64,000 nt of DNA from a virus: positions 1-64,000 of IMG/VR virus record IMGVR_UViG_3300037246_001677; one strand, given 5' to 3'. The translations under genes were made by a program, and so were the position numbers. Shown here piece after piece: positions 1-64,000 of this stretch (within the stretch, counting starts at the first letter, position 1; every line of letters starts with the position of its first letter). The notes beneath the pieces are model-generated. The model saw only the letters and a program-made list of their open reading frames with translations. It did not search any database and was not told the DNA's origin.

Positions 1-9
1 CCATTTTCT

Positions 10-258
10 TCACTCTCCTTTCGGTTTAAATTTTACTCTCTTTTGTGCCAAAGCATTTGATACACCCGGCATATTTTTTAACTCTCTTAAAAACAATTTA
101 TAATCTTCTATACACTGTCTTTTATGGTATACTTCTGATTCACCTTTCTCATTTTTCAAACTTACAATATCCACACCAGATTCACAGTACATACATTTTT
201 CCTGATCTACCATAAATTCAGGTGGGAAAAATGATTTACATCCCTGACATTGTCCCAT
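10..258 (-). CDS. small zinc-ribbon protein
   Basis: 82 aa. Two CxxC knuckles (C4/C7 and C22/C25) suggest one structural zinc site; the C-terminal half is charged and helical with no recognised fold. Last visible gene of a long minus-strand run, about 23 bp beyond the next gene. Function unknown; one of more than ten mini zinc-ribbon proteins in this arm. Confidence 0.6.
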   Translation of the reverse strand: MGQCQGCKSFFPPEFMVDQEKCMYCESGVDIVSLKNEKGESEVYHKRQCIEDYKLFLRELKNMPGVSNALAQKRVKFKPKGE

Positions 259-281
259 AATATTCTCTCCCCCTACTTTAT

Positions 282-467
282 TTATATGATGGGATCACTT
301 GTCCCCTCAATTAATTTCTTTTTAAATTCGTCCGCGTCTACTACTTCAAACATGTTCTTACCGTATATGGCATCAAGACATACCTGAAGTACATCCTCTG
401 AAATACCATCGGTTGCTGCTTCTTGTAACTGCATTTCTGCTTCCCACTGTAAAAGTTTAGTCGTCAT
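282..467 (-). CDS. hypothetical protein
   Basis: 61 aa starting MTTKLLQW. The start at 467 is chosen over the upstream in-frame ATG at 488 because an AGGAAG ribosome site lies just before it, leaving an 11-bp overlap with the upstream gene. Mostly helical, acidic; no family recognised. Confidence 0.55.
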   Translation of the reverse strand: MTTKLLQWEAEMQLQEAATDGISEDVLQVCLDAIYGKNMFEVVDADEFKKKLIEGTSDPII

Positions 468-687
468 TCCTATCTTCCTGCCTTTCATTTATAATAAACT
501 CCTTTATATAAACAGTTTCTTTATAAGAATTTAAAGCCGCTCTCCATTTTTTAAAGTATGATCTATTTTTTATTACTTCAAAATATTTATCACGTCTTTC
601 TACAGCCTTGTCGTAATCATCCCATACTTCCAAAACCCGTTTTTCGTTTTGATTCATCCAAAATATTAGATATACCTTTTCACCCAT
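457..687 (-). CDS. hypothetical protein
   Basis: 76 aa, charged, aromatic-rich and predicted alpha-helical. Starts inside the last codons of the DNA ligase gene (8-bp overlap), so it is probably translationally coupled to it. No recognised domain. Confidence 0.55.
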   Translation of the reverse strand: MGEKVYLIFWMNQNEKRVLEVWDDYDKAVERRDKYFEVIKNRSYFKKWRAALNSYKETVYIKEFIINERQEDRNDD

Positions 688-2545
688 TTAGCATCTCCAT
701 TAAATCCTCATAAGAAATTATTGTTATATCATATGATCTTGCTTTTTTTGCTTTTCCTGTTTGACTATCTGGATCAGCAGTAACTAAAAAAGTAACTGAT
801 TTACTCATACTTCTAACTGTACCACCTTTTTTCTCGATCATCATTTGAAGTTCTTTTCTTCCAAATGGTCCCTTGCCTGTCATACAAAATGATGTTCCTG
901 CTAGGTTTCTAGCCACTTGTTCCCATTGTAGTCCTTTATTTCTAAGAAAATCAAACAAACCCTCACCGACCATTCTAATATTCTTGAAATAATATTTTGC
1001 AGTCACTTCTCCAATGCCATCTATTTCCATTAGTTCACTCGGTAGAAAATTCCATGCTCTTTGCATAAAATGGTCGTCGTTTTCACATTGTGGTCTGAAA
1101 TGGTCATAGACCAACTTCGAAAATGTTTTCCCCACAAAGGGAATACCCAAGGCCCGAATGAATCTATCAGGAGTAGTTTGCAAAGTCTTCTCTATTTCAT
1201 TGACAATCACTCTAGCCCGTTTCATCCCAAAACCTTCATACTTCGCTATTTCAAAATCTGTTATTGTATAACAACTTTCTATCGTATCCAATCCGAGCTT
1301 GATAAGAGTTTTTTGAGTAATGTTCTCAGCGCCCATTGTTCTTAAAAAGTGCTCAACTTGTTTGTATGACTGAGCTTGACAAATTGGATTTTTACAAACC
1401 ACATCCACACCAACTATAACCAAACCACTTTCACATGATGGGCAGTTATGAGGAAGATATGGATAATGCTCAAGTGATGAAACAGATTCAGTAATGTATG
1501 GTATTACATCTCCTGATCTTACCATGTTTACCACAGAACCTTTACCAATCTTGTTGTCTACTATGAACTGTGCATTAAATCCAGTCGCCTTTGATATAGT
1601 AACTCCTTGAATTTCAGTTGGTATAATATGAACCACCGGAACCACCCGACCAGTTCTACTAACTTTCCATTCAACCGTTCTCACCTCAACCTCAACTGGT
1701 TTCTCATTCATTTTGAAAGCAACTTTTAATTTTGGTATCAACACATTTTCTCTTTGATAGTATATGGGTGTTATGACCAACCCATCAACATCATATTCAG
1801 TTGACTCTTTAAATTCACTTAGCTTTTTAACTAAATCGTCCGCTGTGTGCATCTCTTTATTATAAAAGAAATGAAGAGGCACTCTCATTCCGTTTCTTTC
1901 AAAATTATCTCTTATCCATATATATCGTTTATTTTCATTTGTAATTGCTAAAATTTCATAATTCAAAATTTCATAGAAAAATGGAGTAATCTTATCTGAG
2001 TCCTTTTCATAATCACGATTCAAAATACCAGCCGCGCCATTTCTTCTTGTTTTAAAACCAAGTTCATCATGTACATCATCTATCAACATCGCTTCGGCTC
2101 GCATATGAATCTCGCCCCTATATGCTATTGGTTTACAGAAAATTTTAGCCTTTTCTGTAATATCTCTACCATAATATCCATCCCCACGAGTAACTGCTTT
2201 AACTACATATCCATCATTGTAGTCAACTTCAATGCTTACACCATCAAGCTTTTCGGTTGCCACAAATGAATCACTCTCTTGTTTATCCAACCACTCTTGA
2301 GCGCTTTCTTGTTTAATTTTATCAAGTGAACCAAGAATATATTGGAGTTTAACCTTTTCACCAGTTACAGCCGCACCCACCTCATTAAAATAAAGATTGC
2401 CTGGATAAAGTTCCTTAGCTTTATCCTTCAGTTCATCATAGTGCTTATCATCCACAGGTGATGTTCCATCTGTATAATAAAGCCTATCATATTCCTTTAG
2501 TTGCATTATTATATTATCTTCGCTAATGATACCCAAAAAAACCAT
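680..2545 (-). CDS. ligA: NAD+-dependent DNA ligase LigA
   Basis: 621 aa, near the usual 650-670 aa of LigA. Seals nicks using NAD+ as adenylate donor. Order: Ia-type N-terminus (YDxLYYTDGTSPVDD), nucleotidyltransferase core with KLDG motif (catalytic K99), OB fold, a four-Cys zinc finger (CPSC and CxxxxC pair around residues 355-380), helix-hairpin-helix repeats, and a C-terminal BRCT domain. The use of NAD+ rather than ATP links it to the NAD-salvage genes further along this strand. A GTG- or TTG-free ATG start follows the preceding stop directly. Confidence 0.95.
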   Translation of the reverse strand: MVFLGIISEDNIIMQLKEYDRLYYTDGTSPVDDKHYDELKDKAKELYPGNLYFNEVGAAVTGEKVKLQYILGSLDKIKQESAQEWLDKQESDSFVATEKLDGVSIEVDYNDGYVVKAVTRGDGYYGRDITEKAKIFCKPIAYRGEIHMRAEAMLIDDVHDELGFKTRRNGAAGILNRDYEKDSDKITPFFYEILNYEILAITNENKRYIWIRDNFERNGMRVPLHFFYNKEMHTADDLVKKLSEFKESTEYDVDGLVITPIYYQRENVLIPKLKVAFKMNEKPVEVEVRTVEWKVSRTGRVVPVVHIIPTEIQGVTISKATGFNAQFIVDNKIGKGSVVNMVRSGDVIPYITESVSSLEHYPYLPHNCPSCESGLVIVGVDVVCKNPICQAQSYKQVEHFLRTMGAENITQKTLIKLGLDTIESCYTITDFEIAKYEGFGMKRARVIVNEIEKTLQTTPDRFIRALGIPFVGKTFSKLVYDHFRPQCENDDHFMQRAWNFLPSELMEIDGIGEVTAKYYFKNIRMVGEGLFDFLRNKGLQWEQVARNLAGTSFCMTGKGPFGRKELQMMIEKKGGTVRSMSKSVTFLVTADPDSQTGKAKKARSYDITIISYEDLMEMLNG

Positions 2546-2761
2546 TTATTTCTCCTCTCCATTAAAATCTTTAATTATATCATTAATAGCACCAACATTT
2601 GAAGCCTCTTCATACGAAATTCCAGTATGTTCATATAAATCAACCACTTCACCACATATACATTCCCATGTGACAAACCCACAAGTTGGTGCAAAATACA
2701 CATCATTATCTACATAACCACATTTTTTACACTTCAACTCTAAAACATATCTGGTTCCCAT
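2546..2761 (-). CDS. zinc-ribbon protein
   Basis: 71 aa with C10/C13 and C27/C34/C36-type cysteine pairs consistent with a rubredoxin-like knuckle. It abuts both ligA and the HD-domain gene (no spacer), indicating one operon. Function unknown. Confidence 0.6.
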   Translation of the reverse strand: MGTRYVLELKCKKCGYVDNDVYFAPTCGFVTWECICGEVVDLYEHTGISYEEASNVGAINDIIKDFNGEEK

Positions 2762-3523
2762 CTATTTTTCCTTTCCGTTGTCTATAATTCTTAAGTTATC
2801 TTTATCACCTTCTTCATCTTCATCCCCGTAAAGTTCTCTTTTATGATACTTGTTTTCTAACTCTTTGTAAAGCACTCTACGGATTTTTTTCAAATCACCA
2901 ACCTTAACATCATCCAGTTGGTCGTCATCCATCAATCTGTTTATAGTATTGTTAATGACCAATTTCTTATCTTCTGATGTTTCAAGTTTTCCATTTGAAG
3001 CCAATGATCTTGCTGTTGCCTCGATAGAATCACAAATCATCAAAACAGCCGACTCAATTGTTTGAGGTTTCTTACACTTATAACGATAAAGGTCATTAAC
3101 ATCGGTCTTTGACTTCTTATAGAAGAAAGCCAAAATAGTATCACCATGATGTTGAGTTATCATTTCGATTAACTCTCTTGGAAATTCGGGCTCGTTAAGA
3201 AGTATGACAGCTGTATCACCAATATGTCGAGTAATGATCTGATAACTTATCAATGGGTCAAGATCGTTGTGCATGTTCGTGCCGTTTTGATTTTCTGAAA
3301 AGGCTTCTGGGCAATTCATTTTCCCAATGTCATGGTACTTTCCTATAACACTCATTATATCAGTATCCAATTTCAACTCAATAGCAACCGCTTCACACAA
3401 ATCCGCAACATTATCCGAATGAGCAAAAGTACCAGGAGCCACCTTTCTAAAAGTCTCAAGCAATGGATGTGAAGCATCCAAAAATGGCTTCAAATCAAAA
3501 ACCCCTTTAGTCTTTTCTTCCAT
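2762..3523 (-). CDS. soluble PgpH-type HD phosphohydrolase (putative c-di-AMP phosphodiesterase)
   Basis: 253 aa. The order of motifs closely matches the cytosolic HD domain of the seven-transmembrane receptor PgpH: SHPLL near residue 18, APGTFxHS with H35, YHDIGKM with H64/D65, ENQxGxN, H100, QHHG with H125/H126, YRY-xx-KPQT, and DSxEAxxRSL with D165. PgpH hydrolyses cyclic di-AMP; here the extracellular and membrane parts are absent, leaving a free enzyme. First gene behind the promoter at 3559-3587. It could degrade a host second messenger or a defence signal; the substrate is inferred, the HD family is well supported. Confidence 0.8.
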   Translation of the reverse strand: MEEKTKGVFDLKPFLDASHPLLETFRKVAPGTFAHSDNVADLCEAVAIELKLDTDIMSVIGKYHDIGKMNCPEAFSENQNGTNMHNDLDPLISYQIITRHIGDTAVILLNEPEFPRELIEMITQHHGDTILAFFYKKSKTDVNDLYRYKCKKPQTIESAVLMICDSIEATARSLASNGKLETSEDKKLVINNTINRLMDDDQLDDVKVGDLKKIRRVLYKELENKYHKRELYGDEDEEGDKDNLRIIDNGKEK

Positions 3524-3558
3524 GGTTCTCTCCTTTTATGGTACAAATTATTAGTACA

Positions 3559-3587
3559 ATAATATCATATCACATTCAAATTGTAAA
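3559..3587 (-). promoter_or_regulatory. sigma70-type promoter
   Basis: On the minus strand TTTACA, 17 bp, TATTAT with upstream TG, just ahead of the HD-phosphohydrolase operon. Confidence 0.75.
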
Positions 3588-3611
3588 TTGTTTTTCTTAA
3601 ATTCAGGTAGG

Positions 3612-4187
3612 TTATGTTGATATTAGAATAGAGTGTAAACTCTTATGGATCCCCCAAATGCCAAGGCGCCTTATTTCATTCCAATCATCAACAACGGGTA
3701 GGTAGTCAAACTGAAGTGGGTCGACAAGTTTTTTTTCTCTCCCCAAAAAATACTTAAATGTGTCTAGCATCATAAAAGTCATCCACTTCAAAGTTTCTGT
3801 CTCCTCCGCTAAATCATATATAAATTCATTCTGCCGTTTTATTGTTTCTTCAATGCTCAAATTGGCATATGTAGCCATTTTTTTAACATCTGCCATACTA
3901 GTCAATTTAAATGGTTCAAAAAACAAAAACGGTTTACTCATAATAAGTTCCCGTTTTATCTCTATTCTATTGCCTTCTTTATCCACAACATCCCCTTTTA
4001 TCATTTTAGACAGGGATGTATTAAGCTTAAATTTCTTTGCTTGAAAATCGGCTTTAACAACTTCTTTTATTCTATTTTCACCATCACCCCAAACAAAAGA
4101 TGATCTTCTTCTATCTAATTTATATCCATACTCTTCGGCAATTATATTTTCAAATTTATCACCACTTTTAACTCTTTTTTGAATCAC
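3612..4187 (-). CDS. hypothetical protein
   Basis: 191 aa. A basic N-terminal third is followed by a segment containing VxDKEGNRIEIKRE, loosely reminiscent of a PD-(D/E)xK nuclease core, then a helical C-terminus. Similarity is too weak for a function. Ribosome site AAGGAGAAA precedes the start. Confidence 0.55.
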   Translation of the reverse strand: MIQKRVKSGDKFENIIAEEYGYKLDRRRSSFVWGDGENRIKEVVKADFQAKKFKLNTSLSKMIKGDVVDKEGNRIEIKRELIMSKPFLFFEPFKLTSMADVKKMATYANLSIEETIKRQNEFIYDLAEETETLKWMTFMMLDTFKYFLGREKKLVDPLQFDYLPVVDDWNEIRRLGIWGIHKSLHSILIST

Positions 4188-4201
4188 AATTTCTCCTTTC
4201 T

Positions 4202-4273
4202 TGGTAGCGAAATGGGGAATCGAACCCCACCATCAAGGATATGAGCCCTGAGTCAACACCGTGTTGCATCGCC
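4202..4273 (-). tRNA. tRNA-Met(CAU)
   Basis: 72 nt with encoded CCA and A73. Anticodon stem CAGGG/CCTTG carries loop CTCATAT; T arm GGGG-TTCGATT-CCCC. Acceptor stem GGCGATG/TTTCGCT has wobble pairs and one mismatch. The G-rich anticodon stem is initiator-like; an Ile2 role cannot be excluded. Confidence 0.8.
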
Positions 4274-4477
4274 TTATAGTTGATTTCTTATAATATTTAT
4301 AACTGTTTTTAATACACTATCTCTATATTCACTTGACTCAAATACAGCAGTATGTTCTCCATGTGTGCCATAGTCAAAACATATACATGGGTTTGTTGAA
4401 TAAGTAAATGGATTGAAACTAATCAATCTATCTGAAATAACAAAATATTTACCATTTTCATCATAAACACAATTCAT
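4274..4477 (-). CDS. hypothetical protein
   Basis: 67 aa lying exactly between two tRNA genes. Contains several Cys and aromatic residues; no family recognised. AAGGATAAAA ribosome site upstream of the ATG. Confidence 0.5.
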   Translation of the reverse strand: MNCVYDENGKYFVISDRLISFNPFTYSTNPCICFDYGTHGEHTAVFESSEYRDSVLKTVINIIRNQL

Positions 4478-4494
4478 AACATTTTATCCTTTCG

Positions 4495-4571
4495 TGGAGG
4501 CCGCCAAGGGAGTCGAACCCTTTATGACAGTTGGGTTGCAACCAACTCGCTTACCACTTGCATACACGGCC
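4495..4571 (-). tRNA. tRNA-Cys(GCA)
   Basis: 77 nt, encoded CCA. Anticodon loop TTGCAAC on a GTTGG/CCAAC stem; U73 discriminator, the known identity base of tRNA-Cys. T arm AAGGG-TTCGACT-CCCTT. Confidence 0.9.
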
Positions 4572-4724
4572 TTATATTTCTTCTACTTTTAATGCTCGAA
4601 TACTAAAAGGTGCATTATCAGCATATTCCAGCATGTTTTCTTGTATCATATCACGAATTTCATCTTTTGTAAACTCTTCATCTTTATCTTTAATAAAGAT
4701 CATAGCCACATATTCTTTACTCAT
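4572..4724 (-). CDS. small hypothetical protein
   Basis: 50 aa (MSKEYVAMIF start), acidic, alpha/beta looking. Perfect ribosome site GGAAAGGAG 6-7 nt before the ATG. Its stop abuts the 5' end of tRNA-Cys. Confidence 0.6.
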   Translation of the reverse strand: MSKEYVAMIFIKDKDEEFTKDEIRDMIQENMLEYADNAPFSIRALKVEEI

Positions 4725-4921
4725 TTTAACTCCTTTCCGGTTACTTTTTTGATTAATTCTTTAAATTTATTCCAATCACCTTTTTTGATTAGTTTCTCCA
4801 TTTCGGAAATTTCAGATTTTGAAGCAACTTGATAAAAACTCACAATCTCCTCAAAACCAATGTTTCCCGGATATGCAGCCTCGCTCAAACCAGGCATTAA
4901 TATGTATTTTTTTAATCTCAT
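4721..4921 (-). CDS. hypothetical protein with MRLKKYI N-terminus
   Basis: 66 aa. Overlaps its downstream neighbour by ATGA. The first seven residues resemble the capsid-targeting peptides of the 54-62 kb genes, but the L/IxE cleavage motif is absent at the usual place, so the link is uncertain. C-terminal half is Lys-rich helix. Confidence 0.5.
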   Translation of the reverse strand: MRLKKYILMPGLSEAAYPGNIGFEEIVSFYQVASKSEISEMEKLIKKGDWNKFKELIKKVTGKELK

Positions 4922-5031
4922 TATACTACTTTATGTGGCCCTTTCGGATAATGTGGCCCTTTCAAATTTCCAGATTTTCTGCCTTGTGTTGGTTTCATTG
5001 TTATTTTTACCTTTTTATCTATTCTTATCAT
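4921..5031 (-). CDS. basic mini-protein
   Basis: 36 aa, strongly basic (MIRIDKKVKI start) with a tandem KGPHYPKGPH motif. GGAGGAA ribosome site lies in the end of the upstream gene; the TAATG stop/start overlap with the following gene supports translation. Confidence 0.5.
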   Translation of the reverse strand: MIRIDKKVKITMKPTQGRKSGNLKGPHYPKGPHKVV

Positions 5032-5226
5032 TTAAAGTTCCTCCTCCATCACAAAAAATCCTGTATGTTGTCTTAATTCCATCAACATCATTCTTTCTGT
5101 AAATTCATCTATTGTTTCAAAATTTATTATCTTTACTTTACTACCTCTGCAGTTGGGACAGTAGGCGAATCCACCTAACCAATCCCAACCACAATCTCTG
5201 CATTCAAAACTAAGCACGTATGACAT
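5032..5226 (-). CDS. zinc-ribbon protein
   Basis: 64 aa. CRDC (C9/C12) and CPNC (C23/C26) form a standard ribbon; C-terminal acidic helix. Located directly downstream of rtcB in the transcription direction. No specific function. Confidence 0.6.
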   Translation of the reverse strand: MSYVLSFECRDCGWDWLGGFAYCPNCRGSKVKIINFETIDEFTERMMLMELRQHTGFFVMEEEL

Positions 5227-5252
5227 AAATCCTCCACAGAGGTATTTATGCT

Positions 5253-6428
5253 TTACTTGGACTTTAAGTTCAATACCGGAATCAATCTATCAACAATAGT
5301 TGCTGTTGGTCCAAGATATTTCTCTATTAAAGCAGGGTCCTTATAGGCTTCCTTTACTTCATCCACAGGAACATAAGAAGTAAAGATTCCCTTTTTCTTC
5401 ATTCTTTCTTGAGCAACTTCAGAAGAAAATTTGCTCTTAGCCCAAGTCCTGGAACCTAATCTACCAGCACCATGAGGAGCAGAGTAATTCCATTCAGGAT
5501 TTGACTTACCCTCACAGATAGTTATACCATCTTCCATGTTCCAAGGTATAATCATCTTTTGACCCTCGTAGGAGGTAATTGCACCTTTTCTAATTATAAA
5601 ATCATTAAAGTCAATGTAGTTATGTACGGAAACTATTGTTTCACTCACTTCTAAATTAAGTGCCTCCACAACTACGTCACACATGACCTTACGATTTTCA
5701 TTTGCATATTTTTGAGCAATTACCATATCTACGAGGTAATCAAAAGCCTCGCGACCTTCAAGATATGCTAATTCACCTCTGCCAGCTTTTCTTTGGTGAT
5801 ACAATGCAACCTTCAAACCAAATTGTCTGGAACCAGAGTGAAAAGTAATCCAATAATCACCTGTTTCTTCTGACTTACCTATTTCTATGAAGTGGTTACC
5901 ACCACCCAATGTACCAATAGACTTACAGAATCTATCATAGTCCATTCCAATTTCATAACATAAATCCATGAAGTCATATTCTGGTAAACCATACACAACA
6001 CCAAACTTACGGTTATATGCCATTGTGAACAAACGTAACTCTTCTTTTAATTCCTTATGGAATCTATCATCATTCTCTACTGAGAAAAATGTATTAGAAT
6101 GAACAGAATATCCAAAAGGAATAAGTTTTCTTATTTTTTCATCAATCTCTTTTTTTGTATGTGTTTCAAAAACTCTTTTACCAACATTGACTGAAAGCAT
6201 ACCACAGCCAATATCTACACCTACAACATTTGGTATGACTTTTTCTGTCATTGGCATTGTAAAACCAATGACTGTACCAGCGCCTTTATGGCAATCTGGC
6301 ATTATTGCTATATAGTTAGTGAAAGCTTCGTGATTCAAGAAACCATAAATTTGGGTTACCGTTGCTGGGTCCATTTCATCAATCATCGAAGTAGCTTCAC
6401 CATATTTTCCTTTATACAATATAGGCAC
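5253..6428 (-). CDS. rtcB: RNA-splicing ligase RtcB
   Basis: 391 aa, slightly shorter than bacterial RtcB (about 400-480 aa). Joins 2',3'-cyclic-phosphate or 3'-phosphate RNA ends to 5'-OH ends using GTP and Mn2+. Visible signatures: GVDIGCGM (D72, C75 metal ligands), GGGNHFIEI with metal His, HSGSRQFG, SVHNYIDF and the guanylylation region SAPHGAGRLGSR with its His. Phage RtcB is a plausible repair enzyme for tRNAs or Y RNAs cut during infection. In several bacteria rtcB sits beside a Ro60 gene; here Ro60 is 44 kb away in the same phage. Confidence 0.95.
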   Translation of the reverse strand: MPILYKGKYGEATSMIDEMDPATVTQIYGFLNHEAFTNYIAIMPDCHKGAGTVIGFTMPMTEKVIPNVVGVDIGCGMLSVNVGKRVFETHTKKEIDEKIRKLIPFGYSVHSNTFFSVENDDRFHKELKEELRLFTMAYNRKFGVVYGLPEYDFMDLCYEIGMDYDRFCKSIGTLGGGNHFIEIGKSEETGDYWITFHSGSRQFGLKVALYHQRKAGRGELAYLEGREAFDYLVDMVIAQKYANENRKVMCDVVVEALNLEVSETIVSVHNYIDFNDFIIRKGAITSYEGQKMIIPWNMEDGITICEGKSNPEWNYSAPHGAGRLGSRTWAKSKFSSEVAQERMKKKGIFTSYVPVDEVKEAYKDPALIEKYLGPTATIVDRLIPVLNLKSK

Positions 6429-6456
6429 TTAAATCACCATCCTTTCAATTTTTATT

Positions 6457-6651
6457 TTAACAATGATGGCACCAACAATCAAATTCATCTGATTTAAACC
6501 ATCCAAGTGTTTCTAAATCTGTTTTATCTACATCATTGAACTCTGTATTAAGATTTGGTCCATATATAATATCATGGTCTGCTTCAAAAAAATCATCTAA
6601 ATCATTTCTTTTAAATATCATACATGAAATTAACATTTGACTATATTTCAT
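6457..6651 (-). CDS. hypothetical protein
   Basis: 64 aa ending in CWCHHC, a possible metal-binding tail. Acidic body. ATGA overlap with the upstream 244-aa gene indicates coupling. Confidence 0.5.
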   Translation of the reverse strand: MKYSQMLISCMIFKRNDLDDFFEADHDIIYGPNLNTEFNDVDKTDLETLGWFKSDEFDCWCHHC

Positions 6652-7382
6652 TTTGAACCCCTCTCAATTATAGCTTTGTCTTCTAAATGCATCGCTTTCT
6701 CCCACTCTAAATCCCTACAATATCTACAATAACCTATATCCTCAATGGATTCATTATGCGCATCTAAATCATCACATGAATCATCTTCCCATTTTTCTCC
6801 GGTTAAAGTATCCTTTTCGAAATCCAAGTCAACTTCACTGGTTTGATGTTCAACGGCATCATAAATACCTTCTTTATCACATTCTGCCAAATACTCATCT
6901 AATCTATTCCAAGCCGCTTCATCCTCTTCTTTCTTTCTATCTTCGAGGAAAGAATTTCTTAGATTTTCAAGATAAGTTTCTTTATTTTCAGCATCTTTCT
7001 TTTTTTGATTTTCTTTTATCTCCAGTTCAATATCATCAATGACTTCAACTCCTTCATTGAACTCATCTCCTAATTCAACGAGAGTCATAACACGGCCTGC
7101 CATCACACACTCTTCTTCAAAACATTCAAGTGAGTTAGTAATTTCTATAACCATTTCATTTATAAGTTCTACGTGTTTTTCTTTGTCAAAGTCCATATTC
7201 AACATAGAACCAGAAAAAGCCATGATGCTAGAAAGCACTTGCTTTCTGACAGTTTTCAACTCTTCTTCAATTTCCTCATAGGACCTTGGAATTGAACCAA
7301 AATGTTCGAAAGTGTAAAGATGTTTTCTTCCAATGTCTGCTATAATTTTTCCTTTATATGTTACCAATAAATCAACACCCAT
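6648..7382 (-). CDS. large acidic hypothetical protein
   Basis: 244 aa, very acidic with a central coiled-coil-like Glu/Lys segment (residues about 115-165) and a C-terminal CRYC pair. N-terminus starts MGVDLLVTYKG. No family recognised. Confidence 0.6.
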   Translation of the reverse strand: MGVDLLVTYKGKIIADIGRKHLYTFEHFGSIPRSYEEIEEELKTVRKQVLSSIMAFSGSMLNMDFDKEKHVELINEMVIEITNSLECFEEECVMAGRVMTLVELGDEFNEGVEVIDDIELEIKENQKKKDAENKETYLENLRNSFLEDRKKEEDEAAWNRLDEYLAECDKEGIYDAVEHQTSEVDLDFEKDTLTGEKWEDDSCDDLDAHNESIEDIGYCRYCRDLEWEKAMHLEDKAIIERGSK

Positions 7383-7396
7383 TATATTAATTCTCC

Positions 7397-7777
7397 TTAA
7401 AATTCAAGTTTTTCAATTTCTATTCTTTCTAGTATAACATATTTATTCGTGTTTGTATCCATTATGTGATGATATGCCAGGCATCGTTCATAGTAGTGTT
7501 CTATTTCATCACCCATAACTTCTTTAAAAGGTTTACTTAAAACATATAACTCAACATCACGGATCATATGAATTTTCGCAGCTTTTTCCCCCAGAGGACC
7601 GAAAAGTTCCTTGCACTTAGCAACACCTTTTCTGTTATGGCGAAATTTACGATGATATTCAAAGTGTATATGAGGTGGATATTTTTTGATATAAAAATCC
7701 AAGTAGGCATGCACCTTCTCGAACGGCGCCCCAATTAATCTCATACAATCTTCAATATGCGTTTTACGCCTCGCCAT
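7397..7777 (-). CDS. hypothetical protein
   Basis: 126 aa, His- and basic-rich first half (KYPPHIHFEYHRKFRHNRKG). May be a predicted hydrolase-like domain with conserved His, but no known motif is complete. Overlaps the upstream membrane protein gene. Confidence 0.5.
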   Translation of the reverse strand: MARRKTHIEDCMRLIGAPFEKVHAYLDFYIKKYPPHIHFEYHRKFRHNRKGVAKCKELFGPLGEKAAKIHMIRDVELYVLSKPFKEVMGDEIEHYYERCLAYHHIMDTNTNKYVILERIEIEKLEF

Positions 7778-7901
7778 TTTCTTTTTTGTCCTCCGTTTCT
7801 TCTTCTATTTTACCAAATTTAATAACTAACCAACTTACAAATAAAATTGCGCCTTGAACAAGCGCCCAATTTCTCCACAACTCCCATGGTAAATCAAACA
7901 T
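7764..7901 (-). CDS. small membrane protein
   Basis: About 45 aa if translation starts at MFDLPWELW; the in-frame upstream Mets lie inside the preceding gene. One clear transmembrane helix (ALVQGAILFVSWLVIKF) and a charged cytoplasmic tail. Start is uncertain. Confidence 0.45.
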   Translation of the reverse strand: MFDLPWELWRNWALVQGAILFVSWLVIKFGKIEEETEDKKENGEA

Positions 7902-8307
7902 TTGTAAACTCTGATACATGAATAAACTCCGATACATGAATAAAGTCCGCATCAATCAAATCGAATGCTGGTTTATATTTTAAACTATCATCTATAAGAT
8001 AGTCAATTCCAAAAGTCCTACACATTCTGGCTTTTGAATCCCACCAGGTTTCTTCATCACACCAAGGCGTTCCCTTTTCATCATAAGTAAATTGAATACC
8101 ATTCAATGTTAAATAATCAACAACGGAATGCACAAGCATATTATTTGGATTTATTCCAATTTCACATAGCCCATCATATATTTCCTTTTTTGTCGGACCA
8201 GAAACAACACAAACCTGGTGGCCAATCAACCTAAGCATTTCAATCATTGGCTTAAATTTCTCTGGATATGTATCCAAAACACCATGTAAGTCAAATCCTA
8301 TTTTCAT
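7894..8307 (-). CDS. HAD-family phosphatase-like protein
   Basis: 137 aa. Begins MKIGFDLHGVLD: a HAD motif I with FDLHGV, D5 nucleophile position and D12. VSGP is motif II; a later DYLIDD is motif IV. Resembles phage 5'-nucleotidase-like HADs. The C-terminus carries a perfect short repeat, FIHVSE twice, caused by a 15-18 bp direct duplication near 7912-7945. Confidence 0.7.
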   Translation of the reverse strand: MKIGFDLHGVLDTYPEKFKPMIEMLRLIGHQVCVVSGPTKKEIYDGLCEIGINPNNMLVHSVVDYLTLNGIQFTYDEKGTPWCDEETWWDSKARMCRTFGIDYLIDDSLKYKPAFDLIDADFIHVSEFIHVSEFTNV

Positions 8308-8339
8308 ATCGTTTCCTTTCTAAAATGCCGCTTTTTAAG

Positions 8340-8873
8340 TTATATTAGGTTAACTCCATACAGGGTCTCCATTCTCTTCAATGCCATTTCGTGCATTTCA
8401 GGATCAAAATCTGCAACCATGTCTTTGTAAACATTGATTTTGTAGTCTCTATTCGCCAGACCACCGACTGTATCCATAACACAGATTGAAGTACAAATAC
8501 CAACCACTTCAACTGTATCAGGATTACCATCCCAAATTAGAGAATCGTCGAGTTCAGTGTCATAGAAACCACTGTAGCGAGTTTTTTCAATCATTTCGTG
8601 ATTATCATAATCTACCACAAGTTCCGCTAACTCGTCGATAATCATTGCGCCTTCTGTACCAGCCACACAATGTTTCGGGAATCTTTTAAATTCCAGATCA
8701 TCCTCGTCATGTGCATCAGCCAAGAAAAGTATCACATCTTTATTTTCCTTGTACTTCTTAACCAATTCAACGACTCCTGGAATTATTGCCTCCGCTGTTG
8801 GTCCACAATAAAGTTTACCATCGGGTTTTAAAAAGTCATTCAGCATGTCTACTACGATTAATGTTTTACTCAT
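8340..8873 (-). CDS. pncA: nicotinamidase (isochorismatase-like cysteine hydrolase)
   Basis: 177 aa. Deamidates nicotinamide to nicotinate. Catalytic triad visible: D9 in VVDMLNDF, a Lys after the metal-binding DAHDEDD...H segment, and Cys in VGICTSICV. The metal-site D/H/H pattern (ADAHD, FPKHC) favours PncA over other isochorismatases. Two genes from nicotinate phosphoribosyltransferase, so together they form the first two steps of the Preiss-Handler NAD salvage route. Confidence 0.85.
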   Translation of the reverse strand: MSKTLIVVDMLNDFLKPDGKLYCGPTAEAIIPGVVELVKKYKENKDVILFLADAHDEDDLEFKRFPKHCVAGTEGAMIIDELAELVVDYDNHEMIEKTRYSGFYDTELDDSLIWDGNPDTVEVVGICTSICVMDTVGGLANRDYKINVYKDMVADFDPEMHEMALKRMETLYGVNLI

Positions 8874-9036
8874 TAGGTACCTCCTCTGTAAGATTTATTA
8901 TTTCGTCTTCCTCTTCTTCCTGTTCTTCTTCTTGTTCTTGTTCTTCAACTTCATATCTCTCAATGTATTTGTCCCATTGAGTCATAAAAATTTCTCTATA
9001 CTTTACTTGAAGTTCCACAAATTCTGTTTTTGTCAT
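8866..9036 (-). CDS. small protein with poly-Glu tail
   Basis: 56 aa (MTKTEFVELQ start), helical, with an almost pure Glu/Gln stretch at residues 31-44. AGGAG site before the ATG; overlaps pncA by 8 bp, so it sits inside the pncB-pncA operon. Function unknown. Confidence 0.55.
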   Translation of the reverse strand: MTKTEFVELQVKYREIFMTQWDKYIERYEVEEQEQEEEQEEEEDEIINLTEEVPNE

Positions 9037-9047
9037 GTTCGTAGCTC

Positions 9048-10202
9048 CTATACATTAAATGTTTTCTTTAAGTATGCCAGATAGGAACTATCCATGCACA
9101 TTCCTTTACCAGGTGAATCCGAAATCTTTGCTACCGGTTTTTTATTACATTCTATCATTTTTATCACAATTTGTAAAGGTGTGAAACCGCAATTGTTAGT
9201 TAGGAATGTGCCGATACCAAAAGATATATTAATTCTACCTTCAAAATGGTTTTGAATCTCATTCGCCTTTTCAAATGTCAAACCATCTGAAAATACAGCT
9301 GTTCTCGAAGTTGGGTCAATTTCAAGACTTATATAGTGATTTATCAGTTTTTCACCCCAATCCAAGGGATCACCTGAGTCATGTCGACAACCATCAAAGA
9401 GTTTTGCAAAGTATTTATCAAAATCATTTAGGAAGGCATCGAACCCGACCACATCAGACAGAGCGATACCAAGATCGCCTCTATACTCTTTTGCCCAAAC
9501 CTCAAGTGCTACTTTTTGTGAGTCAACCACTCTTGTTAAGGCTTGATGTGCTTGTAACCATTCATGTGCCATGGTCCCAATATATTTTATATTGAATTTC
9601 TTTGCCATTTCAACATTAGAAGTACCTATCAAATTATCAGGCACTAATTTAAGCAACCTTTGAATTACCAACTCTTGATAATCCTTACAAAATCGTCTTC
9701 GTGTCCCAAAATCAGCAAATTTGTAATTTACAAACGCCAATTCTTTTTCGATATTTTTCAGACCATCCACCATTGCCATGCCCATACCACTAACTCTCAT
9801 TTCAGCAAAGGTTTCTGAAATAATTGATAGTAAAGGAACCTCAAAAAGTATTGTCTGAATCCATGGTCCCTCTATCTCTAATTCAAGACCATGTTTAGTA
9901 TTCTTAATGCTGATATAACGTCTCTTGAATGTAAAATCCTCAAGGAAGTCAATATAGTCTGGTGTCAGAAAAGGAATGTTATATAGATAATGTAGCTCAT
10001 TCGACTGAAAACGAGTTTTACAAAAATCGCCTATTTTAGATATTACTTTTGCATTCATCGCACCAATATCAACATTCGACAATTCCTTTGGATTCCTACA
10101 TTGGTACTTAAACTTTACCCAGGCATCTGGGTAATTATGTAACACAGCCTGTTGCATAGTGAATTTGTATAAATCATTATCTATCGCTGAATAACTTTTC
10201 AT
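9048..10202 (-). CDS. pncB: nicotinate phosphoribosyltransferase
   Basis: 384 aa, normal length for PncB. Condenses nicotinate with PRPP to nicotinate mononucleotide. Recognised by DNDLYKFTMQQAV at the N-terminus, the ADFGTRRR motif, GTMAHEWLQAHQAL, and CRHDSGDPLDWGEK with the following FSDGLTF and FGIGTFLTNN phosphate-binding segments. With pncA it should restore NAD from nicotinamide released by NAD-consuming defences or reactions. No NadD/NadE homologue is seen here, so the host or another part of the genome would finish the pathway. Confidence 0.93.
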   Translation of the reverse strand: MKSYSAIDNDLYKFTMQQAVLHNYPDAWVKFKYQCRNPKELSNVDIGAMNAKVISKIGDFCKTRFQSNELHYLYNIPFLTPDYIDFLEDFTFKRRYISIKNTKHGLELEIEGPWIQTILFEVPLLSIISETFAEMRVSGMGMAMVDGLKNIEKELAFVNYKFADFGTRRRFCKDYQELVIQRLLKLVPDNLIGTSNVEMAKKFNIKYIGTMAHEWLQAHQALTRVVDSQKVALEVWAKEYRGDLGIALSDVVGFDAFLNDFDKYFAKLFDGCRHDSGDPLDWGEKLINHYISLEIDPTSRTAVFSDGLTFEKANEIQNHFEGRINISFGIGTFLTNNCGFTPLQIVIKMIECNKKPVAKISDSPGKGMCMDSSYLAYLKKTFNV

Positions 10203-10341
10203 TCCTATCTCCTTTCTTAGTCAAATTACATCTTTCTGTGTAACAATCATCATTTCCCAAATTACAATCAAAGCATTCATTGGGATATGGACACACACAT
10301 ATAATATGCTCTTTAATAAAATTATTTAACCAATTTTTCAT
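10177..10341 (-). CDS. cysteine-rich small protein
   Basis: 54 aa from MKNWLNNF; this start has an AAGGAGAACAA ribosome site and is preferred over the longer frame. Six Cys (CVCPYPNECFDC, then two more) suggest metal binding. Overlaps the start of pncB by 26 bp. Confidence 0.55.
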   Translation of the reverse strand: MKNWLNNFIKEHIICVCPYPNECFDCNLGNDDCYTERCNLTKKGDRNEKLFSDR

Positions 10342-10355
10342 TTGTTCTCCTTTCC

Positions 10356-10967
10356 TTATTCCCAGTATTGTTGCCAATCATTATTATACATTACTTTTAG
10401 TTTTTCAAGATATTCCCAGGTTTTTATCTTACACATCCAGAGTTTATGTCCTTTACCACCTTTACAAACAACACCTTCATTAACTGGATAATTTCCCTCA
10501 CGAACATCCCGAATAAATTGTTTGTTCAAATTACCTTTATAAACCAAATGAGCCGCAAAAGGTAATTCACCGAAATTGTCATAAAACTCTTTAGGTCCCA
10601 TTATACCTTTTTTATGAATATTAACATCAATTAACATTAAGTTCATTTCATCTTTTGGGTCATGTAAACCAGCAAAACTGTTTTGACCAACATATTCCAT
10701 AAAAACAGTTACTTTTTGAAGTTTTTTACCATAGTGGTGAAACATACTTTCCTCAATCCACTTTGCATGTAGATTCAGGAACAAAGGTTTCACATTAGGA
10801 AATTGTAAGTCATATTCACCAATTAAATGAGTTCTGCAACCAAACTTCCACCACCCATTTTTCTTAGTCCATTCAAATCGCATATTAGAGCCATCATACT
10901 TATAAAAAGCATAGCATGGCTTTCTTGGTGCTTTGCTGGAACCTATTATGGATGGATATTGTTTCAT
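10356..10967 (-). CDS. RNA ligase, Rnl2/T4 gp24.1 type
   Basis: 203 aa. Adenylyltransferase motif I KYDGSN (K24) with motif III-like VFMEYVG, motif IV NEGVVCK and motif V KxKTW. Seals nicked RNA or RNA in duplex with ATP. Length fits a minimal Rnl2-like ligase lacking the C-terminal domain. Complements RtcB in the phage's RNA repair set. Same transcription unit as pncB. Confidence 0.85.
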   Translation of the reverse strand: MKQYPSIIGSSKAPRKPCYAFYKYDGSNMRFEWTKKNGWWKFGCRTHLIGEYDLQFPNVKPLFLNLHAKWIEESMFHHYGKKLQKVTVFMEYVGQNSFAGLHDPKDEMNLMLIDVNIHKKGIMGPKEFYDNFGELPFAAHLVYKGNLNKQFIRDVREGNYPVNEGVVCKGGKGHKLWMCKIKTWEYLEKLKVMYNNDWQQYWE

Positions 10968-10976
10968 TTATTTCCT

Positions 10977-11066
10977 CTATGTTAATATACCGCTGTCATA
11001 CAAAAAGTAAATTATTAAAGTTATGTCCCCCAATACCAAAAGAAACCCCATTATACTTCTAATCAT
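10977..11066 (-). CDS. mini membrane protein
   Basis: 29 aa, almost entirely one transmembrane helix (MGFLLVLGDITLIIYFLY). GGAAAGGATT ribosome site upstream. Supported only by the ribosome site and gene spacing. Confidence 0.45.
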   Translation of the reverse strand: MIRSIMGFLLVLGDITLIIYFLYDSGILT

Positions 11067-11080
11067 ATTTAATCCTTTCC

Positions 11081-11107
11081 ATCGCATGGAATCATATTCC
11101 ATGCGAT
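11081..11107. repeat. perfect 11-bp inverted repeat with extra half copy
   Basis: ATCGCATGGAA / TTCCATGCGAT separated by 5 bp; a third copy of the half site follows at about 11110-11119. No T-run on either side, so it looks more like a regulatory hairpin or operator than a terminator. Confidence 0.6.
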
Positions 11108-11120
11108 CTTCCATGCGATG

Positions 11121-11327
11121 TTAAAGTCTGTTGTCAAAGAATTTTTCCGACTTAGATACTATAACTGTATAGCATGGACAGTTTTGACATTCAAACTCTG
11201 TTTGAATTTCATCGTCATCCATCAAATTAGGGTTATAGAAAATTACATCATAACTGCCACAACTCGGGCATTTATGTTTTTTTAATAAATCATATATTTC
11301 TCTTTTTGATAAAGTTATTTCTTTCAT
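11121..11327 (-). CDS. zinc-ribbon protein
   Basis: 68 aa. CPSC (C20/C23) and CQNC plus CYT cysteines form a zinc ribbon resembling those of transcription-related proteins. Function unknown. Confidence 0.55.
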   Translation of the reverse strand: MKEITLSKREIYDLLKKHKCPSCGSYDVIFYNPNLMDDDEIQTEFECQNCPCYTVIVSKSEKFFDNRL

Positions 11328-11419
11328 CTTAAATATCTCCTTATCTTATTCCAAGTAGTAACTAACCACTTAGTCAGTTCAACAAAACATGTTTTTTCAA
11401 TTTCAGTCATTATTCTCAT
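11324..11419 (-). CDS. mini-protein
   Basis: 31 aa (MRIMTEIEKT start), amphipathic helix with Trp residues. AAAAAGGAGATC ribosome site and ATGA overlap with the following gene both support expression. Confidence 0.5.
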   Translation of the reverse strand: MRIMTEIEKTCFVELTKWLVTTWNKIRRYLR

Positions 11420-11432
11420 TTCGATCTCCTTT

Positions 11433-11867
11433 TTAACATGATGGACAATCTCCTCTACCCTTATTTCCACACACTTTACATGGTTCTATGTATTTGATTT
11501 TCTTTGGTTCCGGTTCCTTTTCTGGATATGGATTTTCTTTATACCACTCTTCCGGAGCATTACCCTGTATAGCATCTAATGGAACCATACCGTATTCATC
11601 CAAAGTGTGAATATGAAGCATACTTCTAAGAGATTCGGCTTGTTGAAGTGAAAGAACTGAAACATCAAATTTCTTAAGTATTTCTTCAGCACTCTCAAAT
11701 TCAATATATTGATTGGTGCCAATATTCCAGTCAATGGGATATTGTATAGCTCTTATTTCCCTAAGCAAATATTCATATTCTGCCGGACGCATCAGACAAA
11801 AACCTTCAACATCCATTTCATCTGCCCAGTTATATTTGGTTTTTAGTAAAAACATTGATAATGCCAT
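11433..11867 (-). CDS. hypothetical protein with C-terminal zinc knuckle
   Basis: 144 aa; helical body and Pro/Glu/Lys linker, ending in a DnaJ-like CKVCGNKGRGDCPSC motif (CxxCxGxG...CxxC). May be an adaptor binding unfolded protein or nucleic acid. AAGGAGAAAT site upstream. Confidence 0.55.
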   Translation of the reverse strand: MALSMFLLKTKYNWADEMDVEGFCLMRPAEYEYLLREIRAIQYPIDWNIGTNQYIEFESAEEILKKFDVSVLSLQQAESLRSMLHIHTLDEYGMVPLDAIQGNAPEEWYKENPYPEKEPEPKKIKYIEPCKVCGNKGRGDCPSC

Positions 11868-11880
11868 TTATTTCTCCTTT

Positions 11881-12213
11881 TTACATTGATGCCCAACCAA
11901 AAAAGATATACGCTCTTATTCCCTTTTTACCTTTTAGGCTTGGATATTGTTTTTTTGCTTTTTGAAGATAACTTCTTTTTAGTTCAACACACCAACAATC
12001 TCTCTTTTCAACATCGTTATCATGCTTCTCTAAATATTTTTGAGGACTCATGCGAGCCGGTAATTCAACCACTTTAGTTAAATCAGTTGTTGAGATTGTG
12101 CCGTTATACGGGTCAGTTCCATATTCACTTGTGGCTTGATCGTATAACTCATTAAATGCCTCTTGTGGTGTTTTTTTACCAATATAAAAATTTGAAAAAT
12201 AACATGCTCCCAT
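11881..12213 (-). CDS. hypothetical protein
   Basis: 110 aa (MGACYFSNFYIG start), ends with an aromatic segment YIFFGWASM. Similar-looking proteins are frequent in large phages but no function is known to me. Confidence 0.5.
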   Translation of the reverse strand: MGACYFSNFYIGKKTPQEAFNELYDQATSEYGTDPYNGTISTTDLTKVVELPARMSPQKYLEKHDNDVEKRDCWCVELKRSYLQKAKKQYPSLKGKKGIRAYIFFGWASM

Positions 12214-12284
12214 TATTTTGGTCTCCTTATTTCTTCACTAGTTGGTTTTGGTGGTCTCGGTCTCGGCCATGGTATATGTCCCAT
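12213..12284 (-). CDS. proline-rich mini-protein
   Basis: 23 aa (MGHIPWPRPRPPKP start). AAGGAGG 8 nt before the ATG and a TAATG overlap with the next gene support translation. Confidence 0.4.
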   Translation of the reverse strand: MGHIPWPRPRPPKPTSEEIRRPK

Positions 12285-12457
12285 TATCCATACCTCCTTG
12301 ATTTTGAAGTTTGACCGCAGTCAGGACAAACAAAGGTCAATATATCAGCACCTTGCATGTCCTCTTCAATATTGACAAATTCTGTTTTGTCCTCATTTAT
12401 CCACATCTTACAATGACCACACCGAACTTGAATTTTCTTTTGATATTGTTTTCCCAT
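12284..12457 (-). CDS. zinc-ribbon protein
   Basis: 57 aa from MGKQYQKK; CGHC and CPDC pairs. An alternative TTG start 24 nt upstream exists inside the preceding gene. Confidence 0.5.
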   Translation of the reverse strand: MGKQYQKKIQVRCGHCKMWINEDKTEFVNIEEDMQGADILTFVCPDCGQTSKSRRYG

Positions 12458-12458
12458 T

Positions 12459-12698
12459 TTATTCCAACCATACCTTTTCAACCGTTACAATTGAGTTTTT
12501 AAGTGTTTCAGACATAAGTAAAACCACGTCACCCTCCGAATTTGTGAAAGAAGCAACACCACCAGGTCCAGCAATGAGTGAAGTAACTTCTACAACATAA
12601 TCCTGGAATGAATCTTTACCAGATGGAATTTCATCCGATTTACCATAATAGACACCTAAAGGCGTCTCAAATTTCACTCTTACAGTTATTTTAGTCAT
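12459..12698 (-). CDS. hypothetical beta-rich protein
   Basis: 79 aa from MTKITVRVKF, mostly beta strands. Start set at 12698, overlapping the end of the 59-aa upstream gene; a longer frame to 12725 exists but lacks a good ribosome site. Confidence 0.5.
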   Translation of the reverse strand: MTKITVRVKFETPLGVYYGKSDEIPSGKDSFQDYVVEVTSLIAGPGGVASFTNSEGDVVLLMSETLKNSIVTVEKVWLE

Positions 12699-12870
12699 CT
12701 TTTCCGCCATCCCATTTGAAGTCATCGCAATATTTTTCAGCGACTCTCATTGCCAATTCGAGTTTAGAAGTACAAGGTCCCAAATTAGCCGCCTCTGCCA
12801 ATTTTCTTAAATATTTTTCCGGGTAGTGCTTTACTAAAGCCTCTACCAAAGAGTCATTTTTGTTACACAT
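12691..12870 (-). CDS. small hypothetical protein
   Basis: 59 aa (MCNKNDSLVE start), helical. Its frame fills the apparent gap between two neighbours and overlaps both, typical for this operon. Confidence 0.5.
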   Translation of the reverse strand: MCNKNDSLVEALVKHYPEKYLRKLAEAANLGPCTSKLELAMRVAEKYCDDFKWDGGKDD

Positions 12871-13118
12871 GCCTTTAATCCTTTCTTGATTTTATTTTTA
12901 AGACATTTCTCTTCTTTATATTCTACTAAATAATCTTGGCACATTTTCAAAACTTCAGAATCATCGAGTTGAGTTGGTTGGTGTGCTTTCGTAGCCTTCC
13001 AAATTAATTCACAAAGAGTCAAATCCGGCGTTTCGTACCATATCTCTTTTAATTCGAGCATGATATGTTCTTTCTTAGCCAGTAATTGTTTTTCTGTAAA
13101 TTTATATGTGCTTTTCAT
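12843..13118 (-). CDS. hypothetical protein
   Basis: 91 aa, Lys/Glu-rich and helical. Overlaps the next gene by 28 bp. No recognised motif. Confidence 0.5.
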   Translation of the reverse strand: MKSTYKFTEKQLLAKKEHIMLELKEIWYETPDLTLCELIWKATKAHQPTQLDDSEVLKMCQDYLVEYKEEKCLKNKIKKGLKACVTKMTLW

Positions 13119-13145
13119 ATAGAGTAATCCTCCTCGATTTTTTCT

Positions 13146-13505
13146 TTACCATGATGTGTCCACCACATAATCACCTTTTTGAATTTTTCCCCGTCTTGCT
13201 AAATCATTCAAATAATTGCGAGTCATGTACATTTCTTCTCTTAATTCAACTTGTTTCATGTCATATTCACTTAACTCACCATCCACTGTAAACTCGGAAC
13301 TGGTATAGTTACCAATTTCCTCAGAAGCAGTGATAGAGTACTCTTTGAAACCATACTCCTTTTCGATTATTTTTTCAACATCGTGACCTTCACAGTGAAC
13401 AATCACTTTTGTCTCGCCTAAGTCATATTTGACTGGTTCTACGATACATTTTCTTAATATATCAGCCATAGAAGGAGTATCATCAACTACAAGTATTTTT
13501 TTCAT
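13146..13505 (-). CDS. degenerate response-regulator-like protein
   Basis: 119 aa. N-terminus MKKILVVDDTPSMADILRK is a textbook receiver-domain start (beta1 plus DD acidic pair), but the phospho-acceptor Asp strand and the K/T switch are not obvious and the domain ends early (GDYVVDTSW). Could be a truncated or diverged receiver fold; function uncertain. Confidence 0.45.
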   Translation of the reverse strand: MKKILVVDDTPSMADILRKCIVEPVKYDLGETKVIVHCEGHDVEKIIEKEYGFKEYSITASEEIGNYTSSEFTVDGELSEYDMKQVELREEMYMTRNYLNDLARRGKIQKGDYVVDTSW

Positions 13506-13506
13506 T

Positions 13507-13650
13507 TTATGCTCCTATGTAGGGACGACCACTACCTTGATTATCCCATGGCTTTTCTTTTTTAAACGCATGTCTCCAATCACAAGAGAACAGAAACATA
13601 TTGAGTTCCTCTAAAAAATCCAAAATCCAATTAATAGGTCTATATAACAT
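13507..13650 (-). CDS. small hypothetical protein
   Basis: 47 aa (MLYRPINWIL start) with an aromatic amphipathic N-terminus. Fits between neighbours with 1-bp gaps; GGAGGGAC ribosome site inside the upstream gene. Confidence 0.5.
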   Translation of the reverse strand: MLYRPINWILDFLEELNMFLFSCDWRHAFKKEKPWDNQGSGRPYIGA

Positions 13651-13651
13651 T

Positions 13652-13819
13652 TTAATGTCCCTCCATTTTAATTTCATAAGAAGTTATTTCACATGACTTC
13701 AACATTAAGTTTAAAACTTTAATGTTTGAATCGAAGTCGGATTCATCAATTAATCTTTCAATCGTATGATACCGTGATTGTAAATCTTCAGCCCAGTTCA
13801 CTTTTATTTTATATCTCAT
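13652..13819 (-). CDS. small hypothetical protein
   Basis: 55 aa (MRYKIKVNWA start), helical. TAATG overlap with the upstream zinc-ribbon gene. Confidence 0.5.
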   Translation of the reverse strand: MRYKIKVNWAEDLQSRYHTIERLIDESDFDSNIKVLNLMLKSCEITSYEIKMEGH

Positions 13820-14043
13820 TATTCCCAAACCTCCTCTGATAAGTCAACCGGCCATTTTCCTTGGATTTGACCACAATCTAAACAGTATCTAAATTCTATA
13901 TAATCACCACCACCGATATTCATGTTATTAGGGACATATCCATGATAATTTAGTCCTTCGGATATACAGGACATGTTGAACAAGTCACTGCATTTTCCTG
14001 AAATATCAGCAATTTTTTCACTATCACATGTTGAACATTTCAT
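13819..14043 (-). CDS. zinc-ribbon protein
   Basis: 74 aa. CSTC near the N-terminus and CLDC near residue 58 form a split ribbon around an insert. No function recognised. Confidence 0.55.
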   Translation of the reverse strand: MKCSTCDSEKIADISGKCSDLFNMSCISEGLNYHGYVPNNMNIGGGDYIEFRYCLDCGQIQGKWPVDLSEEVWE

Positions 14044-14288
14044 TATATTTTCCTTTCGAGTCCGATTAAGTACTCTTCCATTTGCAATTTCATTTCTTTA
14101 GTTTTATTAAAATTGTCTAAGTTGAAAAAACTGTACCTTTTTAAATTTTCCGCTGTTGTCCCACCTGGTAAACCAGAACAAAGTATAACATAATGTAACC
14201 ATTCATTATCTATGTAACCTTTGCATCTTAAAGCCACATCAATTATTCTATGACTAACACCACAATACGGACATATCATTATATCCAA
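14043..14288 (-). CDS. zinc-binding hypothetical protein
   Basis: 81 aa starting MDIMICPYCG; one CxxC at the N-terminus then helices. Overlaps the following gene by 1 bp. Confidence 0.5.
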   Translation of the reverse strand: MDIMICPYCGVSHRIIDVALRCKGYIDNEWLHYVILCSGLPGGTTAENLKRYSFFNLDNFNKTKEMKLQMEEYLIGLERKI

Positions 14289-14315
14289 TCCTCCTCTATT
14301 AATTCTAAAAATTTA

Positions 14316-14624
14316 TCATTTAGCATGCCAAAATTCCTCCACAAGTTTATCAAATTCTGTTAAATCATCTTTATGTGACGCTTCTACTAAATTTTCAAAT
14401 TTTTCATCAGCAATTGCCTTTTTAGCTTTTTGCTGTCTTACATGTTTTCGTTCTATGATGCGATCGACAGAACCAATTATATCATCAGTGTCATAGTGAA
14501 CATGAGATACACAATTTTGGTCCCACCAACCATTAACATCACCGTTTTTATCAGTTAACGGATATGCAAGAAAGTAATCACCTTTTTTCGGTTTGATTAA
14601 GTATAAGTGATTCTCTAATTTCAT
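14316..14624 (-). CDS. hypothetical protein
   Basis: 102 aa, charged and helical in its second half; ATGA overlap with the upstream gene. Confidence 0.5.
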   Translation of the reverse strand: MKLENHLYLIKPKKGDYFLAYPLTDKNGDVNGWWDQNCVSHVHYDTDDIIGSVDRIIERKHVRQQKAKKAIADEKFENLVEASHKDDLTEFDKLVEEFWHAK

Positions 14625-15058
14625 TTCGCTCTCCTTATATTCGTTATATTTGATAATGCACAGCGACCACCTTCGAAAAATGCCATCTTTGCAGTGGTTT
14701 TAAGTAATTTGAACCAATCCTTTTTGGTCTTTACATAGACTTCCAGACCGGCGGGATAAAATTTGTTAGGTTTGAGTTTTCCAGGAACACCATGATTTTC
14801 CTTATGTGCCCCTTGAAGTCGTTTGACATGTTTTTCATCAACTTCACCTAAGAATATAAGGCTAAAATCGCCATCTACATAGTTAGGAGTTGAACTAACG
14901 ATTTTGACTTCTTGTTTGTTCATGGCATCATATAGTCGAATGTCAACATATTTCAGATATTCATTATCCATGTAGTCATTGATTTTAATGACCACACCAG
15001 TATAATTATCGTTACCGTTTAAAACTCGAATATTATGTCCAACTTCAATTTTTTTCAT
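14621..15058 (-). CDS. hypothetical protein
   Basis: 145 aa from MKKIEVGHNI; this start has GAAGGAAACC upstream and replaces a longer frame beginning at 15112. Beta-rich N-terminus. Confidence 0.55.
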   Translation of the reverse strand: MKKIEVGHNIRVLNGNDNYTGVVIKINDYMDNEYLKYVDIRLYDAMNKQEVKIVSSTPNYVDGDFSLIFLGEVDEKHVKRLQGAHKENHGVPGKLKPNKFYPAGLEVYVKTKKDWFKLLKTTAKMAFFEGGRCALSNITNIRRAK

Positions 15059-15302
15059 TTTGGTTTCCTTCGTCAGTAAAGTATCCAATATTAAATGAAT
15101 GACTTTCAACATCAGTGATTACATCTTCAACAATATCAATTATTCTATTACGGCAAGTATCTATAATAGAATTAGCGGCTTTTATACATGCTTTTTTAGA
15201 ATCTATATTATCGCGCTTCATTATCGCAATAGCATTCAAACCATAGCCAATACCCAAAAATATAGCACTTATGTGATTAATTATTTTTCCTTTTGTTTTC
15301 AT
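15045..15302 (-). CDS. hypothetical membrane-associated protein
   Basis: 85 aa from MKTKGKII, with a weak hydrophobic segment (ISAIFLGIGYGLNAIAI) near the N-terminus. GGAAAGGAAGCC ribosome site supports this start. Confidence 0.5.
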   Translation of the reverse strand: MKTKGKIINHISAIFLGIGYGLNAIAIMKRDNIDSKKACIKAANSIIDTCRNRIIDIVEDVITDVESHSFNIGYFTDEGNQNEKN

Positions 15303-15441
15303 TTGGCTTCCTTTCCTCTTCAATTTCCTTCATGCTCTTTTTGAAGCAATAATCTATATTACAAGGATAGACAAATTGTGGATAAAAGACCGATAATTTA
15401 CAATATCCCCAATCGTCTAAATATTCGCATTTTTTGTCCAT
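15277..15441 (-). CDS. cysteine-rich small protein
   Basis: 54 aa from MDKKCEYL with four Cys (C5, C14, and C27/C32 area). Start placed right after the upstream mini-gene stop. Confidence 0.45.
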   Translation of the reverse strand: MDKKCEYLDDWGYCKLSVFYPQFVYPCNIDYCFKKSMKEIEEERKPNENKRKNN

Positions 15442-15442
15442 G

Positions 15443-15520
15443 TTAAAAGAACACCTTAGCAATTAAGATTACTACCACTATCACAATCCAAGTTTTTTTG
15501 TTAAAAATTAAGTCAAACAT
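15443..15520 (-). CDS. mini membrane protein
   Basis: 25 aa, single transmembrane helix (WIVIVVVILIAKVFF). AAGGAG 8 nt upstream. Confidence 0.45.
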   Translation of the reverse strand: MFDLIFNKKTWIVIVVVILIAKVFF

Positions 15521-15764
15521 ATAACTTCTCCTTATACCAAATTAGTGGTTTATTATCTAAAACTCGTTTAACGGCGGACCTCACAAAATCGCCATTCAGC
15601 CTTACAGTCACTCGACCTCCGAACTGATGGTCAATAACTCGACATTTGTAAATGTCCTTACCGCTCTTATAGTCAACACCTATCAACTTTATTTGTCCGT
15701 TGAAATTCAGACAGAACTTTATTGCATTTACATACATTCGATTTTTAGTGTCACAAATGTTCAT
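15513..15764 (-). CDS. hypothetical protein
   Basis: 83 aa, beta-rich, basic; first gene behind the promoter at 15805-15833. No family recognised. Confidence 0.5.
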   Translation of the reverse strand: MNICDTKNRMYVNAIKFCLNFNGQIKLIGVDYKSGKDIYKCRVIDHQFGGRVTVRLNGDFVRSAVKRVLDNKPLIWYKEKLYV

Positions 15765-15804
15765 GTCTAAATCCTTTCGTTCAAATTTTCCAATCTTTAT
15801 GAGT

Positions 15805-15833
15805 ATTATATCATAAACACTCGAAAATGTAAA
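15805..15833 (-). promoter_or_regulatory. sigma70-type promoter
   Basis: Minus strand TTTACA, 17 bp, TGA-TATAAT; drives the small-gene run below 15764. Confidence 0.85.
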
Positions 15834-15835
15834 CG

Positions 15836-15871
15836 AAAAAAGGGGTTTGACTTATCATCAAACCCCTTTTT
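15836..15871 (-). terminator. intrinsic terminator of HU gene
   Basis: A-run, AGGGGTTTGA stem, 7-nt loop, TCAAACCCCT, then a T-run. Symmetric, so possibly bidirectional; it insulates the HU gene from the next promoter. Confidence 0.9.
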
Positions 15872-15890
15872 AATTGGTAAATTGAAAAAA

Positions 15891-16232
15891 CTACTCGGCG
15901 GCGGGTACCTCGGCGGGTGCCTCAGTCGGCTCATCGACTTCAGGTGCTACGTAAGTCAAGATGAGTTCCTTCATGGCCTTGGAAGGCTTGAACTTCGGAA
16001 CCATTTTAGCCGGAACATCAATCGGCTCACCGGTTTGAGGGTTGCGGGCCTTTCTAGCGGCTCTCAGGACCACTTTAAAGGTACCAAAACCAACCAGGGT
16101 GACTTTCCCATCTTCGAAAAGTCCTTCCTTAATACCGTTCATAACATGACCGATAATCAGGTTGGCATCCTTTTTTGTAATTTCCGCGGCCTCGGCGACT
16201 TTGTTTGTAAGTGCTTTCTTGTTCATAAACAT
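15891..16232 (-). CDS. HU/IHF family DNA-binding protein
   Basis: 113 aa. Typical HU body of about 90 residues (NKKALTNKVAEAA start, VTLVGFGTFKV, RxARKARNPQTGEPI beta-arm with the intercalating Pro, PKFKPSKAMKE) plus an acidic Ala/Pro/Glu tail of about 20 residues that is unusual. Bends and compacts DNA. GC content is higher than in neighbouring genes, hinting at recent acquisition. Its own tandem promoters and terminator indicate an independent unit. Confidence 0.93.
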   Translation of the reverse strand: MFMNKKALTNKVAEAAEITKKDANLIIGHVMNGIKEGLFEDGKVTLVGFGTFKVVLRAARKARNPQTGEPIDVPAKMVPKFKPSKAMKELILTYVAPEVDEPTEAPAEVPAAE

Positions 16233-16333
16233 TCTCCTTTTTTTGATTTTTACTGTGTTTTCAAAACCAAATCCAAAGGTATCTAGTTTTCACAGTTTGT
16301 TAAAAGTTATTCTCAATTTCGATCCATGAGAAG

Positions 16334-16362
16334 ATTATATCCTAAATTCTATCCAAAGTAAA
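16334..16362 (-). promoter_or_regulatory. promoter of HU gene
   Basis: Minus strand TTTACT, 17 bp, TATAAT; about 100 bp upstream of the HU start. Confidence 0.8.
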
Positions 16363-16427
16363 TCTGATTTTTGATTTTTTTCCAGAATTTCTCCTTTTGT
16401 TTTAAGATTTAATCCCTTATTTATACC

Positions 16428-16456
16428 ATCATAACGCACTGAAATGATGATGTAAA
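16428..16456 (-). promoter_or_regulatory. second upstream promoter
   Basis: Minus strand TTTACA, 17 bp, TATGAT; in tandem with the HU promoter. Confidence 0.7.
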
Positions 16457-16469
16457 TAAGAAATTAAAA

Positions 16470-16758
16470 AAATTACCTAGTCTAATCAGGGCTTTTTTGG
16501 AAACAGGACTTCCGTTTGCAAACCTTTCAACTTAAGACAAGTGTCGTCCACCGGTAATGATTGCTCTCCTTTTAAGCTCAACCGGACTTGTGTCCGCATG
16601 TCTTTACAGTCAGGATTTAAGACTGCTTTTGATCTTAAAATGTAAACTATAAGTGATAGTTTTCGCGTGTCCAAGACGCTGGGCGACTCGACTCAGGCTA
16701 TTCCGTATGAAATATAGTCATTTTAAAAATCCAAGTTACATAACTGCCGTTATGTCCC
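16470..16758 (-). ncRNA. candidate non-coding RNA
   Basis: About 280 nt behind its own strong promoter, with GC content above the local average and no credible gene: the 62-codon frame at 16486-16674 lacks a ribosome site. Contains GGACACAAGTCC-type short stems. Ends near CCTGATTAGACTAGG followed by a T-rich run. No known family matched by eye. Confidence 0.4.
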
Positions 16759-16765
16759 TTTTTTT

Positions 16766-16794
16766 ATTATAATCGAACCGGGGCGGAATGTAAA
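16766..16794 (-). promoter_or_regulatory. sigma70-type promoter
   Basis: Minus strand TTTACA, 17 bp, TATAAT; reads into the gene-free 16470-16758 stretch. The flanking GGGGTGG...CCGCCCC arms overlap the -35 region and could act as a terminator for the upstream PC4-like gene. Confidence 0.85.
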
Positions 16795-16811
16795 CCACCC
16801 CGGAATAATCG

Positions 16812-17081
16812 CTAGAATGCTGGTACAACTACTGTATTGCCAGCCATAATACCTTCAATTTCAGGTGTAATGTCTGTTAAAGCCTTGACCTCATTGAAGG
16901 TCAAACGACCGGCTTTTCCGAAGCCCTCACGACCGTCTTTGCGAAGGTAAACACGAGGACCGATCTGGAGCTTGAGTTCACCACCATTGTACTGCATGAT
17001 GGAAACCCTTAAATGCTTGTCCTCGGGATCGCCAATAACCCAACCCCGAAGTTCCTTATCCAAGGATTTATTAAATGCCAT
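16812..17081 (-). CDS. PC4/p15-like ssDNA-binding transcription cofactor
   Basis: 89 aa. The central segment VSIMQYNGGELKLQIGPRVY fits the PC4 fold (beta sheet with V-x-x-x-YNGGExKxQxGPR), known from the eukaryotic coactivator PC4 and small bacterial/phage ssDNA-binding proteins. Likely coats ssDNA in replication or promoter opening. AAAGGAGAAA site precedes the ATG. High GC like HU. Confidence 0.65.
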   Translation of the reverse strand: MAFNKSLDKELRGWVIGDPEDKHLRVSIMQYNGGELKLQIGPRVYLRKDGREGFGKAGRLTFNEVKALTDITPEIEGIMAGNTVVVPAF

Positions 17082-17277
17082 GTGGTTTTTCTCCTTTCGT
17101 TGATTTTTTTAAGCATTGTGCGTGTCGTTGAATCCATCCATTTTTGTCTTCAACTCCACCAAATATAACACATAAATTTTTATTTGTAAAAGAGAATTTT
17201 AAAAATTTACAAAATTTACCTTTTTCTATAGCACATGTGGTTTTCCCACATTCTATTTCTATAGTTAAAAGATTCAT
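17071..17277 (-). CDS. cysteine-containing hypothetical protein
   Basis: 68 aa with five Cys spread through the sequence (C10, C16, C23, C36, C55). Overlaps the next gene start by 11 bp; directly behind a strong promoter. Confidence 0.55.
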   Translation of the reverse strand: MNLLTIEIECGKTTCAIEKGKFCKFLKFSFTNKNLCVIFGGVEDKNGWIQRHAQCLKKSTKGEKPHGI

Positions 17278-17304
17278 TTTGTTTCCTTTCGTTGATTTTT
17301 AAGA

Positions 17305-17333
17305 ATTATAACACTGTCAAGAACGAATGTAAA
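17305..17333 (-). promoter_or_regulatory. sigma70-type promoter
   Basis: Minus strand TTTACA, 17 bp, TATAAT, just upstream of the 68-aa gene and just downstream of a tRNA-like CCA end. Confidence 0.85.
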
Positions 17334-17340
17334 TCAAAAT

Positions 17341-17426
17341 TGGTCGGGATGCAGGATTCGAACCCGCGATAGACTTTGGCGTGAACTGCCTTCGCACCAA
17401 CGCTCTTCCTCTGAGCTATATACCCG
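17341..17426 (-). ncRNA. tRNA-like element with aberrant anticodon arm
   Basis: 86 nt ending in CCA. D arm GCTC-AGAGGAA-GAGC and T arm GCGGG-TTCGAAT-CCTGC are canonical, but the acceptor stem has only four good pairs (CGGG/CCCG) and the anticodon region folds as TTGGTG/CGCCAA with a 13-nt loop lacking U33. It does not look able to decode. It may be the 3' domain of the long upstream RNA. Confidence 0.6.
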
Positions 17427-17855
17427 TAAATTGGGTGAATCGTTTTTTGTCAGGCAGAAATTCAAAAACTGCCATCGCGCTCATTATCGAGTCAGCGATA
17501 ATATGGGCTAGGCAACGAGTCGTAGGGTAAGCTGCGAACCCAATACAAGGGCTTTTATACGAGATCATTCATTGCCTTAAATCGGTTAAACCATCGAATT
17601 TATTAAGATTTGAAACTTTTTGAGTCGACTCAAAGGGTTAAAATTGATAAGAAGTCATATTAATAACCTAATCTACTGGTGCCTGGCGCCTTAAAGCATT
17701 TTTAATTAGGGGAACTAGCACAGCTAGTTCATTACGACTTGTTTGTTAGGGGTTAAAAAACTTTGTGGGCTTTCGTGTCTAATTTTGCTATTCAAATTTA
17801 ATTTCCTATTGCCCGCTCTCAAATGAATTATCGAGCCTCTAATTTCCGAACTTAA
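17427..17855 (-). ncRNA. candidate long RNA leading into the tRNA-like element
   Basis: Gene-free minus-strand stretch behind the promoter at 17860-17888, running into the tRNA-like end at 17341. Contains a 7-bp ACTAGCTGTGCTAGT hairpin near 17715 and a GAGTCGACTC palindrome near 17620. A tmRNA was considered, but no tag frame or conserved 5' end was found. Alternatively it is a spacer with read-through into the tRNA-like gene. Confidence 0.4.
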
Positions 17856-17859
17856 AATC

Positions 17860-17888
17860 ATTATATCAAAATTAAATCGTCATGTAAA
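17860..17888 (-). promoter_or_regulatory. sigma70-type promoter
   Basis: Minus strand TTTACA, 17 bp, TGA-TATAAT. Confidence 0.85.
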
Positions 17889-17955
17889 TTAAAAATTTTG
17901 TAAACTGTTAAAAGGTTATTTGAAAAGTTAATTTGTTTCCTCATTTGATGAAACC

Positions 17956-17984
17956 ATAATATCGTATTCGAACTCAGATGTAAA
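17956..17984 (-). promoter_or_regulatory. sigma70-type promoter
   Basis: Minus strand TTTACA, 17 bp, TATTAT; tandem with the previous one. Confidence 0.75.
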
Positions 17985-18063
17985 TTTAAAATTGAATTAC
18001 ATTTTCGAAACTCGAACTACCAGATCGTAATTGATTTGAACTTCCAACCGTGATCTGAGAACC

Positions 18064-18092
18064 ATCATATCGTACCGGAATGATAAGGTAAA
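18064..18092 (-). promoter_or_regulatory. outermost minus-strand promoter of divergence zone
   Basis: Minus strand TTTACC, 17 bp, TATGAT; mirror image of the plus-strand promoter at 18740. Confidence 0.75.
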
Positions 18093-18739
18093 CAAAAATA
18101 ATATCCCCAATGATTTCGGGCCCTTGCCAGGATTCTCAATATTTCCGATGGCCTAACCCCCTGATTTCATAGGCCAAAACGTGGGTCCAGGACAACCCAG
18201 GTGACCGTGGTTGGGTTTAAATCGTTTTCCCATACCAAGGGTCGACTGGCCGAACCATGGTGCCCATTAGCGATTAGGTCAATATCCCCAATAAAATCAG
18301 GGCGTTAGGGTGCCTCATTATATTATGAGGCAGGCACACGTGCCTCATGTAATACGAGGCGCATCCAAATGGAGGCGCATCCAAACGGATGCGCATCCAA
18401 ACGGATGCGCATCCAAACGGAAGCGCAGGATTTTCCTACACCATAATGTGCCCTCAAATGGATGCGCATCCAAACGGAGACGCAGGATTTCCCGGCACCC
18501 TAATGTGCCCCATTAAGCGAGGCACTCTAAACCACTGAAATCATTACACATATTGACGATTCGAGCCAGGCCGGTCTGAATCCGTCCAGTCGACCTCTGG
18601 TATCAAAATCCGTTCAAAACCCAACCTGGTCGATCTGGTGGGTCCTCAGCCTATATTCTGGGGATTCCCCACGGCCCCGGAATCATTGGAAAAAATCGAC
18701 CTGATCTAAGGCCCTGATTTTATTGGGGATAATTTATCG
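18093..18739. other. palindromic divergence region, candidate replication origin
   Basis: 647 bp without genes between outward-facing promoters. Left and right arms are imperfect inverted copies: 18281-18303 (AATATCCCCAATAAAATCAG core) against 18712-18732, and 18208-18252 (GGTTGGGTTT, ATACCA, GGTCGACTGG) against 18583-18626. Another direct copy of the ATATCCCCAAT block lies at 18101. The centre has the hairpin TGCCTCAT/ATGAGGCA (18311-18332) and tandem 16-mers. GC is clearly higher than in flanking DNA. Symmetry, repeats and divergent transcription fit an origin; alternatives are a packaging or partition site. Confidence 0.55.
18359..18479 (+). repeat. 16-bp tandem repeats GCGCATCCAAACGGAT
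   Basis: Four contiguous copies at 18359-18422 with 1-3 changes, then a fifth at 18464-18479. Each junction forms the palindrome GATGCGCATC. A longer second-order repeat (GCAGGATTT...AATGTGCCC) alternates with them to 18515. Iteron-like. Confidence 0.9.
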
Positions 18740-18768
18740 TTTACCATCCGATGCCCGTTTGATATAAT
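18740..18768 (+). promoter_or_regulatory. outermost plus-strand promoter of divergence zone
   Basis: TTTACC, 17 bp, TGA-TATAAT. Confidence 0.85.
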
Positions 18769-18848
18769 CTTTTCAGATGTGAGGAATAAATTAAATGATT
18801 TCAAGCGGTTGTGATTAAGGTTCTGAATTTATTGAAAATTATTTCTGG

Positions 18849-18877
18849 TTTACGAGTTCGAATTTATTTGATATAAT
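18849..18877 (+). promoter_or_regulatory. sigma70-type promoter
   Basis: TTTACG, 17 bp, TGA-TATAAT. Confidence 0.8.
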
Positions 18878-18884
18878 TCTTTCA

Positions 18885-19200
18885 TCAGTTGGAAATAACC
18901 CTTTAAAAAATTAACTTTTCAAAATAACCTTTAACCGTATTATTCGATGGCGACAAATTGTATTTGTCGATGGCAGACCAATCCTTTGGGGCCCCAGATT
19001 GTAAGCCATAATTCTACCATCAAATTTCAATTTCTCTAAACTCTTTAAATTTTTAAACCCGGGTTTAATTAATTCTCAAATGTTTCAAATGTTTTAAAGA
19101 TTGTATTGACATTACATTTATGCGCTTTTCCAGTAATGCCCAGTAAGTCGCTGAGTTTGACGTGCAGTTAGAGGCTACCATGTAATGTCACTAGAATTTT
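18885..19200 (+). ncRNA. candidate non-coding RNA with long terminal hairpin
   Basis: Gene-free transcript region behind the 18849 promoter. Its 3' part, 19107-19190, is enclosed by a perfect 11-bp stem TGACATTACAT/ATGTAATGTCA. Followed at once by AGAATTTTT/AAAAATTCT, which may terminate it before the next promoter. Confidence 0.45.
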
Positions 19201-19216
19201 TAATAAAAAATTCTGA

Positions 19217-19245
19217 TTTACCTTTGAAAATTGTTCTGATATAAT
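19217..19245 (+). promoter_or_regulatory. sigma70-type promoter
   Basis: TTTACC, 17 bp, TGA-TATAAT; drives the 64-aa gene. Confidence 0.85.
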
Positions 19246-19297
19246 GGTTTTCATCAAATGAGGAAAAATAAAAATAAATCGAAAGGAAATTATAGAT

Positions 19298-19492
19298 ATG
19301 ACAAAAATTCACGGTAACTCCAAATCCACTGTAGTTTTGAAGGAAGGTCGTACATTAATGGCTAACGCTGGTGGTAACACCCCTAAAGCTCGGGTTTTCA
19401 AATCTCGCTTTAATGCCGAAAAATTTGTCCGTAACATGATTCGGATGTCTAACAAACTCCGTTTCAAGGACTTCGAGTTCATCACTTTCTAG
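19298..19492 (+). CDS. small basic protein
   Basis: 64 aa, basic (MTKIHGNSKS start), with a C-terminal FKSRFNAEKFVRNMIRM helix; could bind nucleic acid. GAAAGGAAA ribosome site. Monocistronic, strongly expressed by its promoter; no family recognised. Confidence 0.6.
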   Translation: MTKIHGNSKSTVVLKEGRTLMANAGGNTPKARVFKSRFNAEKFVRNMIRMSNKLRFKDFEFITF

Positions 19493-19850
19493 TCCATACC
19501 ACCAGTTTTCAGGGTTTCTGGATAAAAAACCCACTGCTTTTGATTGCCTGGGTACCTTCTGGTAAGTCCCCCAGAAATTTTAAGGATCCTCGGGTTATGG
19601 TGAGCCAAGCCTGTGTAACAGCAGGACGGTAAAGGACCGGCTCTGGCAATCAATTATGTCGGCTTGTAGGAAACGCGATGGTTTCCGACTAATAAATTAA
19701 CCATAAAAGTCTCCCGGTGTCGACTGCCGTAACCCGTCGGGACTGGACAATCCACTTGTCCATTGTGGTCGAGCCAACGGTAAAGGATGGTTAGTGCCTG
19801 TGAGCTAGGTTGGACGCCTGAAAATCGCATACCCATCTACCACATTTTTT
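19493..19850 (+). ncRNA. candidate structured RNA or long 3' UTR
   Basis: About 350 nt without a plus-strand gene but full of stems: TGATTGCC (19541) with GGCAATCA (19645), GGAAAC/GTTTCC (19669-19686), and a GGGTTTCTGGATAAAAAACCC hairpin near 19519. GC is high. May be processed from the upstream mRNA. RNase P and tmRNA signatures were looked for and not found. Confidence 0.4.
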
Positions 19851-19853
19851 TAG

Positions 19854-19882
19854 TTTACATAAATAATTCAGTATGATATAAT
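19854..19882 (+). promoter_or_regulatory. sigma70-type promoter
   Basis: TTTACA, 17 bp, TGA-TATAAT. Confidence 0.85.
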
Positions 19883-19913
19883 TCTTTTAATAAATCGAAA
19901 GGGGAATATAAAA

Positions 19914-20066
19914 ATGGCAAGAAAATACAATGTTTTAAAAGACAGAGAAGCCAAAGTAGACAACACTTTGGGTAAATATAACTACGGTACCGGCTTTGGT
20001 TGGTGCTCCAAAAAGAATAAAGGTAAAGCCAAACAGCACTACAAATCTGGTGGACACCAAAAATAA
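19914..20066 (+). CDS. small basic protein
   Basis: 50 aa (MARKYNVLKD start), Lys/Gly-rich with GTGFGW; AAAGGGGAA ribosome site. Own promoter and terminator. Function unknown. Confidence 0.6.
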   Translation: MARKYNVLKDREAKVDNTLGKYNYGTGFGWCSKKNKGKAKQHYKSGGHQK

Positions 20067-20110
20067 ACCCCTCACTTCCCGCCCTTACCCCGTATGGGGT
20101 AACAAAAAGA

Positions 20111-20143
20111 GTCCGGGTTGGCTATGCAACCTGGACTTTTTTT
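20111..20143 (+). terminator. intrinsic terminator
   Basis: GTCCGGGTTG / CAACCTGGAC 10-bp stem, 6-nt loop, seven T. Confidence 0.9.
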
Positions 20144-20191
20144 GTTACAGTATACGAATTATGCAACATAAAAAATTGAAAGGAAATTGAC

Positions 20192-20377
20192 ATGACAGCA
20201 AAAGTTATGAAACATGAGGCAAAACGGTTCGCGAGTATGACTCACAAACAATTAACCACAAGGCTTTACAAATTGACGAACATGGAAAAACTTCATGCCT
20301 TCGTTGACTTTGCGGAAATGTTCGGTTATGATGATCTTGCCGACTTGGCAATCGAAAAAATTGACTTTCTGTCGTAA
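20192..20377 (+). CDS. small hypothetical protein
   Basis: 61 aa, helical (MTAKVMKHEA start). GAAAGGAAATTGAC ribosome site. Precedes the HPD-motif gene by 25 bp. Confidence 0.55.
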   Translation: MTAKVMKHEAKRFASMTHKQLTTRLYKLTNMEKLHAFVDFAEMFGYDDLADLAIEKIDFLS

Positions 20378-20402
20378 AAATCTTTGAAAGGAGACCGTTT
20401 AC

Positions 20403-21131
20403 ATGACTAATAAATCGCTGTTTAGACAAATGGCGGGCCAGGTACACCCGGATAAATCAACTATATCCGAGCATGCCAGTGGCGCCAAAATGCGGGAAGT
20501 CTTAAAACACCGTAACGAGCCTGAAGTCTTACTGGCATTGGCTCGGAAATGGGGTTTACAGTTAGACGGTTCCTTTAATACTAACACTTTTGATAGAAAT
20601 TCCAGTCAATTTGCTGGTCAGGTTTTTGAGGCAGTCGTTGGTGCGATTGTAAAGCACTCTTTTACCTACGGCAGAGGTGGAAAATCCATATACGGAGTCA
20701 TTGTTAGCATCCGCAAGATTACCAAAGGGTATCGTAAGGGTGCTAATGAGTTCAAATTATATGACTTTAAAGATGGAACTATCTGGACTTTAAAGACTTT
20801 TGACAAACAACCTTTTAATAAAGTCGTTGGAATGTCTGCAAATGGTGAATTAAGAGAAGGTAAAGACAAATTAAACGATATAATCAGAGGCAATAGAGCA
20901 GTCAAAAAACTTCGCCAAAATATGGCTGACAACACTTTTAAAGGTCTTGGATTAAAGATAAACAAGAACTATATCGGTTCTGGCATACGAGTACTTATCG
21001 AATATAAGAATGATATATATAAATGGCATGTACTTGTTAGAACTACTCCAAAATCCGTATATGTTCCGAATGGTCACAAAGACAGGCGGATTCCAATATC
21101 GTCTGTAATACAAATAAAATTGGTAGCTTAG
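20403..21131 (+). CDS. J-domain-like (HPD) protein
   Basis: 242 aa. Residues 1-50 contain LFRQMAGQVHPDKS with the invariant HPD at the helix II-III loop of DnaJ co-chaperones and a following Ala-rich helix. The rest (two lysine-rich beta regions) is unrecognised. A viral J protein would recruit the host DnaK ATPase, as known for SV40 T antigen. AAAGGAGACC site. The J assignment rests on the motif and helix pattern only. Confidence 0.5.
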   Translation: MTNKSLFRQMAGQVHPDKSTISEHASGAKMREVLKHRNEPEVLLALARKWGLQLDGSFNTNTFDRNSSQFAGQVFEAVVGAIVKHSFTYGRGGKSIYGVIVSIRKITKGYRKGANEFKLYDFKDGTIWTLKTFDKQPFNKVVGMSANGELREGKDKLNDIIRGNRAVKKLRQNMADNTFKGLGLKINKNYIGSGIRVLIEYKNDIYKWHVLVRTTPKSVYVPNGHKDRRIPISSVIQIKLVA

Positions 21132-21143
21132 GAGGCATTTACA

Positions 21144-21341
21144 ATGGGCGACATTTATGTTAATATTTATGAAGGTGACGCTTTTGAAAAGCGAATAACT
21201 TTAAAAGAAATAAACCCTGGTGTTTACAAGCTAGATGATCCTTCAGCCGATCCGGATAGGATTTTCCTTCGGAATGGCAGTGATGTTAGTGAAATAGTCA
21301 TGTATGCTTTGATGCACTTAGGTTTAAGGAAGGGAAAATAA
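21144..21341 (+). CDS. hypothetical protein
   Basis: 65 aa, acidic, beta-rich first half. AGGAGGCATTTAC before the ATG. Next gene starts 1 bp later. Confidence 0.55.
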   Translation: MGDIYVNIYEGDAFEKRITLKEINPGVYKLDDPSADPDRIFLRNGSDVSEIVMYALMHLGLRKGK

Positions 21342-21342
21342 A

Positions 21343-21657
21343 ATGGAAAAATATGTAACTGGAACCGACCAAACGGTCTGGGTTCACACAAAAGATAAAT
21401 GCAAAGGCAATTACTGTTGCATACACAATCCAAGCGATCACATAATGAAGGACTGGCCTACTCACTGGCGAGACGATCGCAGGCTGATGGAACGGATTTG
21501 TAAGCATGGTGTTGGCCACCCCGATCCGGATGACTTAGCCTTCAAAGCCCGCAACGGTTACCCCGACAGCGAGGGAGTACATGGATGCGATGGTTGTTGT
21601 GTAGGCACACCATACAGAAATGTAGTCAACGACAATCTTTGTCCAGTCGGAAAATAA
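21343..21657 (+). CDS. Cys/His-rich hypothetical protein
   Basis: 104 aa with CKGNYCCIHNPSDHHM-type motif (C20, C25, C26, H28) and later CKHG and CDGCC, implying two metal sites. Similar proteins occur in phages but their role is unknown to me. Confidence 0.6.
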   Translation: MEKYVTGTDQTVWVHTKDKCKGNYCCIHNPSDHIMKDWPTHWRDDRRLMERICKHGVGHPDPDDLAFKARNGYPDSEGVHGCDGCCVGTPYRNVVNDNLCPVGK

Positions 21658-21665
21658 ATTTTTAA

Positions 21666-21694
21666 TTTACATAAAAAAATTTGTGTGTTATAAT
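21666..21694 (+). promoter_or_regulatory. sigma70-type promoter
   Basis: TTTACA, 17 bp, TATAAT ahead of the DUF932 gene. Confidence 0.85.
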
Positions 21695-21732
21695 TCTTTC
21701 ATAAATCGAAAAATAAAACGAAAGGAAATAAA

Positions 21733-22587
21733 ATGACATATATTGAAGATCGAAGTCCTTTTTTCAATGTTCGTAAAGAAAAAGTTCTCACCGAGTCGGG
21801 TCTGGAAGTACCGAATAAGGTTGCCTTAGTTAATGAGGACTTAGGTTCTATCGTTGGATTTGTTTCACCTGGATATGATGTTGTTAGAAACGAAACAATT
21901 TCTGATTTATTCGCCGGGGCAATCAGTGATCTGAAAGTAGCGAAAGTTGTAGATCACATGGATGCCACGACTAAACGGTGGAAACGACGGATTATATTTG
22001 ACGACGGTCGTTTGACTTCTGAAATTACAACCAGTGATGTGGTTGGTGTTTTACTTGAAGTCTATAACGGTTATGATGCCAGAACAGCCTACGGTTATTC
22101 ACTTATGGGTTACCGTTGGTTTTGTGAAAATGGCATGGTCATGGGTAAAAAGGAGTTATTCTCTGAATCCTTTGCCCACTATGATGGAAATGTTGACAAA
22201 CTTCGTGAGTCATTTGGAATGAAGTTCAATGCTTTTCATCAAAATGCGAAAACCTGGCAGGAATGGTCGAAAACTAAATTCGATGAAAATGACTTTAGGA
22301 CATTCGTCGATAAACATACCAAACCCGAAGGTGGCCGAGCGGCTAAAAATCAATATTTGACTCCCAATATTGGCAGTGGTGTCAAACAATATTTTCAACC
22401 TTTACTCGCTCAGCAACGATTGCCTGAAACCAAATGGGGTGCTTTTAATGTCCTCACATGGTTGGCAACTCACGAAACTAAAGCCCGCAAGGGTTCCAAC
22501 CTGTTTTCTAACAGGTATAAGAACATGTCTCGACTCGCCGGTGATTTCTACTCTGGTGAAGAGTCAAAAGCACTCGTTCTTAGATAA
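21733..22587 (+). CDS. DUF932 phage/plasmid-like protein
   Basis: 284 aa. Matches the family by an N-terminal VxxxYxVVxN-like block (VSPGYDVVRNETI), LEVYNGYDARTAYGYSLMGYRWFCENGM and a long helical C-terminus. Family members are common near phage and plasmid replication or defence genes; biochemical role unknown. GAAAGGAAATAAA ribosome site, single-gene unit with a weak terminator after it. Confidence 0.8.
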   Translation: MTYIEDRSPFFNVRKEKVLTESGLEVPNKVALVNEDLGSIVGFVSPGYDVVRNETISDLFAGAISDLKVAKVVDHMDATTKRWKRRIIFDDGRLTSEITTSDVVGVLLEVYNGYDARTAYGYSLMGYRWFCENGMVMGKKELFSESFAHYDGNVDKLRESFGMKFNAFHQNAKTWQEWSKTKFDENDFRTFVDKHTKPEGGRAAKNQYLTPNIGSGVKQYFQPLLAQQRLPETKWGAFNVLTWLATHETKARKGSNLFSNRYKNMSRLAGDFYSGEESKALVLR

Positions 22588-22606
22588 ACGATCTCCCCCA
22601 TGGTTT

Positions 22607-22638
22607 CCAGGTTCCATTCAAAAACCTGGCTGATTTTT
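22607..22638 (+). terminator. weak intrinsic terminator
   Basis: CCAGGTT/AACCTGG stem followed by CTGATTTTT. Confidence 0.5.
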
Positions 22639-22639
22639 A

Positions 22640-23004
22640 AAATATACAAAGCCCTGTATACCTGATGAACAGCGTCACTTTTTATCAAAGAATTACTGTC
22701 AATTTAAAGATAATCTAAGAAGCTGGCCAGTGTTAGTTATAGGAGCGATGAAGCAAGACAGAAGCTAGACTCGTGATATAATTAACTAGGCACACTTTTT
22801 TTAACGATTTTGTTTAAGGGTTTAGTTTGGTAACTATGTGTGCATTGCACTCCATTAATGCTTCGGCATTGAGTGCTTTGTACGATCAAGTTAGTACTAA
22901 AAGCATAAACCTTAGTCCTATGGGTTTTGGTCGGCCGTTTATGGCCGTTAGCGCGCAACCTATGACTCATAGGCCGGAATGATGGATAGCTTCCTGAAAC
23001 CGAA
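22640..23004 (+). ncRNA. candidate structured RNA upstream of tRNA-like element
   Basis: No gene. Contains a UUCG-capped hairpin (ATGC-TTCG-GCAT at about 22858-22870), a CCTATG...CATAGG arm enclosing GGCC/GGCC, and AGGCACAC followed by seven T near 22790. It ends directly before the tRNA-like sequence at 23005. Identity unknown. Confidence 0.35.
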
Positions 23005-23077
23005 CGGGTGGTACGCTAACTGGCAAAGCGGCGGTGAAAAACCGTGTTTGCAGGTTCGAATCCTGTCTGCCCAACCA
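23005..23077 (+). ncRNA. tRNA-like element with C1-A72 mismatch
   Basis: 73 nt ending in ACCA. D arm CGCT/AGCG and T arm GCAGG-TTCGAAT-CCTGT good; acceptor CGGGTGG/CTGCCCA has a C1-A72 mismatch as in initiator tRNA, but the anticodon arm (GCGGT/ACCGT with loop GAAAA) has no CAU and no U33. Probably non-decoding. Confidence 0.55.
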
Positions 23078-23300
23078 AACCAATTTCGGGATTTGATTTG
23101 ATAAGAGAAAACTGTACTTCACTACGGTGTAGACGGTTGACAATTAAATCTAAATTCAAACCACCAAACCGGTGGAATATCAAGATGCCGTTTGTACATG
23201 GCTCTGTTTATCCTGGCAACCATCGCTCAGGAACGGTGAGAGAAGAACTATACTCGTGCTGGTAATAAAAAGACAGGAAGCGCTTTGTATAGTTCAGGGA

Positions 23301-23375
23301 AACTGAATTGTCGTCTAATTGCTAAGACTACTTTGCGCAAAAGTGATGTTGGTTAGAATCCAACCTGTTCAGTTT
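23301..23375 (+). ncRNA. degenerate tRNA-like element without CCA
   Basis: Acceptor AACTGAA/TTCAGTT perfect; D-like arm GTC/GAC; anticodon arm TACTT/AAGTG with loop TGCGCAA; T arm GTTGG/CCAAC but loop TTAGAAT departs from consensus and no CCA is encoded. Looks like a decayed tRNA in the leader of the gene at 23400. The 223 bp between this and 23077 hold no gene, only short stems. Confidence 0.45.
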
Positions 23376-23399
23376 AATTCAAATAAAAGGGGAAACAAT

Positions 23400-23603
23400 A
23401 TGTCTACAGCATTTAAAAAAAATATTGGAAAAACATTGATTAGAAAAAATGGTAAGAAGTGTACGATCTTGGCAGCTAAGAAACATTCTTATCATGTTAT
23501 GTCAAGTGACCGCGATGTTGATGAAAACGGTTGTGTCAAGACCTTCGATATTTGGGGCTTTGATATTGAAAACCATAACGCTCAGGTACTTCACGAAATT
23601 TAA
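23400..23603 (+). CDS. hypothetical protein
   Basis: 67 aa from MSTAFKKN; AAAGGGGAAAC ribosome site decides this start over a longer frame through the tRNA-like element. Beta-rich, small. Confidence 0.6.
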   Translation: MSTAFKKNIGKTLIRKNGKKCTILAAKKHSYHVMSSDRDVDENGCVKTFDIWGFDIENHNAQVLHEI

Positions 23604-23621
23604 GAAACAGGAGACAAAAAT

Positions 23622-23840
23622 ATGAAAAAAGATCAATTATATACAATGACAGATGAACACAGAGTCGCTAGACACAAGGCCGGTAAGGAAATATGTAAAG
23701 TAATTGATGAATTTACTGAAAATGTATTTTATCAATGCGAACTTCGTGGTTATCTTTTGTCTGATGAAGAAGTAATTGACATTACGGTCGCCGCAATGTA
23801 TGATCTTCTTCGTAACACAAAAGATTATGACGGGATGTAA
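23622..23840 (+). CDS. hypothetical helical protein
   Basis: 72 aa (MKKDQLYTMT start), acidic helices. AAACAGGAGAC site. Confidence 0.55.
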   Translation: MKKDQLYTMTDEHRVARHKAGKEICKVIDEFTENVFYQCELRGYLLSDEEVIDITVAAMYDLLRNTKDYDGM

Positions 23841-23842
23841 AA

Positions 23843-24022
23843 ATGAATAAATTATTAGAAAACTTATTAGAAATACATGAAATAATGAGTGATGTTGAAA
23901 AATTTGTTAATATCAAGGGACATATTGAAAGCCTTGATACTAACGGCGAAGGATACAAACAAATTGTCAATGAAACCGATATTCTTATTAGAGTATTGGA
24001 ACGATTTTCAAAAAGGAAATAA
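23843..24022 (+). CDS. hypothetical helical protein
   Basis: 59 aa (MNKLLENLLE start), wholly helical; 2 bp after the previous stop, so coupled. Confidence 0.55.
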   Translation: MNKLLENLLEIHEIMSDVEKFVNIKGHIESLDTNGEGYKQIVNETDILIRVLERFSKRK

Positions 24023-24023
24023 A

Positions 24024-24413
24024 ATGGACAAAGAAAAAGCTAAAACTTTAAGAGATAAATTGAATATAGCACTTAGAGGCGTTGAGGTTGGTCTTGGTGT
24101 AAAAATCAGTGTTGGTAGAATAACTTACTCAGATACCGATTTTAAACTTCAACTGTCTGGTATTGACTCAATTGCCGGTGCTGATAACTTTTTAGAAACC
24201 GAGTTCTTGACAAAATGTGGTATTTATGATCTAAGAATGGAAGACCTTGGTAGACTTGTTAGAATCAACGGCAGTGTTCATAAAATTATAGGTCTGAAAG
24301 TTAGAAATAGAAAATATCCTATCATAACTGAAAGACAAGACAACAAAAAACAATATAAACTAACTGCAAGGCAGGTAACAGAAGCCATAAGGAGGATTGA
24401 TGGAACGCGATAA
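24024..24413 (+). CDS. hypothetical protein
   Basis: 129 aa from MDKEKAKT; AAAAGGAAATAAA ribosome site chooses this start over an upstream in-frame ATG. Alpha/beta with a basic C-terminus. Distantly like proteins found in other large phages; function unknown. Confidence 0.6.
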   Translation: MDKEKAKTLRDKLNIALRGVEVGLGVKISVGRITYSDTDFKLQLSGIDSIAGADNFLETEFLTKCGIYDLRMEDLGRLVRINGSVHKIIGLKVRNRKYPIITERQDNKKQYKLTARQVTEAIRRIDGTR

Positions 24414-24600
24414 ACTTAAAAAATGTAAGTTTCTAGCATATGAAATGATTAAATATGATGATACTAAAATACGTGGTGTGAATATGTGTATCCAGCTCGA
24501 GCAAGCTACACAACTAAAACGGATCGCGGATGCTCTGGAAGCAGCCAATAAAGAAGTAGATAGAAAGGCGATGTCGAGAGGACGTTGTGGTCCAATGTAA
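24400..24600 (+). CDS. hypothetical protein
   Basis: 66 aa from MERDKLKK; AAGGAGGATTG site lies inside the end of the upstream gene. Helical; ends before the next promoter. Confidence 0.55.
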   Translation: MERDKLKKCKFLAYEMIKYDDTKIRGVNMCIQLEQATQLKRIADALEAANKEVDRKAMSRGRCGPM

Positions 24601-24609
24601 ACGACCCGA

Positions 24610-24638
24610 TTTACATTGGAAATTCCATGTGATATAAT
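24610..24638 (+). promoter_or_regulatory. sigma70-type promoter
   Basis: TTTACA, 17 bp, TGA-TATAAT. Confidence 0.85.
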
Positions 24639-24672
24639 AAAGGGATAGAATCAAATAAAAAAGGGAAAAATT

Positions 24673-25233
24673 ATGGAATTTGTGACTACTGAAAGAGGAA
24701 GACACACAATCCAATTTGAAAATGGTTATATGATATTTTCAAGGATTACTGCTGACATTGACAGGGGATATAAATATATTGTTTATTCTGGGACTAACAC
24801 AACCACAACATGTGTTAGCTCTTCAAGAGCAAAAAAGAAAAGATATGTAAAGATAATTGAGGGTGAAAACTTCACGGTTCGAGTCAAAGACCTGAGGCGA
24901 GATGATAAAAGTGCTTTTCCAAAAAATATTGTCTCCAAAATCTCACTATCGTTTCTAAAAAAACTTATTATGGAAAATATTGAAGGCGATTATTTACCTT
25001 TTAGCAAAATTCCGATAATATCAAAGGCAATCAATGATCTTGAAAGTGATTCTGACACTTGGGATAACGATCCAGATATTGATGATAATTGGGATGACGA
25101 CGAGAATGAAGTCAAACCAAAGAAAACTTTGAAAAAAGGAGTAAAACATGGCAAAAAAAGGAAATTAGGAGTTAGACAAAAAGTTTCATTAAAAAGAGTA
25201 AAGAAGAAAAAAACTTTAAAGAAAGGAAAATAA
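24673..25233 (+). CDS. hypothetical protein with acidic hinge and Lys-rich tail
   Basis: 186 aa: a globular first part (residues 1-125), a nearly pure Asp segment (about 130-150), then a Lys/Arg tail. Such bipolar ends occur in nucleic-acid-binding chaperones. TAAATG coupling with the next gene. Confidence 0.55.
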   Translation: MEFVTTERGRHTIQFENGYMIFSRITADIDRGYKYIVYSGTNTTTTCVSSSRAKKKRYVKIIEGENFTVRVKDLRRDDKSAFPKNIVSKISLSFLKKLIMENIEGDYLPFSKIPIISKAINDLESDSDTWDNDPDIDDNWDDDENEVKPKKTLKKGVKHGKKRKLGVRQKVSLKRVKKKKTLKKGK

Positions 25234-25440
25234 ATGGCAAAGAAAAAGTCCAAGAAAAAAGCAGTCAAAAAGGTCGTAACAAATGCAATGTTTGCTGAAA
25301 CAAACGAAGCATTCCTAACGGCAGTTGAACTCGTAAAAACAGTCAACGGCATGGACAAAATTCAACCCACAACTCGCCAGGCCAGCAAATGGCGAAATAA
25401 AAAGGGAGTTGTTTACAAGCACTCCAAAGGTATGTTATAA
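25234..25440 (+). CDS. basic DNA-binding-like protein
   Basis: 68 aa, Lys-rich N-terminus (MAKKKSKKKAVKK) and C-terminal basic helix. Possibly a small nucleoid-type protein; motif-level inference only. Confidence 0.5.
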   Translation: MAKKKSKKKAVKKVVTNAMFAETNEAFLTAVELVKTVNGMDKIQPTTRQASKWRNKKGVVYKHSKGML

Positions 25441-25473
25441 TAGGAAAATAAATCAAATGGAGGATAATTCGTT

Positions 25474-25608
25474 ATGGAGAACAAAACCTGTGAAGTAATA
25501 GATTTAGATGGATGGCGGTTTATGTTCAGTGAATGTAATGAGTGGCCAGAAGATTTGATGGATGTACCGGAAAGTGAAGAAAGCACTAAAGGATATATGC
25601 CATGTTAA
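25474..25608 (+). CDS. small acidic protein
   Basis: 44 aa (MENKTCEVID start), acidic, three Cys. ATGGAGGATAATTC site. Overlaps the next gene by 7 bp. Confidence 0.5.
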   Translation: MENKTCEVIDLDGWRFMFSECNEWPEDLMDVPESEESTKGYMPC

Positions 25609-25880
25609 TTAAATCTGTGAAATATAAAGGAAAAAGCCTTAACTGTTTGAAATTCAAAAGAATTATCGGTAAAAATGGTAAACTTAAAGCCGAAAATATT
25701 CATGTTGTTATGACAAACATGGAGCTAATGACATTATGTAAAAAAATCAACGAAAGATTTAGCAACGAGCAATTTCTAGCAGTTAAAGTTCCAAAGAAAA
25801 CTGTTCCACCAAAACCAATCAAGAAAAAGCCCAAAACGGTTGCTCTGTTTGGTATGGTTGACACAGAAATTGATGTATAA
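25602..25880 (+). CDS. hypothetical protein
   Basis: 92 aa, basic with a VPKKTVPPKPIKKKPK linker near the C-terminus. No family recognised. Confidence 0.5.
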   Translation: MLIKSVKYKGKSLNCLKFKRIIGKNGKLKAENIHVVMTNMELMTLCKKINERFSNEQFLAVKVPKKTVPPKPIKKKPKTVALFGMVDTEIDV

Positions 25881-25907
25881 ATGGAAAAACACGAAAGGAA
25901 AGTAAAA

Positions 25908-26486
25908 ATGTCTTATAAATTATTTAGAGCAATCACTTTAGCTGGTTGCATTTTCACATTGACAATAGCAGGCTGTTCCACTGTTTTTAAAACAACTGAG
26001 GACAGATGTATGGAATTAGCCATGAGTGGTAAAATGACTTCCATGAATACAAATTACAATAAATGTATGGAAGCAGCCACAAAACAAAACTTTTTAGCTT
26101 ATAAGGGCGGTCCAGATGGTCCAGATGGACCTGGTGCAGATGGACCTGGTGCCGGTGGAAGTACTGGTGGCGGTTCGACTGGTTCCGGTGGAAGTACTGG
26201 TGGCGGTTCGACTGGTTCCGGTGGAAGTACTGGTGGCGGTTCGACTGGTGGCGGTTCGACTGGTGGTCCTGGTTCCGGTGGTCCTGGTCCTGGTTCCGGT
26301 GGTCCTGGTCCTGGTTCCGGTGGTGGTCCTGGTAATGGTAATGGAAACGCTGGTAATTCAGGAAACGGTGGTGGAAACACTAACGGTAGCGGTCCTGGTT
26401 CTGGTAATAATGGTCAAAATAACGGCCAAGGACATGGTGCCTCCAACGGTGGTGGTGGAAATGGCAATGGTGCCGGTAATCCCTAA
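25908..26486 (+). CDS. glycine/serine-repeat lipoprotein
   Basis: 192 aa from MSYKLFRA (GAAAGGAAAG site). Signal peptide with lipobox TIAGC, so predicted to be lipidated and exported. Residues 30-70 are a small Cys-containing head; from about 72 on the protein is Gly/Ser/Pro/Asn low complexity with GGSTGGGSTGSG-type units from a tandem DNA repeat at about 26150-26340. Phage lipoproteins at the host envelope often block superinfection; that role is inferred. The last base of the stop is the first base of the next start. Confidence 0.65.
   Translation: MSYKLFRAITLAGCIFTLTIAGCSTVFKTTEDRCMELAMSGKMTSMNTNYNKCMEAATKQNFLAYKGGPDGPDGPGADGPGAGGSTGGGSTGSGGSTGGGSTGSGGSTGGGSTGGGSTGGPGSGGPGPGSGGPGPGSGGGPGNGNGNAGNSGNGGGNTNGSGPGSGNNGQNNGQGHGASNGGGGNGNGAGNP
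26150..26340 (+). repeat. coding tandem repeat (GGTGGCGGTTCGACTGGT-type units)
   Basis: 18-27 bp units repeated with small changes inside the lipoprotein gene; GC-rich against the AT-rich background, prone to length change. Confidence 0.85.
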
Positions 26487-26761
26487 TGGAAAATAAATTA
26501 ATATGCACAAGAAAGTTCTACCTTCATGGAAGTAAAGAATACAACTGGGGTGAAATGGAAGATATGGTACAAGAAGGATTCTTTAATGGATGGTCTGATG
26601 TCAAAAAAGATGATTTCAGAGAACAATTCATCTATTCGCTCTATGAGGTAGAACTTGAATTACAAATTTATGACGATGGTACTACCAAAATTGTTGAAGT
26701 GGATGGTAACAAAGTTGTTCGTGAGCAGAAACAAATGCCATTATTCAATCAAGAAAATTAG
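26486..26761 (+). CDS. hypothetical protein
   Basis: 91 aa, acidic with Trp pair near residue 15-32. Start overlaps the lipoprotein stop (TAATGG). Confidence 0.5.
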   Translation: MENKLICTRKFYLHGSKEYNWGEMEDMVQEGFFNGWSDVKKDDFREQFIYSLYEVELELQIYDDGTTKIVEVDGNKVVREQKQMPLFNQEN

Positions 26762-26790
26762 TTTACATCTGTGTGAAAAAAAGTTATAAT
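26762..26790 (+). promoter_or_regulatory. sigma70-type promoter
   Basis: TTTACA, 17 bp, TATAAT; first plus-strand promoter ahead of the tRNA array. Confidence 0.85.
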
Positions 26791-26840
26791 AAATCTTAAT
26801 CAAATGGAAAAAGATGTATAAATAAGAATAGGAGAAAATG

Positions 26841-27005
26841 ATGGGAAAATCAGATAAAAAATATAACGTCGGAAATGGGAAAGGAAACACGACGCGCTGG
26901 TTTAGGTATTCTAAAACAAATACCATGGCCATATCTGAACTCCCAGGCACACAAAATTTAAGATCACTTCATATTATAAATCCATCAGAGGAAAAAGCAA
27001 TATGA
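26841..27005 (+). CDS. small basic protein
   Basis: 54-55 aa (MGKSDKKYNV); two adjacent ATG codons, the second better spaced from AGGAG. Followed by a terminator. Confidence 0.55.
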   Translation: MGKSDKKYNVGNGKGNTTRWFRYSKTNTMAISELPGTQNLRSLHIINPSEEKAI

Positions 27006-27033
27006 AGTAATAGCAGAAACATAAGATATTAAC

Positions 27034-27066
27034 AAAGGGTTTCTGCTGAAGTAGAAACCCTTTTTT
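27034..27066 (+). terminator. intrinsic terminator
   Basis: AAAGGGTTTCT / AGAAACCCTTT stem, 9-nt loop, T-run. Transcription into the tRNA array must read through it or start later. Confidence 0.9.
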
Positions 27067-27078
27067 ATTGTTTTATTA

Positions 27079-27153
27079 GCGGGTATGGTGTTAACGGCAG
27101 CATAAGAGATTTCCAATCTTTTGGTGTCGGTTCGAATCCGACTACTCGCTCCA
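27079..27153 (+). tRNA. tRNA-Gly(UCC)
   Basis: 75 nt, CCA encoded. Loop TTTCCAA, acceptor GCGGGTA/TACTCGC, T73. Confidence 0.92.
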
Positions 27154-27158
27154 TTTTA

Positions 27159-27316
27159 AATGTACCCCACAAAAATAACTGTAAGAAAGCAGACCAATTG
27201 TGGACCTAAGACGAGCAACAGTCAAAACGGGTGAAAAATCATCGTCAGTCCTGTTGACGTAAGCCGAGCATGACATAAGCGGGGCTTCTAAGTGCAAATC
27301 TTGTCAGGGGTACATT
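27159..27316 (+). ncRNA. structured RNA A in tRNA array
   Basis: 158 nt enclosed by a perfect 10-bp stem AATGTACCCC/GGGGTACATT. Inside: CAACAG/CTGTTG and TGACA/TGTCA arms, giving a multibranch fold. No frame, no anticodon; family unknown. Confidence 0.55.
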
Positions 27317-27325
27317 AAAAAATTC

Positions 27326-27400
27326 GCGGGTATGATGTTAACGGTAGCATGTTAGCTTGCCAAGCTAATCGTGTCGGTTCGAATCCGATTACTCGCTCCA
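27326..27400 (+). tRNA. tRNA-Gly(GCC)
   Basis: 75 nt, CCA encoded; loop TTGCCAA on TTAGC/GCTAA. Close paralogue of the first Gly tRNA. Confidence 0.93.
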
Positions 27401-27404
27401 TTAT

Positions 27405-27507
27405 GGCCCTGACACAACTATTCTAGCCGATGGTGGGTGTGTCCAAATTTAAGATTGCTAGAGGTCTTAAATTTGGGTTCTGGTTCGACTCCAAGACAGG
27501 GACACCA
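27405..27507 (+). ncRNA. tRNA-like element with 12-bp anticodon-position hairpin
   Basis: 103 nt ending ACCA. Acceptor GGCCCTG/CAGGGAC (one mismatch), T-loop TTCGACT. In place of the anticodon arm a 12-bp stem CCAAATTTAAGA/TCTTAAATTTGG with loop containing TTGCTAG (GCU would be Ser). The D arm is not recognisable. Decoding ability doubtful. Confidence 0.5.
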
Positions 27508-27514
27508 AATTTAA

Positions 27515-27621
27515 GTGAGAAATGGTTGGCGCATGAGGGCCCGGTTATTTCAGAGGATATTGCAATATCGTTATGAAATTCCATGAAATGTGTTGGTGGT
27601 TCGATTCCACCTCTTGCACCA
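27515..27621 (+). ncRNA. enlarged tRNA-like element
   Basis: 107 nt ending ACCA. Acceptor GTGAGAA/CTCTTGC (wobbles), perfect T arm GGTGG-TTCGATT-CCACC. Middle folds as GATATTGCAATATC plus extra stems; a GCA triplet sits in the loop but no normal D arm is found. Confidence 0.45.
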
Positions 27622-27626
27622 ATTTT

Positions 27627-27693
27627 AAGTCATTACCAGTGGTAATTGACTCTGTAAAGGTTAGCTCGGAACCAGCCTGGCAAATCCGAGTTA
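27627..27693 (+). ncRNA. two-hairpin RNA element
   Basis: AGTCATTACC/GGTAATTGACT and TAGCTCGG/CCGAGTTA stem-loops between tRNA-like element and tRNA-Val. May guide array processing. Confidence 0.35.
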
Positions 27694-27702
27694 CAAATTT
27701 TC

Positions 27703-27777
27703 AGCCCTTTAGTAGAATGGCGATAACGTCTGGTTTACACCCAGAAGACGATGGTTCGATTCCTTCAAGGGCTACCA
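27703..27777 (+). tRNA. tRNA-Val(UAC)
   Basis: Loop TTTACAC on TCTGG/CCAGA; acceptor AGCCCTT/AAGGGCT; CCA encoded. Confidence 0.93.
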
Positions 27778-27784
27778 AGATTTT

Positions 27785-27860
27785 CGGAGATGTGGTGTAA
27801 TCTGGTAACACGGGTGGTTTGGGACCACCAGACGCGGTTCAAATCCGACATCCCCGACCA
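27785..27860 (+). tRNA. tRNA-Pro(UGG)
   Basis: Loop TTTGGGA on GGTGG/CCACC; acceptor CGGAGAT/ATCCCCG with one mismatch; A73, CCA encoded. Confidence 0.92.
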
Positions 27861-27866
27861 TAATTT

Positions 27867-27940
27867 CGGGAATTGGTGTAGTGGTAGCATGGGGCGTTCG
27901 GAGCGCTCTGACACTGGTTCGATCCCAGTATTCCCGACCA
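27867..27940 (+). tRNA. tRNA-Pro(CGG)
   Basis: Loop TTCGGAG on GGGCG/CGCTC; acceptor CGGGAAT/ATTCCCG; CCA encoded. Confidence 0.93.
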
Positions 27941-27946
27941 TAATTT

Positions 27947-28075
27947 TGATGTATTGTAGTCGTGGGTTCCTTCTGAACAGTTGACTAAAGGAACATCTGG
28001 CCCGGCGATCGTGGAGTCCTCCCTGCCGGGGAATAACTGAGGACCTTAGGCTGTTCACACGACTAGAGTACATCA
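27947..28075 (+). ncRNA. structured RNA B in tRNA array
   Basis: 129 nt closed by TGATGTA/TACATCA and TAGTCGTG/CACACGACTA, then a three-way junction: GTTCCTT/AAGGAAC, CCCGGC/GCCGGG and GAACAG/CTGTTC. High pairing density, no frame, no known family. Confidence 0.55.
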
Positions 28076-28084
28076 GACAATTTT

Positions 28085-28160
28085 GGCCCCATAGTTCAAC
28101 GGCATAGAACATGAGTCTTCTAAACTCAATATGAAGGTTCGATTCCTTCTGGGGTCTCCA
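28085..28160 (+). tRNA. tRNA-Arg(UCU)
   Basis: Loop CTTCTAA on TGAGT/ACTCA; acceptor GGCCCCA/TGGGGTC; CCA encoded. Confidence 0.93.
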
Positions 28161-28171
28161 TAAAGATTTTA

Positions 28172-28246
28172 GCCGGTATGATGTTAACGGTAGCATATCA
28201 GTTTTGTAATCTGAGTGTGCGGGTTCGATTCCTGTTACCGGCTCCA
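28172..28246 (+). tRNA. tRNA-Thr(UGU)
   Basis: Loop TTTGTAA on TCAG/CTGA; acceptor GCCGGTA/TACCGGC; CCA encoded. Confidence 0.92.
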
Positions 28247-28258
28247 TAAAAAGTATTT

Positions 28259-28333
28259 GCTTCGGTCGTCTATCGGTCAGGATAACAGGCTTTCAACCTG
28301 TCGAGCGGGGTTCGATTCCCCGTCGAAGCACCA
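28259..28333 (+). tRNA. tRNA-Glu(UUC)
   Basis: Loop CTTTCAA on ACAGG/CCTGT; acceptor GCTTCGG/TCGAAGC; CCA encoded. Confidence 0.93.
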
Positions 28334-28337
28334 ATTT

Positions 28338-28402
28338 GGGAGTAAAGAGAATACTAGTAAAACTCTTATAATGGCAATGTTGGTTCGATTCCAACCTCCT
28401 CA
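28338..28402 (+). ncRNA. truncated tRNA-like element
   Basis: About 65 nt: short acceptor GGGAG/CTCCT, one AGAG/CTCT arm and a perfect T arm GTTGG-TTCGATT-CCAAC, no CCA. Reads as a tRNA remnant lacking either D or anticodon arm. Confidence 0.4.
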
Positions 28403-28417
28403 TATAAATTAAACATT

Positions 28418-28490
28418 CCGGTGTAGTTCAAGGGCAGAACGTACGGCTGTTAACCGTAGAATACTGGTTCGATTCCAGTCTCCGGAGCCA
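28418..28490 (+). tRNA. tRNA-Asn(GUU) copy 1
   Basis: Loop CTGTTAA on TACGG/CCGTA; G73; CCA encoded. Confidence 0.92.
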
Positions 28491-28501
28491 ACAAATTATA
28501 A

Positions 28502-28573
28502 GGGTCGTGGGAGATGGTCTCCAATCTGGCTCCAAACCAGTAGGAAAGGGTTCGATTCCTTTACGGCCTGCCA
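28502..28573 (+). tRNA. tRNA-Trp(CCA)
   Basis: Loop CTCCAAA on CTGG/CCAG; G73 as in bacterial tRNA-Trp; CCA encoded. Confidence 0.92.
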
Positions 28574-28583
28574 CAAAATTCAT

Positions 28584-28659
28584 GGGAGCGTAGTGATAAT
28601 TGGGAACACATCTGGTTTGCACCCAGAAATTGCAGGTTCGAGTCCTGTCGCCTCCACCA
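28584..28659 (+). tRNA. tRNA-Ala(UGC)
   Basis: Loop TTTGCAC on TCTGG/CCAGA; acceptor GGGAGCG/CGCCTCC; G3-U70 pair present, the known Ala identity element. Confidence 0.93.
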
Positions 28660-28664
28660 TTTTT

Positions 28665-28777
28665 AGTACTAGTTCAACATCCAGAATGTCGAAACCTGGT
28701 TTGCAGGAGTATGGATGGACAATTGGGGTTGCTATCGACAAGCAATCAGAGGTGTCAAGTCGCTTCGTTCTGGTACT
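28665..28777 (+). ncRNA. structured RNA C in tRNA array
   Basis: 113 nt closed by AGTACTAG/CTGGTACT. Internal CATCCA/TGGATG arm and TTGC...GCAA arm. No frame with ribosome site; unknown family. Confidence 0.5.
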
Positions 28778-28787
28778 TAACAATTTT

Positions 28788-28862
28788 GGGTCATTAGCTC
28801 AATGGTCGAGCACCAAGCTGTTAACTTGGATTATTTCGGTTCAAGTCCGAAGTGGCCCTCCA
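28788..28862 (+). tRNA. tRNA-Asn(GUU) copy 2
   Basis: Loop CTGTTAA on CCAAG/CTTGG; acceptor GGGTCAT/GTGGCCC; T73 instead of the usual G73; CCA encoded. Confidence 0.88.
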
Positions 28863-28870
28863 CAAAATTT

Positions 28871-28948
28871 GCATCGGTAGCTCAGTCTGGTAGAGCACTT
28901 GGGTGAAGTCCAGGGTTGTCGTGGGTTCAATTCCTACTCGGTGCACCA
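28871..28948 (+). tRNA. tRNA-Phe(GAA)
   Basis: Loop GTGAAGT on CTTGG/CCAGG; acceptor GCATCGG/TCGGTGC; CCA encoded. Confidence 0.92.
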
Positions 28949-28972
28949 AATTAAAAATGAAAGGATAAAGTC

Positions 28973-29113
28973 ATGTTTAAAATGTTTTTCATAGAACTTA
29001 CAAACATTGGATCAGAAATAAATTTATCCTTAATAAAAACAGATAAAGAACATCCAGTACTTAATCAAATAACTGTAAGAATATATCATAAACTATATGG
29101 AACAGGAAAATGA
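28973..29113 (+). CDS. small hypothetical protein
   Basis: 46 aa (MFKMFFIELT start), beta-rich; GAAAGGATAAAG site; ATGA overlap with the next gene. Confidence 0.55.
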   Translation: MFKMFFIELTNIGSEINLSLIKTDKEHPVLNQITVRIYHKLYGTGK

Positions 29114-29421
29114 AATGTAATAACTGTATAAAAAAAGAAAATTGTGAAATAAATGATGATTTTTTAATGGACCTCAATAATCAATGTGAAGGTGATATTA
29201 TGAATAAAAGGTGGAAATTAAATCAACAAAATTATGACGAAAAGGTCGAATTTAGTTTAATAGACACCAAACTAAATATTACTGTACAAATGTCCCTGAC
29301 AAATTGGATGTTAATTGATGTGTTTACAACTGTCGGTGGATTTGATAAAGTGGAACTCGATGAAAGTGTTGACGAGAAAAAACTTTTAGATTATTTAGAA
29401 TGGGAAAAGAGTAGAAATTAA
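29110..29421 (+). CDS. hypothetical protein
   Basis: 103 aa, N-terminal CNNCIKKENC cysteine motif, acidic C-terminal helix. No family recognised. Confidence 0.55.
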   Translation: MKCNNCIKKENCEINDDFLMDLNNQCEGDIMNKRWKLNQQNYDEKVEFSLIDTKLNITVQMSLTNWMLIDVFTTVGGFDKVELDESVDEKKLLDYLEWEKSRN

Positions 29422-29426
29422 AATTT

Positions 29427-29500
29427 GGGCTGTTAGTTCAGTGGTAGAACAGTGGGCTTTTAACCCTCAGATCAGAGTTCGATTCTCTGGCGGCCCACCA
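29427..29500 (+). tRNA. tRNA-Lys(UUU)
   Basis: Loop CTTTTAA; acceptor GGGCTGT/GCGGCCC; CCA encoded. Confidence 0.92.
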
Positions 29501-29511
29501 ATTTTAAAAGA

Positions 29512-29540
29512 TTTACAAAGTTATTGTGATTTGATATAAT
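29512..29540 (+). promoter_or_regulatory. internal promoter of tRNA array
   Basis: TTTACA, 17 bp, TGA-TATAAT. Nearly identical to the one at 32968 (TTTACAAAGTYATTxTGATTTGATATAAT pattern). Confidence 0.85.
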
Positions 29541-29568
29541 AAAAGAAAAACTATGAAAAAGGAAAACG

Positions 29569-29634
29569 ATGAACCCAAAAAAAATAAAATGGGATACTTC
29601 AGGTAAACCAAAATCTAAAATAAAATCAAGATAG
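29569..29634 (+). CDS. possible mini-protein
   Basis: 21 aa (MNPKKIKWDT), basic. AAAAAGGAAAACG site just behind the promoter; may simply be leader RNA. Confidence 0.3.
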   Translation: MNPKKIKWDTSGKPKSKIKSR

Positions 29635-29647
29635 TAAAGATAAATGA

Positions 29648-29726
29648 TGCGGTGTAGGGGAGCCGGGACGTCCCCGCTAGCCTCATAAGCTAGAGATCGG
29701 TGGTTCAAATCCATCCACCGCTACCA
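29648..29726 (+). tRNA. tRNA-Met(CAU) with U1-U72 mismatch
   Basis: Loop CTCATAA on CTAGC/GCTAG. Acceptor TGCGGTG/CACCGCT leaves position 1-72 unpaired, the key feature of bacterial initiators, but the three-G anticodon stem is absent. D stem GGGG/CCCC is strong. CCA encoded. Confidence 0.85.
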
Positions 29727-29730
29727 ATTT

Positions 29731-29860
29731 GGAGTGACATGGAAAACAGAGGCGAGTAATTGATCTTCGATTATGGTTGTGTAAATAGACATGTAGAATC
29801 CACATAATTGAACACAGGCCCAGATCAAAAGAAAGCCATCTTTAGTACTTCGCTCCACCA
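29731..29860 (+). ncRNA. structured RNA D with acceptor stem and CCA
   Basis: 130 nt. 5' GGAGTGA pairs with TCGCTCC followed by A-CCA, like a tRNA acceptor, but no T-loop or anticodon loop is seen. Interior has TGATC/GATCA, GTGT/ACAC and GTGGATT-type pairs. Possibly a CCA-tailed non-tRNA. Confidence 0.5.
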
Positions 29861-29865
29861 TATTT

Positions 29866-29958
29866 GGGGGCTATTCCGGTGAGCGGACTGTAAATCCGTT
29901 GCACGCAAAAACTTCATCGGCGGTTGTGCAGGTGGTTCAATTCCTCTAGCCCTCACCA
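29866..29958 (+). tRNA. tRNA-Tyr(GUA)
   Basis: 93 nt class II tRNA with long variable arm; loop CTGTAAA; acceptor GGGGGCT/AGCCCTC; CCA encoded. Confidence 0.92.
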
Positions 29959-30034
29959 AATTAAACAAAGGAGATAATATGACTGTATTTGATACCGACA
30001 TCCATTAAGGTAAATAACTTAATGGAGGTATAAA

Positions 30035-30355
30035 ATGAAAAATGGTGATGTTGTTTATACTTATGACTGGCAAAAAGGTTATACAAAAAGAGTAGCGGTT
30101 CCTTTTCGTTACAGATTTGATCCGGTTCCGGGTATTAGCAGATGGAAAGGCAGTTATTTTAGTTGCTATTACAAAACTCCCAGACACATAAACGAAAAAA
30201 AACAATGGTTCAGCAGTGATGGATACGGAAGAACGAAAAGAAGTCCAGAAAATCTCCAGAACCCTTGGAATGACTCTCCAAGAGCAGATCGTTATTATGA
30301 TAGTTCTTGGAAAAAATCCAGAAAGGTAAATAGACAATGGCAGAAGAATCTTTAG
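30035..30355 (+). CDS. hypothetical protein
   Basis: 106 aa, Arg/Lys/Trp/Tyr-rich, beta start MKNGDVVYTYDW. ATGGAGGTATAAA site. The 76 bp before it hold only a 9-codon frame. Confidence 0.55.
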   Translation: MKNGDVVYTYDWQKGYTKRVAVPFRYRFDPVPGISRWKGSYFSCYYKTPRHINEKKQWFSSDGYGRTKRSPENLQNPWNDSPRADRYYDSSWKKSRKVNRQWQKNL

Positions 30356-30504
30356 CAGTCAAATATTTAGAATACATGGACAAAGAAGATCGTGGTGAAA
30401 CATTTGATGACTTCTTTGACTGGGTTGGTACTAAAAAACAATACAGAACAGATTTTGCAGTTTGCGCAATTTTAAATCAAGCAGAAAAAATTATAGCCCA
30501 ATAG
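30337..30504 (+). CDS. small helical protein
   Basis: 55 aa (MAEESLAVKY start), acidic. Its TAG stop lies inside the 5' end of tRNA-Gln (10-bp overlap). Confidence 0.55.
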   Translation: MAEESLAVKYLEYMDKEDRGETFDDFFDWVGTKKQYRTDFAVCAILNQAEKIIAQ

Positions 30505-30568
30505 TGTAACGGCAGCACTAGAGACTTTGAATCTCTCAGTCCGGGTTCGAATCCCAGTTGGGCCGCCA
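30495..30568 (+). tRNA. tRNA-Gln(UUG)
   Basis: Loop CTTTGAA on AGAGA/TCTCT; G73; acceptor AGCCCAA/TTGGGCC with mismatched 1-72; CCA encoded. Overlaps the preceding gene. Confidence 0.9.
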
Positions 30569-30638
30569 TATTAACCGTAGCAGGTAAGGTTCCTTCGCTT
30601 TAGTAAAAAACCTGGGAGTGGTTCTCCCAAACATTTAT

Positions 30639-30713
30639 GGTGTTGTTAAGATAGCGGTAGTCGTCGAGGTTGTGGCCCTCGGAGGACGGGTTCGAATCCC
30701 GTACATCACCCCA
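30639..30713 (+). tRNA. tRNA-His(GUG)
   Basis: Loop TTGTGGC on CGAGG/CCTCG; extra G-1 opposite C73, the His identity pair; CCA encoded. The 70 bp before it have GGGAG/CTCCC and AGGTTCC-type stems but no gene. Confidence 0.92.
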
Positions 30714-30728
30714 ACTTTAAAAAGGAAA

Positions 30729-30977
30729 ATGTGGATGGAAATAAAAGTCGGTGTTAATATAATAAGACAAGTGTTTGCTCCAGATTATGATTGGTCCGTT
30801 CTTTATTTTAAAAATGTCAAAATATGGGAAGGTCATAATTGTGAGAGTGAAAACATTAGGAAAGTATCAGAAGCACTTGGTGCTGTTTTCGTTCAATATG
30901 AGTTTACAGATGAAAATGAAATTGATGGTTGTACACCAGATTCATTCGTACACATTCGGGGAATAAAAGAATTATAA
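30729..30977 (+). CDS. hypothetical protein
   Basis: 80-82 aa from MWMEIKVG (ATG at 30729 or 30735, AAAGGAAAA just upstream). The longer frame reaching into tRNA-His is rejected. Alpha/beta; no family recognised. Confidence 0.5.
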   Translation: MWMEIKVGVNIIRQVFAPDYDWSVLYFKNVKIWEGHNCESENIRKVSEALGAVFVQYEFTDENEIDGCTPDSFVHIRGIKEL

Positions 30978-30978
30978 T

Positions 30979-31053
30979 GGGTTCTTGGTGAAATGGTATC
31001 ACGGCGGGCTCTTAACCCGTTAATTAAAGGTTCGAATCCTTTAGGGCCCACCA
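30979..31053 (+). tRNA. tRNA-Lys(CUU)
   Basis: Loop CTCTTAA on GCGGG/CCCGT; acceptor GGGTTCT/AGGGCCC; CCA encoded. Confidence 0.93.
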
Positions 31054-31060
31054 AATTTAA

Positions 31061-31143
31061 AAATCAGTAGCGTAGTGAAGAGTTACTTCGAATTATTACT
31101 TGAAATAATACCAAACAGTCTCTTTGTGATTGTACTCTGATTT
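31061..31143 (+). ncRNA. Y RNA (minimal form)
   Basis: 83 nt. Outer stem AAATCAG/CTGATTT, then the Ro-binding lower stem AGCGTAGTGAAGAGTTACTTCG (first 20 nt AGCGTAGTGAAGAGTTACTT) against CTCTTTGTGATTGTACT, and an upper hairpin TATTACTTGAAATAATA. The same strand pair recurs in three other RNAs in this window, two next to the Ro60 gene. No tRNA-like module in this copy. Confidence 0.75.
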
Positions 31144-31170
31144 AAAATAAAACATGTGAAAGGAATTAAA

Positions 31171-31359
31171 ATGGCTTATAGAAAGCAAGTGAAAAAAGAA
31201 AAAAGTTTGACTTTGGAGGATTTACAAGCAATACGTGACCAGGCAAGAGGTAGCATAGCTTTAAGAGATGCCGATGAGCAAATTAATCTTCACTTTCTTC
31301 CACCAAAACCAAGAAGAAAGAAAAAGCAAAAGAAGGAAAGACGATATAGAGAAAGATAA
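31171..31359 (+). CDS. small basic protein
   Basis: 62 aa from MAYRKQVK; very basic C-terminus (PKPRRKKKQKKERR). GAAAGGAATT site. Possible RNA-binding tail. Confidence 0.55.
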   Translation: MAYRKQVKKEKSLTLEDLQAIRDQARGSIALRDADEQINLHFLPPKPRRKKKQKKERRYRER

Positions 31360-31362
31360 TAT

Positions 31363-31440
31363 AGGAGTGTAGGCCAATTTGGTAGAGTCACTGCGTTTAG
31401 ACCGCAGACAGTGTGGGTTCGAATCCCATCGCTCCTACCA
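31363..31440 (+). tRNA. tRNA-Leu(UAG), short variable arm
   Basis: 78 nt, loop TTTAGAC on CTGCG/CGCAG, acceptor AGGAGTG/CGCTCCT, A73, CCA. The variable loop is only ACAGT, class I, unlike normal class II tRNA-Leu. Confidence 0.88.
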
Positions 31441-31473
31441 TAATAAAAATAAAAATATAAGAAAGGAAATTCA

Positions 31474-31659
31474 ATGACAGAATTGTTAACTTTTATACAG
31501 ATGTGGTGGCAAGAATTGTTGTTTTCAGTTTCAATATTAATGTTTATAGCTGGTGTTTCAATAAAATTGTCGGAGGGTAGTAATGAAACAGTCAAAATAT
31601 CTAAAAATGAATGGCTTAAAGGACGGGTATCTATACAAACTTACAGCCAGAAATGGTAA
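31474..31659 (+). CDS. small membrane protein
   Basis: 61 aa with one transmembrane helix (LLFSVSILMFIAGVSI). GAAAGGAAATTC site. Overlaps the next gene in another frame by 77 bp. Confidence 0.5.
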   Translation: MTELLTFIQMWWQELLFSVSILMFIAGVSIKLSEGSNETVKISKNEWLKGRVSIQTYSQKW

Positions 31660-31951
31660 TTATGGTGTGTGGATAGAAGAAAAGAAAGGCTTCGTTCTCA
31701 GCAGATTTAAATTTGGTGATAATTTTCCATTTGTGGAATACCATTACGATAGTGATCCTCACTTTGGGACTGCCAAGCCTTTAGAAGAAGTAGAGAAATG
31801 CTCGGTTGACACTGAAAATTATACCTCAAAGGAAATGTTAGATTATCTAAATAGTGTAGATAATAATACAAGATGTCAGCTATGTGGGCAATCAAAAGGT
31901 GATTGGTTAACTCATCTTGCAGATTGTCCGAATAAAAACAAAATAGATTAG
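31583..31951 (+). CDS. hypothetical protein with zinc finger
   Basis: 122 aa; C-terminal CQLCGQ...HLADC C2HC-type finger, beta-rich N-terminal half. TAG stop shares its last base with tRNA-Leu(GAG). GGAGGGTAGTA site upstream. Confidence 0.55.
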   Translation: MKQSKYLKMNGLKDGYLYKLTARNGNYGVWIEEKKGFVLSRFKFGDNFPFVEYHYDSDPHFGTAKPLEEVEKCSVDTENYTSKEMLDYLNSVDNNTRCQLCGQSKGDWLTHLADCPNKNKID

Positions 31952-32028
31952 CCGAAGTAGCCCAAATAGGTAGAGGCACATGGTCGAGGGCCATGACAGT
32001 GTGGGTTCGAATCCCACTTTCGGTACCA
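31951..32028 (+). tRNA. tRNA-Leu(GAG), short variable arm
   Basis: 78 nt, loop TCGAGGG on CATGG/CCATG (C33 instead of U33), acceptor GCCGAAG/TTTCGGT, A73, CCA. Same ACAGT variable loop. Confidence 0.82.
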
Positions 32029-32034
32029 AAATTT

Positions 32035-32112
32035 AGGGGCGTAGGCCAACTAGGTAGAGTCATCAGGCTTAAACCCTGTACAGTGTGGGTTCGAATCCCA
32101 CCGCCCCTACCA
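32035..32112 (+). tRNA. tRNA-Leu(UAA), short variable arm
   Basis: 78 nt, loop CTTAAAC on CAGG/CCTG, acceptor AGGGGCG/CGCCCCT, A73, CCA. ACAGT variable loop. Confidence 0.88.
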
Positions 32113-32133
32113 ATTTTAAAGAAAGGATCCAAT

Positions 32134-32358
32134 ATGAAATATGCCCATCCAGATATAAACATTTGTGTTCCATTAATTCCAATAGTACTGCTAATGGATA
32201 AATATCTTGGAATACCAGCACCTGAAATATTTACAGTATTTATATGGGTATCTACTGGACTGGTATGGTTAATATGGAAATTCTCTGTGAAAGATTGGAC
32301 AACAAAAACTAAAACTAACAAATATTGGTATAACTACTGGAAAAACAAGGGGGTGTAG
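32134..32358 (+). CDS. small membrane protein
   Basis: 74 aa from MKYAHPDI (AAAGGATCC site); two hydrophobic helices (residues 10-22 and 34-48), basic C-terminus. The TAG stop lies in tRNA-Leu(CAA). Confidence 0.55.
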   Translation: MKYAHPDINICVPLIPIVLLMDKYLGIPAPEIFTVFIWVSTGLVWLIWKFSVKDWTTKTKTNKYWYNYWKNKGV

Positions 32359-32426
32359 GCCAACTTGGTAGAGTCACTGGATTCAAAATTCAGACAGTGT
32401 GGGTTCGAATCCCACCACCCCTACCA
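32349..32426 (+). tRNA. tRNA-Leu(CAA), short variable arm
   Basis: 78 nt, loop TTCAAAA on CTGGA/TTCAG, acceptor GGGGGTG/CACCCCT, A73, CCA. ACAGT variable loop. Overlaps the preceding gene by 10 bp. Confidence 0.88.
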
Positions 32427-32442
32427 TAGAAAGGAATAAAAT

Positions 32443-32661
32443 ATGCACACAGAATTACAAGTATTGGATGATATAGATAATGAAAAATGTTGGAAATGTA
32501 GAAAAGATGAAATGTGTCTTGATGAAGAAGGTGGATTACATCAAGGATTTACATGTAAGTCTTGTGGAGCAGAAGTAATCATCACATATAAAAGAGTGAT
32601 GGTATATCCAATTGTTCTATGTGATTCAGAAGCAGATGAAGAAATAGAAGTATATAAATAA
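32443..32661 (+). CDS. zinc-ribbon protein
   Basis: 72 aa with CWKC (C16/C19) and CKSC (C38/C41), acidic C-terminus. GAAAGGAAT site. Confidence 0.6.
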   Translation: MHTELQVLDDIDNEKCWKCRKDEMCLDEEGGLHQGFTCKSCGAEVIITYKRVMVYPIVLCDSEADEEIEVYK

Positions 32662-32694
32662 TAGTCTCACCTGCCATGTGTAGGAGGAGCATTC

Positions 32695-32722
32695 GGAACC
32701 GCAATCACGAGATTGCGGTTCC
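32695..32722 (+). ncRNA. 12-bp perfect hairpin
   Basis: GGAACCGCAATC / GATTGCGGTTCC with ACGA loop, in the 76-nt gap before the tRNA-mimic Y RNA. No T-run follows, so more likely a processing or regulatory hairpin than a terminator. Confidence 0.5.
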
Positions 32723-32737
32723 AGCCTAACAATATAA

Positions 32738-32878
32738 ATAATCGGTAGCGTAGTGAAGAGTTACTTCGGAATCATAATCCCGAGATTGGAGGTTCGAGTC
32801 CTTCTTTCCCCGCCTATGGGGAAATGGTCTAACTGGTTAAGACACGTAAACGTCTCTTTATGGTAGTACTCCGATTAT
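32738..32878 (+). ncRNA. YrlA-type Y RNA with tRNA-like module
   Basis: 141 nt. Outer stem ATAATCGG/CCGATTAT; Ro-binding strands AGCGTAGTGAAGAGTTACTT and CTCTTTATGGTAGTACT as in the other Y RNAs. Between them is a circularly permuted tRNA: anticodon-like ATAATCCCGAGATT, T arm GGTTCGAGTCC, acceptor-like TTTCCCC/GGGGAAA closed by a loop, then a D arm GGTCTAACTGGTTAAGACA. This is the architecture known for bacterial YrlA RNAs, which tether PNPase or other partners to Ro60. Confidence 0.85.
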
Positions 32879-32888
32879 TAGAATTTTC

Positions 32889-32963
32889 GCCTATGTGGTG
32901 TAATGGTAGCACGCCAGACTGTCGATCTGGAAGCGACGGTTCGATTTCCGTTCATGGGCGCCA
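32889..32963 (+). tRNA. tRNA-Asp(GUC)
   Basis: Loop CTGTCGA on CCAGA/TCTGG; G73; acceptor GCCTATG/CATGGGC; CCA encoded. Confidence 0.93.
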
Positions 32964-32967
32964 TTAG

Positions 32968-32996
32968 TTTACAAAGTCATTTTGATTTGATATAAT
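32968..32996 (+). promoter_or_regulatory. internal promoter of tRNA array
   Basis: TTTACA, 17 bp, TGA-TATAAT. Confidence 0.85.
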
Positions 32997-33011
32997 AAAG
33001 AATAAAGGTTA

Positions 33012-33078
33012 AGCCGACCACATCGAAAATCGCATTACTTCGGTTGGAACCCTGCTATGCGAGCGAAATCGGCAAACA
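33012..33078 (+). ncRNA. structured leader element
   Basis: GCCGA/TCGGC outer stem and TCGCAT/ATGCGA inner stem between promoter and tRNA-Ile. Confidence 0.35.
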
Positions 33079-33085
33079 ATTTCAT

Positions 33086-33159
33086 GGTCTGGTCGTCCAA
33101 CGGTAGGACGCGCGCCCGATAAGCGTGAAACATAGGTTCGATCCCTATTCAGACTACCA
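33086..33159 (+). tRNA. tRNA-Ile(GAU)
   Basis: Loop CCGATAA on CGCGC/GCGTG; acceptor GGTCTGG/TCAGACT; CCA encoded. Confidence 0.9.
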
Positions 33160-33169
33160 CAATTAACAT

Positions 33170-33261
33170 GGTCCGATAGTACAACGGTAGTACAGCGGTT
33201 TTATAAGCCGTAAGCCCCGGATTAGGGCGGAATATAGGTTCGAATCCTATTCGGACTACCA
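33170..33261 (+). tRNA. tRNA-Ile(UAU) with long variable arm
   Basis: 92 nt. Loop TTTATAA; acceptor GGTCCGA/TCGGACT, A73, CCA. The variable region forms its own GCCC/GGGC hairpin as in class II tRNAs, very unusual for Ile. Its acceptor and D arm resemble the neighbouring Ile(GAU). Confidence 0.85.
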
Positions 33262-33276
33262 AAAAAGGATAAAGAA

Positions 33277-33561
33277 ATGGAACATACAGATAAATGTTTG
33301 AGCGGCAGTGAATGTAATTGCGCTGTTGAGAACGAGAACGAGAAAGAAAAAGTTGAAAAAGCTTTAAACAAAATCAGACCGATGCTACAGGCGGATGGTG
33401 GTGATGTAGAGCTTGTGGACGTTCAAGATGGAGTTGTAACTGTTCGCTTGCAAGGAGCATGTGGTAGTTGTCCAATGTCACAATTAACATTAAAAAACGG
33501 AATTGAGCGGATTTTGAAAGAAGAAGTGCCTGAGGTGGTATCCGTAGAATCTGTTCAGTAG
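33277..33561 (+). CDS. NifU/NfuA-like Fe-S scaffold protein
   Basis: 94 aa. C-terminal NifU domain: [36 protein letters not shown] with the CxxC cluster-binding pair (C69/C72), ending in [13 protein letters not shown]-terminal 30 residues carry extra Cys (CLSGSECNC). Would hold or transfer [4Fe-4S] clusters to a phage or host enzyme. ATG follows AAAAAAGGATAAAG. Confidence 0.88.
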
Positions 33562-33573
33562 GAGAAAAAAATT

Positions 33574-33753
33574 ATGTTTTTCTGTATAAAATGCAAACAA
33601 CAATTCGGTTCACACATGTCAAGATATGGAGATTGTCCATACTGTGGCACAATCAACATGGTTGCTCAAAAAACAAAAGACTTAGGAATTAATGTTCTGT
33701 TTAAAAATTCAAACCCAATAAAAAAGTTATTGAAACTTATAAACAAAAATTAG
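33574..33753 (+). CDS. zinc-ribbon protein
   Basis: 59 aa (MFFCIKCKQQ start) with CIKC and CPYC pairs. AGGAGAAAAAAATT site. TAG stop shares its G with tRNA-Ser(UGA). Confidence 0.6.
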   Translation: MFFCIKCKQQFGSHMSRYGDCPYCGTINMVAQKTKDLGINVLFKNSNPIKKLLKLINKN

Positions 33754-33846
33754 GAGGGTGACCGGCTGGACGAGGAGCTTGTCTTGAAAACAAGTAGGTC
33801 CTGTTAGTAGCGGGGCTTAGGGGTTCGAGTCCCCTGCCCTCCTCCA
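33753..33846 (+). tRNA. tRNA-Ser(UGA)
   Basis: 94 nt class II; loop CTTGAAA on CTTGT/ACAAG; acceptor GGAGGGT/GCCCTCC; CCA encoded. Confidence 0.93.
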
Positions 33847-33925
33847 TTTTTACCATGCGGGTGTGGATTATATCTGGTAAAACCGTATACCCCGGTGATG
33901 TAATGGGAAACACCCCCGCTAAATT
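33847..33925 (+). ncRNA. pseudoknot-like RNA element
   Basis: TTTTACCA pairs with TGGTAAAA, while GCGGGTGT between them pairs with ACACCCCCGC downstream; the two stems interleave, which predicts a pseudoknot. Sits in the leader of the gene at 33943; possible translational switch. Confidence 0.4.
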
Positions 33926-33942
33926 TTTAGAAAGGAATTAAT

Positions 33943-34299
33943 GTGATAAGTAATAAGGTAATGAAAACAGACGAGTTCAAAGATTCTATTTATTATCGTA
34001 TAGCATGTGGATGTGGTAGCAACGACCATGACTTAACAATAGAATTTGAATATGACAAAGACCTACCAGATATGGTTTCCTTAAACCTTTATAAAAAATT
34101 AGTATGGACTTCTCATTATGGTACTGGTAATTTTATAACAAGATTTTGGAAAAGAATAACAGGAGCCTTAAAAGTTTTATTTTTAGGTTATATTGAAGTA
34201 GAAGAGTCATTAATACTAAGAGACGAAGGACACATTGACTCATTTATAAAGGCTCTGGAAGAAGGAAAACAATATATTCAAAAACTAAACGGAGAGTGA
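33943..34299 (+). CDS. hypothetical protein
   Basis: 118 aa from a GTG (8 nt after AAAGGAATT) or an ATG at 33961. Alpha/beta with IACGCGS near residue 27 (Cys pair). Its TGA stop lies in tRNA-Ser(CGA). Confidence 0.5.
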   Translation: MISNKVMKTDEFKDSIYYRIACGCGSNDHDLTIEFEYDKDLPDMVSLNLYKKLVWTSHYGTGNFITRFWKRITGALKVLFLGYIEVEESLILRDEGHIDSFIKALEEGKQYIQKLNGE

Positions 34300-34377
34300 C
34301 CGGCTGGACGAGGAGCTAGTTTCGAAAACTAGTAGGAGGTAACACTTCTAAGGGTTCGAGTCCCTTACTCTCCTCCA
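34291..34377 (+). tRNA. tRNA-Ser(CGA)
   Basis: 87 nt class II; loop TTCGAAA on CTAGT/ACTAG; acceptor GGAGAGT/ACTCTCC; CCA encoded. Overlaps the preceding gene by 9 bp. Confidence 0.93.
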
Positions 34378-34393
34378 CATGAAAGGAAAAATA

Positions 34394-34597
34394 ATGTTAT
34401 TTGAACTCAATAAAGAAGATGTAGAAGAATATAAAAAATGGAAAAAACAACATGATAAAACCTGCCAAAGTCTATATGTTGGTGCTATAGGAGGAAGATT
34501 AAATTTCTCGTTTACACCCACTGGATTAGGTGATATAATTAGAATAAAATGTGCATGTGGTGAAGAGTTGGATTTAACACATTCTGAAAGGTGGTAA
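34394..34597 (+). CDS. hypothetical protein
   Basis: 67 aa from MLFELNKE (GAAAGGAAAAATA site). C-terminal CACGEEL single Cys pair. No function. Confidence 0.5.
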   Translation: MLFELNKEDVEEYKKWKKQHDKTCQSLYVGAIGGRLNFSFTPTGLGDIIRIKCACGEELDLTHSERW

Positions 34598-34601
34598 ATT
34601 A

Positions 34602-35078
34602 ATGATTAGACAAATATGGGACTTTCCAAGGAATGTCAAATATGGCGTTAAAAATCTGATAACATGGTTTCCAATCATTTGGCGTGATAGATGGTGGGAT
34701 ACTCTTTTTGTTTATCCAATACTTCATAAAAAACTTACCATGATGGAAAAACATTTCAGAGAAGATGGGTGTCATGTTTACAATGAAAAAGATGCAGATA
34801 AAATTAAAATCTGTGTTCTTCTTCTTAAAAGAATTATGGATGATGGTTATTTCAAAAACGCATTCAAAAGACATAATGAAAAATGGGGTGATTCTAATGT
34901 TTCATTTGAAGAGTCATTCATAAAAATTACTTATGAAAAAGCAAACACAGAAGAAGATAAAAAAGAGGAAAGAAAAGATTTCAAACGTGCCATCAAACAT
35001 GAAGAGATGTTGAACCAACAAGATATTAACTACCTGTTCAAAATGATGTCAAAACATCTTAGAACATGGTGGGATTAA
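34602..35078 (+). CDS. hypothetical protein
   Basis: 158 aa, Trp-rich N-terminus (WDFP, WFPIIWRDRWW), then charged helices. Looks like a soluble helical protein seen in several large phages; role unknown. Confidence 0.55.
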   Translation: MIRQIWDFPRNVKYGVKNLITWFPIIWRDRWWDTLFVYPILHKKLTMMEKHFREDGCHVYNEKDADKIKICVLLLKRIMDDGYFKNAFKRHNEKWGDSNVSFEESFIKITYEKANTEEDKKEERKDFKRAIKHEEMLNQQDINYLFKMMSKHLRTWWD

Positions 35079-35084
35079 ATTTAA

Positions 35085-35158
35085 GCCTCCGTAGTTCAAT
35101 GGATAGAACACTCGGCTACGAACCGGGAAACGCGGGATCAATACCTGCCGGGGGTACC
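35085..35158 (+). tRNA. tRNA-Arg(ACG)
   Basis: Loop CTACGAA on CTCGG/CCGGG; acceptor GCCTCCG/CGGGGGT; T-loop ATCAATA departs from T54; A34 would need host TadA for inosine. CCA encoded. Confidence 0.88.
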
Positions 35159-35164
35159 AAATAT

Positions 35165-35310
35165 AAATGGAGTGGTTATTTTTAATGGGAATCGCGATTC
35201 CCGATTGATTTAGAATTAACTTACTCAAAATGCAGAGATCGGATTTCAAAGGGGACTTTGCCCTCTGCTGTTTCTTGGCCGTCCCGGGCCGCCAAGTGAT
35301 AAATTAGTCC
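35165..35310 (+). ncRNA. structured RNA E in tRNA array
   Basis: Gene-free stretch with GGGAATC/GATTCCC palindrome, GCAGAG/CTCTGC around AAAG-GGG-CTTT, and CTTGGC/GCCAAG. High GC for the region; identity unknown. Confidence 0.4.
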
Positions 35311-35321
35311 TTTACTTTTTT

Positions 35322-35396
35322 ATCTCTATAGCTCAATGGATAGAGCCTATGTTTCCTAAACATAAGACCGGGGTTCGATTCCCCGTAGGGATTCCA
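35322..35396 (+). tRNA. tRNA-Arg(CCU)
   Basis: Loop TTCCTAA on TATGT/ACATA; acceptor ATCTCTA/TAGGGAT; CCA encoded. Confidence 0.92.
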
Positions 35397-35404
35397 CAGT
35401 TTGT

Positions 35405-35563
35405 GAAGAAACTGATATGGATATAAGTGTAGGTAAATGTCGACTTGCTAAAACTTATATTTGAAGTAGTCGAAAAACGACCTTATCCGTCAGAGTTTTG
35501 AAAAGGAGTACGGACCCTGTTAGTAAACCGGTTAAAGAAAGCAGGTGCTATGTCAGTTTCTTC
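35405..35563 (+). ncRNA. structured RNA F
   Basis: 159 nt closed by a perfect 11-bp stem GAAGAAACTGA/TCAGTTTCTTC. Inside: ATATAAGT/ACTTATAT arm and GTACGGAC-type pairs. Located just before a small gene; could be a cis-regulator or free RNA. No family recognised. Confidence 0.5.
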
Positions 35564-35593
35564 CAACCACAGAATAAAAAGAAAGGAAATAAA

Positions 35594-35848
35594 ATGTTAA
35601 AAAGTGTAATGTTACAAAATTTAAATTTGTTACGCAAATCAAATTTGGCAAATAAGTTAAAGTGTCTACATAAAGGACATATATGGTGTATCGCTCAACC
35701 TGATCCAGATGGTGAAGTTGATTTACCAAATGGAGAAACAGTGTATGGTTGTTTAGATATATATGCCTGCTTCAGATGTGGTAAGGTAAAAAGTGTTTTC
35801 ACACCAGAAAAGGAAATTCCAGAAGAAGATTGGTCCGAATTTAATTAA
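35594..35848 (+). CDS. hypothetical protein with CxxC
   Basis: 84 aa from MLKSVMLQ (GAAAGGAAATAAA site); CLHKGH...C and CFRCG motifs indicate a zinc site. Confidence 0.55.
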   Translation: MLKSVMLQNLNLLRKSNLANKLKCLHKGHIWCIAQPDPDGEVDLPNGETVYGCLDIYACFRCGKVKSVFTPEKEIPEEDWSEFN

Positions 35849-35865
35849 TAAGAAAGGAACAAAAA

Positions 35866-36024
35866 ATGTTAAAGAAAATAATGACTCCAATTACTTTTTT
35901 AATGGAAAAAGGTTTAGATGGCAAAACAGGAAATTTTTGGGATTATGTTTGCCAATACATTATGGCTTGTGGTATAGGTGCCCATATTTTTATTGGTTTC
36001 CTTATTATAATGTCGTTATTTTAA
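35866..36024 (+). CDS. small membrane protein
   Basis: 52 aa (MLKKIMTPIT start) with a C-terminal transmembrane helix (GAHIFIGFLIIMSLF). GAAAGGAAC site. Confidence 0.5.
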   Translation: MLKKIMTPITFLMEKGLDGKTGNFWDYVCQYIMACGIGAHIFIGFLIIMSLF

Positions 36025-36035
36025 AGGATTAGAAT

Positions 36036-36455
36036 ATGTTTGATATTTCAAAAATAAACTGTCCAAAGGTGGCTGTAGATGCAGTCATTCAATTAGAAGG
36101 CACAAAGAATATTGTTCTGATAAAAAGAAAATATCCACCATTAGGTCTTGCTCTTCCAGGTGGGTTCGTTGATTATGGTGAGTCATTAGAGGATGCCGTA
36201 ATTAGAGAAGTCAAAGAAGAAACGGGTTTGGAATTTTATAATATGAATCAGTTAAGCGCAAGATCAAACCCAAATAGAGACCCACGAGGTCATATAATTT
36301 CTATTCCTTGGTGGGGATTTGGAAAGGGTGATCCTGTCGCACAAGATGATGCAAAAGAGATATTTATAATATCAAGAACAAAAACCATGATACAGGAATA
36401 TGCTTTCGAAGATCATAGAAGAATGATCTTAGAATATATTTTTGCCTGTGATTAA
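36036..36455 (+). CDS. NUDIX hydrolase
   Basis: 139 aa. Complete NUDIX box GGFVDYGESLEDAVIREVKEETG (GX5EX7REVxEExG; residues about 45-67). Fold and length suit ADP-ribose/ADP-sugar or dNTP pyrophosphatases; overall look is closest to ADP-ribose type. Could process ADP-ribose or cap-like nucleotides linked to the NAD genes. Inferred substrate. Confidence 0.9.
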   Translation: MFDISKINCPKVAVDAVIQLEGTKNIVLIKRKYPPLGLALPGGFVDYGESLEDAVIREVKEETGLEFYNMNQLSARSNPNRDPRGHIISIPWWGFGKGDPVAQDDAKEIFIISRTKTMIQEYAFEDHRRMILEYIFACD

Positions 36456-36458
36456 TAA

Positions 36459-36533
36459 GCCACCTTAGTTAACCTGGTATAACCAATGTTTCGTAATCAT
36501 TAATAGCAGGTTCAAGTCCTGCAGGTGGCCCCA
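36459..36533 (+). tRNA. tRNA-Thr(CGU)
   Basis: Loop TTCGTAA on AATG/CATT; acceptor GCCACCT/AGGTGGC; CCA encoded. Confidence 0.92.
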
Positions 36534-36540
36534 CACATAA

Positions 36541-36614
36541 GCCGTCATAGTTCAAAGGTAGAACGCGTCTTTGGTAAGGACGAAGTTTGAGTTCGATTCT
36601 CAATGGTGGCTCCA
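36541..36614 (+). tRNA. tRNA-Thr(GGU)
   Basis: Loop TTGGTAA on CGTCT/GGACG; acceptor GCCGTCA/TGGTGGC; CCA encoded. All but one Thr codon class is now covered. Confidence 0.93.
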
Positions 36615-36632
36615 CACAAAAGAAGTACTCTA

Positions 36633-36661
36633 TTTACATTCCGTAAAATCTATGATATAAT
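36633..36661 (+). promoter_or_regulatory. sigma70-type promoter
   Basis: TTTACA, 17 bp, TGA-TATAAT. Confidence 0.85.
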
Positions 36662-36691
36662 AAATAAAAAATCAAAAAAAGGAGAAGCTTT

Positions 36692-36862
36692 ATGAAATGT
36701 GTAAAAAACATGGAGAGTGGAAAAATCAACCGTATGTCGGATATCCTCGCTCGATCTTTAATTGAGAGTAACCCAGGCAAATGGTCTTTTGCGCCTAAAA
36801 ATGAGTGGAAAGCACAAGCAAAAAATATTGCTGGTAGGAGGAAGTTCTATGCACAAGGATGA
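36692..36862 (+). CDS. small basic protein
   Basis: 56 aa (MKCVKNMESG start). AAAAAGGAGAAGC site. Overlaps the next gene by 14 bp. Confidence 0.55.
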   Translation: MKCVKNMESGKINRMSDILARSLIESNPGKWSFAPKNEWKAQAKNIAGRRKFYAQG

Positions 36863-37730
36863 TGGTGGTCAAATTGTAGAAAAGGGTTTCGGGTCGATTT
36901 ATGACTACGGTGACCAAGGTAAACCAACATCAGATTATTACTCAGTCATTGAGCAATCCCATTCTCGAACAGGAGAATCAAAAGGAACTTCTGCAAAAAC
37001 AGGACTGTTAGTCATTGGTCTTGCTTCTTGCTTAATAATCGGAAGCGCTTGGATCGGAATTAAATCTCTGCCTGATGTAAGTGATTTTGCTCATAAACTT
37101 CCATTCATTGAATTGTTTAAAGATCATCCTGAAATAATTGGCGCATCTCAGGAACTAAAACAAACACCTGGTTTTGATAACAGACCATCAGTCAATACCA
37201 AACCAATTGCACCTATATATCAAATTGATGCAATTATGAATGATGGAAATACTGTAAGAGTTGATGTAAAAGTTGAATTTGAAATACCAGAAGGTAATGC
37301 AGTTTCCAATGCAAGATTAGAATATATTGTAAGTATGTCAGTAAAAGAATTAATCACTCAATATAGTGCTGAAGAACTGTATAAATCAAATCGTGCTCAA
37401 CTTAACAGAATGATTATGAGTAAAATAACTCGAAGAGCACAAGAAACATTAACTGTTACAAATATAACATTACACTCTCTTGATTTATATTTCAATGCAA
37501 GAACAAAAGAAATATTCGATGCCAAAATAAATCAAGAACAACAGATTCTGAGATTCAAAAGTCAATTACAAATTACAAAAGCAAGACAGAAAGTCATGGC
37601 AGAAGAAATGAAAGCTGATTTATTTAACAGTAGAAAACAATGGGAGTTAGAACGAGAAAAATCAATCTATGAGGCTAAAACTAAAAAAATGGTTAATGAA
37701 ATTTTAAAGAAGAGAATGAATGATAAATAA
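36849..37730 (+). CDS. SPFH/band-7-like membrane protein
   Basis: 293 aa from MHKDDGGQ (TAGGAGGAAGT site). One transmembrane helix (about residues 58-80), then a region with MNDGNTVRVDVKVEFEIPEG and SAEELYKSNRAQLNRMI, fitting the prohibitin/SPFH domain, and a C-terminal Glu/Lys/Gln coiled coil. SPFH proteins form membrane-associated rings; a phage copy might shield the envelope or a membrane-bound complex. Medium confidence. Confidence 0.6.
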   Translation: MHKDDGGQIVEKGFGSIYDYGDQGKPTSDYYSVIEQSHSRTGESKGTSAKTGLLVIGLASCLIIGSAWIGIKSLPDVSDFAHKLPFIELFKDHPEIIGASQELKQTPGFDNRPSVNTKPIAPIYQIDAIMNDGNTVRVDVKVEFEIPEGNAVSNARLEYIVSMSVKELITQYSAEELYKSNRAQLNRMIMSKITRRAQETLTVTNITLHSLDLYFNARTKEIFDAKINQEQQILRFKSQLQITKARQKVMAEEMKADLFNSRKQWELEREKSIYEAKTKKMVNEILKKRMNDK

Positions 37731-37738
37731 CTTATAAT

Positions 37739-37823
37739 GGTGGGGGCATCAATGGTGATAATCTCGTTGGAAGCGAGTGGCGTGTAACAAGCGTAGCAGG
37801 TTCGATTCCTGTTCCCACCGCCA
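37739..37823 (+). tRNA. tRNA-Ser(GGA)
   Basis: 85 nt class II; loop TTGGAAG on CTCG/CGAG; acceptor GGTGGGG/TCCCACC; CCA encoded. Confidence 0.92.
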
Positions 37824-37842
37824 TAGAAAGGAGTTAATTAAA

Positions 37843-37968
37843 ATGGATCCTTATGTATTATCAGCTTTAATTTCTGCAATAGCAGTTGTTGTTGGAATAT
37901 ACTGTGGATCATCCAAGTGGTTTGATAAGATTATGAGGAATATAGGTGAATTGTTATTAAAAAAATAA
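37843..37968 (+). CDS. mini membrane protein
   Basis: 41 aa from MDPYVLSA (GAAAGGAGTTAATT site), one transmembrane helix. Confidence 0.5.
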   Translation: MDPYVLSALISAIAVVVGIYCGSSKWFDKIMRNIGELLLKK

Positions 37969-37987
37969 TGTGAAAGGATAAAGTAAA

Positions 37988-38161
37988 ATGAAATTTGTAG
38001 GCACCACCAAATACACTCTTATTGAAGTTAAAATAGAAGAAATGAGTTTGTTGACTAAACTATTAAGGTTAGATGATAAAACTATGAAGGGTGAGGGATT
38101 CTCTAATGCTGAAATTACATTATCACACACAATGCATAGAGATATTCTAAAGTATCAATAA
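37988..38161 (+). CDS. small hypothetical protein
   Basis: 57 aa (MKFVGTTKYT start), alpha/beta; GAAAGGATAAAG site. Confidence 0.55.
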   Translation: MKFVGTTKYTLIEVKIEEMSLLTKLLRLDDKTMKGEGFSNAEITLSHTMHRDILKYQ

Positions 38162-38171
38162 GGAAGTTAAA

Positions 38172-38399
38172 ATGGGTCAAGATTATTTAGACTTAGCAGA
38201 ATACATTATTAATGGAGTTAACATGGGAAAGAAGAAGAAAAAAGTGGTATTTGATAAAGAAAAATCTGATCTATACGGCAGTGCAAGGATTAAGATAGGT
38301 CGTAAGGGAGAGGTGTTTAAGGATAAGTCAAAATACTCACGTAAGAAAAAACATAGAAAGACTTTTGAGGAATTTATAAGGGAAAATGGAAATGATTAG
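38172..38399 (+). CDS. small basic protein
   Basis: 75 aa, Lys-rich middle (MGKKKKKVVF at residue 18 is an alternative start). AAGGAAGTTAAA site. Confidence 0.5.
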   Translation: MGQDYLDLAEYIINGVNMGKKKKKVVFDKEKSDLYGSARIKIGRKGEVFKDKSKYSRKKKHRKTFEEFIRENGND

Positions 38400-38508
38400 G
38401 AATTTTATTCTTGTGTTAAGTATTTTAATATGTGGTAGTGTAATAGGATTTATTGGGTATACTTCTTTATTCTATTATCTATTTGAGTATTTAAATGTGT
38501 CTATATAA
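38392..38508 (+). CDS. mini membrane protein
   Basis: 38 aa (MIRNFILVLS), two short hydrophobic stretches. Overlaps the preceding stop by 8 bp. The 129 bp after it contain no gene. Confidence 0.45.
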   Translation: MIRNFILVLSILICGSVIGFIGYTSLFYYLFEYLNVSI

Positions 38509-38637
38509 GAATACTTGTTCTTACCTATACGTGGAGTGTATATCTTCCCGCCGCGTCGCCGTGCTTATTATAACAAATTTTTAACATAATGTAAACAAAA
38601 TTTATTAAATATTTTAAAATAAATTGTAGGAAGAAAA

Positions 38638-38850
38638 ATGAAACACAAATGGAAATATGAAACAGTGGTAAGGATGGCTATGGGTGATAATCCACAAAGA
38701 CCACTTAAGATTTTAAGTATAAATTCTTATGGTTGGGATGAGCCATGGAGTGTTAGATTTATAGATGAATGTGGGGAACAGAAAGTAATAAAAATACCAG
38801 CAGAGTTGATAGAAAATTGTAAAAAAATTATTGTAAAGGAAAAAATGTGA
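38638..38850 (+). CDS. hypothetical protein
   Basis: 70 aa, SH3-like beta appearance (RPLKILSINSYGWDEPWSVRF). GTAGGAAGAAAA site. Confidence 0.5.
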   Translation: MKHKWKYETVVRMAMGDNPQRPLKILSINSYGWDEPWSVRFIDECGEQKVIKIPAELIENCKKIIVKEKM

Positions 38851-39074
38851 TGACGAACATAGAAAAATGGCCATGTTATATAATTTTTAATGATGATACG
38901 ATAGTTATTTTTAAAAGAGACATACCAAAGCATCTTTTCAAAATTGAAAAGAAAAAAGTTAAAGATTTCGGTATTATTGATAGAGGAAAATGGACATGCT
39001 GGAGCAATAAAGGAGAAAAACCAAATCCTTCAGTAGAATCAACATGTCTTATAAGAAAATTTTTATGTGTATAA
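38850..39074 (+). CDS. hypothetical protein
   Basis: 74 aa from the ATG in TGATG overlap with the upstream gene (AAAGGAAAAA site). Beta/alpha; unknown. Confidence 0.5.
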   Translation: MTNIEKWPCYIIFNDDTIVIFKRDIPKHLFKIEKKKVKDFGIIDRGKWTCWSNKGEKPNPSVESTCLIRKFLCV

Positions 39075-39091
39075 AAGGAAAAATGTAAAAA

Positions 39092-39712
39092 ATGAAGTAT
39101 GAAACAGCGTGGAAAATACAGGGGATGATTGATGATGTGTATTACAAATTCCATAGTGGAATAACATTCACTAGGTCAAAGGAATTTGATAATAATGATA
39201 TTTACAATACTTTTCTAATATCAGACACCCACTTCAATCACTACCCTAAAACATGGGACTGGCCCGCTAGACCAGAGGGTTGGGAACAAACTATAATAGA
39301 TAACTGGAACAGAGTTATCTTTAAAGATAGTAAAGTAATACATCTCGGTGATTTTGGTTTTGGCACCAAGGAAATGATAAAGAAGTCAAGAGATAAACTA
39401 AACGGTGAAATATATCTACTTAAAGGAAACCATGATAGACATGGTGCTAAGTGGTATGAAGATGTTGGCATAAAATTAATTAAGAAAAATTTTGCAATAC
39501 AAACATCAGGAGAGATTTTCGTATTTTCACACCGACCAATAAAGGATGAAATGCCAGATAAAATGGTTAACATTCATGGTCATTGTCATGAAAAGCGTGG
39601 GTTTATAACTGATAAACATATTCATATATCAGTTGAACAAACAAATTTCAAACCGATACAGTTTCCTGAATTGGTAATGAAGTGGAGAAAATTCGATTAT
39701 AAAACAAAATAA
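39092..39712 (+). CDS. calcineurin-like metallophosphoesterase
   Basis: 206 aa. Metal-site motifs in order: SDTHFNH (DxH), HLGDFG (GD), KGNHDRHG (GNHD), VFSHRP (H) and HGHCHEK (GHxH). Hydrolyses phosphomono- or diesters; phage relatives are often annotated as putative phosphatases. Single-base ATG overlap with the next gene. Confidence 0.9.
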   Translation: MKYETAWKIQGMIDDVYYKFHSGITFTRSKEFDNNDIYNTFLISDTHFNHYPKTWDWPARPEGWEQTIIDNWNRVIFKDSKVIHLGDFGFGTKEMIKKSRDKLNGEIYLLKGNHDRHGAKWYEDVGIKLIKKNFAIQTSGEIFVFSHRPIKDEMPDKMVNIHGHCHEKRGFITDKHIHISVEQTNFKPIQFPELVMKWRKFDYKTK

Positions 39713-40575
39713 TGGATTGGAAGAAGTTTACATTTACATCAGTTTTAGGTATAATAATAATATTAGCGTCATTTTTTATGATAACGGAGTCCGCCAGGTA
39801 CTACAATTTTTTTTATGATTCAGGAGCCTGGCAGCCATTGTTTTTGGCAAGTCTTTTAGAGGTATTCGTTTTGACTCTCGCTGCGATAAAAATAGGAACC
39901 AAAAGGACTTTTCACTTCATTCAAAAGATAATTATGATTAGTGTTTTTGCCATAATAATCACAGCAGCTGGTATTCAAGCAATTAACCCAACGTTGGAAA
40001 GCATTGAAATAGTTTCAAAACAAGAAGCACTTTCTGACATTTTAAAAGAAGAATATAAAACCCTACAGCAAGATCGCGTTGTTTTTGAAAAACAGAAACA
40101 GCGACGTAACACTGCGATCGCGGCGGCTGAAAGAAGAAAAATAGTAAAGGATTTGAAGGAGCTGTTTAACCAGGATATCAAGACAGACAAAGGTCGAGTA
40201 GCCCTATTAAATATTTTACTCTTATTTATGATTAGGTTTATAGTTCAGTTATCAAATGTTTTTTGTGCGTCAATGTTAGGTGTTTATTTTAGAGATAGAA
40301 AAACTGAAATAAAGGAGAAACGCACTATGAAATGGAACATTTTAAAGTTTTTTAAAAAGAAACAAAAAGTAGAAGAGCAAAAAGTAGAACAGCAAAAAGA
40401 ACAATTGACACCACGTCAATTTGTTTTATCTAAATTTCCAAATGCGGTTTGTATGAAATCTGATGCGTTTGGAGAAGGAAAATATATCATATCAAAAGGT
40501 TCTGAAAAAATATCTATTGGTAGATCAAAAACAAAGGCTTGGAGACAAGCCAGTCATAATTTGAAAGGAAAATAA
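39712..40575 (+). CDS. multi-pass membrane protein with coiled coil
   Basis: 287 aa. Three N-terminal transmembrane helices (about 8-24, 42-60, 70-92), a charged coiled coil (100-150), a fourth helix (160-190) and a soluble C-terminal domain (235-287) after a KVEEQKVEQQKEQ linker. No family recognised. Might be envelope-acting (immunity or lysis control). Confidence 0.6.
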   Translation: MDWKKFTFTSVLGIIIILASFFMITESARYYNFFYDSGAWQPLFLASLLEVFVLTLAAIKIGTKRTFHFIQKIIMISVFAIIITAAGIQAINPTLESIEIVSKQEALSDILKEEYKTLQQDRVVFEKQKQRRNTAIAAAERRKIVKDLKELFNQDIKTDKGRVALLNILLLFMIRFIVQLSNVFCASMLGVYFRDRKTEIKEKRTMKWNILKFFKKKQKVEEQKVEQQKEQLTPRQFVLSKFPNAVCMKSDAFGEGKYIISKGSEKISIGRSKTKAWRQASHNLKGK

Positions 40576-40576
40576 A

Positions 40577-40795
40577 ATGGTACACGGCGAAGTATGTCCA
40601 ATATGTAATTCAAAAAATACAGGTGATGGTGAAATGAGTTATACTTATGATGATCCAGCAAAGGTAGCAGCAACCTGGAGTTGTCAGGATTGTGGGGCTA
40701 TTTATAGTGTGATCTATAAAGCAGAAAAAATGGAAATTGAAAAATTTATAGAAGAGGAAGATGAATGGGAACCAGAATATGAGGTAACTTTATGA
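40577..40795 (+). CDS. zinc-ribbon protein
   Basis: 72 aa: CPICNS and CQDCGA pairs; acidic tail. Overlaps the next gene by ATGA. Confidence 0.6.
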   Translation: MVHGEVCPICNSKNTGDGEMSYTYDDPAKVAATWSCQDCGAIYSVIYKAEKMEIEKFIEEEDEWEPEYEVTL

Positions 40796-41193
40796 GCAAA
40801 GTCATTGGAATAATAGGCTCACGGAGACGTGATGCTGACGAGGATTACCACCAAGTTTACAATGAGTTTAAAAAGTGGTATGATAAGGGTGATAAAATTT
40901 GTTCCGGTGGATGTCCAAAAGGTGGAGATCGTTTTGCTGAGATAATTGCCAGAAAAATGGGTTTGACTAAGGAAAATGGTGGTTTGATAATTCATTATCC
41001 TAAGAAACCCCGTCCCGGTTCACCAAGGTGGGCATGGGCAAAAGTAAACTTTGAAAGAAATACTTTGGTAGCAAACGACTCAGATATTATAATAGCTTGT
41101 GTTGCTCCTGATAGGACAGGTGGAACGGAAGATACGATAAAAAAATTCCTAAAGAAAACCACAGGATCGGAAGTTAAAACAAGGATAGTGTAA
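40792..41193 (+). CDS. SLOG-family (YspA-like) nucleotide-binding protein
   Basis: 133 aa. N-terminal VIGIIGSR and central CSGGCPKGGDRFAE match the SLOG/DprA-like Rossmann fold of the DUF2493/YspA type. SLOG domains bind nucleotides or derivatives such as ADP-ribose-related ligands; role in the phage unknown. Coupled to both neighbours. Confidence 0.75.
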   Translation: MSKVIGIIGSRRRDADEDYHQVYNEFKKWYDKGDKICSGGCPKGGDRFAEIIARKMGLTKENGGLIIHYPKKPRPGSPRWAWAKVNFERNTLVANDSDIIIACVAPDRTGGTEDTIKKFLKKTTGSEVKTRIV

Positions 41194-41390
41194 TGTTTGA
41201 AGATTTAATAAAAGACAAACCAGAAAAAGAGAAACCAGAAAAAATTGATAAAGATCATTTTATAAAAATTTTATCGGATAACGTAAGACAGAAACAAAAA
41301 ATTATAGATGATCTTATATCTGAGCTAACAAAAAAACAAGTTACTATTGATGGTATGAGAAAAGAAATAGATTATTTAACAGACCTATAA
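41193..41390 (+). CDS. coiled-coil protein
   Basis: 65 aa, entirely Lys/Glu helix; TAATG overlap with the SLOG gene. Stop abuts the following tRNA-like gene. Confidence 0.5.
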   Translation: MFEDLIKDKPEKEKPEKIDKDHFIKILSDNVRQKQKIIDDLISELTKKQVTIDGMRKEIDYLTDL

Positions 41391-41502
41391 GCGGCGATGG
41401 TGTAACCCGATAAATAGTTTTTATGAGGAATCTATTTTGATGGGGAGGTAGCACACTCGCTGTCCAAGCGGGAGGTGGGGTTCGATCCCCCGAGTCGCTC
41501 CA
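41391..41502 (+). ncRNA. tRNA-Gly-like element with D-loop insertion
   Basis: 112 nt ending CTCCA like the other Gly tRNAs. GCGGC/GTCGC acceptor core, T arm GTGGGG-TTCGATC-CCCC and anticodon arm CTCGC/GCGGG with loop TGTCCAA. About 45 nt (a GATAAATAG/CTATTTTGAT hairpin) are inserted in the D loop and position 33 is G. Likely non-functional or specially processed. Confidence 0.55.
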
Positions 41503-41524
41503 AAAGAAAAGAAAGGAAAACAAA

Positions 41525-41698
41525 ATGTTAGTCATAGTTAAAGAACGAGGTGATATTAGGGAAAAAATGGGTATATTACAAATCGACGATGAGCATAAAG
41601 AAATAACTATTATTCAACATCCGAATTTTGAAGAAGGTGACACCCATCATATTTCAATGTTAAATCATTTAGTTAAATCTATGAGAAAGGATAAATAA
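41525..41698 (+). CDS. small hypothetical protein
   Basis: 57 aa (MLVIVKERGD start), beta-hairpin then helix with His pair; GAAAGGAAAACAAA site. Confidence 0.55.
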   Translation: MLVIVKERGDIREKMGILQIDDEHKEITIIQHPNFEEGDTHHISMLNHLVKSMRKDK

Positions 41699-41940
41699 TG
41701 ACTAAAGGAATAATCGCCATAAGAGAAGTAAAGTCAAATCAGACTATGCTATCACTTGAAGATTATAATGTTAGAGCAAATGCTGAAAAATTTGCAGCAG
41801 ACTATCTTCAAGACAAATGGGATCAAGAAGGCCAAGCCACTAGATGGATGTGGTATGCTGGTTACTTCGTTTTGGGATGTTTCTTTTGGGAAACACTACC
41901 GTTGATGATAGGATTAATAACATTTTTTATAAACTTATAA
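41698..41940 (+). CDS. small membrane protein
   Basis: 80 aa; soluble N-terminal half then two hydrophobic helices (WYAGYFVLGCFFW, LPLMIGLITFFI). TAATG coupling upstream; stop abuts tRNA-Ser(GCU). Confidence 0.55.
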   Translation: MTKGIIAIREVKSNQTMLSLEDYNVRANAEKFAADYLQDKWDQEGQATRWMWYAGYFVLGCFFWETLPLMIGLITFFINL

Positions 41941-42029
41941 GGCGAGGTAGACAGATGGGAGAGTCAAGCGGTTTGCTAAACCGTTCAGCGGTAACACGTT
42001 TGCAGGTTCGAGTCCTGTTCTCGCCGCCA
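41941..42029 (+). tRNA. tRNA-Ser(GCU)
   Basis: 89 nt class II; loop TTGCTAA on GCGGT/ACCGT; acceptor GGCGAGG/TCTCGCC; CCA encoded. Confidence 0.93.
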
Positions 42030-42046
42030 CTTTATAAAGGAACATG

Positions 42047-42226
42047 ATGGAAGATAATGAAAAAGTAATTAAAGCAGCAGTCAATATTATTGTTGAATCA
42101 ATATTAAATCTTATTCAAGATGATCCACATCTATGGAGTAAAAGACCATGTTCAACATGCAGAGCTGTTTCTTCTATAATTGGCAAACCATTTGGTTGTG
42201 TTCTTAAAGCCGTTAAAAAGGAATAA
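42047..42226 (+). CDS. hypothetical protein
   Basis: 59 aa from MEDNEKVI (AAAGGAACATG site); CSTC pair. Unknown. Confidence 0.5.
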   Translation: MEDNEKVIKAAVNIIVESILNLIQDDPHLWSKRPCSTCRAVSSIIGKPFGCVLKAVKKE

Positions 42227-42227
42227 A

Positions 42228-42452
42228 ATGAGAGAATTAATATTATTACCAATACTTCTTTTAATTGTTAGTTGTTGTACACCAGACAAACCAGTTGCAG
42301 CCATTAAACCATTTCATTACAATAGAAATATAATTTGGAAAGCCTATGACTGTGACTGTAATAAAGATATAGATTATTGGCAACACTATGATGAAAATGG
42401 TAAATTTGGAAGTAAAATATATACGAAAGGAAACGAAGGAAAATGCGAATAA
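42228..42452 (+). CDS. small lipoprotein
   Basis: 74 aa from MRELILLP (AAAAAGGAATAAA site). Signal peptide LLPILLLIVSCC with lipobox LIVSC; Cys-containing mature part. Exported to the host envelope if Gram-negative; could mediate exclusion or lysis timing. Confidence 0.6.
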   Translation: MRELILLPILLLIVSCCTPDKPVAAIKPFHYNRNIIWKAYDCDCNKDIDYWQHYDENGKFGSKIYTKGNEGKCE

Positions 42453-42464
42453 TAAAATGTAGAG

Positions 42465-42580
42465 AAAAGGGCGGCCCGTAGATTAAAGCACCGCCATAGA
42501 GCATTGCTAGAGCGCCTCCATGTGGCTTTCAGACAACATATAACCGATTAATGTTGATTTAAAACCACAAAATGGGAGGT
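42465..42580 (+). ncRNA. structured RNA G
   Basis: Gene-free 130 nt: GGCGG/CCGCC hairpin, then CCATxTGG...CCACAAAATGG enclosing CAACAT/ATGTTG. Immediately upstream of the 104-aa gene; its last stem overlaps the GGGAGG ribosome site, which suggests translational control. Confidence 0.4.
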
Positions 42581-42585
42581 CAAAA

Positions 42586-42900
42586 ATGACTTATAAAGAA
42601 TTAAAATTAAAGATAAAACAAGAGCAGAAAGCATTGGCAAGAGCAATCAGAAAAGGTAAAAGCGCAAGAAAACCAAGTAATCGTAACGAGGAAAACATTG
42701 GTTTTTATGAAGCACTTTTCTGGAATAGAATTAACTATAGATACAATCACATTGTGTATTGTAATATGTTTAACAGAACACCGTATGAAAAAATTGAGCA
42801 ACCCAGAGAATGGAATACAGCCAATAAACATCGGCTCGATACAATTAGAAAAGAATGGGAGTCCTTGCTTGATGAGCAAATTATTTGTGACAATTCGTAA
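42586..42900 (+). CDS. hypothetical protein
   Basis: 104 aa, basic helical N-terminus, Arg-rich. GGGAGGTCAAAA site. Overlaps the Pth2-like gene by 29 bp. Confidence 0.55.
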   Translation: MTYKELKLKIKQEQKALARAIRKGKSARKPSNRNEENIGFYEALFWNRINYRYNHIVYCNMFNRTPYEKIEQPREWNTANKHRLDTIRKEWESLLDEQIICDNS

Positions 42901-43165
42901 GGACCTAAGTCATTCACAACGGGCAGTTCAAGCAGGCCATGCTGTGGCAGAGTATATGCTTAACTGCCCGAATAGCAGTTGGAGGAATCAAACCCTTATC
43001 TATCTGGGAGTTAAAGGTTTGACCCAACTGGAAAATTTAAAAATGAAATTGAGACTACGTGGTACTAAGTTCGTGGAATTTAAGGAACCGGATATTGGCA
43101 ATCAAACCACAGCAATAGCTAGTGATATAGATGATCCAATATTCAATAAATTAAATCTGTTATAA
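42872..43165 (+). CDS. Pth2-like peptidyl-tRNA hydrolase
   Basis: 97 aa from MSKLFVTIRK. Signature RKDLSHSQRAVQAGHAVAEYML matches the Pth2/PTRHD1 family (R-x-DL...K/R-x-x-Q-x-x-HA), which releases peptides from peptidyl-tRNA; about 20 residues shorter than archaeal Pth2. The K of the family GK motif is replaced. Its stop is 1 bp before the suppressor tRNA. Fits the tRNA-rich setting. Confidence 0.7.
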   Translation: MSKLFVTIRKDLSHSQRAVQAGHAVAEYMLNCPNSSWRNQTLIYLGVKGLTQLENLKMKLRLRGTKFVEFKEPDIGNQTTAIASDIDDPIFNKLNLL

Positions 43166-43239
43166 TGGTCAGTAGTTCAGTGGCAGAACGGGTGATTCTA
43201 AACCACCGGTCGTGGGTTCAATTCCCACCTGGCCATCCA
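43166..43239 (+). tRNA. suppressor tRNA (CUA, reads UAG)
   Basis: 74 nt. Acceptor TGGTCAG/CTGGCCA (U1-A72 as in tRNA-Gln), D arm GTTC/GAAC, anticodon stem GGTG/CACC with an A-C closing mismatch, loop TTCTAAA with U33 and anticodon CTA, T arm GTGGG-TTCAATT-CCCAC, T73, CCA. Reads amber codons. Amino acid uncertain (Gln-like acceptor end, but no G73). Confidence 0.85.
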
Positions 43240-43256
43240 AAAAGGAGAAAGTAAAA

Positions 43257-43448
43257 ATGAGAATGAGTCAAAGAATGATGGATTCATTGGATAGATGGAT
43301 AACCGGAAATTATGGTGAGGATCAATTTAAGGATGAAGAGGAAGAAGATGAATTTTGTGATGAAGACTGCAGTAAATGTAAAATGAAAGTTAACTACACT
43401 ATGTTCGATCAAGAGGATGATGGGGACATAGGGCCAAAACCGTTCTAA
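43257..43448 (+). CDS. small acidic Cys protein
   Basis: 63 aa from MRMSQRMM (AAAAAGGAGAAAG site); poly-Asp/Glu segment followed by CDEDCSKCK. Confidence 0.5.
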   Translation: MRMSQRMMDSLDRWITGNYGEDQFKDEEEEDEFCDEDCSKCKMKVNYTMFDQEDDGDIGPKPF

Positions 43449-43462
43449 AAAGGAGGTAAAAT

Positions 43463-43579
43463 ATGTTACAAAGTGATTTTGGAACCCTAGCTAATTTATT
43501 AATTATGGTGGGAGCATTAGCATTTTTAATATACATGACTATTGGTTATGGTGGTGCTTTGAATGTCCCATTTCTATAA
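43463..43579 (+). CDS. mini membrane protein
   Basis: 38 aa (MLQSDFGTLA), one transmembrane helix; AAAGGAGGTAAA site. Confidence 0.5.
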   Translation: MLQSDFGTLANLLIMVGALAFLIYMTIGYGGALNVPFL

Positions 43580-43596
43580 GGAGATAAAAGACTAAA

Positions 43597-44061
43597 ATGT
43601 TTGAACCAAAAATATATGTGGCTAGTGATCGAGAAGGTTGTGTAATGAAACAAGAAATTGTACAACATCTCACTACAACAAACAAACAATATTCAATAGA
43701 AGATATTGGACCGAAACTTGGGGAAGATATTGATTTCCCAACCCACGCTTTAATGATTGCTGATTTAGTTAAGGAAAATCCAGGTGAGCATTTTGGAGTA
43801 CTCATAAGTACAACTGGAAATGAAATGGCCGTTGCCGCAAATAAGATAAAAGACATTAGAGCGGTTGTTTGCTGGAACATACAGACTGCTGAACAAGGTA
43901 GAAAAATACTCGATGCTAACATAATATGTATACCAGCCGATATAACAACTCAAGACAGCCCACTTAAAATTATAGATGCGTTTATAAAAAGAGGCGCGTC
44001 TAAAAACATGAAACATTTTAGGAGAAGATGGTTATTAGAAAAATTAGTTGATGCCTTGTAG
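43597..44061 (+). CDS. rpiB: ribose-5-phosphate isomerase B-like protein
   Basis: 154 aa. Matches RpiB/LacAB: VASDREGCVMKQEI (DxxG phosphate site), DIDFPTHA, the GVLISTTGNEMAVAANK catalytic block (usual C-G-T-G is S-T-T-G here) and IRAVVCWN. Interconverts ribulose-5-P and ribose-5-P, the precursor of PRPP used by PncB. Catalytic Cys replaced by Ser, so activity is uncertain. Stop TAG lies inside tRNA-Gln. Confidence 0.85.
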   Translation: MFEPKIYVASDREGCVMKQEIVQHLTTTNKQYSIEDIGPKLGEDIDFPTHALMIADLVKENPGEHFGVLISTTGNEMAVAANKIKDIRAVVCWNIQTAEQGRKILDANIICIPADITTQDSPLKIIDAFIKRGASKNMKHFRRRWLLEKLVDAL

Positions 44062-44126
44062 TGTAACGGTAGCACACAACACTCTGAATGTTGCGGGTAT
44101 AGGTTCGAATCCTATCAGGGCAGCCA
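44052..44126 (+). tRNA. tRNA-Gln(CUG)
   Basis: Loop CTCTGAA on CAACA/TGTTG; acceptor TGCCTTG/CAGGGCA (U1-A72), G73; CCA encoded. Overlaps the RpiB gene by 10 bp. Last tRNA of the array. Confidence 0.93.
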
Positions 44127-44133
44127 CTTTTAA

Positions 44134-44157
44134 AGGGAGCATTGGCTTCCTTTTTTT
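44134..44157 (+). terminator. intrinsic terminator of tRNA array
   Basis: GGGAGC/GCTTCC stem, ATTG loop, seven T. Confidence 0.8.
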
Positions 44158-44160
44158 ATG

Positions 44161-44189
44161 TTTACAACTAATTGAATTTGTTGTATAAT
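44161..44189 (+). promoter_or_regulatory. promoter of clamp/clamp-loader operon
   Basis: TTTACA, 17 bp, TATAAT. Confidence 0.85.
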
Positions 44190-44217
44190 ATTAGAAAATA
44201 TGTAAGGAGTTTTGGAA

Positions 44218-44709
44218 ATGAATAAAATTCTGTTGAAGTTGTTTAAAAAATACTTTATCTTTAAAATTCAGAGCGAGTGGAAAGAAGAGTTAAAAGAAAT
44301 AGATGAAGTTAAATTAAAAAAGTGGATGGACGACGAACTGCTTTTGAAAATAGATATTTCCTCAAAAGAAATACTAGAAAAATTGAGAGAAGAAATAAAA
44401 GATAAATGGGAATATATTCTATGGTATGATATAAACAATTTTATAGAGGACTGTAAAGAAGAGAAAGAAAAAGAGAAAGAAAAAGAGGATGAATGGAACA
44501 CAGAAACAAATATAGACGATGGAAAAACTATGTTGATTTGTCCAGACGCAGATGAAAATTGTTCTGAATGTGATCACCAAAAACCACATCTTTATAATAG
44601 TGAATGTGATACAGAATGTGATATTTCAGATATTCGTAAAAAATGTGAAGTATGGGAATTAGAAGAAGAAAGCTTAGAACAAGAAGTAAAAGAAACAGGG
44701 GGAGTATGA
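44218..44709 (+). CDS. acidic coiled-coil protein with Cys-rich end
   Basis: 164 aa from MNKILLKL (TAAGGAGTTTTGG site). Helical N-terminal 80 residues, Glu/Lys run, then a Cys-rich segment (CPDADENCSECDHQ, CDTECD). Leads the replication operon; function unknown. Confidence 0.6.
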   Translation: MNKILLKLFKKYFIFKIQSEWKEELKEIDEVKLKKWMDDELLLKIDISSKEILEKLREEIKDKWEYILWYDINNFIEDCKEEKEKEKEKEDEWNTETNIDDGKTMLICPDADENCSECDHQKPHLYNSECDTECDISDIRKKCEVWELEEESLEQEVKETGGV

Positions 44710-44712
44710 CTT

Positions 44713-45612
44713 GTGATAGATAGAAGATTATGGACTTTCGTCTATGAACCAAAAACAATAGATGAAATGATACTAAACAAAGATATAAAACCAGTACTAA
44801 AAGAAGCACTTAATAAATTACCATCACTATTATTATATGGAACACCTGGTGTTGGTAAGGGTACTTTTGCAAATATAATATTAAAACACACAGGATTTGA
44901 CAAGATGTGGATAAACGCATCAGATGAAACAGGAATTGATGCCATTAGGGAAAGAATAAGACCTTTCGCCACTTCTATGTCAATGACTGACATGAAAATA
45001 ATAGTACTAAATGAGGCAGACTCTCTAACCTCAGGGCAACAGGGTGCGCAGAAAATGCTCCGGCAATTGATGGAAGACGTTCACAAAATTACAAGGTTTA
45101 TACTTCTTTGTAATTACGAACATAATATAATAGACGAGATTAAGTCGAGATGTCAAACCATAAAAATTGACAACCCACCGGCCAAAGAGATAGGGAAGCT
45201 CTGCCTTAACATTTTAAGAAACGAGAAAGTAAAATTCAACGTAAAGGATGTTGTTGCAATAGTTGAAAAATGCTATCCTGACATTAGAAAAACAATTAAT
45301 GTTCTACAATTAAACACTGTAAATAAAAAGCTAGTAGGCTCAAGGCTAAGTGTTTCAGAGGATGTATGGAAAAAAATTCATTCGTTAATGTTAAAACAAG
45401 ATGTTGAAAATGCCAGGAAAGAATTGAAGAGTAATTATATTGATTATCCAGATTTGTATAAGTACTTATATGAAAATGCTGGTGATTTTAAAGAACCAGG
45501 TGGTGCAATAATTTTAATAGGAGAGCACCTAAATAGAAATACATTCTATCCTATAAAAGAAATAAACTTCATGCACATGTTTGTGCAAATGATATTCCAA
45601 AAGGTGATATGA
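44713..45612 (+). CDS. sliding-clamp loader large subunit (T4 gp44-like)
   Basis: 299 aa, GTG start 4 bp after the previous stop. AAA+ ATPase: Walker A GTPGVGKGTFA (residues about 43-53), Walker B variant VLNEAD, sensor-1 LLCNYE and SRC motif (IKSRCQ) typical of RFC/gp44. Opens and loads the sliding clamp at primer ends with the small subunit encoded at 46212. Confidence 0.93.
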   Translation: MIDRRLWTFVYEPKTIDEMILNKDIKPVLKEALNKLPSLLLYGTPGVGKGTFANIILKHTGFDKMWINASDETGIDAIRERIRPFATSMSMTDMKIIVLNEADSLTSGQQGAQKMLRQLMEDVHKITRFILLCNYEHNIIDEIKSRCQTIKIDNPPAKEIGKLCLNILRNEKVKFNVKDVVAIVEKCYPDIRKTINVLQLNTVNKKLVGSRLSVSEDVWKKIHSLMLKQDVENARKELKSNYIDYPDLYKYLYENAGDFKEPGGAIILIGEHLNRNTFYPIKEINFMHMFVQMIFQKVI

Positions 45613-45613
45613 T

Positions 45614-45841
45614 ATGTTTGAAGATATTTTAGAAAAATCAAGTTTAAATCATAACGAGAAAGTTGTACTATCAGTTATTAGAACTTTGAATGAGTTGGTA
45701 GAAAAGGGTATACTATCAGAAGGACCATTTACTTTTCCTGATCCAAAGAAAGTAGATGAGATATTAGGGGATTTTCAACCAACAGAAGATGAAATAAGAG
45801 ATACAATTATCTGGATGAAATCGAAAGGATATATGCAATGA
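45614..45841 (+). CDS. hypothetical protein
   Basis: 75 aa, acidic helices with winged-helix-like C-terminus (IRDTIIWMKSKGYMQ). Inserted between clamp-loader genes; ATGA overlap downstream. Confidence 0.55.
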   Translation: MFEDILEKSSLNHNEKVVLSVIRTLNELVEKGILSEGPFTFPDPKKVDEILGDFQPTEDEIRDTIIWMKSKGYMQ

Positions 45842-46026
45842 TAACTTTAAGATTTGATGGTGAGGTAATTAAATACTGTGAAATATCAGAAACAGAAGTA
45901 TTGGAAGATGAGTGGGCAGTTAATTACTTAACCGATGAAAAGGTTGCAGGTAGAATTGATAACCCATTAACCTATGCTTTTATAAAGGAGTTATTGACAA
46001 AAGATGAAGAAAATAAAGATAACTAA
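45838..46026 (+). CDS. hypothetical protein
   Basis: 62 aa, acidic, beta start MITLRFDGEV. Overlaps both neighbours. Confidence 0.55.
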   Translation: MITLRFDGEVIKYCEISETEVLEDEWAVNYLTDEKVAGRIDNPLTYAFIKELLTKDEENKDN

Positions 46027-46228
46027 ACACGTTGAAATTATTTATACACCAGATGAATTACTATACGATGGTATGTCATTTGAAGAAATAGCCAAGGAAG
46101 ATGTTAGAATGGTTGGTCGATATGGTCAGTCATATCTTATATCTGCTGAAGGCGGTGTTGATGAACAAGAAACAATAACATGGGAAATAATAGACGAGGA
46201 AGTAATCACAGATGGCGAGTGCAGCTAA
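46004..46228 (+). CDS. hypothetical protein
   Basis: 74 aa, acidic alpha/beta (MKKIKITKHV start). AAGGAG in the previous gene. Confidence 0.55.
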   Translation: MKKIKITKHVEIIYTPDELLYDGMSFEEIAKEDVRMVGRYGQSYLISAEGGVDEQETITWEIIDEEVITDGECS

Positions 46229-46586
46229 AAAGGCATTAAATTTATTTGATTTTTTAAATCAAATATATCTTAAAAATCAAAAATATCCATATGATAAGAA
46301 AGTGGCTCCGGCTTATATGTTATCGTTGTGGTTAAGTCATGACAAACATCTTATTAATATAGTGGATAAAATAGTTCGTTTACAATTTACCCTGCCAGAT
46401 GATATAATTTATAATTACTACATGAGTAAAATACCAAAAGGTAGACGATATATAAAGTGGATAAAAAAGACACCGGAAGATAAGAAAAATAAAAAGAAGT
46501 TAGAGTTAATTATGGAAGGTACTAACCTATCAAAAAGAGAAGCGAAAATGATTCTAACACTTGAGGAGAAAATAAGTGAGAATTAA
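46212..46586 (+). CDS. clamp-loader small subunit (T4 gp62-like)
   Basis: 124 aa. Segment YYMSKIPKGRRYIKWIKK aligns with the conserved AVPRGKRYGKWAK segment of T4 gp62; helical body. Shorter than T4 gp62 (187 aa). Operon position between gp44-like and clamp genes supports it. Confidence 0.75.
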   Translation: MASAAKKALNLFDFLNQIYLKNQKYPYDKKVAPAYMLSLWLSHDKHLINIVDKIVRLQFTLPDDIIYNYYMSKIPKGRRYIKWIKKTPEDKKNKKKLELIMEGTNLSKREAKMILTLEEKISEN

Positions 46587-47310
46587 TGTAGACAATTTCA
46601 AAGAGTTAATTAAAAAAGCTACAGTTAATTTTAGTATAGAAACTGTGCAACTCCGGTTTGGTGGAGGTAAAATCCAAACAAATATGTTATCAAGTGATGG
46701 TAATACTATATCATTGCTTGATGTTCCAAATGATGTTCTTGATGTTATTGATGAAGTTGATTTTAACTTTTCAGACCCATCACAAGGAGTCATACCATAT
46801 CTGAATTTATTTGATAATGAAAACGTAACTGTTCGATTATATGAAAATAGATTAACTTTAGTAGATGGACAACAAAGAAGTAATATTGGATTTTGTTCAC
46901 CGCTTGTAGTTAACTTGTTAGGCGTGGACGCGATCAAAGAAGATGTTGATTGGTTTTTTACTATGGATGTTGATGATGAGTTTGGTGATATTTTCAAAAA
47001 AATTAGAAAGATAGGAGCAAGATTTGGTAAAGTTTATTTTGAAGTTAAAGACAAAGTTATGTCGATAGAAACTTCTGATAAGACAAATCAATACTCAAAT
47101 GGACTTAGGTTCAAATTAAATGAATGTGAAAAACGTGATTTGATTCTATCATTTGACTATAAAAGTATGGTAAACCTAATGAATGTAATTGGTGAAAGGG
47201 AAAACTTCAAATTCAAATTAACATACAAAGAAGATCAAGAACTTGGAATGTTGTATGCCCAATTAGCTGACGGCTCAGAGAAGTATTGTTTACTGTCAAA
47301 AGAGTTATAA
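46576..47310 (+). CDS. sliding clamp (T4 gp45/PCNA-like)
   Basis: 244 aa from a GTG (GAGGAGAAAATAA site). Two-domain clamp topology, e.g. MRINVDNFKELIKKA start, VIPYLNLFDNENVTVRLYE and LSFDYKSMVNLMNVIG. Trimeric ring tethering the polymerase and, in T4-like phages, activating late transcription. Ends the replication operon. Confidence 0.88.
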   Translation: MRINVDNFKELIKKATVNFSIETVQLRFGGGKIQTNMLSSDGNTISLLDVPNDVLDVIDEVDFNFSDPSQGVIPYLNLFDNENVTVRLYENRLTLVDGQQRSNIGFCSPLVVNLLGVDAIKEDVDWFFTMDVDDEFGDIFKKIRKIGARFGKVYFEVKDKVMSIETSDKTNQYSNGLRFKLNECEKRDLILSFDYKSMVNLMNVIGERENFKFKLTYKEDQELGMLYAQLADGSEKYCLLSKEL

Positions 47311-47316
47311 AAAAGG

Positions 47317-47345
47317 TTTACTTTTGGAGTAAAATGAGTTATAAT
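47317..47345 (+). promoter_or_regulatory. promoter of ubiquitin-like operon
   Basis: TTTACT, 17 bp, TATAAT, ahead of the Ubl gene. Confidence 0.85.
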
Positions 47346-47377
47346 TGGTAAAAATAGTAAAAAGGAGGATGTTAAAA

Positions 47378-47656
47378 ATGGATGAACAATACTGGGATCA
47401 AGAAGTCGGAGTAGAAGAAGAAGAAGTTATGGATAAGGCCGACGCGCCTGGTTCTTTCGTTAGAGTAAACGGAGCTAATGTTCCCGTAGCAGCAGGAACT
47501 AATTCTTTAGAAGCAATTAAATCTGTGGCTAAAGATGCAGGACTTGGTAAGTTTCGTGTTTACTTCAATGGTAATGAGATTAAACCCTCAGAAGCACCAG
47601 CGGAAATTCCGGAAGGCGCCATGATCGAACTTCGCCCCTATGATGTGGCTGGTTAA
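47378..47656 (+). CDS. ubiquitin-like (beta-grasp) protein
   Basis: 92 aa from MDEQYWDQ (AAAAAGGAGGATG site). An acidic flexible N-terminus of about 30 residues precedes a beta-grasp domain (SFVRVNGANVPVAAG, helix SLEAIKSVAKDAGL, KFRVYFNGNEI, EIPEGAMIELRPYDVAG). Ends in a single Gly (VAG), reachable by the E1 nearby. First gene of a Ubl-E2-E1-JAMM cassette; followed by a CAGGCCCCC-rich terminator-like hairpin at about 47680-47706. Similar to Ubl proteins of the bacterial PRTRC cassette type. Confidence 0.8.
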   Translation: MDEQYWDQEVGVEEEEVMDKADAPGSFVRVNGANVPVAAGTNSLEAIKSVAKDAGLGKFRVYFNGNEIKPSEAPAEIPEGAMIELRPYDVAG

Positions 47657-47732
47657 TTCCAACCATTTCAACGAGTAAATAGGGGGCTGAACAGGCCCCC
47701 TTAATTTTTGTTATGATTAGGAGAGTAGATTA

Positions 47733-48593
47733 ATGGATATTAATGAAAAAGCAGAAGAAGTTAAAACTGTTATGTTTGATTGTCTTGATAGTGTAGACAT
47801 TGACAAAATTGTTTCTGATGGATTAACTATACGGGTAGGCCATAAAGTACTAAAGCTATCTGTTGTTAGTCAATCCATGATACCAGAAGTTGATGAAATT
47901 AAATCAGAATTTCGTGAAAAGCTAAACACACAGCAAAGAGCAATCAAACAAAAGATAAACGAAAAGATAAACGAAATTACAGAATATCATCACTCAATGA
48001 AAATTGAATATAAGAGAAAAGAACAAGAGCTAAAAGATATTCTAGCTAGGTCAGCTCCTATGCCAGATATACTTTATAGACATGCTCAGAACGGTCTTTC
48101 TGTTGCAAAAGGTGAAAACAAAAATGAATTAGTATGGTTAGTTCAAGGTGTTTACTGGCCTAAAACATATGACCATGTTCAAATAGATCCAAAGTTTTCA
48201 AAGAAAATGATTTCGAATGTTGTCTATCTAATAAACACAAAAGATAATAGAGTAACTGGTGTATCAACAAGAAAACCAATCGGTCTTGACTACTTCTCAC
48301 ATTATCACCAAAGCAGACCTGATTGTTGGGGCAAGTGGAAAAATAAACCGTCTTGGTCCACACCAGATGATATTATAAAAATTGCAAGAGAAGCAGAAGC
48401 AGTACTTGAAAATATTAACTCTGGTTCAATAGCTGAACAAAATCCAAGAGGTCTACCAAGACACAATACTTTAAAAAGACATTTGGTTGACAAAAAAGAT
48501 AGTGCCAGAATGGGCGCGCTCAATCAAACAACAAAAAGAACTGGTATAACAGAAGAGGTAAGAAGTGAAGATAGGGATGTTTGGTCACTATAA
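47733..48593 (+). CDS. E2-like ubiquitin-conjugating protein
   Basis: 286 aa. N-terminal helical/coiled region (55-105) then a UBC-like domain: ISNVVYLINT, HYHQSRPDCWGKW with candidate catalytic C198 preceded by an HxH, W208, and the helix DIIKIAREAEAVLENINSGS followed by PRGLPRH. This C...W...LL/LxxxN pattern is that of E2 enzymes and of prokaryotic E2 families. Would take the Ubl from E1 as a thioester. No Asn of the HPN motif is obvious. Confidence 0.7.
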   Translation: MDINEKAEEVKTVMFDCLDSVDIDKIVSDGLTIRVGHKVLKLSVVSQSMIPEVDEIKSEFREKLNTQQRAIKQKINEKINEITEYHHSMKIEYKRKEQELKDILARSAPMPDILYRHAQNGLSVAKGENKNELVWLVQGVYWPKTYDHVQIDPKFSKKMISNVVYLINTKDNRVTGVSTRKPIGLDYFSHYHQSRPDCWGKWKNKPSWSTPDDIIKIAREAEAVLENINSGSIAEQNPRGLPRHNTLKRHLVDKKDSARMGALNQTTKRTGITEEVRSEDRDVWSL

Positions 48594-48611
48594 AAGAAAG
48601 GAAAAGATGAA

Positions 48612-49199
48612 ATGAGTTTGTATCAAAGACAGAGTACTTTGAATCTTAATCAAAAACAATCAATAACTGTTGTTGGTTGTGGTGGTATAGGATATTGGGT
48701 AGCCAAGTTTGCTGCTATGTCTGGTATTAATCCAATTTACTTATTCGATCCAGATACCTTTGAGGAACATAACTTCAACAGGATTGATTTACAAACAAAA
48801 TTTATTGGGAGAAACAAAGCAGACATTACAAGATTAATGATTCTTACGATAAGAGAAAATTGCTCTACTTATGCTTTTCCATATGAGTACTCAGAATTAT
48901 CCGCTGAAAGAACAGACTGGGTAGTTGACTGCACTGATAAGTATGAAGCACAGGTTAAAAATCAAAAAATAGCTAAAAACATTGGATCAAGATATTTAAA
49001 AGCCGGTTATGATGGTGAGGATTTTTCCATACATGACTCTGTTGCTGAATGGGGAGAAGCGGAAGATGGGTACCAAGTTGTTCCTTCATGGGTAGTACCA
49101 GCAACAATTGTAGCAGCACTTACAATAGGGAAGGTGATGAAATATGTTGATAAAGAAGTTATATCAAATATACAAAGTCTTTATGGATTTAGGAGATAA
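48612..49199 (+). CDS. E1/ThiF-like adenylating enzyme
   Basis: 195 aa. Rossmann start VVGCGGIGYWVAKFAAMSG, DPDTFEEHNFNR (the D...N..R adenylation motif), GRNKA and VVDCTDKYEAQ. Activates the Ubl C-terminus with ATP. Shorter than E. coli ThiF; the usual catalytic Cys ahead of the crossover is replaced (YQVVPSWVVPATI), so it may pass the adenylate straight to the E2. ATG after AAAGGAAAAGATGAA. Confidence 0.88.
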   Translation: MSLYQRQSTLNLNQKQSITVVGCGGIGYWVAKFAAMSGINPIYLFDPDTFEEHNFNRIDLQTKFIGRNKADITRLMILTIRENCSTYAFPYEYSELSAERTDWVVDCTDKYEAQVKNQKIAKNIGSRYLKAGYDGEDFSIHDSVAEWGEAEDGYQVVPSWVVPATIVAALTIGKVMKYVDKEVISNIQSLYGFRR

Positions 49200-49209
49200 A
49201 ATAATACCA

Positions 49210-50229
49210 ATGAATGAAGTATTCCAAAATTGTAGATTTTGTAATAAATTAACTGCGAAAAAAGTTATAAATTCCATACCAGGAATGGACACTTTTTATT
49301 GTACTCATTGTAAACACACATACACAATAACTGGAGATAATATGGGAAAGAGGAACAAAAAGAAGAATAAAACAACTAAAAGTGTATCTGCCGCAAATCA
49401 AAATGTAATAAACAAAACAGTTGTTAATGATCCCAATGATTCATGGGAAGTAGAAATTGATTGTGTAGAGTCTTGTAGCAAAGCACCTGATACAATCAAT
49501 ATATGGTTTTTGCCACTGGCCAAGAGAAAAGTGGATGCTTTAATGAAAGAGTATACTAATATAGAGTGGTTAGCATATTTACTTGGTGAAAAAGGAGGAA
49601 GAGAAATTGTAGATATTTTTATTCCAGATCAATCAATATCCGCAGCTAAAGTTGATGATATTGAATGTGATGAATATAATGACTTATCTGTAATTGGAGT
49701 CATTCACTCTCACCACACAATGGGAAACACTTTTTCTCAAACAGACCATGATTGGATAAATCAAAATCATAATATTTCTTTATGTATATCAACCACTGGT
49801 ATAGCGGGACAGTATAGATACAAAACGGCATGTGGGGCATTTAAAATAATTGATGTAAGTGCAAAACTAAGAGTTAATCTTGACTTTAACGATGAAGAGT
49901 TTATAGAATCAGTTAAAGATAAATTAATAAAGAAAACTTATACTTCATATGGTTATGGTGCTGGTTATGTTGGTGCTGGTCACGGTTCTTGGAACCAACA
50001 AAATCCATGGGGCGGTGGTGCTGGTGCTCAAAACTGGCCAGTGGTAACAGAATTAGAAACAGACGAAGGCGATGATAACAAAAATTTAGATAATTTTTTA
50101 ACATCAGAAGAAAAAGCAGAACTAGAGGTAGAAGTGGCAGAACTAAACTTTGAAAAGGAATTGACATTGGCAGAAGAGCTTGAATTGATGGATGGAATGA
50201 ACAGCCCGGAAGACAAGGAAGACAATTAA
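49210..50229 (+). CDS. zinc-ribbon/JAMM (Mov34/MPN) isopeptidase
   Basis: About 339 aa. N-terminal zinc ribbon (CRFC...CTHC, residues 8-33), linker, then a JAMM metalloprotease: E127 in LLGEKGG, then H166-S-H168-x7-S-x2-D179. The C-terminus is Gly-rich then acidic coiled coil. Expected to process the Ubl or cleave it from targets. An internal start at 49342 (GGAGATAAT site) would give the JAMM part alone. A frame reaching 49144 exists inside the E1 gene. Confidence 0.88.
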   Translation: MNEVFQNCRFCNKLTAKKVINSIPGMDTFYCTHCKHTYTITGDNMGKRNKKKNKTTKSVSAANQNVINKTVVNDPNDSWEVEIDCVESCSKAPDTINIWFLPLAKRKVDALMKEYTNIEWLAYLLGEKGGREIVDIFIPDQSISAAKVDDIECDEYNDLSVIGVIHSHHTMGNTFSQTDHDWINQNHNISLCISTTGIAGQYRYKTACGAFKIIDVSAKLRVNLDFNDEEFIESVKDKLIKKTYTSYGYGAGYVGAGHGSWNQQNPWGGGAGAQNWPVVTELETDEGDDNKNLDNFLTSEEKAELEVEVAELNFEKELTLAEELELMDGMNSPEDKEDN

Positions 50230-50239
50230 AAAGGAAAGG

Positions 50240-50268
50240 TTTACTTTTTACTCTGGATATGATATAAA
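50240..50268 (+). promoter_or_regulatory. promoter of Y RNA pair and Ro60
   Basis: TTTACT, 17 bp, TGA-TATAAA; initiation would fall just before the first Y RNA. Confidence 0.75.
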
Positions 50269-50281
50269 TATTATATACAAA

Positions 50282-50490
50282 ATGGTAATAGCGTAGTTAA
50301 GAGATACTTCGATACTGATAATATCAGCATTTTGAACCTAAAGCCTTCGGGTGAGTAAGGATCAAAAGCTATAAGGTAAGTAATAATTATTACTTACCGA
50401 CTTTTATCTTCGGGGCGCAAGCCTCTCCACAACTATATAGAGATGTGGATGATAAAAGTTAGTCCACTCTTAGTGATTGTACTTTACCAT
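50282..50490 (+). ncRNA. Y RNA (large form) upstream of Ro60
   Basis: 209 nt. Outer stem ATGGTAA/TTTACCAT; conserved Ro-binding strands TAGCGTAGTTAAGAGATACT and CTCTTAGTGATTGTACT; big upper domain with perfect hairpins GGTAAGTAATAA/TTATTACTTACC, CTGATAATATCAG and ACTTTTATC/GATAAAAGT. No T-loop, so not a tRNA mimic. Confidence 0.75.
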
Positions 50491-50509
50491 CACAACTTGC
50501 AACAATTGT

Positions 50510-50611
50510 GGTATCGTAGGCAAGGGATACTTCGAATAGATGACGATTGATGCTTCGGCATCATTATTTGCAACAAAAAAGTACTCACTGAGTACTCGGT
50601 GGTACGACATC
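50510..50611 (+). ncRNA. Y RNA-like element, second copy upstream of Ro60
   Basis: 102 nt. GGTATCGTA/TACGACATC closing stem (one mismatch); 5' strand TCGTAGGCAAGGGATACTTC clearly parallels the other Y RNAs; internal UUCG hairpin GATGCTTCGGCATC and GTACTCA/TGAGTAC. The 3' Ro-binding strand is less well conserved. Confidence 0.6.
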
Positions 50612-50770
50612 GTAATGGTCGATGTAAAAACACCAACCAAAACCCAGTTGCTTTTATAAAAAAGGATTCAAATCAAGTATTACTAAACTAGGGTTACCCT
50701 TGGTGGCTATAATCCACAATTTTTATAGAATGTAGTCCTTAACGTTTAATATTAGGAGGTATTTGTTAAT

Positions 50771-52351
50771 ATGGCAAGATTTAATGAAAAAACAACTCAA
50801 AAAACTGAAATGCTAGCTGGTGGACAAGGATTCAAAATGACTCCAGAAATGGAGTTATATGCTTGTACGTGTGCTAGCATTCTCACACCACAGTACTACA
50901 CACCAAACACAAACGACCAAATAAACAAGATCAAAACTTTAATCAGAAAGTGTGATCCTGTTTTTGTTGCGCAACTTGCAGTATATGCAAGGGAGCAAAT
51001 GTACCTTAGAACTATACCTATGGTTCTAACGGTAGAATTGGCTAAGTGCCATAAGGGAGATAATCTGTTACGAAGACTGTCTCGAAGAGTAATCCAACGG
51101 GCAGATGAAATCACAGAGCTATTGGCTTACTATGTTAAGGCAAATGGCCTGCAGTCAAAATTCGTAGAGTCAAAGGGTGGACACAATATAGAGAAGAAAA
51201 TCTATAAGTTGTCTAATCAATTAAGAAAAGGTGTCGCTGATGCCTTCTTTAAATTTGATGAATATCAATTTGCAAAGTACAACCGTGCTGGAGAAATCAA
51301 GCTACGTGATGCTTTGTTCTTGACTCACCCAAAACCAAGAACAGATGCCCAAAAAGTGCTATTTGAAAAGATAGCGCAAAATAATCTGTCTACTCCGTAT
51401 ACTTGGGAAACACAGCTAAGTAAAGCGGGCCAAGAAGGTAAAGATAAGAAGTCAGTTTGGACAGAACTTATTATGTCTGGCAGAATGAACTACATGTCTA
51501 TGTTAAGGAATTTAAGGAATTTTCTCGATGCAGAAGTTTCTGAAATAGTACTTAACAAAGTTGCTGATCGTATTGCCGATCCTAACGAAGTTCGGAAAAG
51601 TAAGCAATTTCCATTTAGGTTCTTATCAGCTTATAGAAGTATTGGTGGAGGACCATCCGATAAGTATAGTTGGGGTGACATCCATGCCACAGAGCAACAC
51701 AACAACCTATTTACACCAATTATTTTAGAAGCACTTGAAAAGGCCGTTCTAATATCCATTGAGAACATCCCAATGCTATCAAACAATACTGTTTTAGTGG
51801 CAACCGATGTTTCCGCATCAATGCAATGCACTATTTCGGAAAAGTCAACCATTCAAAACTATGATATTGGAGCACTACTTGGAATGCTGGTTCAGGCCAG
51901 AGTTCCTAACTCAGTAATTGGAATGTTTGGAGACACCTGGAAAGTCTTAACAGATGCACCAGTTGAAAATGTCCTTGCAGCAACTAACGAAGTCCATCGT
52001 AGAGAAGGAGAAGTTGGCTATGCAACTCATGGATATAAAGTGCTTTCATGGGCACTTGACCAAAAGAAGGTTTTTGATAGAATCTTCTACTTCACTGATG
52101 GTCAAATGTACGGTCGTGGTAGTCGCGATCTACGAGGCATTAACGAAAAGTGGAAATTATATAAAAGCACTATTAACCCACATGCTAAACTCTACTTGTT
52201 CAACCTTGGGTCATATGGACAAACCCCTATTGACCTGAAACAGGACGATGTTCACATGATAACTGGTTGGAATGATAAGATTTTCACCATACTTGAGAGC
52301 ATTGAAAATGGTGGACAAGTACTTGATGAAATTAAGGAGATTACAATATGA
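50771..52351 (+). CDS. rsr: Ro60/Rsr TROVE-domain RNA-binding protein
   Basis: 526 aa, full length. N-terminal TROVE HEAT-like ring (residues about 25-330; e.g. YACTCASIL, VFVAQLAVYAREQMYLRTIP, LLRRLSRRVIQRADEI) and a C-terminal von Willebrand A domain with intact MIDAS D346-x-S348-x-S350 (ATDVSASM). Ro60 binds Y RNAs on its outer surface and misfolded RNA 3' ends in its cavity. Two Y RNAs lie just upstream under one promoter. TTAGGAGGTATTTGTTAAT site. Confidence 0.95.
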   Translation: MARFNEKTTQKTEMLAGGQGFKMTPEMELYACTCASILTPQYYTPNTNDQINKIKTLIRKCDPVFVAQLAVYAREQMYLRTIPMVLTVELAKCHKGDNLLRRLSRRVIQRADEITELLAYYVKANGLQSKFVESKGGHNIEKKIYKLSNQLRKGVADAFFKFDEYQFAKYNRAGEIKLRDALFLTHPKPRTDAQKVLFEKIAQNNLSTPYTWETQLSKAGQEGKDKKSVWTELIMSGRMNYMSMLRNLRNFLDAEVSEIVLNKVADRIADPNEVRKSKQFPFRFLSAYRSIGGGPSDKYSWGDIHATEQHNNLFTPIILEALEKAVLISIENIPMLSNNTVLVATDVSASMQCTISEKSTIQNYDIGALLGMLVQARVPNSVIGMFGDTWKVLTDAPVENVLAATNEVHRREGEVGYATHGYKVLSWALDQKKVFDRIFYFTDGQMYGRGSRDLRGINEKWKLYKSTINPHAKLYLFNLGSYGQTPIDLKQDDVHMITGWNDKIFTILESIENGGQVLDEIKEITI

Positions 52352-52416
52352 TTAGAATAGATAAAAACAGAGGAGGTACTCAATGACTGAACAGCCCTAA
52401 ATAGGAGGTGATTTCA

Positions 52417-52587
52417 TTGGGTAGCAATTCTAAATCTGGAGGCAACAGCCGCAAGATCGGTAGAGCCTCGCGCAAACCAGCTCATGTTAGATATAATAAC
52501 GAGATGCGCTGGATAAGAAACAAAATCAAGAAAATCAAGAAGCAAGAAAAATTTGAAGCTAAAAAAGCTAAAAAACTTAATAGATAG
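52417..52587 (+). CDS. small basic protein with TTG start
   Basis: 56 aa, Lys/Arg-rich (GSNSKSGGNSRKIGRASRKP start). Strong TAGGAGGTGA 8 nt before a TTG. Ribosomal-protein-like basicity; may bind RNA with Ro60. The 110 bp after it contain no gene. Confidence 0.6.
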   Translation: MGSNSKSGGNSRKIGRASRKPAHVRYNNEMRWIRNKIKKIKKQEKFEAKKAKKLNR

Positions 52588-52697
52588 AAGTAGTTATTTC
52601 GGTTCGCTCGGGCAAGACAAGAACCTATTTAGAAGCTCACCGAGAAGGTGATAGCTTTGAAAGACTCGTTTGAGTAGCCCCATCAATTAAGTTTTGA

Positions 52698-52730
52698 AAC
52701 CCCCTGTGATATTCTCACAGGGGTTTTTTT
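52698..52730 (+). terminator. intrinsic terminator
   Basis: AACCCCCTGTGA / TCACAGGGGTT stem, TATTC loop, seven T; ends the Ubl-Ro60 region. Confidence 0.92.
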
Positions 52731-52775
52731 ATGTCTAAATAATATAAATACCTATAGTAAATTAGCAGGTGGGCT

Positions 52776-53042
52776 ATGTCTGAAAAACAAGAAAATAACT
52801 GTAATAATAGTAAAAACGGCGATAAGAGATTAAGATGGAAAAATAGAAGAAGGATGGCGTGGACTTCTCTTATATCAATGATAGTCATAACACTACTTCT
52901 TTTCTTTGCTGTTCCAGAATCCAGACTGACAATATTGTCGGATGTAATAACATGGTATTATTTCATAATGGGTGGAATAATAACTGCATATATGGGATTC
53001 ACCACAATATCGTCAATAAAAGGACAGGGAAAAATACAATAA
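52776..53042 (+). CDS. small two-helix membrane protein
   Basis: 88 aa: basic cytoplasmic N-terminus (RLRWKNRRRM), helices at about 30-47 and 58-76. Could be a holin or envelope protein; no motif to decide. AATAATAAT region without classical promoter upstream; TAATG link to the next gene. Confidence 0.55.
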   Translation: MSEKQENNCNNSKNGDKRLRWKNRRRMAWTSLISMIVITLLLFFAVPESRLTILSDVITWYYFIMGGIITAYMGFTTISSIKGQGKIQ

Positions 53043-53464
53043 TGGAACAACAAGTGTTTTTAATCAGAACAAGTGTTAGCGATCAAGGTACGTCTGGAAT
53101 GTTAGTAATGGGTGGTTTTAATTGTTATACTTTAGAGCTTCCATGGAAAAATAATCAAAGAAGTATATCATGTGTTCCACAAGGAGAATACACAGTTATT
53201 CAAAGAGCTTCACCTAAATATGGAAAAATATATTGGGTAACAAATGTTCCCAATAGAAGTTATATTTTAGTTCACTCGGGAAACTATGCAGGCGATGTAA
53301 GTAAAGGATATAAAACCCACGTAAGGGGATGTATATTACTTGGCCAGAAAATGGGAACATTGGGTGGACAAAAAGCAGTACTTAATTCAAGAATAACATT
53401 AAGAAAATTCATGAATTATACTGGAATGCAACCGTTCAAATTAACAATAGTAGGCGGACAATAA
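53042..53464 (+). CDS. DUF5675 family protein
   Basis: 140 aa from MEQQVFLI. Family pattern: TLELPWKNNQRSISCVPQGEYTV, then YILVHSGNYAGD and RGCILLG. These proteins are frequent beside phage lysis or baseplate genes, with an L,D-transpeptidase-like beta fold proposed; activity not established. Confidence 0.75.
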   Translation: MEQQVFLIRTSVSDQGTSGMLVMGGFNCYTLELPWKNNQRSISCVPQGEYTVIQRASPKYGKIYWVTNVPNRSYILVHSGNYAGDVSKGYKTHVRGCILLGQKMGTLGGQKAVLNSRITLRKFMNYTGMQPFKLTIVGGQ

Positions 53465-53480
53465 TAAAAGGAGAAATATT

Positions 53481-53834
53481 ATGAAACAAACAGTTTTCAA
53501 CGCATTAACAAAAGTAGAGTCAGTATCTGCTGCATTAAACTTAGGCAACGGAACTAATTTTCTGTTCAACGAAACCCAAGTAAGAACAGGAAAACAAGGC
53601 GGTGGATATAAAAATCAAAGAAATTCTCAATCACTTGCAGCTTTGAGACATAAAATACATTTTTATACACGTGATACTAGCTCAACAATAGGATATCATC
53701 AGAAGTTTGATATTCTTGAATCTGATGATGCAACAAAACAAAGTAAAACATCTACAAGACCAGGACTCAGTAGAAATCCCGCAAGAGACGACGATGATAG
53801 ATTAAGATATAATGAACCAGATGATTGGTCATAA
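53481..53834 (+). CDS. hypothetical protein
   Basis: 117 aa, polar, basic with disordered C-terminus (SRNPARDDDDRLRYNEPDD). AAAAGGAGAAATATT site. Possibly virion-associated given its neighbours. Confidence 0.5.
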   Translation: MKQTVFNALTKVESVSAALNLGNGTNFLFNETQVRTGKQGGGYKNQRNSQSLAALRHKIHFYTRDTSSTIGYHQKFDILESDDATKQSKTSTRPGLSRNPARDDDDRLRYNEPDDWS

Positions 53835-53904
53835 AAACGGGGGTAATTGTGAAAAAATAGTAAAAATGTGTAAGTCGGTTAAATAAAAATAGGGGGAATG
53901 TGAA

Positions 53905-54537
53905 ATGCCTTGGAATTTAATATTCGGTGGTATAACTGGTTTAATCGGTTCAATTACTACCTCAATAACAAACTACAAGATACAAAAACTTAAAAATCAA
54001 CATGAATTAGCCATGGTTGAAGCAGAAACAACAGCTATGGTAGCGGAAGCTAAAGCCAACATTCAAATAACTCAAGCAGAGACAGAAGCAGCAGTTGAGT
54101 TAGCTGATTCCCAAGCATACTTAAAGAGCATTGAACTTGGTAATAAAAACTTATTTGGAGAAAAATGGGTAGATAAGCTATTCTTAGTACAAGGATGGCT
54201 TAAGTTTATAACTATACCAGTTGGAGTAGTAATAGCATTCCTATTTGGTATTGTAGATTTTATGAAAGCCTTTACCAGACCTGGCATCACGTGGTTATTC
54301 ACTGGTGCCACGTTGTTCTTAGCGTATACTGCCTGGGGAGTTTTAAGTGCTTCTGGATTGGATGCGATGGATACATCACAAGCGTTGCTAATTTTATCAC
54401 AAATTATAGACATAGTACTTTACTTGACTGTATCTTGTGTAACATGGTGGTTTGGTGATAGACGAATCGCTAAGTTCTTATCAAGATTAAAAGATGGAAA
54501 TGATAAAAGCCAAAGTCAAACGATACCAATGATGTAA
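53905..54537 (+). CDS. membrane protein, holin-like
   Basis: 210 aa. N-terminal hydrophobic segment, long Ala/Glu coiled coil (30-80), then three helices (about 98-117, 128-150, 162-182) and a charged tail RRIAKFLSRLKDGND. The layout resembles three-helix holins of the GTA-type, but similarity is by shape only. AGGGGGAATGTGAA site. Confidence 0.5.
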   Translation: MPWNLIFGGITGLIGSITTSITNYKIQKLKNQHELAMVEAETTAMVAEAKANIQITQAETEAAVELADSQAYLKSIELGNKNLFGEKWVDKLFLVQGWLKFITIPVGVVIAFLFGIVDFMKAFTRPGITWLFTGATLFLAYTAWGVLSASGLDAMDTSQALLILSQIIDIVLYLTVSCVTWWFGDRRIAKFLSRLKDGNDKSQSQTIPMM

Positions 54538-54546
54538 GGAGTAAAA

Positions 54547-54897
54547 ATGAGATTAACGAGATTTCTTAAAGAGGAAGATCATACAAGTAAAGGTCTTGAG
54601 GTTCCAGAGCCAGAAGTTGGAGAAAAATATAGCAAGGAAGAAGTTAAAAAATATATTTCTCTTATTAAAAATGCTATTAGCTCTCAGAAAAAAGATGGCG
54701 ATGGAGCAATTCTAAAAGACCTTGAAGATAAATTAGATAAATGGCAAAATGTAGAAGCAGAAACAAAACCAGCGGGACCCGTTGTTCCGGCAGTGGATGT
54801 TCTGGCTGCTCAACCGCCAGAAGATGGTGCTCCACCAGCAGAAGGTGGACCACCTGCTAAAAAAGATAAGAAAAAGAAAAAAGACGAGGAAGAATGA
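54547..54897 (+). CDS. capsid-targeted internal protein, low complexity
   Basis: 116 aa. Begins MRLTRFLKE-E, a T4-type capsid-targeting peptide with predicted prohead-protease cut after KE. The rest is charged helix and a Pro/Ala/Glu linker ending in Lys/Glu runs, like core or internal head proteins. AAGGAGTAAAA site; first gene of the cargo series. Confidence 0.65.
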   Translation: MRLTRFLKEEDHTSKGLEVPEPEVGEKYSKEEVKKYISLIKNAISSQKKDGDGAILKDLEDKLDKWQNVEAETKPAGPVVPAVDVLAAQPPEDGAPPAEGGPPAKKDKKKKKDEEE

Positions 54898-54918
54898 TAA
54901 TCTGGAGGCGGAAGCAGC

Positions 54919-55638
54919 ATGAGATTAGAAAAATTTATGATAATTGAGGGTATCAATGATAAAGGTATTTTCAAGGCTGTTTTTATGGCTGGACATCCAG
55001 GCGCTGGCAAAAGCTATGTTTTAACTAAAGTAAAATCTGGTTCAATAGACCCACGTTGGGTTAACACAGATAAAGTATTTCCAATATTCAAAAAATGGTG
55101 GAACTCAGATTGGCCAAAAATAAGTCATAATGTAAGAGTAGTTAATAGAAATCAGTTGTCTGGATATATTAACTCAATGCTTCCACTTGCAATTGATGGA
55201 ACAGCTAATATAGTTTCTACTGTTATGAGAAGGAAAAATATTCTTGAATCAATCGGATATGATACAGCAATGATATTTGTAAATACTTCTCTTGAAACTG
55301 CTTTAAAAAGAGCAGAAGAAAGAGAAAAAAAGACTGGCAGAAAAGTAGACCAAGAATTTATAAAGAGTGTATATACGGACATACAAAAACATAAAAATTA
55401 TTATAGAAGTAAATTCGATACTTGGATAGAAGTTGATAATGATGTTGGAGATTTAACAGAAAAAGTAATTATTAATTCCTTTAAATTTATGGGTAACTTC
55501 TATAACTCAGCAATTCAAAATCCAATCGGTAAAGAAAAAGTTGAAAAGATGAAAAAGAATGGTTGGAAATACTTAGACCCAAATGTAACTAGTATGAAAA
55601 TAATAAAAAACACTATCAGTGGATGGTATACAAAATGA
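54919..55638 (+). CDS. capsid-targeted P-loop kinase
   Basis: 239 aa. N-terminus MRLEKFMIIE-G fits the targeting peptide. Walker A GHPGAGKS (residues 25-32), VNTDKVF and lid-like RAEEREKKTGRKV suggest a zeta-toxin/polynucleotide-kinase-type phosphotransferase. Injected kinases in other phages modify host components; substrate unknown. ATGA overlap with the next gene. Confidence 0.75.
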   Translation: MRLEKFMIIEGINDKGIFKAVFMAGHPGAGKSYVLTKVKSGSIDPRWVNTDKVFPIFKKWWNSDWPKISHNVRVVNRNQLSGYINSMLPLAIDGTANIVSTVMRRKNILESIGYDTAMIFVNTSLETALKRAEEREKKTGRKVDQEFIKSVYTDIQKHKNYYRSKFDTWIEVDNDVGDLTEKVIINSFKFMGNFYNSAIQNPIGKEKVEKMKKNGWKYLDPNVTSMKIIKNTISGWYTK

Positions 55639-56330
55639 GATTAAAAGGATACTTAAAAGAAGTAACACAGCCAACTGTAAAAATGACAATTGATGCTCTA
55701 AAAATAGCATTTGGTAAAATCCAACAAATAATGGGCCAGGTAGACCTTTTTGATATAGATGATAAAACAGCAATAAATTTACTTAGAAAAGGATTCGATG
55801 AGATTTCTATAAAATTAGAAATGGGAAAACAAAAAGGAGGCGTTAGGAAGTACTTGGCAGGCGGAGAATTTGGTGGAAATTATGGAGAAGATTATGCTTG
55901 GAAAATTATACTGTTACCTGACTTTTCAAAAGTTTTTAGAAAATTTGCCAAAGAAAGGAGCATGAAAAATTTCATGAGCCACACCAAAAATCCTCTTTTT
56001 AGAGAGTTTGTAGAATTGGTCTCACATGAAATAATGCATTCACAGCAGGCTTTAAATTCTGCTGGTAAAGCTTTTGATCCAGAAGTACAAGGAATAACAA
56101 CAACTTATACTGGTAATATGAAAGAATATTTAAAAAATCCATTGGAAATAGAACCATACGCACAACAAGCAGCAATAGATGCAATAAGAAAAGGACATTC
56201 AGTTTATATAGCAACAATGAGAGACCTCTTTCCACCTAAAAGTAAAGTATGGAAGAAATTTGCAAAGAAGTATAAATTCTATATGGAGATACTCAAAAAA
56301 GAAGGGGATATTAAACCCTATAAAAAATGA
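55635..56330 (+). CDS. capsid-targeted HExxH protein
   Basis: 231 aa from MRLKGYLKE-V; this start lies in an ATGA overlap and is preferred to an ATG 12 nt earlier because it exposes the targeting peptide. Contains SHEIMHSQQ, a zincin-type HExxH, in a small all-helical context followed by IEPYAQQAAID. Putative metalloprotease delivered with DNA; third zinc ligand may be the E in PLEIEPYA. Confidence 0.65.
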   Translation: MRLKGYLKEVTQPTVKMTIDALKIAFGKIQQIMGQVDLFDIDDKTAINLLRKGFDEISIKLEMGKQKGGVRKYLAGGEFGGNYGEDYAWKIILLPDFSKVFRKFAKERSMKNFMSHTKNPLFREFVELVSHEIMHSQQALNSAGKAFDPEVQGITTTYTGNMKEYLKNPLEIEPYAQQAAIDAIRKGHSVYIATMRDLFPPKSKVWKKFAKKYKFYMEILKKEGDIKPYKK

Positions 56331-57049
56331 AACTCCAAAATTATTTAATAGAAGATAATAAAAGTTTAGCTTACTATACTAAGAAAATTCAAGCCGAGTG
56401 CAAACCATTTCTGAAAGAAATTAAAGGCGCACGTGGAACTTTAACTAGACATCAAAAAGCACCAAATCCAGGTGGCGGTGGATCAATAAAAGTCAAAAAA
56501 GTAAATACTACTCCAGTATTCAAAAAGACAACCAGAAAAGATAGACAACCACTTGACTCACCATTTGACTTCCATATATTAATAGATGATTGGTTTGCAA
56601 ATAGTAAATTTGGATGGAGAGCAAGAAGTAGTGCGTTATTCTGTTGGGGCACGCCATTTCCATTACTCGCGTCAGACTGGATGGTATTTCCTGCTGGTAA
56701 ATTTCAGTATGTTTGGTCACCAAAAGTTACTGATTTATATGGTAAAGTAGAAATATTCTTTGAAAAGGGAAAAGGAGAAAAACGAAAAGCCGAACAAGAA
56801 TCAGATGGGCCAAAAAGTTTCGGTGATCCATATATGGACCGTGCAACTGATGAAGCATGGGAAGTATTTGAAAAGCAATTAGCTCCAACCTATACAAATA
56901 AAAATTTAAAAAAGGCTGTCGTGTCCTCAAAAGAAATAATGGTTAATTGTAGTTACTCATACCTTGTGAGACAAGAATTAATAGAAAATGTAAATGATTT
57001 ACTTGATTTAAGACTACAAGGTGCTAAATTCGTTGGAAGAAAATTATGA
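56327..57049 (+). CDS. capsid-targeted protein, possible ADP-ribosyltransferase fold (paralogue 1)
   Basis: 240 aa. Starts MKLQNYLIE-D. Shares with the 61090 gene the series RxPxDxP, DDWFxxxFGWRARSSALF, FPAGKFQYVWSP and DLYG. This order (basic residue, FGW-R-S, PxGKF) faintly recalls R-S-E ADP-ribosyltransferases such as T4 Alt/Mod, but the catalytic Glu is not clear. Overlaps both neighbours by ATGA. Confidence 0.5.
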   Translation: MKLQNYLIEDNKSLAYYTKKIQAECKPFLKEIKGARGTLTRHQKAPNPGGGGSIKVKKVNTTPVFKKTTRKDRQPLDSPFDFHILIDDWFANSKFGWRARSSALFCWGTPFPLLASDWMVFPAGKFQYVWSPKVTDLYGKVEIFFEKGKGEKRKAEQESDGPKSFGDPYMDRATDEAWEVFEKQLAPTYTNKNLKKAVVSSKEIMVNCSYSYLVRQELIENVNDLLDLRLQGAKFVGRKL

Positions 57050-57564
57050 GACTAAAACAATACTTAATAGAAGTAGAAGATAAAAAAATTTTCCTTGATA
57101 TGGATGGAGTTATAGTAGATTTTATGGCTTCTGTTGGAAAATTATTTAAGTTAACTGACTTCACAAGTTGGGAAGCAATGGGGAAAGAGAAATATCGCGA
57201 AATAAATAAAATGGGTGAAAGATGGTGGAGTCAAATGAAGTGGACAAACGATGGTAAAAAGCTTTGGAATCATCTAAAATCTTATGATGTAACAATTTTG
57301 TCCGCAACTCCAGTTGATCCAGTATCAAGAGCAATATCAATCAAAGGAAAAAGAAATTGGTTAACTAAAAATATTGGCTCATCCTATGCAAGCAACGCAC
57401 TTATAGTAATTGGAATTGATAAACAAAAATACGCTGATAAAAACCATATACTTATAGATGATTCAGAAAGAAATATTAGACAATGGAGAAGTAAAGGCGG
57501 AATTGGTATTCTACATAAAAATACTAGCGATACAATTAAACAATTGGAACAATTAAATATATGA
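57046..57564 (+). CDS. capsid-targeted HAD 5'-nucleotidase
   Basis: 172 aa. Starts MRLKQYLIE-V, then KKIFLDMDGVIVDF (HAD motif I with D-x-D), LSATP motif II, and HILIDDSERNIRQWRSKGG (motif IV). Resembles deoxyribonucleotidase NT5C-type phage HADs. ATGA overlaps with both neighbours. Confidence 0.82.
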   Translation: MRLKQYLIEVEDKKIFLDMDGVIVDFMASVGKLFKLTDFTSWEAMGKEKYREINKMGERWWSQMKWTNDGKKLWNHLKSYDVTILSATPVDPVSRAISIKGKRNWLTKNIGSSYASNALIVIGIDKQKYADKNHILIDDSERNIRQWRSKGGIGILHKNTSDTIKQLEQLNI

Positions 57565-58988
57565 AGTTTTTAGACTACATATCAGAAGCAAGAGAAATGT
57601 TAAAAGATTGGCAATCATATGTGAGTAAAAATCCAGAGCTTGCCGCTGGAGTTAAAGTACTCCAAAAAATAAACAAAGCTGGATATAAGGCTTACATTGT
57701 TGGTGGACCAGTACGTGATATTACCCTTGGTATTCAACCCAAAGATATTGATATAGCAACAAATATGCCAATGAAAGAACTTGATAAAATGTTTAGAACT
57801 TATGATATTGGTAAGTCAAAAGATTTTGGTATATTAGTTGTAAAGGAGGGAGGTAATGATTTTGAAGTCGCCCAGTTTAGAACTGATGGAAAATACATTG
57901 ATGGACGAAGACCGGAGTCAGTCAAAATCCAAGGAAGCTTTGAAGATGATGCTGGTCGCAGAGATTTTACAATTAATGCAATGGGAGTTAATGCGAAAGG
58001 AGAGATCATTGACTACTTCGATGGCAAACGAGATATTAAGAACAAAGTGCTCCGCACCGTGGGAGACCCCTTAAAAAGGTTTGGTGAGGACTACTTACGA
58101 ATGATGCGCCTTGCAAGATTTTCTTCAAGACTTGGATTTGAAATTGATCCAGAAACAAAGAAAGCTGCTAAGAAACTTTCACCTAATATACTAAGTCTTG
58201 CACCAGAAAGAGTTAAAGATGAGTTAATGAAGTCAGCCGCCCAGAGTGGTGAGAAGTTTGCTCAATATATTCAGATACTTGGAGACTTAAAAATACTTAG
58301 AATTATCTTACCAGAAGTAATGAATTTAAAATGGTTTAGAGAAAACTTACAACATCACCCAGAAACAAGAGGTGAGGGTGGTACAGTATACAGTCATGTA
58401 ATGGCTGCATTGAAACAAAGTAAAACAGCGGACCCAATTAAAAACCTAGCTATTTTACTACATGATATTGGTAAAGGAGTCACGTTTGCACCGAAGCCAG
58501 GTGCTGGAACACCAACATATTATAGACATGCAAGAAAAAGCGTTCGGTTAGTCAATGCAATTGCTGATAGACTTAAAATGAGTAATAAAGAACGTGATGC
58601 TCTTATATTTGGCGTTGGTAACCACATGAAATTTCATCAAATACTGGATATGAAACCATCTAAAATAGCCAGGCTTGTGTCAGATGAAAACTGGGAAGTA
58701 CTTGTGGCTGTCGGTAAAGCGGATGAGTTTTCTCGTGGTAAAACTTTTATGCACTCTGGTGATTTTGAAAAAATAGTTGATAAGGCAATTAAGATAAAAG
58801 AGAAATATGGAACAAAAGAAGTAGTAAAAAGAATAAAGCTTGTTAATGGAAACCATGTTATGAAAATAACTGGTTTACCACAAGGAAAGAAAGTTGGTGA
58901 TATAATTAGGAAAACAACCGAGTGGATCATGGACAACGATGTAAAAGATAAAGAAGTAATTGATAATTATATAATGAGTTTAGCATGA
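57561..58988 (+). CDS. cca: capsid-targeted CCA-adding enzyme / poly(A) polymerase family with HD domain
   Basis: 475 aa. Starts MKFLDYISE-A. Class II nucleotidyltransferase head: YIVGGPVRD (G48, G49, R52, D53), DIDIAT (D62/D64), RRDFTINAM and the RFGEDYLRMMRLARF region; HD domain LLHDIGKG with HARKSVRL and GNHMKFH. Adds or repairs tRNA CCA ends. The targeting peptide implies it travels in the virion and acts on host tRNAs at once. Confidence 0.9.
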   Translation: MKFLDYISEAREMLKDWQSYVSKNPELAAGVKVLQKINKAGYKAYIVGGPVRDITLGIQPKDIDIATNMPMKELDKMFRTYDIGKSKDFGILVVKEGGNDFEVAQFRTDGKYIDGRRPESVKIQGSFEDDAGRRDFTINAMGVNAKGEIIDYFDGKRDIKNKVLRTVGDPLKRFGEDYLRMMRLARFSSRLGFEIDPETKKAAKKLSPNILSLAPERVKDELMKSAAQSGEKFAQYIQILGDLKILRIILPEVMNLKWFRENLQHHPETRGEGGTVYSHVMAALKQSKTADPIKNLAILLHDIGKGVTFAPKPGAGTPTYYRHARKSVRLVNAIADRLKMSNKERDALIFGVGNHMKFHQILDMKPSKIARLVSDENWEVLVAVGKADEFSRGKTFMHSGDFEKIVDKAIKIKEKYGTKEVVKRIKLVNGNHVMKITGLPQGKKVGDIIRKTTEWIMDNDVKDKEVIDNYIMSLA

Positions 58989-59206
58989 GATTAAGAGAAT
59001 TTATAGAGAAGAAAACACAAGAGGAGCTAAGAGGTGATCTTATTAGAGCTATTGACTTGTCTAAGGACACTGAAGATATGATGCAAGCAGTAGCACTTAT
59101 TACTTCTGCTTCACAAGAATTAGAGAATGATACTCTTATTTTTGTTCAACATTATTTTGATAAAAAATGGGGAAATATGAGATCACAAGTGAGAAGCGTG
59201 GGATGA
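58985..59206 (+). CDS. capsid-targeted small helical protein
   Basis: 73 aa. Starts MRLREFIE-K; helical, acidic. ATGA overlap with the CCA enzyme and with the next gene. Cargo or core component. Confidence 0.6.
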   Translation: MRLREFIEKKTQEELRGDLIRAIDLSKDTEDMMQAVALITSASQELENDTLIFVQHYFDKKWGNMRSQVRSVG

Positions 59207-59397
59207 AATTCAAAGAATACATAGAAGAAGGAAAGGAAGCAAAATTCATAAAGGCTATTAAAGGTGCTGTGTCCATGGCTCAAGCCAGAAGATATAAAGA
59301 GTTATTTCATCTAATGGATATGAGTGAGAAAGAAAGAGAAAAAATAAAAAAAGCACTAGATATTAAGTTATCATCATTAGAGAAGAAAAGGAAATGA
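59203..59397 (+). CDS. capsid-targeted small helical protein
   Basis: 64 aa from MKFKEYIEE-G (start in ATGA overlap, preferred to the ATG at 59167). Lys/Glu-rich helices. Possibly an internal packaged protein similar to T4 IP proteins. Confidence 0.6.
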   Translation: MKFKEYIEEGKEAKFIKAIKGAVSMAQARRYKELFHLMDMSEKEREKIKKALDIKLSSLEKKRK

Positions 59398-60818
59398 ATA
59401 AATTCAATGACTTCATATTTGATGGATTAGGACCAGCGGATCAGTTCAAAAAAATAAAAGTAATAAATGAAAAATCAGATAAAACATTTGACTTCAACGT
59501 TTTAATACTTACTAGCAAAGCTGATGAAAATCCAGATGGTCTTTACCAAACTGCAGAACGACTTGCTGATGAATGTACTAAAAAGGGAATATCAAATTAT
59601 ATAATGTTTTCAGAATCAGCAAGGTTAGAGTTGGACGATGATGGAAATTATACTGCATATAACTTAGAAGACCCCACTGGTTTTCCAGTTCTACCAGACA
59701 AAACTGTCGCCATAAACAGAGGTTCTGTTATGGAAAAGTTTAACTCACGTAATATAATTTCACAATTAGAAAGGGGAAACATCTTTTGTATAAACTGTAG
59801 AGAGTGTATAGAAGTGTGTAATGATAAGTATAGAACAATATTAAGACTCGCGGACGCTGGTATTGCCTCACCAAAAACAGTGCTCATACAGGGAGAAGAA
59901 GGAATAGATGATGCAGTAGAACAAATTGGTGGTAAATTCCCATATATATTAAAAACATTATTTGGGTCCAAAGGAATTGGGGTTATGTTTGTTGAATCAT
60001 TAAAATCATTAAAATCAATGCTTCAGCTTATATGGAAAGTAAGTGAAGATGAAGAACTTATACTTCAAGAATACATACCAACAGATTATGATGTAAGAGT
60101 TCACGTTTTAGGTGATGAAGTTATTGCCGCTATGAGAAGATATATAATAAAAGATGACTTCAGAAGTAACTACTCACAAGGTGGTAAAGTAACCAAACAT
60201 AAATTATCAGATATTGAAAAAGAAGCTTGTATTAAATCCTCAAAAGCCGTTGGTGCTTCATGGAGTGGTGTGGATTACATTCTTAACAGTAAAAAAGAGC
60301 CATTAGTAATAGAAGTAAATGCTTCACCGGGAACCGAAGGCATAGAAGAGGCAACTAAAGAAAATGTAGTTGGTAAAATATTAGATTGGGCCGGTGATAA
60401 AAGTAACTGGGATAAAGTATCCAAAGAAATTGGATATAAAGAAATGGTTAAAGTTAATGGATTTGACCTTGTAGCTAAATTTGATACAGGAAATGGACTT
60501 CTTTCTGTAATGCACGCTGATAAATATGAAATTAATAAGAAGAAGAAATTGGTTACTTGGACATCACATGGTAAAAAGTTTGAGAATGAATTAAAAGACA
60601 TAGAGGAAGTAGAAGTTGGTGGAGCTAAAAATTATACTGAAAAAAGACCAGAAATAGAACTAGATATGTTCTTTGATGGTGTGTTATATAAAGAAGTGGG
60701 GTTTACCTTAGATGATAGATCAGACAGGACACCAATATTAATAGATCGTAGTTTTATGAAAAGAGCAAATGTTTCGGTCAATCCAGCCAAACAGTTTGTA
60801 ATAACTGTAGAGGAGTAA
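59394..60818 (+). CDS. ATP-grasp ligase fused to RimB-like (retropepsin-fold) protease domain
   Basis: 474 aa. N-terminus MNKFNDFIFD resembles the targeting peptides but ends in D. Residues 130-320 form a RimK-type ATP-grasp domain (PYILKTLFGSKGIGVMFVES, LILQEYIPTDYDVRVHVLG, WSGVDYI, VIEVNASPGTEGIE). Residues 345-474 resemble ATP-dependent zinc protease/RimB (VAKFDTGNGLLSVMHADK with DTG; RTPILIDRSFMKR). RimK adds Glu to protein C-termini and RimB trims them; a fusion could modify a host or virion protein. Confidence 0.85.
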   Translation: MNKFNDFIFDGLGPADQFKKIKVINEKSDKTFDFNVLILTSKADENPDGLYQTAERLADECTKKGISNYIMFSESARLELDDDGNYTAYNLEDPTGFPVLPDKTVAINRGSVMEKFNSRNIISQLERGNIFCINCRECIEVCNDKYRTILRLADAGIASPKTVLIQGEEGIDDAVEQIGGKFPYILKTLFGSKGIGVMFVESLKSLKSMLQLIWKVSEDEELILQEYIPTDYDVRVHVLGDEVIAAMRRYIIKDDFRSNYSQGGKVTKHKLSDIEKEACIKSSKAVGASWSGVDYILNSKKEPLVIEVNASPGTEGIEEATKENVVGKILDWAGDKSNWDKVSKEIGYKEMVKVNGFDLVAKFDTGNGLLSVMHADKYEINKKKKLVTWTSHGKKFENELKDIEEVEVGGAKNYTEKRPEIELDMFFDGVLYKEVGFTLDDRSDRTPILIDRSFMKRANVSVNPAKQFVITVEE

Positions 60819-60820
60819 TA

Positions 60821-61093
60821 ATGAAACTTGATAAGTACTTAAAAGAAGAAAGACTGCATAGTAAAGATAAAAGAGCTATAATGGGATTTATGAAAAATCC
60901 ACCTAAATCTAAAACCGCCCATAAGATGCAGAGTGGTGAATTATTTAAGGTGGAGCCTACCAGTAATGGAGTCAAATTTATTTACGACAAGGATGACTTT
61001 GAACTTGTCACTACTCTTGTAGACATAGCAGACTCCCTTGGTGGGTATAAATTTCAATCAAAACCAGGTGTATTTATAGTGATGGTAAAATGA
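60821..61093 (+). CDS. capsid-targeted small protein
   Basis: 90 aa. Starts MKLDKYLKE-E. Alpha/beta body (FELVTTLVDIADSLGGYKF). GAGGAGTAATA site. No domain recognised. Confidence 0.6.
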   Translation: MKLDKYLKEERLHSKDKRAIMGFMKNPPKSKTAHKMQSGELFKVEPTSNGVKFIYDKDDFELVTTLVDIADSLGGYKFQSKPGVFIVMVK

Positions 61094-62169
61094 AATTTAC
61101 TGAGTATATAGATGAGTCCTCAAAGCGTGAATTGAAATTATATGGTATGATTCAATCTTTATACAAAAATTGCGCTCCATTTATAAAAGAGTTAAGAAAG
61201 TCAGGTGAAAATAAAGTACTGTGGAGAGGAACCAATAAAATCAGCACAACAACAATAAAACAAGTAACTCCAAGACAAGACCGTGCTCCAAAAGATATGC
61301 CAGTAGAAATACACGACGAACTTGATGTAAGATTCAAAAAGAAATTTGGATGGATGGCGAGAAGTGAAGGTGTGTTTATTACATCACAAAGAGCATCAGC
61401 GGAAACTTATGGTGATGGTTATATATTTTTTCCAGTAGGAAAATATGAGTACTTATATAATCCATTTATTAGTGATTTATATTCAGAAGTGGATTCTGAT
61501 TTAGATATATATAATGCATTTGTTGAAGGAGAAAATGCTGAATGGGAAATGGAATGGGAAAATGAGTATGGAGAAAATGAGTATGGAACATGGTATTATT
61601 TAGGAACAGACACAGGAGAGTCTGACACAGAAGAAGCAACAATAGCAGCAGCAGAGGCAGAAGGAATTGAATATGATGAACATGATCTTGAAAACATAGA
61701 AAATGATTTAGAGTGGACTCCTGAAGTGTCATTACAAGATTATTTGGATGAAAAAAAAGAAGGAGCAAAAGAAGAAGGAGTATATAATTTAGAACAAGTT
61801 TTGAAAGGTTATAGGTCCACTAATTTAGGATTGGCTATAAAAAGGAAAGTGGAAATTATGTTCAAATGTAAAAGTTATTATTTAATCGAAGGTCATTTCA
61901 AAAAGGATATTATAAAATATGTGTTGGAAGGTAAACCAATGAAGTTTAATCCTAAGCAAAAAGAACTTCCATTTGTCAGGGATCCAAATTGGAGAAAAAA
62001 ACCAGGGGTAAAACCAGCATTCATTGATCCATACAGCTTAGAAGACTGGAAAGTATCCGGACTTGGTATGAAAGCAGCCCATCAAAAGTTTGGTAAGTTA
62101 ATGTCAAAAGCTAAAAAGGGACACCAGAAACCAGTAATTAAAAATAAACTTAAGAAATTAATTAAGTAA
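61090..62169 (+). CDS. capsid-targeted protein, possible ADP-ribosyltransferase fold (paralogue 2)
   Basis: 359 aa. Starts MKFTEYIDE-S. LWRGTNK, RAPKDMPVEIHDELD, FGWMARSEGVFITS, FPVGKYEYLYNP and DLY repeat the pattern of the 56327 gene; R (LWRGT), STS-like ITS and later Glu-rich stretch are compatible with an R-S-E transferase. An acidic insert (residues 140-220) and a basic Lys/Pro tail follow. Convergent with the helicase gene, 8-bp overlap of ends. Confidence 0.55.
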   Translation: MKFTEYIDESSKRELKLYGMIQSLYKNCAPFIKELRKSGENKVLWRGTNKISTTTIKQVTPRQDRAPKDMPVEIHDELDVRFKKKFGWMARSEGVFITSQRASAETYGDGYIFFPVGKYEYLYNPFISDLYSEVDSDLDIYNAFVEGENAEWEMEWENEYGENEYGTWYYLGTDTGESDTEEATIAAAEAEGIEYDEHDLENIENDLEWTPEVSLQDYLDEKKEGAKEEGVYNLEQVLKGYRSTNLGLAIKRKVEIMFKCKSYYLIEGHFKKDIIKYVLEGKPMKFNPKQKELPFVRDPNWRKKPGVKPAFIDPYSLEDWKVSGLGMKAAHQKFGKLMSKAKKGHQKPVIKNKLKKLIK

Positions 62170-63628
62170 TCTCTATCTTATCAATATCAATGGTATCACC
62201 CTCTTCAAATAAGTACTCTGATATATGAAATTTTTCGGAGTCGTAGTATCTATACCTTACATCACCATGCTTTTCAAAGAAAGTAGTGTGGTCATGTAAG
62301 TCAAAGATGTACGCTCCGTTTTCTTTGTCCGCGTGGCTCCTCAAAGCCCTACCTATTGACTGCAGTACTCTAATTTTAGATTTAAATGGCGAGGCCAAAA
62401 TAATATACTTCAAGTTTGGAATATTGATCCCCTGTTGAAAAATACCATAAGTAGCTATAAGTGCTACATCCTTACGGTCTTTCATTTTATTTCTCCACTC
62501 TTCTCTTAACTCAACAGAATCCCTACCTGACAAGAACACTACTTCTTTATTAGTGATTAAATTATCTTTTAGATAATCACCTTCTTTCTCCACTTTACCA
62601 ACCAACAATAATGTATTGTGGTCAAAACGATCAACCAACCTATTAATGATAGATAATCTAAACTCGTTTGTAAAAACTTCATCTTTAACTTCATCATAAG
62701 TACCTTCATGTCGATCTCCTTTATATTCTAAATTTAACACATTAACATTACACTTACTGATAAATCCTTTATCAGCTAATAACCCCGATGGATACTCTTT
62801 TAGAATTGGGCCAAGATATGATTTAGTGTTCCAATTATCAAGTACTCCGGAGTGCATGGTTCCTGTAAATCCTAATCTATATCTTGCTCTAACTGACTTC
62901 ACTAAAATCTTTTTTAATTCAAAGGCTTTTGATTGGTGTACTTCATCTACAATCACACAATTATAATTCATCAACTTATCATGGTTATTCTTAAGCGTCT
63001 GCCAAGTTGATATAGTTATTGGATAATCCCATTGCTTTGACTTACCATGTACTCTACCTATAAAATCCTCTGGTATGCCATACTCTATCATATCACCATA
63101 AAATTGCTCAACCAAACTAATTGTAGGCACAATAATTATAGCGTTTTCAACACCAGATTTTTTCCTTTCCAATAGAGTTTTAACTACATATGATATGACT
63201 AATGACTTACCGCTGGCAGTGGCTGACCTAATTATTCCTTTGGTATATTTAAGACAGGCACGTATACTTTCTTTCTGATAATTGCGTGGGTATAGTGATA
63301 GGTTATATCTGGGTATGAATTTTGGTCCTTTAAATAATGACTTCACTTCAGTATCAACAGTTAACTTATGCCTTGGAAAGTGCATCTTATGTATTTTAAT
63401 TAACTCAAATAATAAACCATAAGGTAACGTATCAAACCTATGCATCATACAGGTTTTACCATTCCAACCACCACTTCTATACTGAGGCATATACTGAAAT
63501 CCCTCTACGTATTCAGTAAAGTGTTCTTTCATACCATCAAGATAATCAACATCTTCTGTGTTTATTTTTATCAGCATTGGATTCTGCTGGCTAATATTTA
63601 CTAATTCCATTTCTTTCATTTTTATCAT
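62162..63628 (-). CDS. uvsW: UvsW-like SF2 helicase
   Basis: About 488 aa. Motif I SATASGKS, motif Ia VPTISLVEQF, DEVH box (VDEVHQSKA), GFTGTMHS (motif III), and C-terminal QGINIP and QSIGRALRS (motifs V/VI). T4 UvsW is about 500 aa, reverses forks, and unwinds R-loops to switch replication from origin to recombination mode. Start taken at MIKMKEME; Mets at 63619 or 63610 are equally possible, and the frame to 63748 overlaps the neighbour too far. Confidence 0.92.
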   Translation of the reverse strand: MIKMKEMELVNISQQNPMLIKINTEDVDYLDGMKEHFTEYVEGFQYMPQYRSGGWNGKTCMMHRFDTLPYGLLFELIKIHKMHFPRHKLTVDTEVKSLFKGPKFIPRYNLSLYPRNYQKESIRACLKYTKGIIRSATASGKSLVISYVVKTLLERKKSGVENAIIIVPTISLVEQFYGDMIEYGIPEDFIGRVHGKSKQWDYPITISTWQTLKNNHDKLMNYNCVIVDEVHQSKAFELKKILVKSVRARYRLGFTGTMHSGVLDNWNTKSYLGPILKEYPSGLLADKGFISKCNVNVLNLEYKGDRHEGTYDEVKDEVFTNEFRLSIINRLVDRFDHNTLLLVGKVEKEGDYLKDNLITNKEVVFLSGRDSVELREEWRNKMKDRKDVALIATYGIFQQGINIPNLKYIILASPFKSKIRVLQSIGRALRSHADKENGAYIFDLHDHTTFFEKHGDVRYRYYDSEKFHISEYLFEEGDTIDIDKIEIT

Positions 63629-63821
63629 ATACTTTCTGAGCTTGACCACGTAATAACATACTGATTTTATACCAAACAATTGTATCTTCACATCCACATG
63701 GACATAAGTCCGGTGACCAACTACCACCACCTTTAAAATGTCTTTCATGAGTTAAACAATTTTCACAAAATATATCTCTCCCCTTTCCCGTCCATCCTTT
63801 TTCTATTGGTAATTTTGTCAT
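63591..63821 (-). CDS. zinc-finger protein
   Basis: 76 aa with CENCLTHERHF and CPCGCED motifs. Overlaps the helicase start by about 38 bp, so coupled. Function unknown. Confidence 0.55.
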   Translation of the reverse strand: MTKLPIEKGWTGKGRDIFCENCLTHERHFKGGGSWSPDLCPCGCEDTIVWYKISMLLRGQAQKVYDKNERNGISKY

Positions 63822-64000
63822 TATACTAAAATATCTTCATCCTTTAAAAATTCTTTTTTTTCTGGGTATTCATGTACTCCAAGTGGTATATAAGGTGTAT
63901 AATAAAAACACTCTTCCCAATTAACATACCATCTACCTTTTAATTTACGCTCACGCTCAACTAATCTTGTCTTTACTATTTTAAATGAAATTTCAGATAA
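63821..64000 (-). CDS. partial hypothetical protein (C-terminal end)
   Basis: Last 59 residues of a gene whose start lies beyond the window (ends KEFLKDEDILV). Aromatic middle WYVNWEECFYYTPYIP. TAATG overlap with the zinc-finger gene. No domain recognisable. Confidence 0.55.
   Translation of the reverse strand, partial: LSEISFKIVKTRLVERERKLKGRWYVNWEECFYYTPYIPLGVHEYPEKKEFLKDEDILV

What the first reader, a model, noticed from the sequence alone, without database searches (positions are those of the whole stretch)
57561..58988. CCA-adding enzyme predicted to be packaged and injected
A full class II CCA-adding enzyme plus HD domain carries the MKFLDYISE tag. Anticodon- or acceptor-cleaving defences, or toxins that remove tRNA 3' ends, would be countered immediately on infection. 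Phage tRNAs already encode CCA, so the target is probably damaged tRNA.
Basis: inference. Interest (0 to 1): 0.7.

Follow-up and report, generated by a model that had tools for sequence, protein, structure and literature searches.

The report
Phage-packaged tRNA 3'-end repair enzyme
A bacterial virus encodes a complete enzyme that rebuilds the CCA end of transfer RNAs, and it carries a T4-like N-terminal 'load me into the virus head' tag whose form changes in step with its neighbours' tags across related viruses, so the virus very probably injects the enzyme with its DNA and can mend the host's tRNAs before it makes any protein of its own.

Summary
Observation confirmed: ORF 57561-58988 (475 aa) is an intact class II CCA-adding enzyme beginning MKFLDYISEA. 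The tag matches T4's capsid-targeting sequence (IPIII/IPII: MKTYQEFIAEA). Where the gene has been split in two, the C-terminal half carries its own tag in two lineages. All 35 phage tRNAs encode CCA, so the enzyme is not needed to mature them. Most likely it is packaged, trimmed after Glu9, ejected, and restores tRNA 3' ends from the start of infection; the specific counter-defence role remains inference. It cannot mend anticodon cuts: the phage's RtcB and RNA ligase are untagged. New variant of a known kind: T4-type internal head protein carrying an RNA-repair enzyme.

The parts
57561..58988 (+). Class II CCA-adding enzyme, 475 aa, with N-terminal capsid-targeting tag
57561..57587 (+). Capsid-targeting tag MKFLDYISE; predicted gp21-type cleavage after Glu9 (I-S-E|A)
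   Evidence: PMC9026906
57690..58055 (+). Nucleotidyltransferase head domain (residues 44-165): GGxVRD, DxD, flexible loop, RRD motif; EDxxR follows at residues 176-180
58395..58985 (+). C-terminal HD-like region (H279, H301-D302, H323 invariant); a separate protein in natural split variants
52743..52750 (+). T4-late-promoter-like box TATAAATA, 33 bp before ORF 52776, upstream of the co-directional run holding the cassette
54547..54897 (+). Tagged neighbour MRLTRFLKE, unknown function
54919..55638 (+). Tagged neighbour MRLEKFMIIE: P-loop kinase (AAA_33/zeta-like; weak polynucleotide kinase match)
55635..56330 (+). Tagged neighbour MRLKGYLKE with an HEIMH (zincin-like) motif; no family match
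56327..57049 (+). Tagged neighbour MKLQNYLIE, paralogue of 61090-62169, unknown fold
57046..57564 (+). Tagged neighbour MRLKQYLIE: HAD-type phosphatase (NT5C family)
58985..59206 (+). Small neighbour MRLREFIEKK, tag-like start
59203..59397 (+). Tagged small neighbour MKFKEYIEE
59394..60818 (+). RimK-like ATP-grasp plus Zn-protease-like protein; start MNKFNDFIFDG (Asp where the tag has Glu)
60821..61093 (+). Tagged neighbour MKLDKYLKE
61090..62169 (+). Tagged neighbour MKFTEYIDE, paralogue of 56327-57049
27079..44126 (+). tRNA array (34 of the 35 tRNAs of the window), all with encoded CCA
5253..6428 (-). RtcB tRNA-splicing ligase, untagged
10356..10967 (-). RNA-ligase-like protein (phrog_548, E 1.2e-6), untagged
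50771..52351 (+). TROVE/Ro60-like RNA-binding protein, untagged

Best explanation
It is an active class II CCA-adding enzyme turned into an internal head protein. Made late, it is drawn into the prohead core by its N-terminal tag (shown: the tag matches T4's CTS and is under selection; inferred: packaging). The phage's gp21-like protease then cuts after Glu9 (site shown, cleavage inferred), freeing the enzyme inside the capsid, and it enters the cell with the DNA (inferred from T4 internal proteins). From the start of infection it re-adds C, CC or CCA to tRNAs with shortened or altered 3' ends (catalytic residues shown, activity inferred). The first substrates would be host tRNAs, and later the phage's own array, which already encodes CCA. 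The most likely benefit is keeping translation going while host stress or defence nucleases and nucleotidyltransferases act on tRNA acceptor ends. Step confidences: catalytically competent 0.85; packaged 0.85; injected 0.75; benefit mainly against tRNA-directed defence 0.4.
For: T4 IPIII/IPII start MKTYQEFIAEA. In IPIII, targeting rests mainly on residues 4 and 7 and processing on 8 and 10, and gp21 cuts after L/I-x-E (PMC9026906); these map onto the conserved positions 3, 6, 7 and 9 here. Portal, gp21-like protease (E 1e-54), scaffold (1.6e-5) and capsid are in the same record. pN/pS is 0.195 at tag anchors, 1.12 at free tag columns and 0.19 in the NTase domain. 24 of 34 orthologues keep the strict tag and 32 of 34 an L/I-x-E site near the start. 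Dialect covariation: own-neighbour tag score 27.9 against 21.9 +/- 1.2 permuted, none of 20,000 reaching it. Split genes: C-halves start MRLMNFINEQ (L141) and MKYREYLSEI (L022). In G005 the gene lies just downstream of protease, scaffold and capsid genes. Tagged proteins are basic: median pI 9.57 vs 6.18, p 0.0012. Late-type box ahead of the operon and of the portal gene. Cellular CCA enzymes and ten of the eleven other phage CCA enzymes inspected show no tag-like start. 35 of 35 tRNAs encode CCA. Overexpressed CCA enzyme PcnA suppresses MenT3 (PMC11541572).
Against: No proteomics, cleavage or activity data exist for this uncultured phage. Two divergent orthologues (L139, L144) have tags without a canonical L/I-x-E site, and the C-half in L144 has no tag. 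The dialect test is not corrected for kinship among loci. Two divergent orthologues are acidic. A gp21-like protease was not found in several related records, which may be fragments. Nothing ties the enzyme to a particular defence system, and most hosts already have a CCA enzyme.
Confidence: 0.6

Rival explanations
1. The enzyme is packaged and injected, but serves general take-over or tRNA housekeeping rather than defence: it tops up CCA ends worn by normal turnover, or supplies CCA activity in a host whose own enzyme is limiting, so that early phage translation is fast.
For: Same packaging evidence; all phage tRNAs encode CCA, so the substrate must be turned-over tRNA; the phage carries a large tRNA set.
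Against: Hosts normally have their own CCA enzyme; ongoing turnover could be served by an ordinary expressed gene, as in phages with untagged CCA enzymes.
Confidence: 0.22
2. It is packaged, but the useful activity lies in the HD-like domain: a phosphohydrolase acting on 2',3'-cyclic phosphates or nucleotide alarm signals, with the nucleotidyltransferase secondary.
For: In two split lineages the HD half has its own tag and could act alone; HD metal-site residues are invariant.
Against: The NTase catalytic motifs are equally invariant and the N-half keeps its tag too; pN/pS is lower in the NTase part, 0.19 vs 0.24.
Confidence: 0.08
3. The protein is packaged mainly as a basic core or DNA-binding filler of the head and enzymatic function is incidental.
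For: pI 9.2-9.6 against 5.5-7.7 for untagged CCA enzymes; T4 internal proteins are basic (PMC9026906).
Against: All catalytic motifs are invariant at 64-83% identity, with strong purifying selection in the catalytic domain; divergent members are acidic yet still tagged.
Confidence: 0.05
4. The N-terminal peptide is not a packaging signal (chance, a translation-initiation feature, or another sorting signal); the gene is an ordinary expressed phage CCA enzyme for tRNA maturation or repair.
For: Untagged phage CCA enzymes are common and usually read that way (PMC3622015, PMC7824862); no virion data.
Against: Tag statistics, amino-acid-level selection on anchors only, T4 CTS match, dialect covariation, separate tags on split halves; maturation is unnecessary since every tRNA encodes CCA.
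Confidence: 0.05

Closest known systems
T4 internal head proteins IPI, IPII, IPIII and Alt (capsid-targeting sequence, gp21-processed)
   Same: Short N-terminal tag with two aromatic or hydrophobic anchors three residues apart, an L/I-x-E site, a gp21-like protease and T4-type head genes in the same genome; mostly basic proteins; accessory genes that vary between phages.
   Different: Cargo is a complete RNA-repair enzyme rather than a restriction inhibitor (IPI) or ADP-ribosyltransferase (Alt); tag one residue shorter; a run of tagged genes; tag dialects differ between lineages.
Class II (bacterial-type) CCA-adding enzymes, e.g. 6ibp/6qxn and 1miv
   Same: Motifs A-D, flexible loop and overall fold; best PDB matches by sequence and by model.
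   Different: N-terminal capsid tag plus linker, strongly basic, and in some lineages split into two tagged polypeptides.
CCA-adding enzymes of jumbo and Vequintavirinae-type phages (RaK2 gp031, phiTE, CB7)
   Same: Phage-encoded CCA enzyme, proposed for tRNA maturation or repair (PMC3622015, PMC7824862, PMC7344957).
   Different: Those examined here start at the catalytic head without a tag (RaK2 itself was not examined); no packaging has been proposed for them in the papers found.
Genes-in-pieces phage enzymes, e.g. Aeh1 nrdA split by mobE
   Same: A homing endonuclease separates one enzyme into two ORFs whose products probably reassemble (PMC2988022).
   Different: Here the downstream half also has a capsid-targeting tag in two lineages.

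Membership tests
Class II CCA-adding enzyme | Motif A (GGxVRD ... DxD), motif B (RRD), motif D template EDxxR | tested here: met
   Key residues invariant in 16 orthologues; aligned to 6ibp and 1miv; motif definitions from PMC11784652
Class II CCA-adding enzyme | Flexible loop needed for A addition (absent from CC-adding enzymes) | tested here: met
   Residues 106-118 FRTDGKYIDGRRP align without gap to 6ibp FRTESSYSDNRRP
Class II CCA-adding enzyme | Not a poly(A) polymerase: lacks the PAP insertion after the FR motif | tested here: met
   Gap opposite the E. coli PAP insertion (3aqm); PcnB models score lower
Class II CCA-adding enzyme | Over the cut-off of an NCBIfam CCA equivalog | tested here: not met
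   NF009814 242.9 bits vs cut-off 290: divergent from the named cellular subfamilies; Pfam cut-offs are met. This model does not define class II.
Class II CCA-adding enzyme | CCA-adding activity | not testable with these tools
   Needs purified enzyme
T4-type internal head protein (CTS cargo) | N-terminal CTS with targeting and processing residues in T4 spacing | tested here: met
   MKFLDYISEA vs MKTYQEFIAEA; T4 residue roles from PMC9026906; conserved columns 3, 6, 7, 9
T4-type internal head protein (CTS cargo) | gp21-type protease, gp22-type core and gp23-type capsid in the same genome | tested here: met
   phrog_207, phrog_237 (weak, 1.6e-5), phrog_138 and phrog_213
T4-type internal head protein (CTS cargo) | Late expression | tested here: inconclusive
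   TATAAATA box 33 bp before the first ORF of the run; 7 of 25 boxes lie 25-45 bp before starts vs about 5% for permuted 8-mers; no transcript data
T4-type internal head protein (CTS cargo) | Protein present in the virion, cleaved after the CTS, ejected into the host | not testable with these tools
   Uncultured phage, no proteomics
Anti-defence protein | Restores phage growth on hosts carrying a tRNA-directed defence | not testable with these tools
   Only precedent: CCA enzyme PcnA suppresses MenT3 toxicity (PMC11541572)

The most novel reading that the evidence does not exclude
Tailed phages of a wide T4-like lineage carry a ready-made tRNA 3'-end repair enzyme in every virion, delivered before any phage gene is expressed, as pre-emptive counter-defence; selection for delivery is strong enough that where the gene has been cut in two, the second half carries its own capsid-targeting signal and the enzyme is delivered as a two-piece kit.
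Probability: 0.4. Interest if true: 0.85.

Novelty: new variant of a known kind. Interest (0 to 1): 0.68.

Why it matters
If right, tRNA repair is not only something phages express after infection but something they bring along, which would change how tRNA-directed immunity (toxins and abortive systems acting on acceptor ends) is thought to be overcome. The covarying tag gives a genome-only way to list the injected proteins of T4-like phages, including uncultured ones: the same cassette holds a kinase, a phosphatase, a zincin-like protein and unknown families. The split genes are a natural experiment suggesting that both halves need an address label.

Tried and rejected
Group II intron as cause of the split genes (the YVR tails suggested a GUGYG start): Rfam found none, the DNA reads TATGTAAGAAG, and L141 has only a short junction with an ATGA overlap, so rejected. 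ADP-ribosyltransferase for the paralogues 56327/61090: Foldseek gave no match below E 0.39 on a modest model, so left open. Pfam HD domain: no hit, so the HD assignment rests on residues and fold. Poly(A) polymerase: rejected on missing insertion and scores. Phage tRNA maturation as purpose: rejected because all 35 tRNAs encode CCA. A possible propeptide on the 735-kb phage CCA enzyme was not pursued.

Full report
WHAT IS THERE. The ORF at 57561-58988 (+) encodes 475 aa beginning MKFLDYISEA. It matches the Pfam poly(A)-polymerase head and RNA-binding domains, the PHROG tRNA nucleotidyltransferase family from residue 41 to 459, and NCBIfam CCA models, though below their equivalog cut-offs. Sequence and model both match CCA-adding enzymes best (6ibp E 2.7e-46; Foldseek 6qxn E 2e-13; model pLDDT 71.5). 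Motifs A, B and D and the flexible loop, as defined in PMC11784652, are intact, and the key residues are invariant in 16 orthologues. The insertion that marks E. coli poly(A) polymerase is missing. The C-terminal region keeps H279, H301-D302 and H323 but has no Pfam HD match. The record is a 120,170-base linear virus contig.

THE TAG IS A T4-TYPE CAPSID-TARGETING SEQUENCE. T4 IPIII and IPII, read from NC_000866, start MKTYQEFIAEA. According to PMC9026906, the first ten residues of IPIII suffice for loading, residues 4 and 7 carry targeting, residues 8 and 10 processing, and gp21 cuts after L/I-x-E. In the window protein and its orthologues the conserved positions are 3, 6, 7 and 9: the same spacing, one residue shorter. 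The same contig holds a T4-type portal (phrog_213), gp21-like protease (phrog_207, E 1e-54), scaffold (phrog_237, weak) and capsid (phrog_138). The capsid protein is 33-34% identical to those of cyanophages and other T4-like phages.

STATISTICS. The strict pattern M[KR][FL]xx[YF][IL]xE occurs at seven called gene starts. Among 766 internal methionine windows it occurs three times, and all three are better start codons of genes called a few codons too long; the composition expectation over all starts is 0.003-0.005. Eight of these ten lie in one run, 54547-62169; two more lie at 98-100 kb. Across 16 orthologues pN/pS is 0.195 at tag anchors, 1.12 at free tag positions and 0.19 in the catalytic domain, so selection acts on the tag as a peptide.

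RELATED GENOMES. Two scans of viral contigs gave orthologues down to about 47% identity. Of 34 distinct N-termini, 24 keep the strict tag and 32 an L/I-x-E site near the start. Neighbouring genes are very often tagged too, whether the gene sits in a cassette, among baseplate-type genes, or just downstream of protease, scaffold and capsid genes (G005). The tag has dialects: MFKNYLEDI in L139 beside MKKFKEYLENI and MKKFKNYLEDI; MLKIYLENI in L144 beside MIFRDYLEI and MSLALYLEI; KRIDMLFES in L135 and L137 beside KVNCLFERQ and KIDKIFEQ. The enzyme's tag resembles its own neighbours' tags more than those of other genomes (27.9 vs 21.9, sd 1.2, none of 20,000 permutations). This test does not correct for kinship, but the neighbours are not homologous to the enzyme, so shared descent of the gene does not explain the match. 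gp21-like proteases were found in five of the related records tested, including three dialect genomes of one type and one of another; other records may be fragments. Cellular CCA enzymes start directly at the catalytic head. So do most of the other phage CCA enzymes inspected: ten of eleven show no tag-like start; the 735-kb phage has an N-terminal extension containing MLNEAI that I did not pursue.

SPLIT GENES. In L140, L141 and L145 the gene is broken near residue 271 into a 276-aa NTase part and a 250-aa HD part that overlap by ATGA; the HD part begins MRLMNFINEQ, a strict tag. In L022 and L023 a GIY-YIG endonuclease separates the parts and the HD part begins MKYREYLSEI. L146 has another nuclease and a weaker LNE-type start. 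L144 is broken elsewhere (near residue 109) and its second part has no tag. The breaks share tails (YVRKII... and KLGxxExYDxNNPEHxDPxKY). Rfam found no intron. Split phage enzymes that remain active are known (PMC2988022). That the downstream half carries its own tag in two lineages is hard to explain unless both halves have to reach the capsid.

SUPPORTING CONTEXT. Tagged proteins are basic (median pI 9.57 vs 6.18 for untagged, p 0.0012), as T4 internal proteins are. Main-clade phage CCA enzymes have pI 9.2-9.6 against 5.5-7.7 in untagged ones, but two divergent members are acidic. A T4-late-like box TATAAATA lies 33 bp before ORF 52776 at the head of the co-directional run, and similar boxes precede the portal gene and tagged genes (7 of 25 at 25-45 bp; permuted 8-mers about 5%). 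Every one of the 35 tRNAs encodes CCA. RtcB, an RNA-ligase-like protein and a TROVE/Ro60 protein are encoded in the same window and are untagged. These serve as internal negative controls: the RNA-repair enzymes are not tagged indiscriminately.

HOW IT MOST LIKELY WORKS. Late synthesis, entry into the prohead core through the tag, removal of nine residues by the gp21-like protease, ejection with the DNA, and restoration of tRNA 3' ends from the first minutes. Shown: tag, site, protease gene, catalytic residues, selection. Inferred: packaging, cleavage, ejection, activity, benefit. The benefit may be counter-defence: a CCA enzyme suppresses the acceptor-end toxin MenT3 (PMC11541572), and jumbo-phage CCA enzymes have been placed among RNA-repair systems (PMC7824862). 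General tRNA upkeep during take-over fits the data too.

NOVELTY. Tagged internal proteins and phage CCA enzymes are both known. I found no report of a packaged CCA-adding enzyme in the held open-access library, which lacks most subscription papers. I file it as a new variant of a known kind.

Noticed in passing
L141:2501-4080, L022:6001-8262, L146:2376-4849, L144:1292-3571: CCA gene split into two ORFs, with homing-type nucleases between in three of four cases; shared tails YVRKII... and KLGxxExYDxNNPEHxDPxKY at two different break points, possibly docking tails; downstream halves tagged in L141 and L022.
   Followed up: partly
window 59394-60818: RimK-like plus Zn-protease-like protein starts MNKFNDFIFDG; the orthologue in L002 starts MSKFNDFIFES. 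PMC9026906 says Asp at the processing position of the T4 CTS allows targeting but blocks processing, so it may be packaged but not trimmed.
   Followed up: no
window 55635-56330: Tagged protein with an HEIMH motif, a possible injected metalloprotease; no Pfam match.
   Followed up: no
window 56327-57049 and 61090-62169: Paralogous tagged family found in several related phages; model has no PDB match; function unknown.
   Followed up: partly
window 54919-55638 and 57046-57564: Tagged P-loop kinase and tagged HAD phosphatase near the CCA gene: a possible split end-healing pair that would also be injected.
   Followed up: no
window 43166-43239: tRNA with anticodon CTA (called tRNA-Pyl by ARAGORN), a possible amber suppressor; TAG ends 19 of 163 called ORFs in the record.
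   Followed up: no
window 5253-6428, 10356-10967, 50771-52351: RNA-repair set: RtcB, RNA-ligase-like protein and TROVE/Ro60 homologue, all untagged.
   Followed up: partly
L136:1883-3883: CCA enzyme with about 200 extra residues between its tag (IKKINLLFE) and the catalytic part.
   Followed up: no
L028:111-965 (record 104111-104965): Papain-like cysteine protease motif (NQGRLGSCVGFA) directly before the portal gene.
   Followed up: no
L169:314 (735-kb phage LR756501.1): CCA enzyme with an N-terminal extension containing MLNEAI, possibly an independent propeptide.
   Followed up: no
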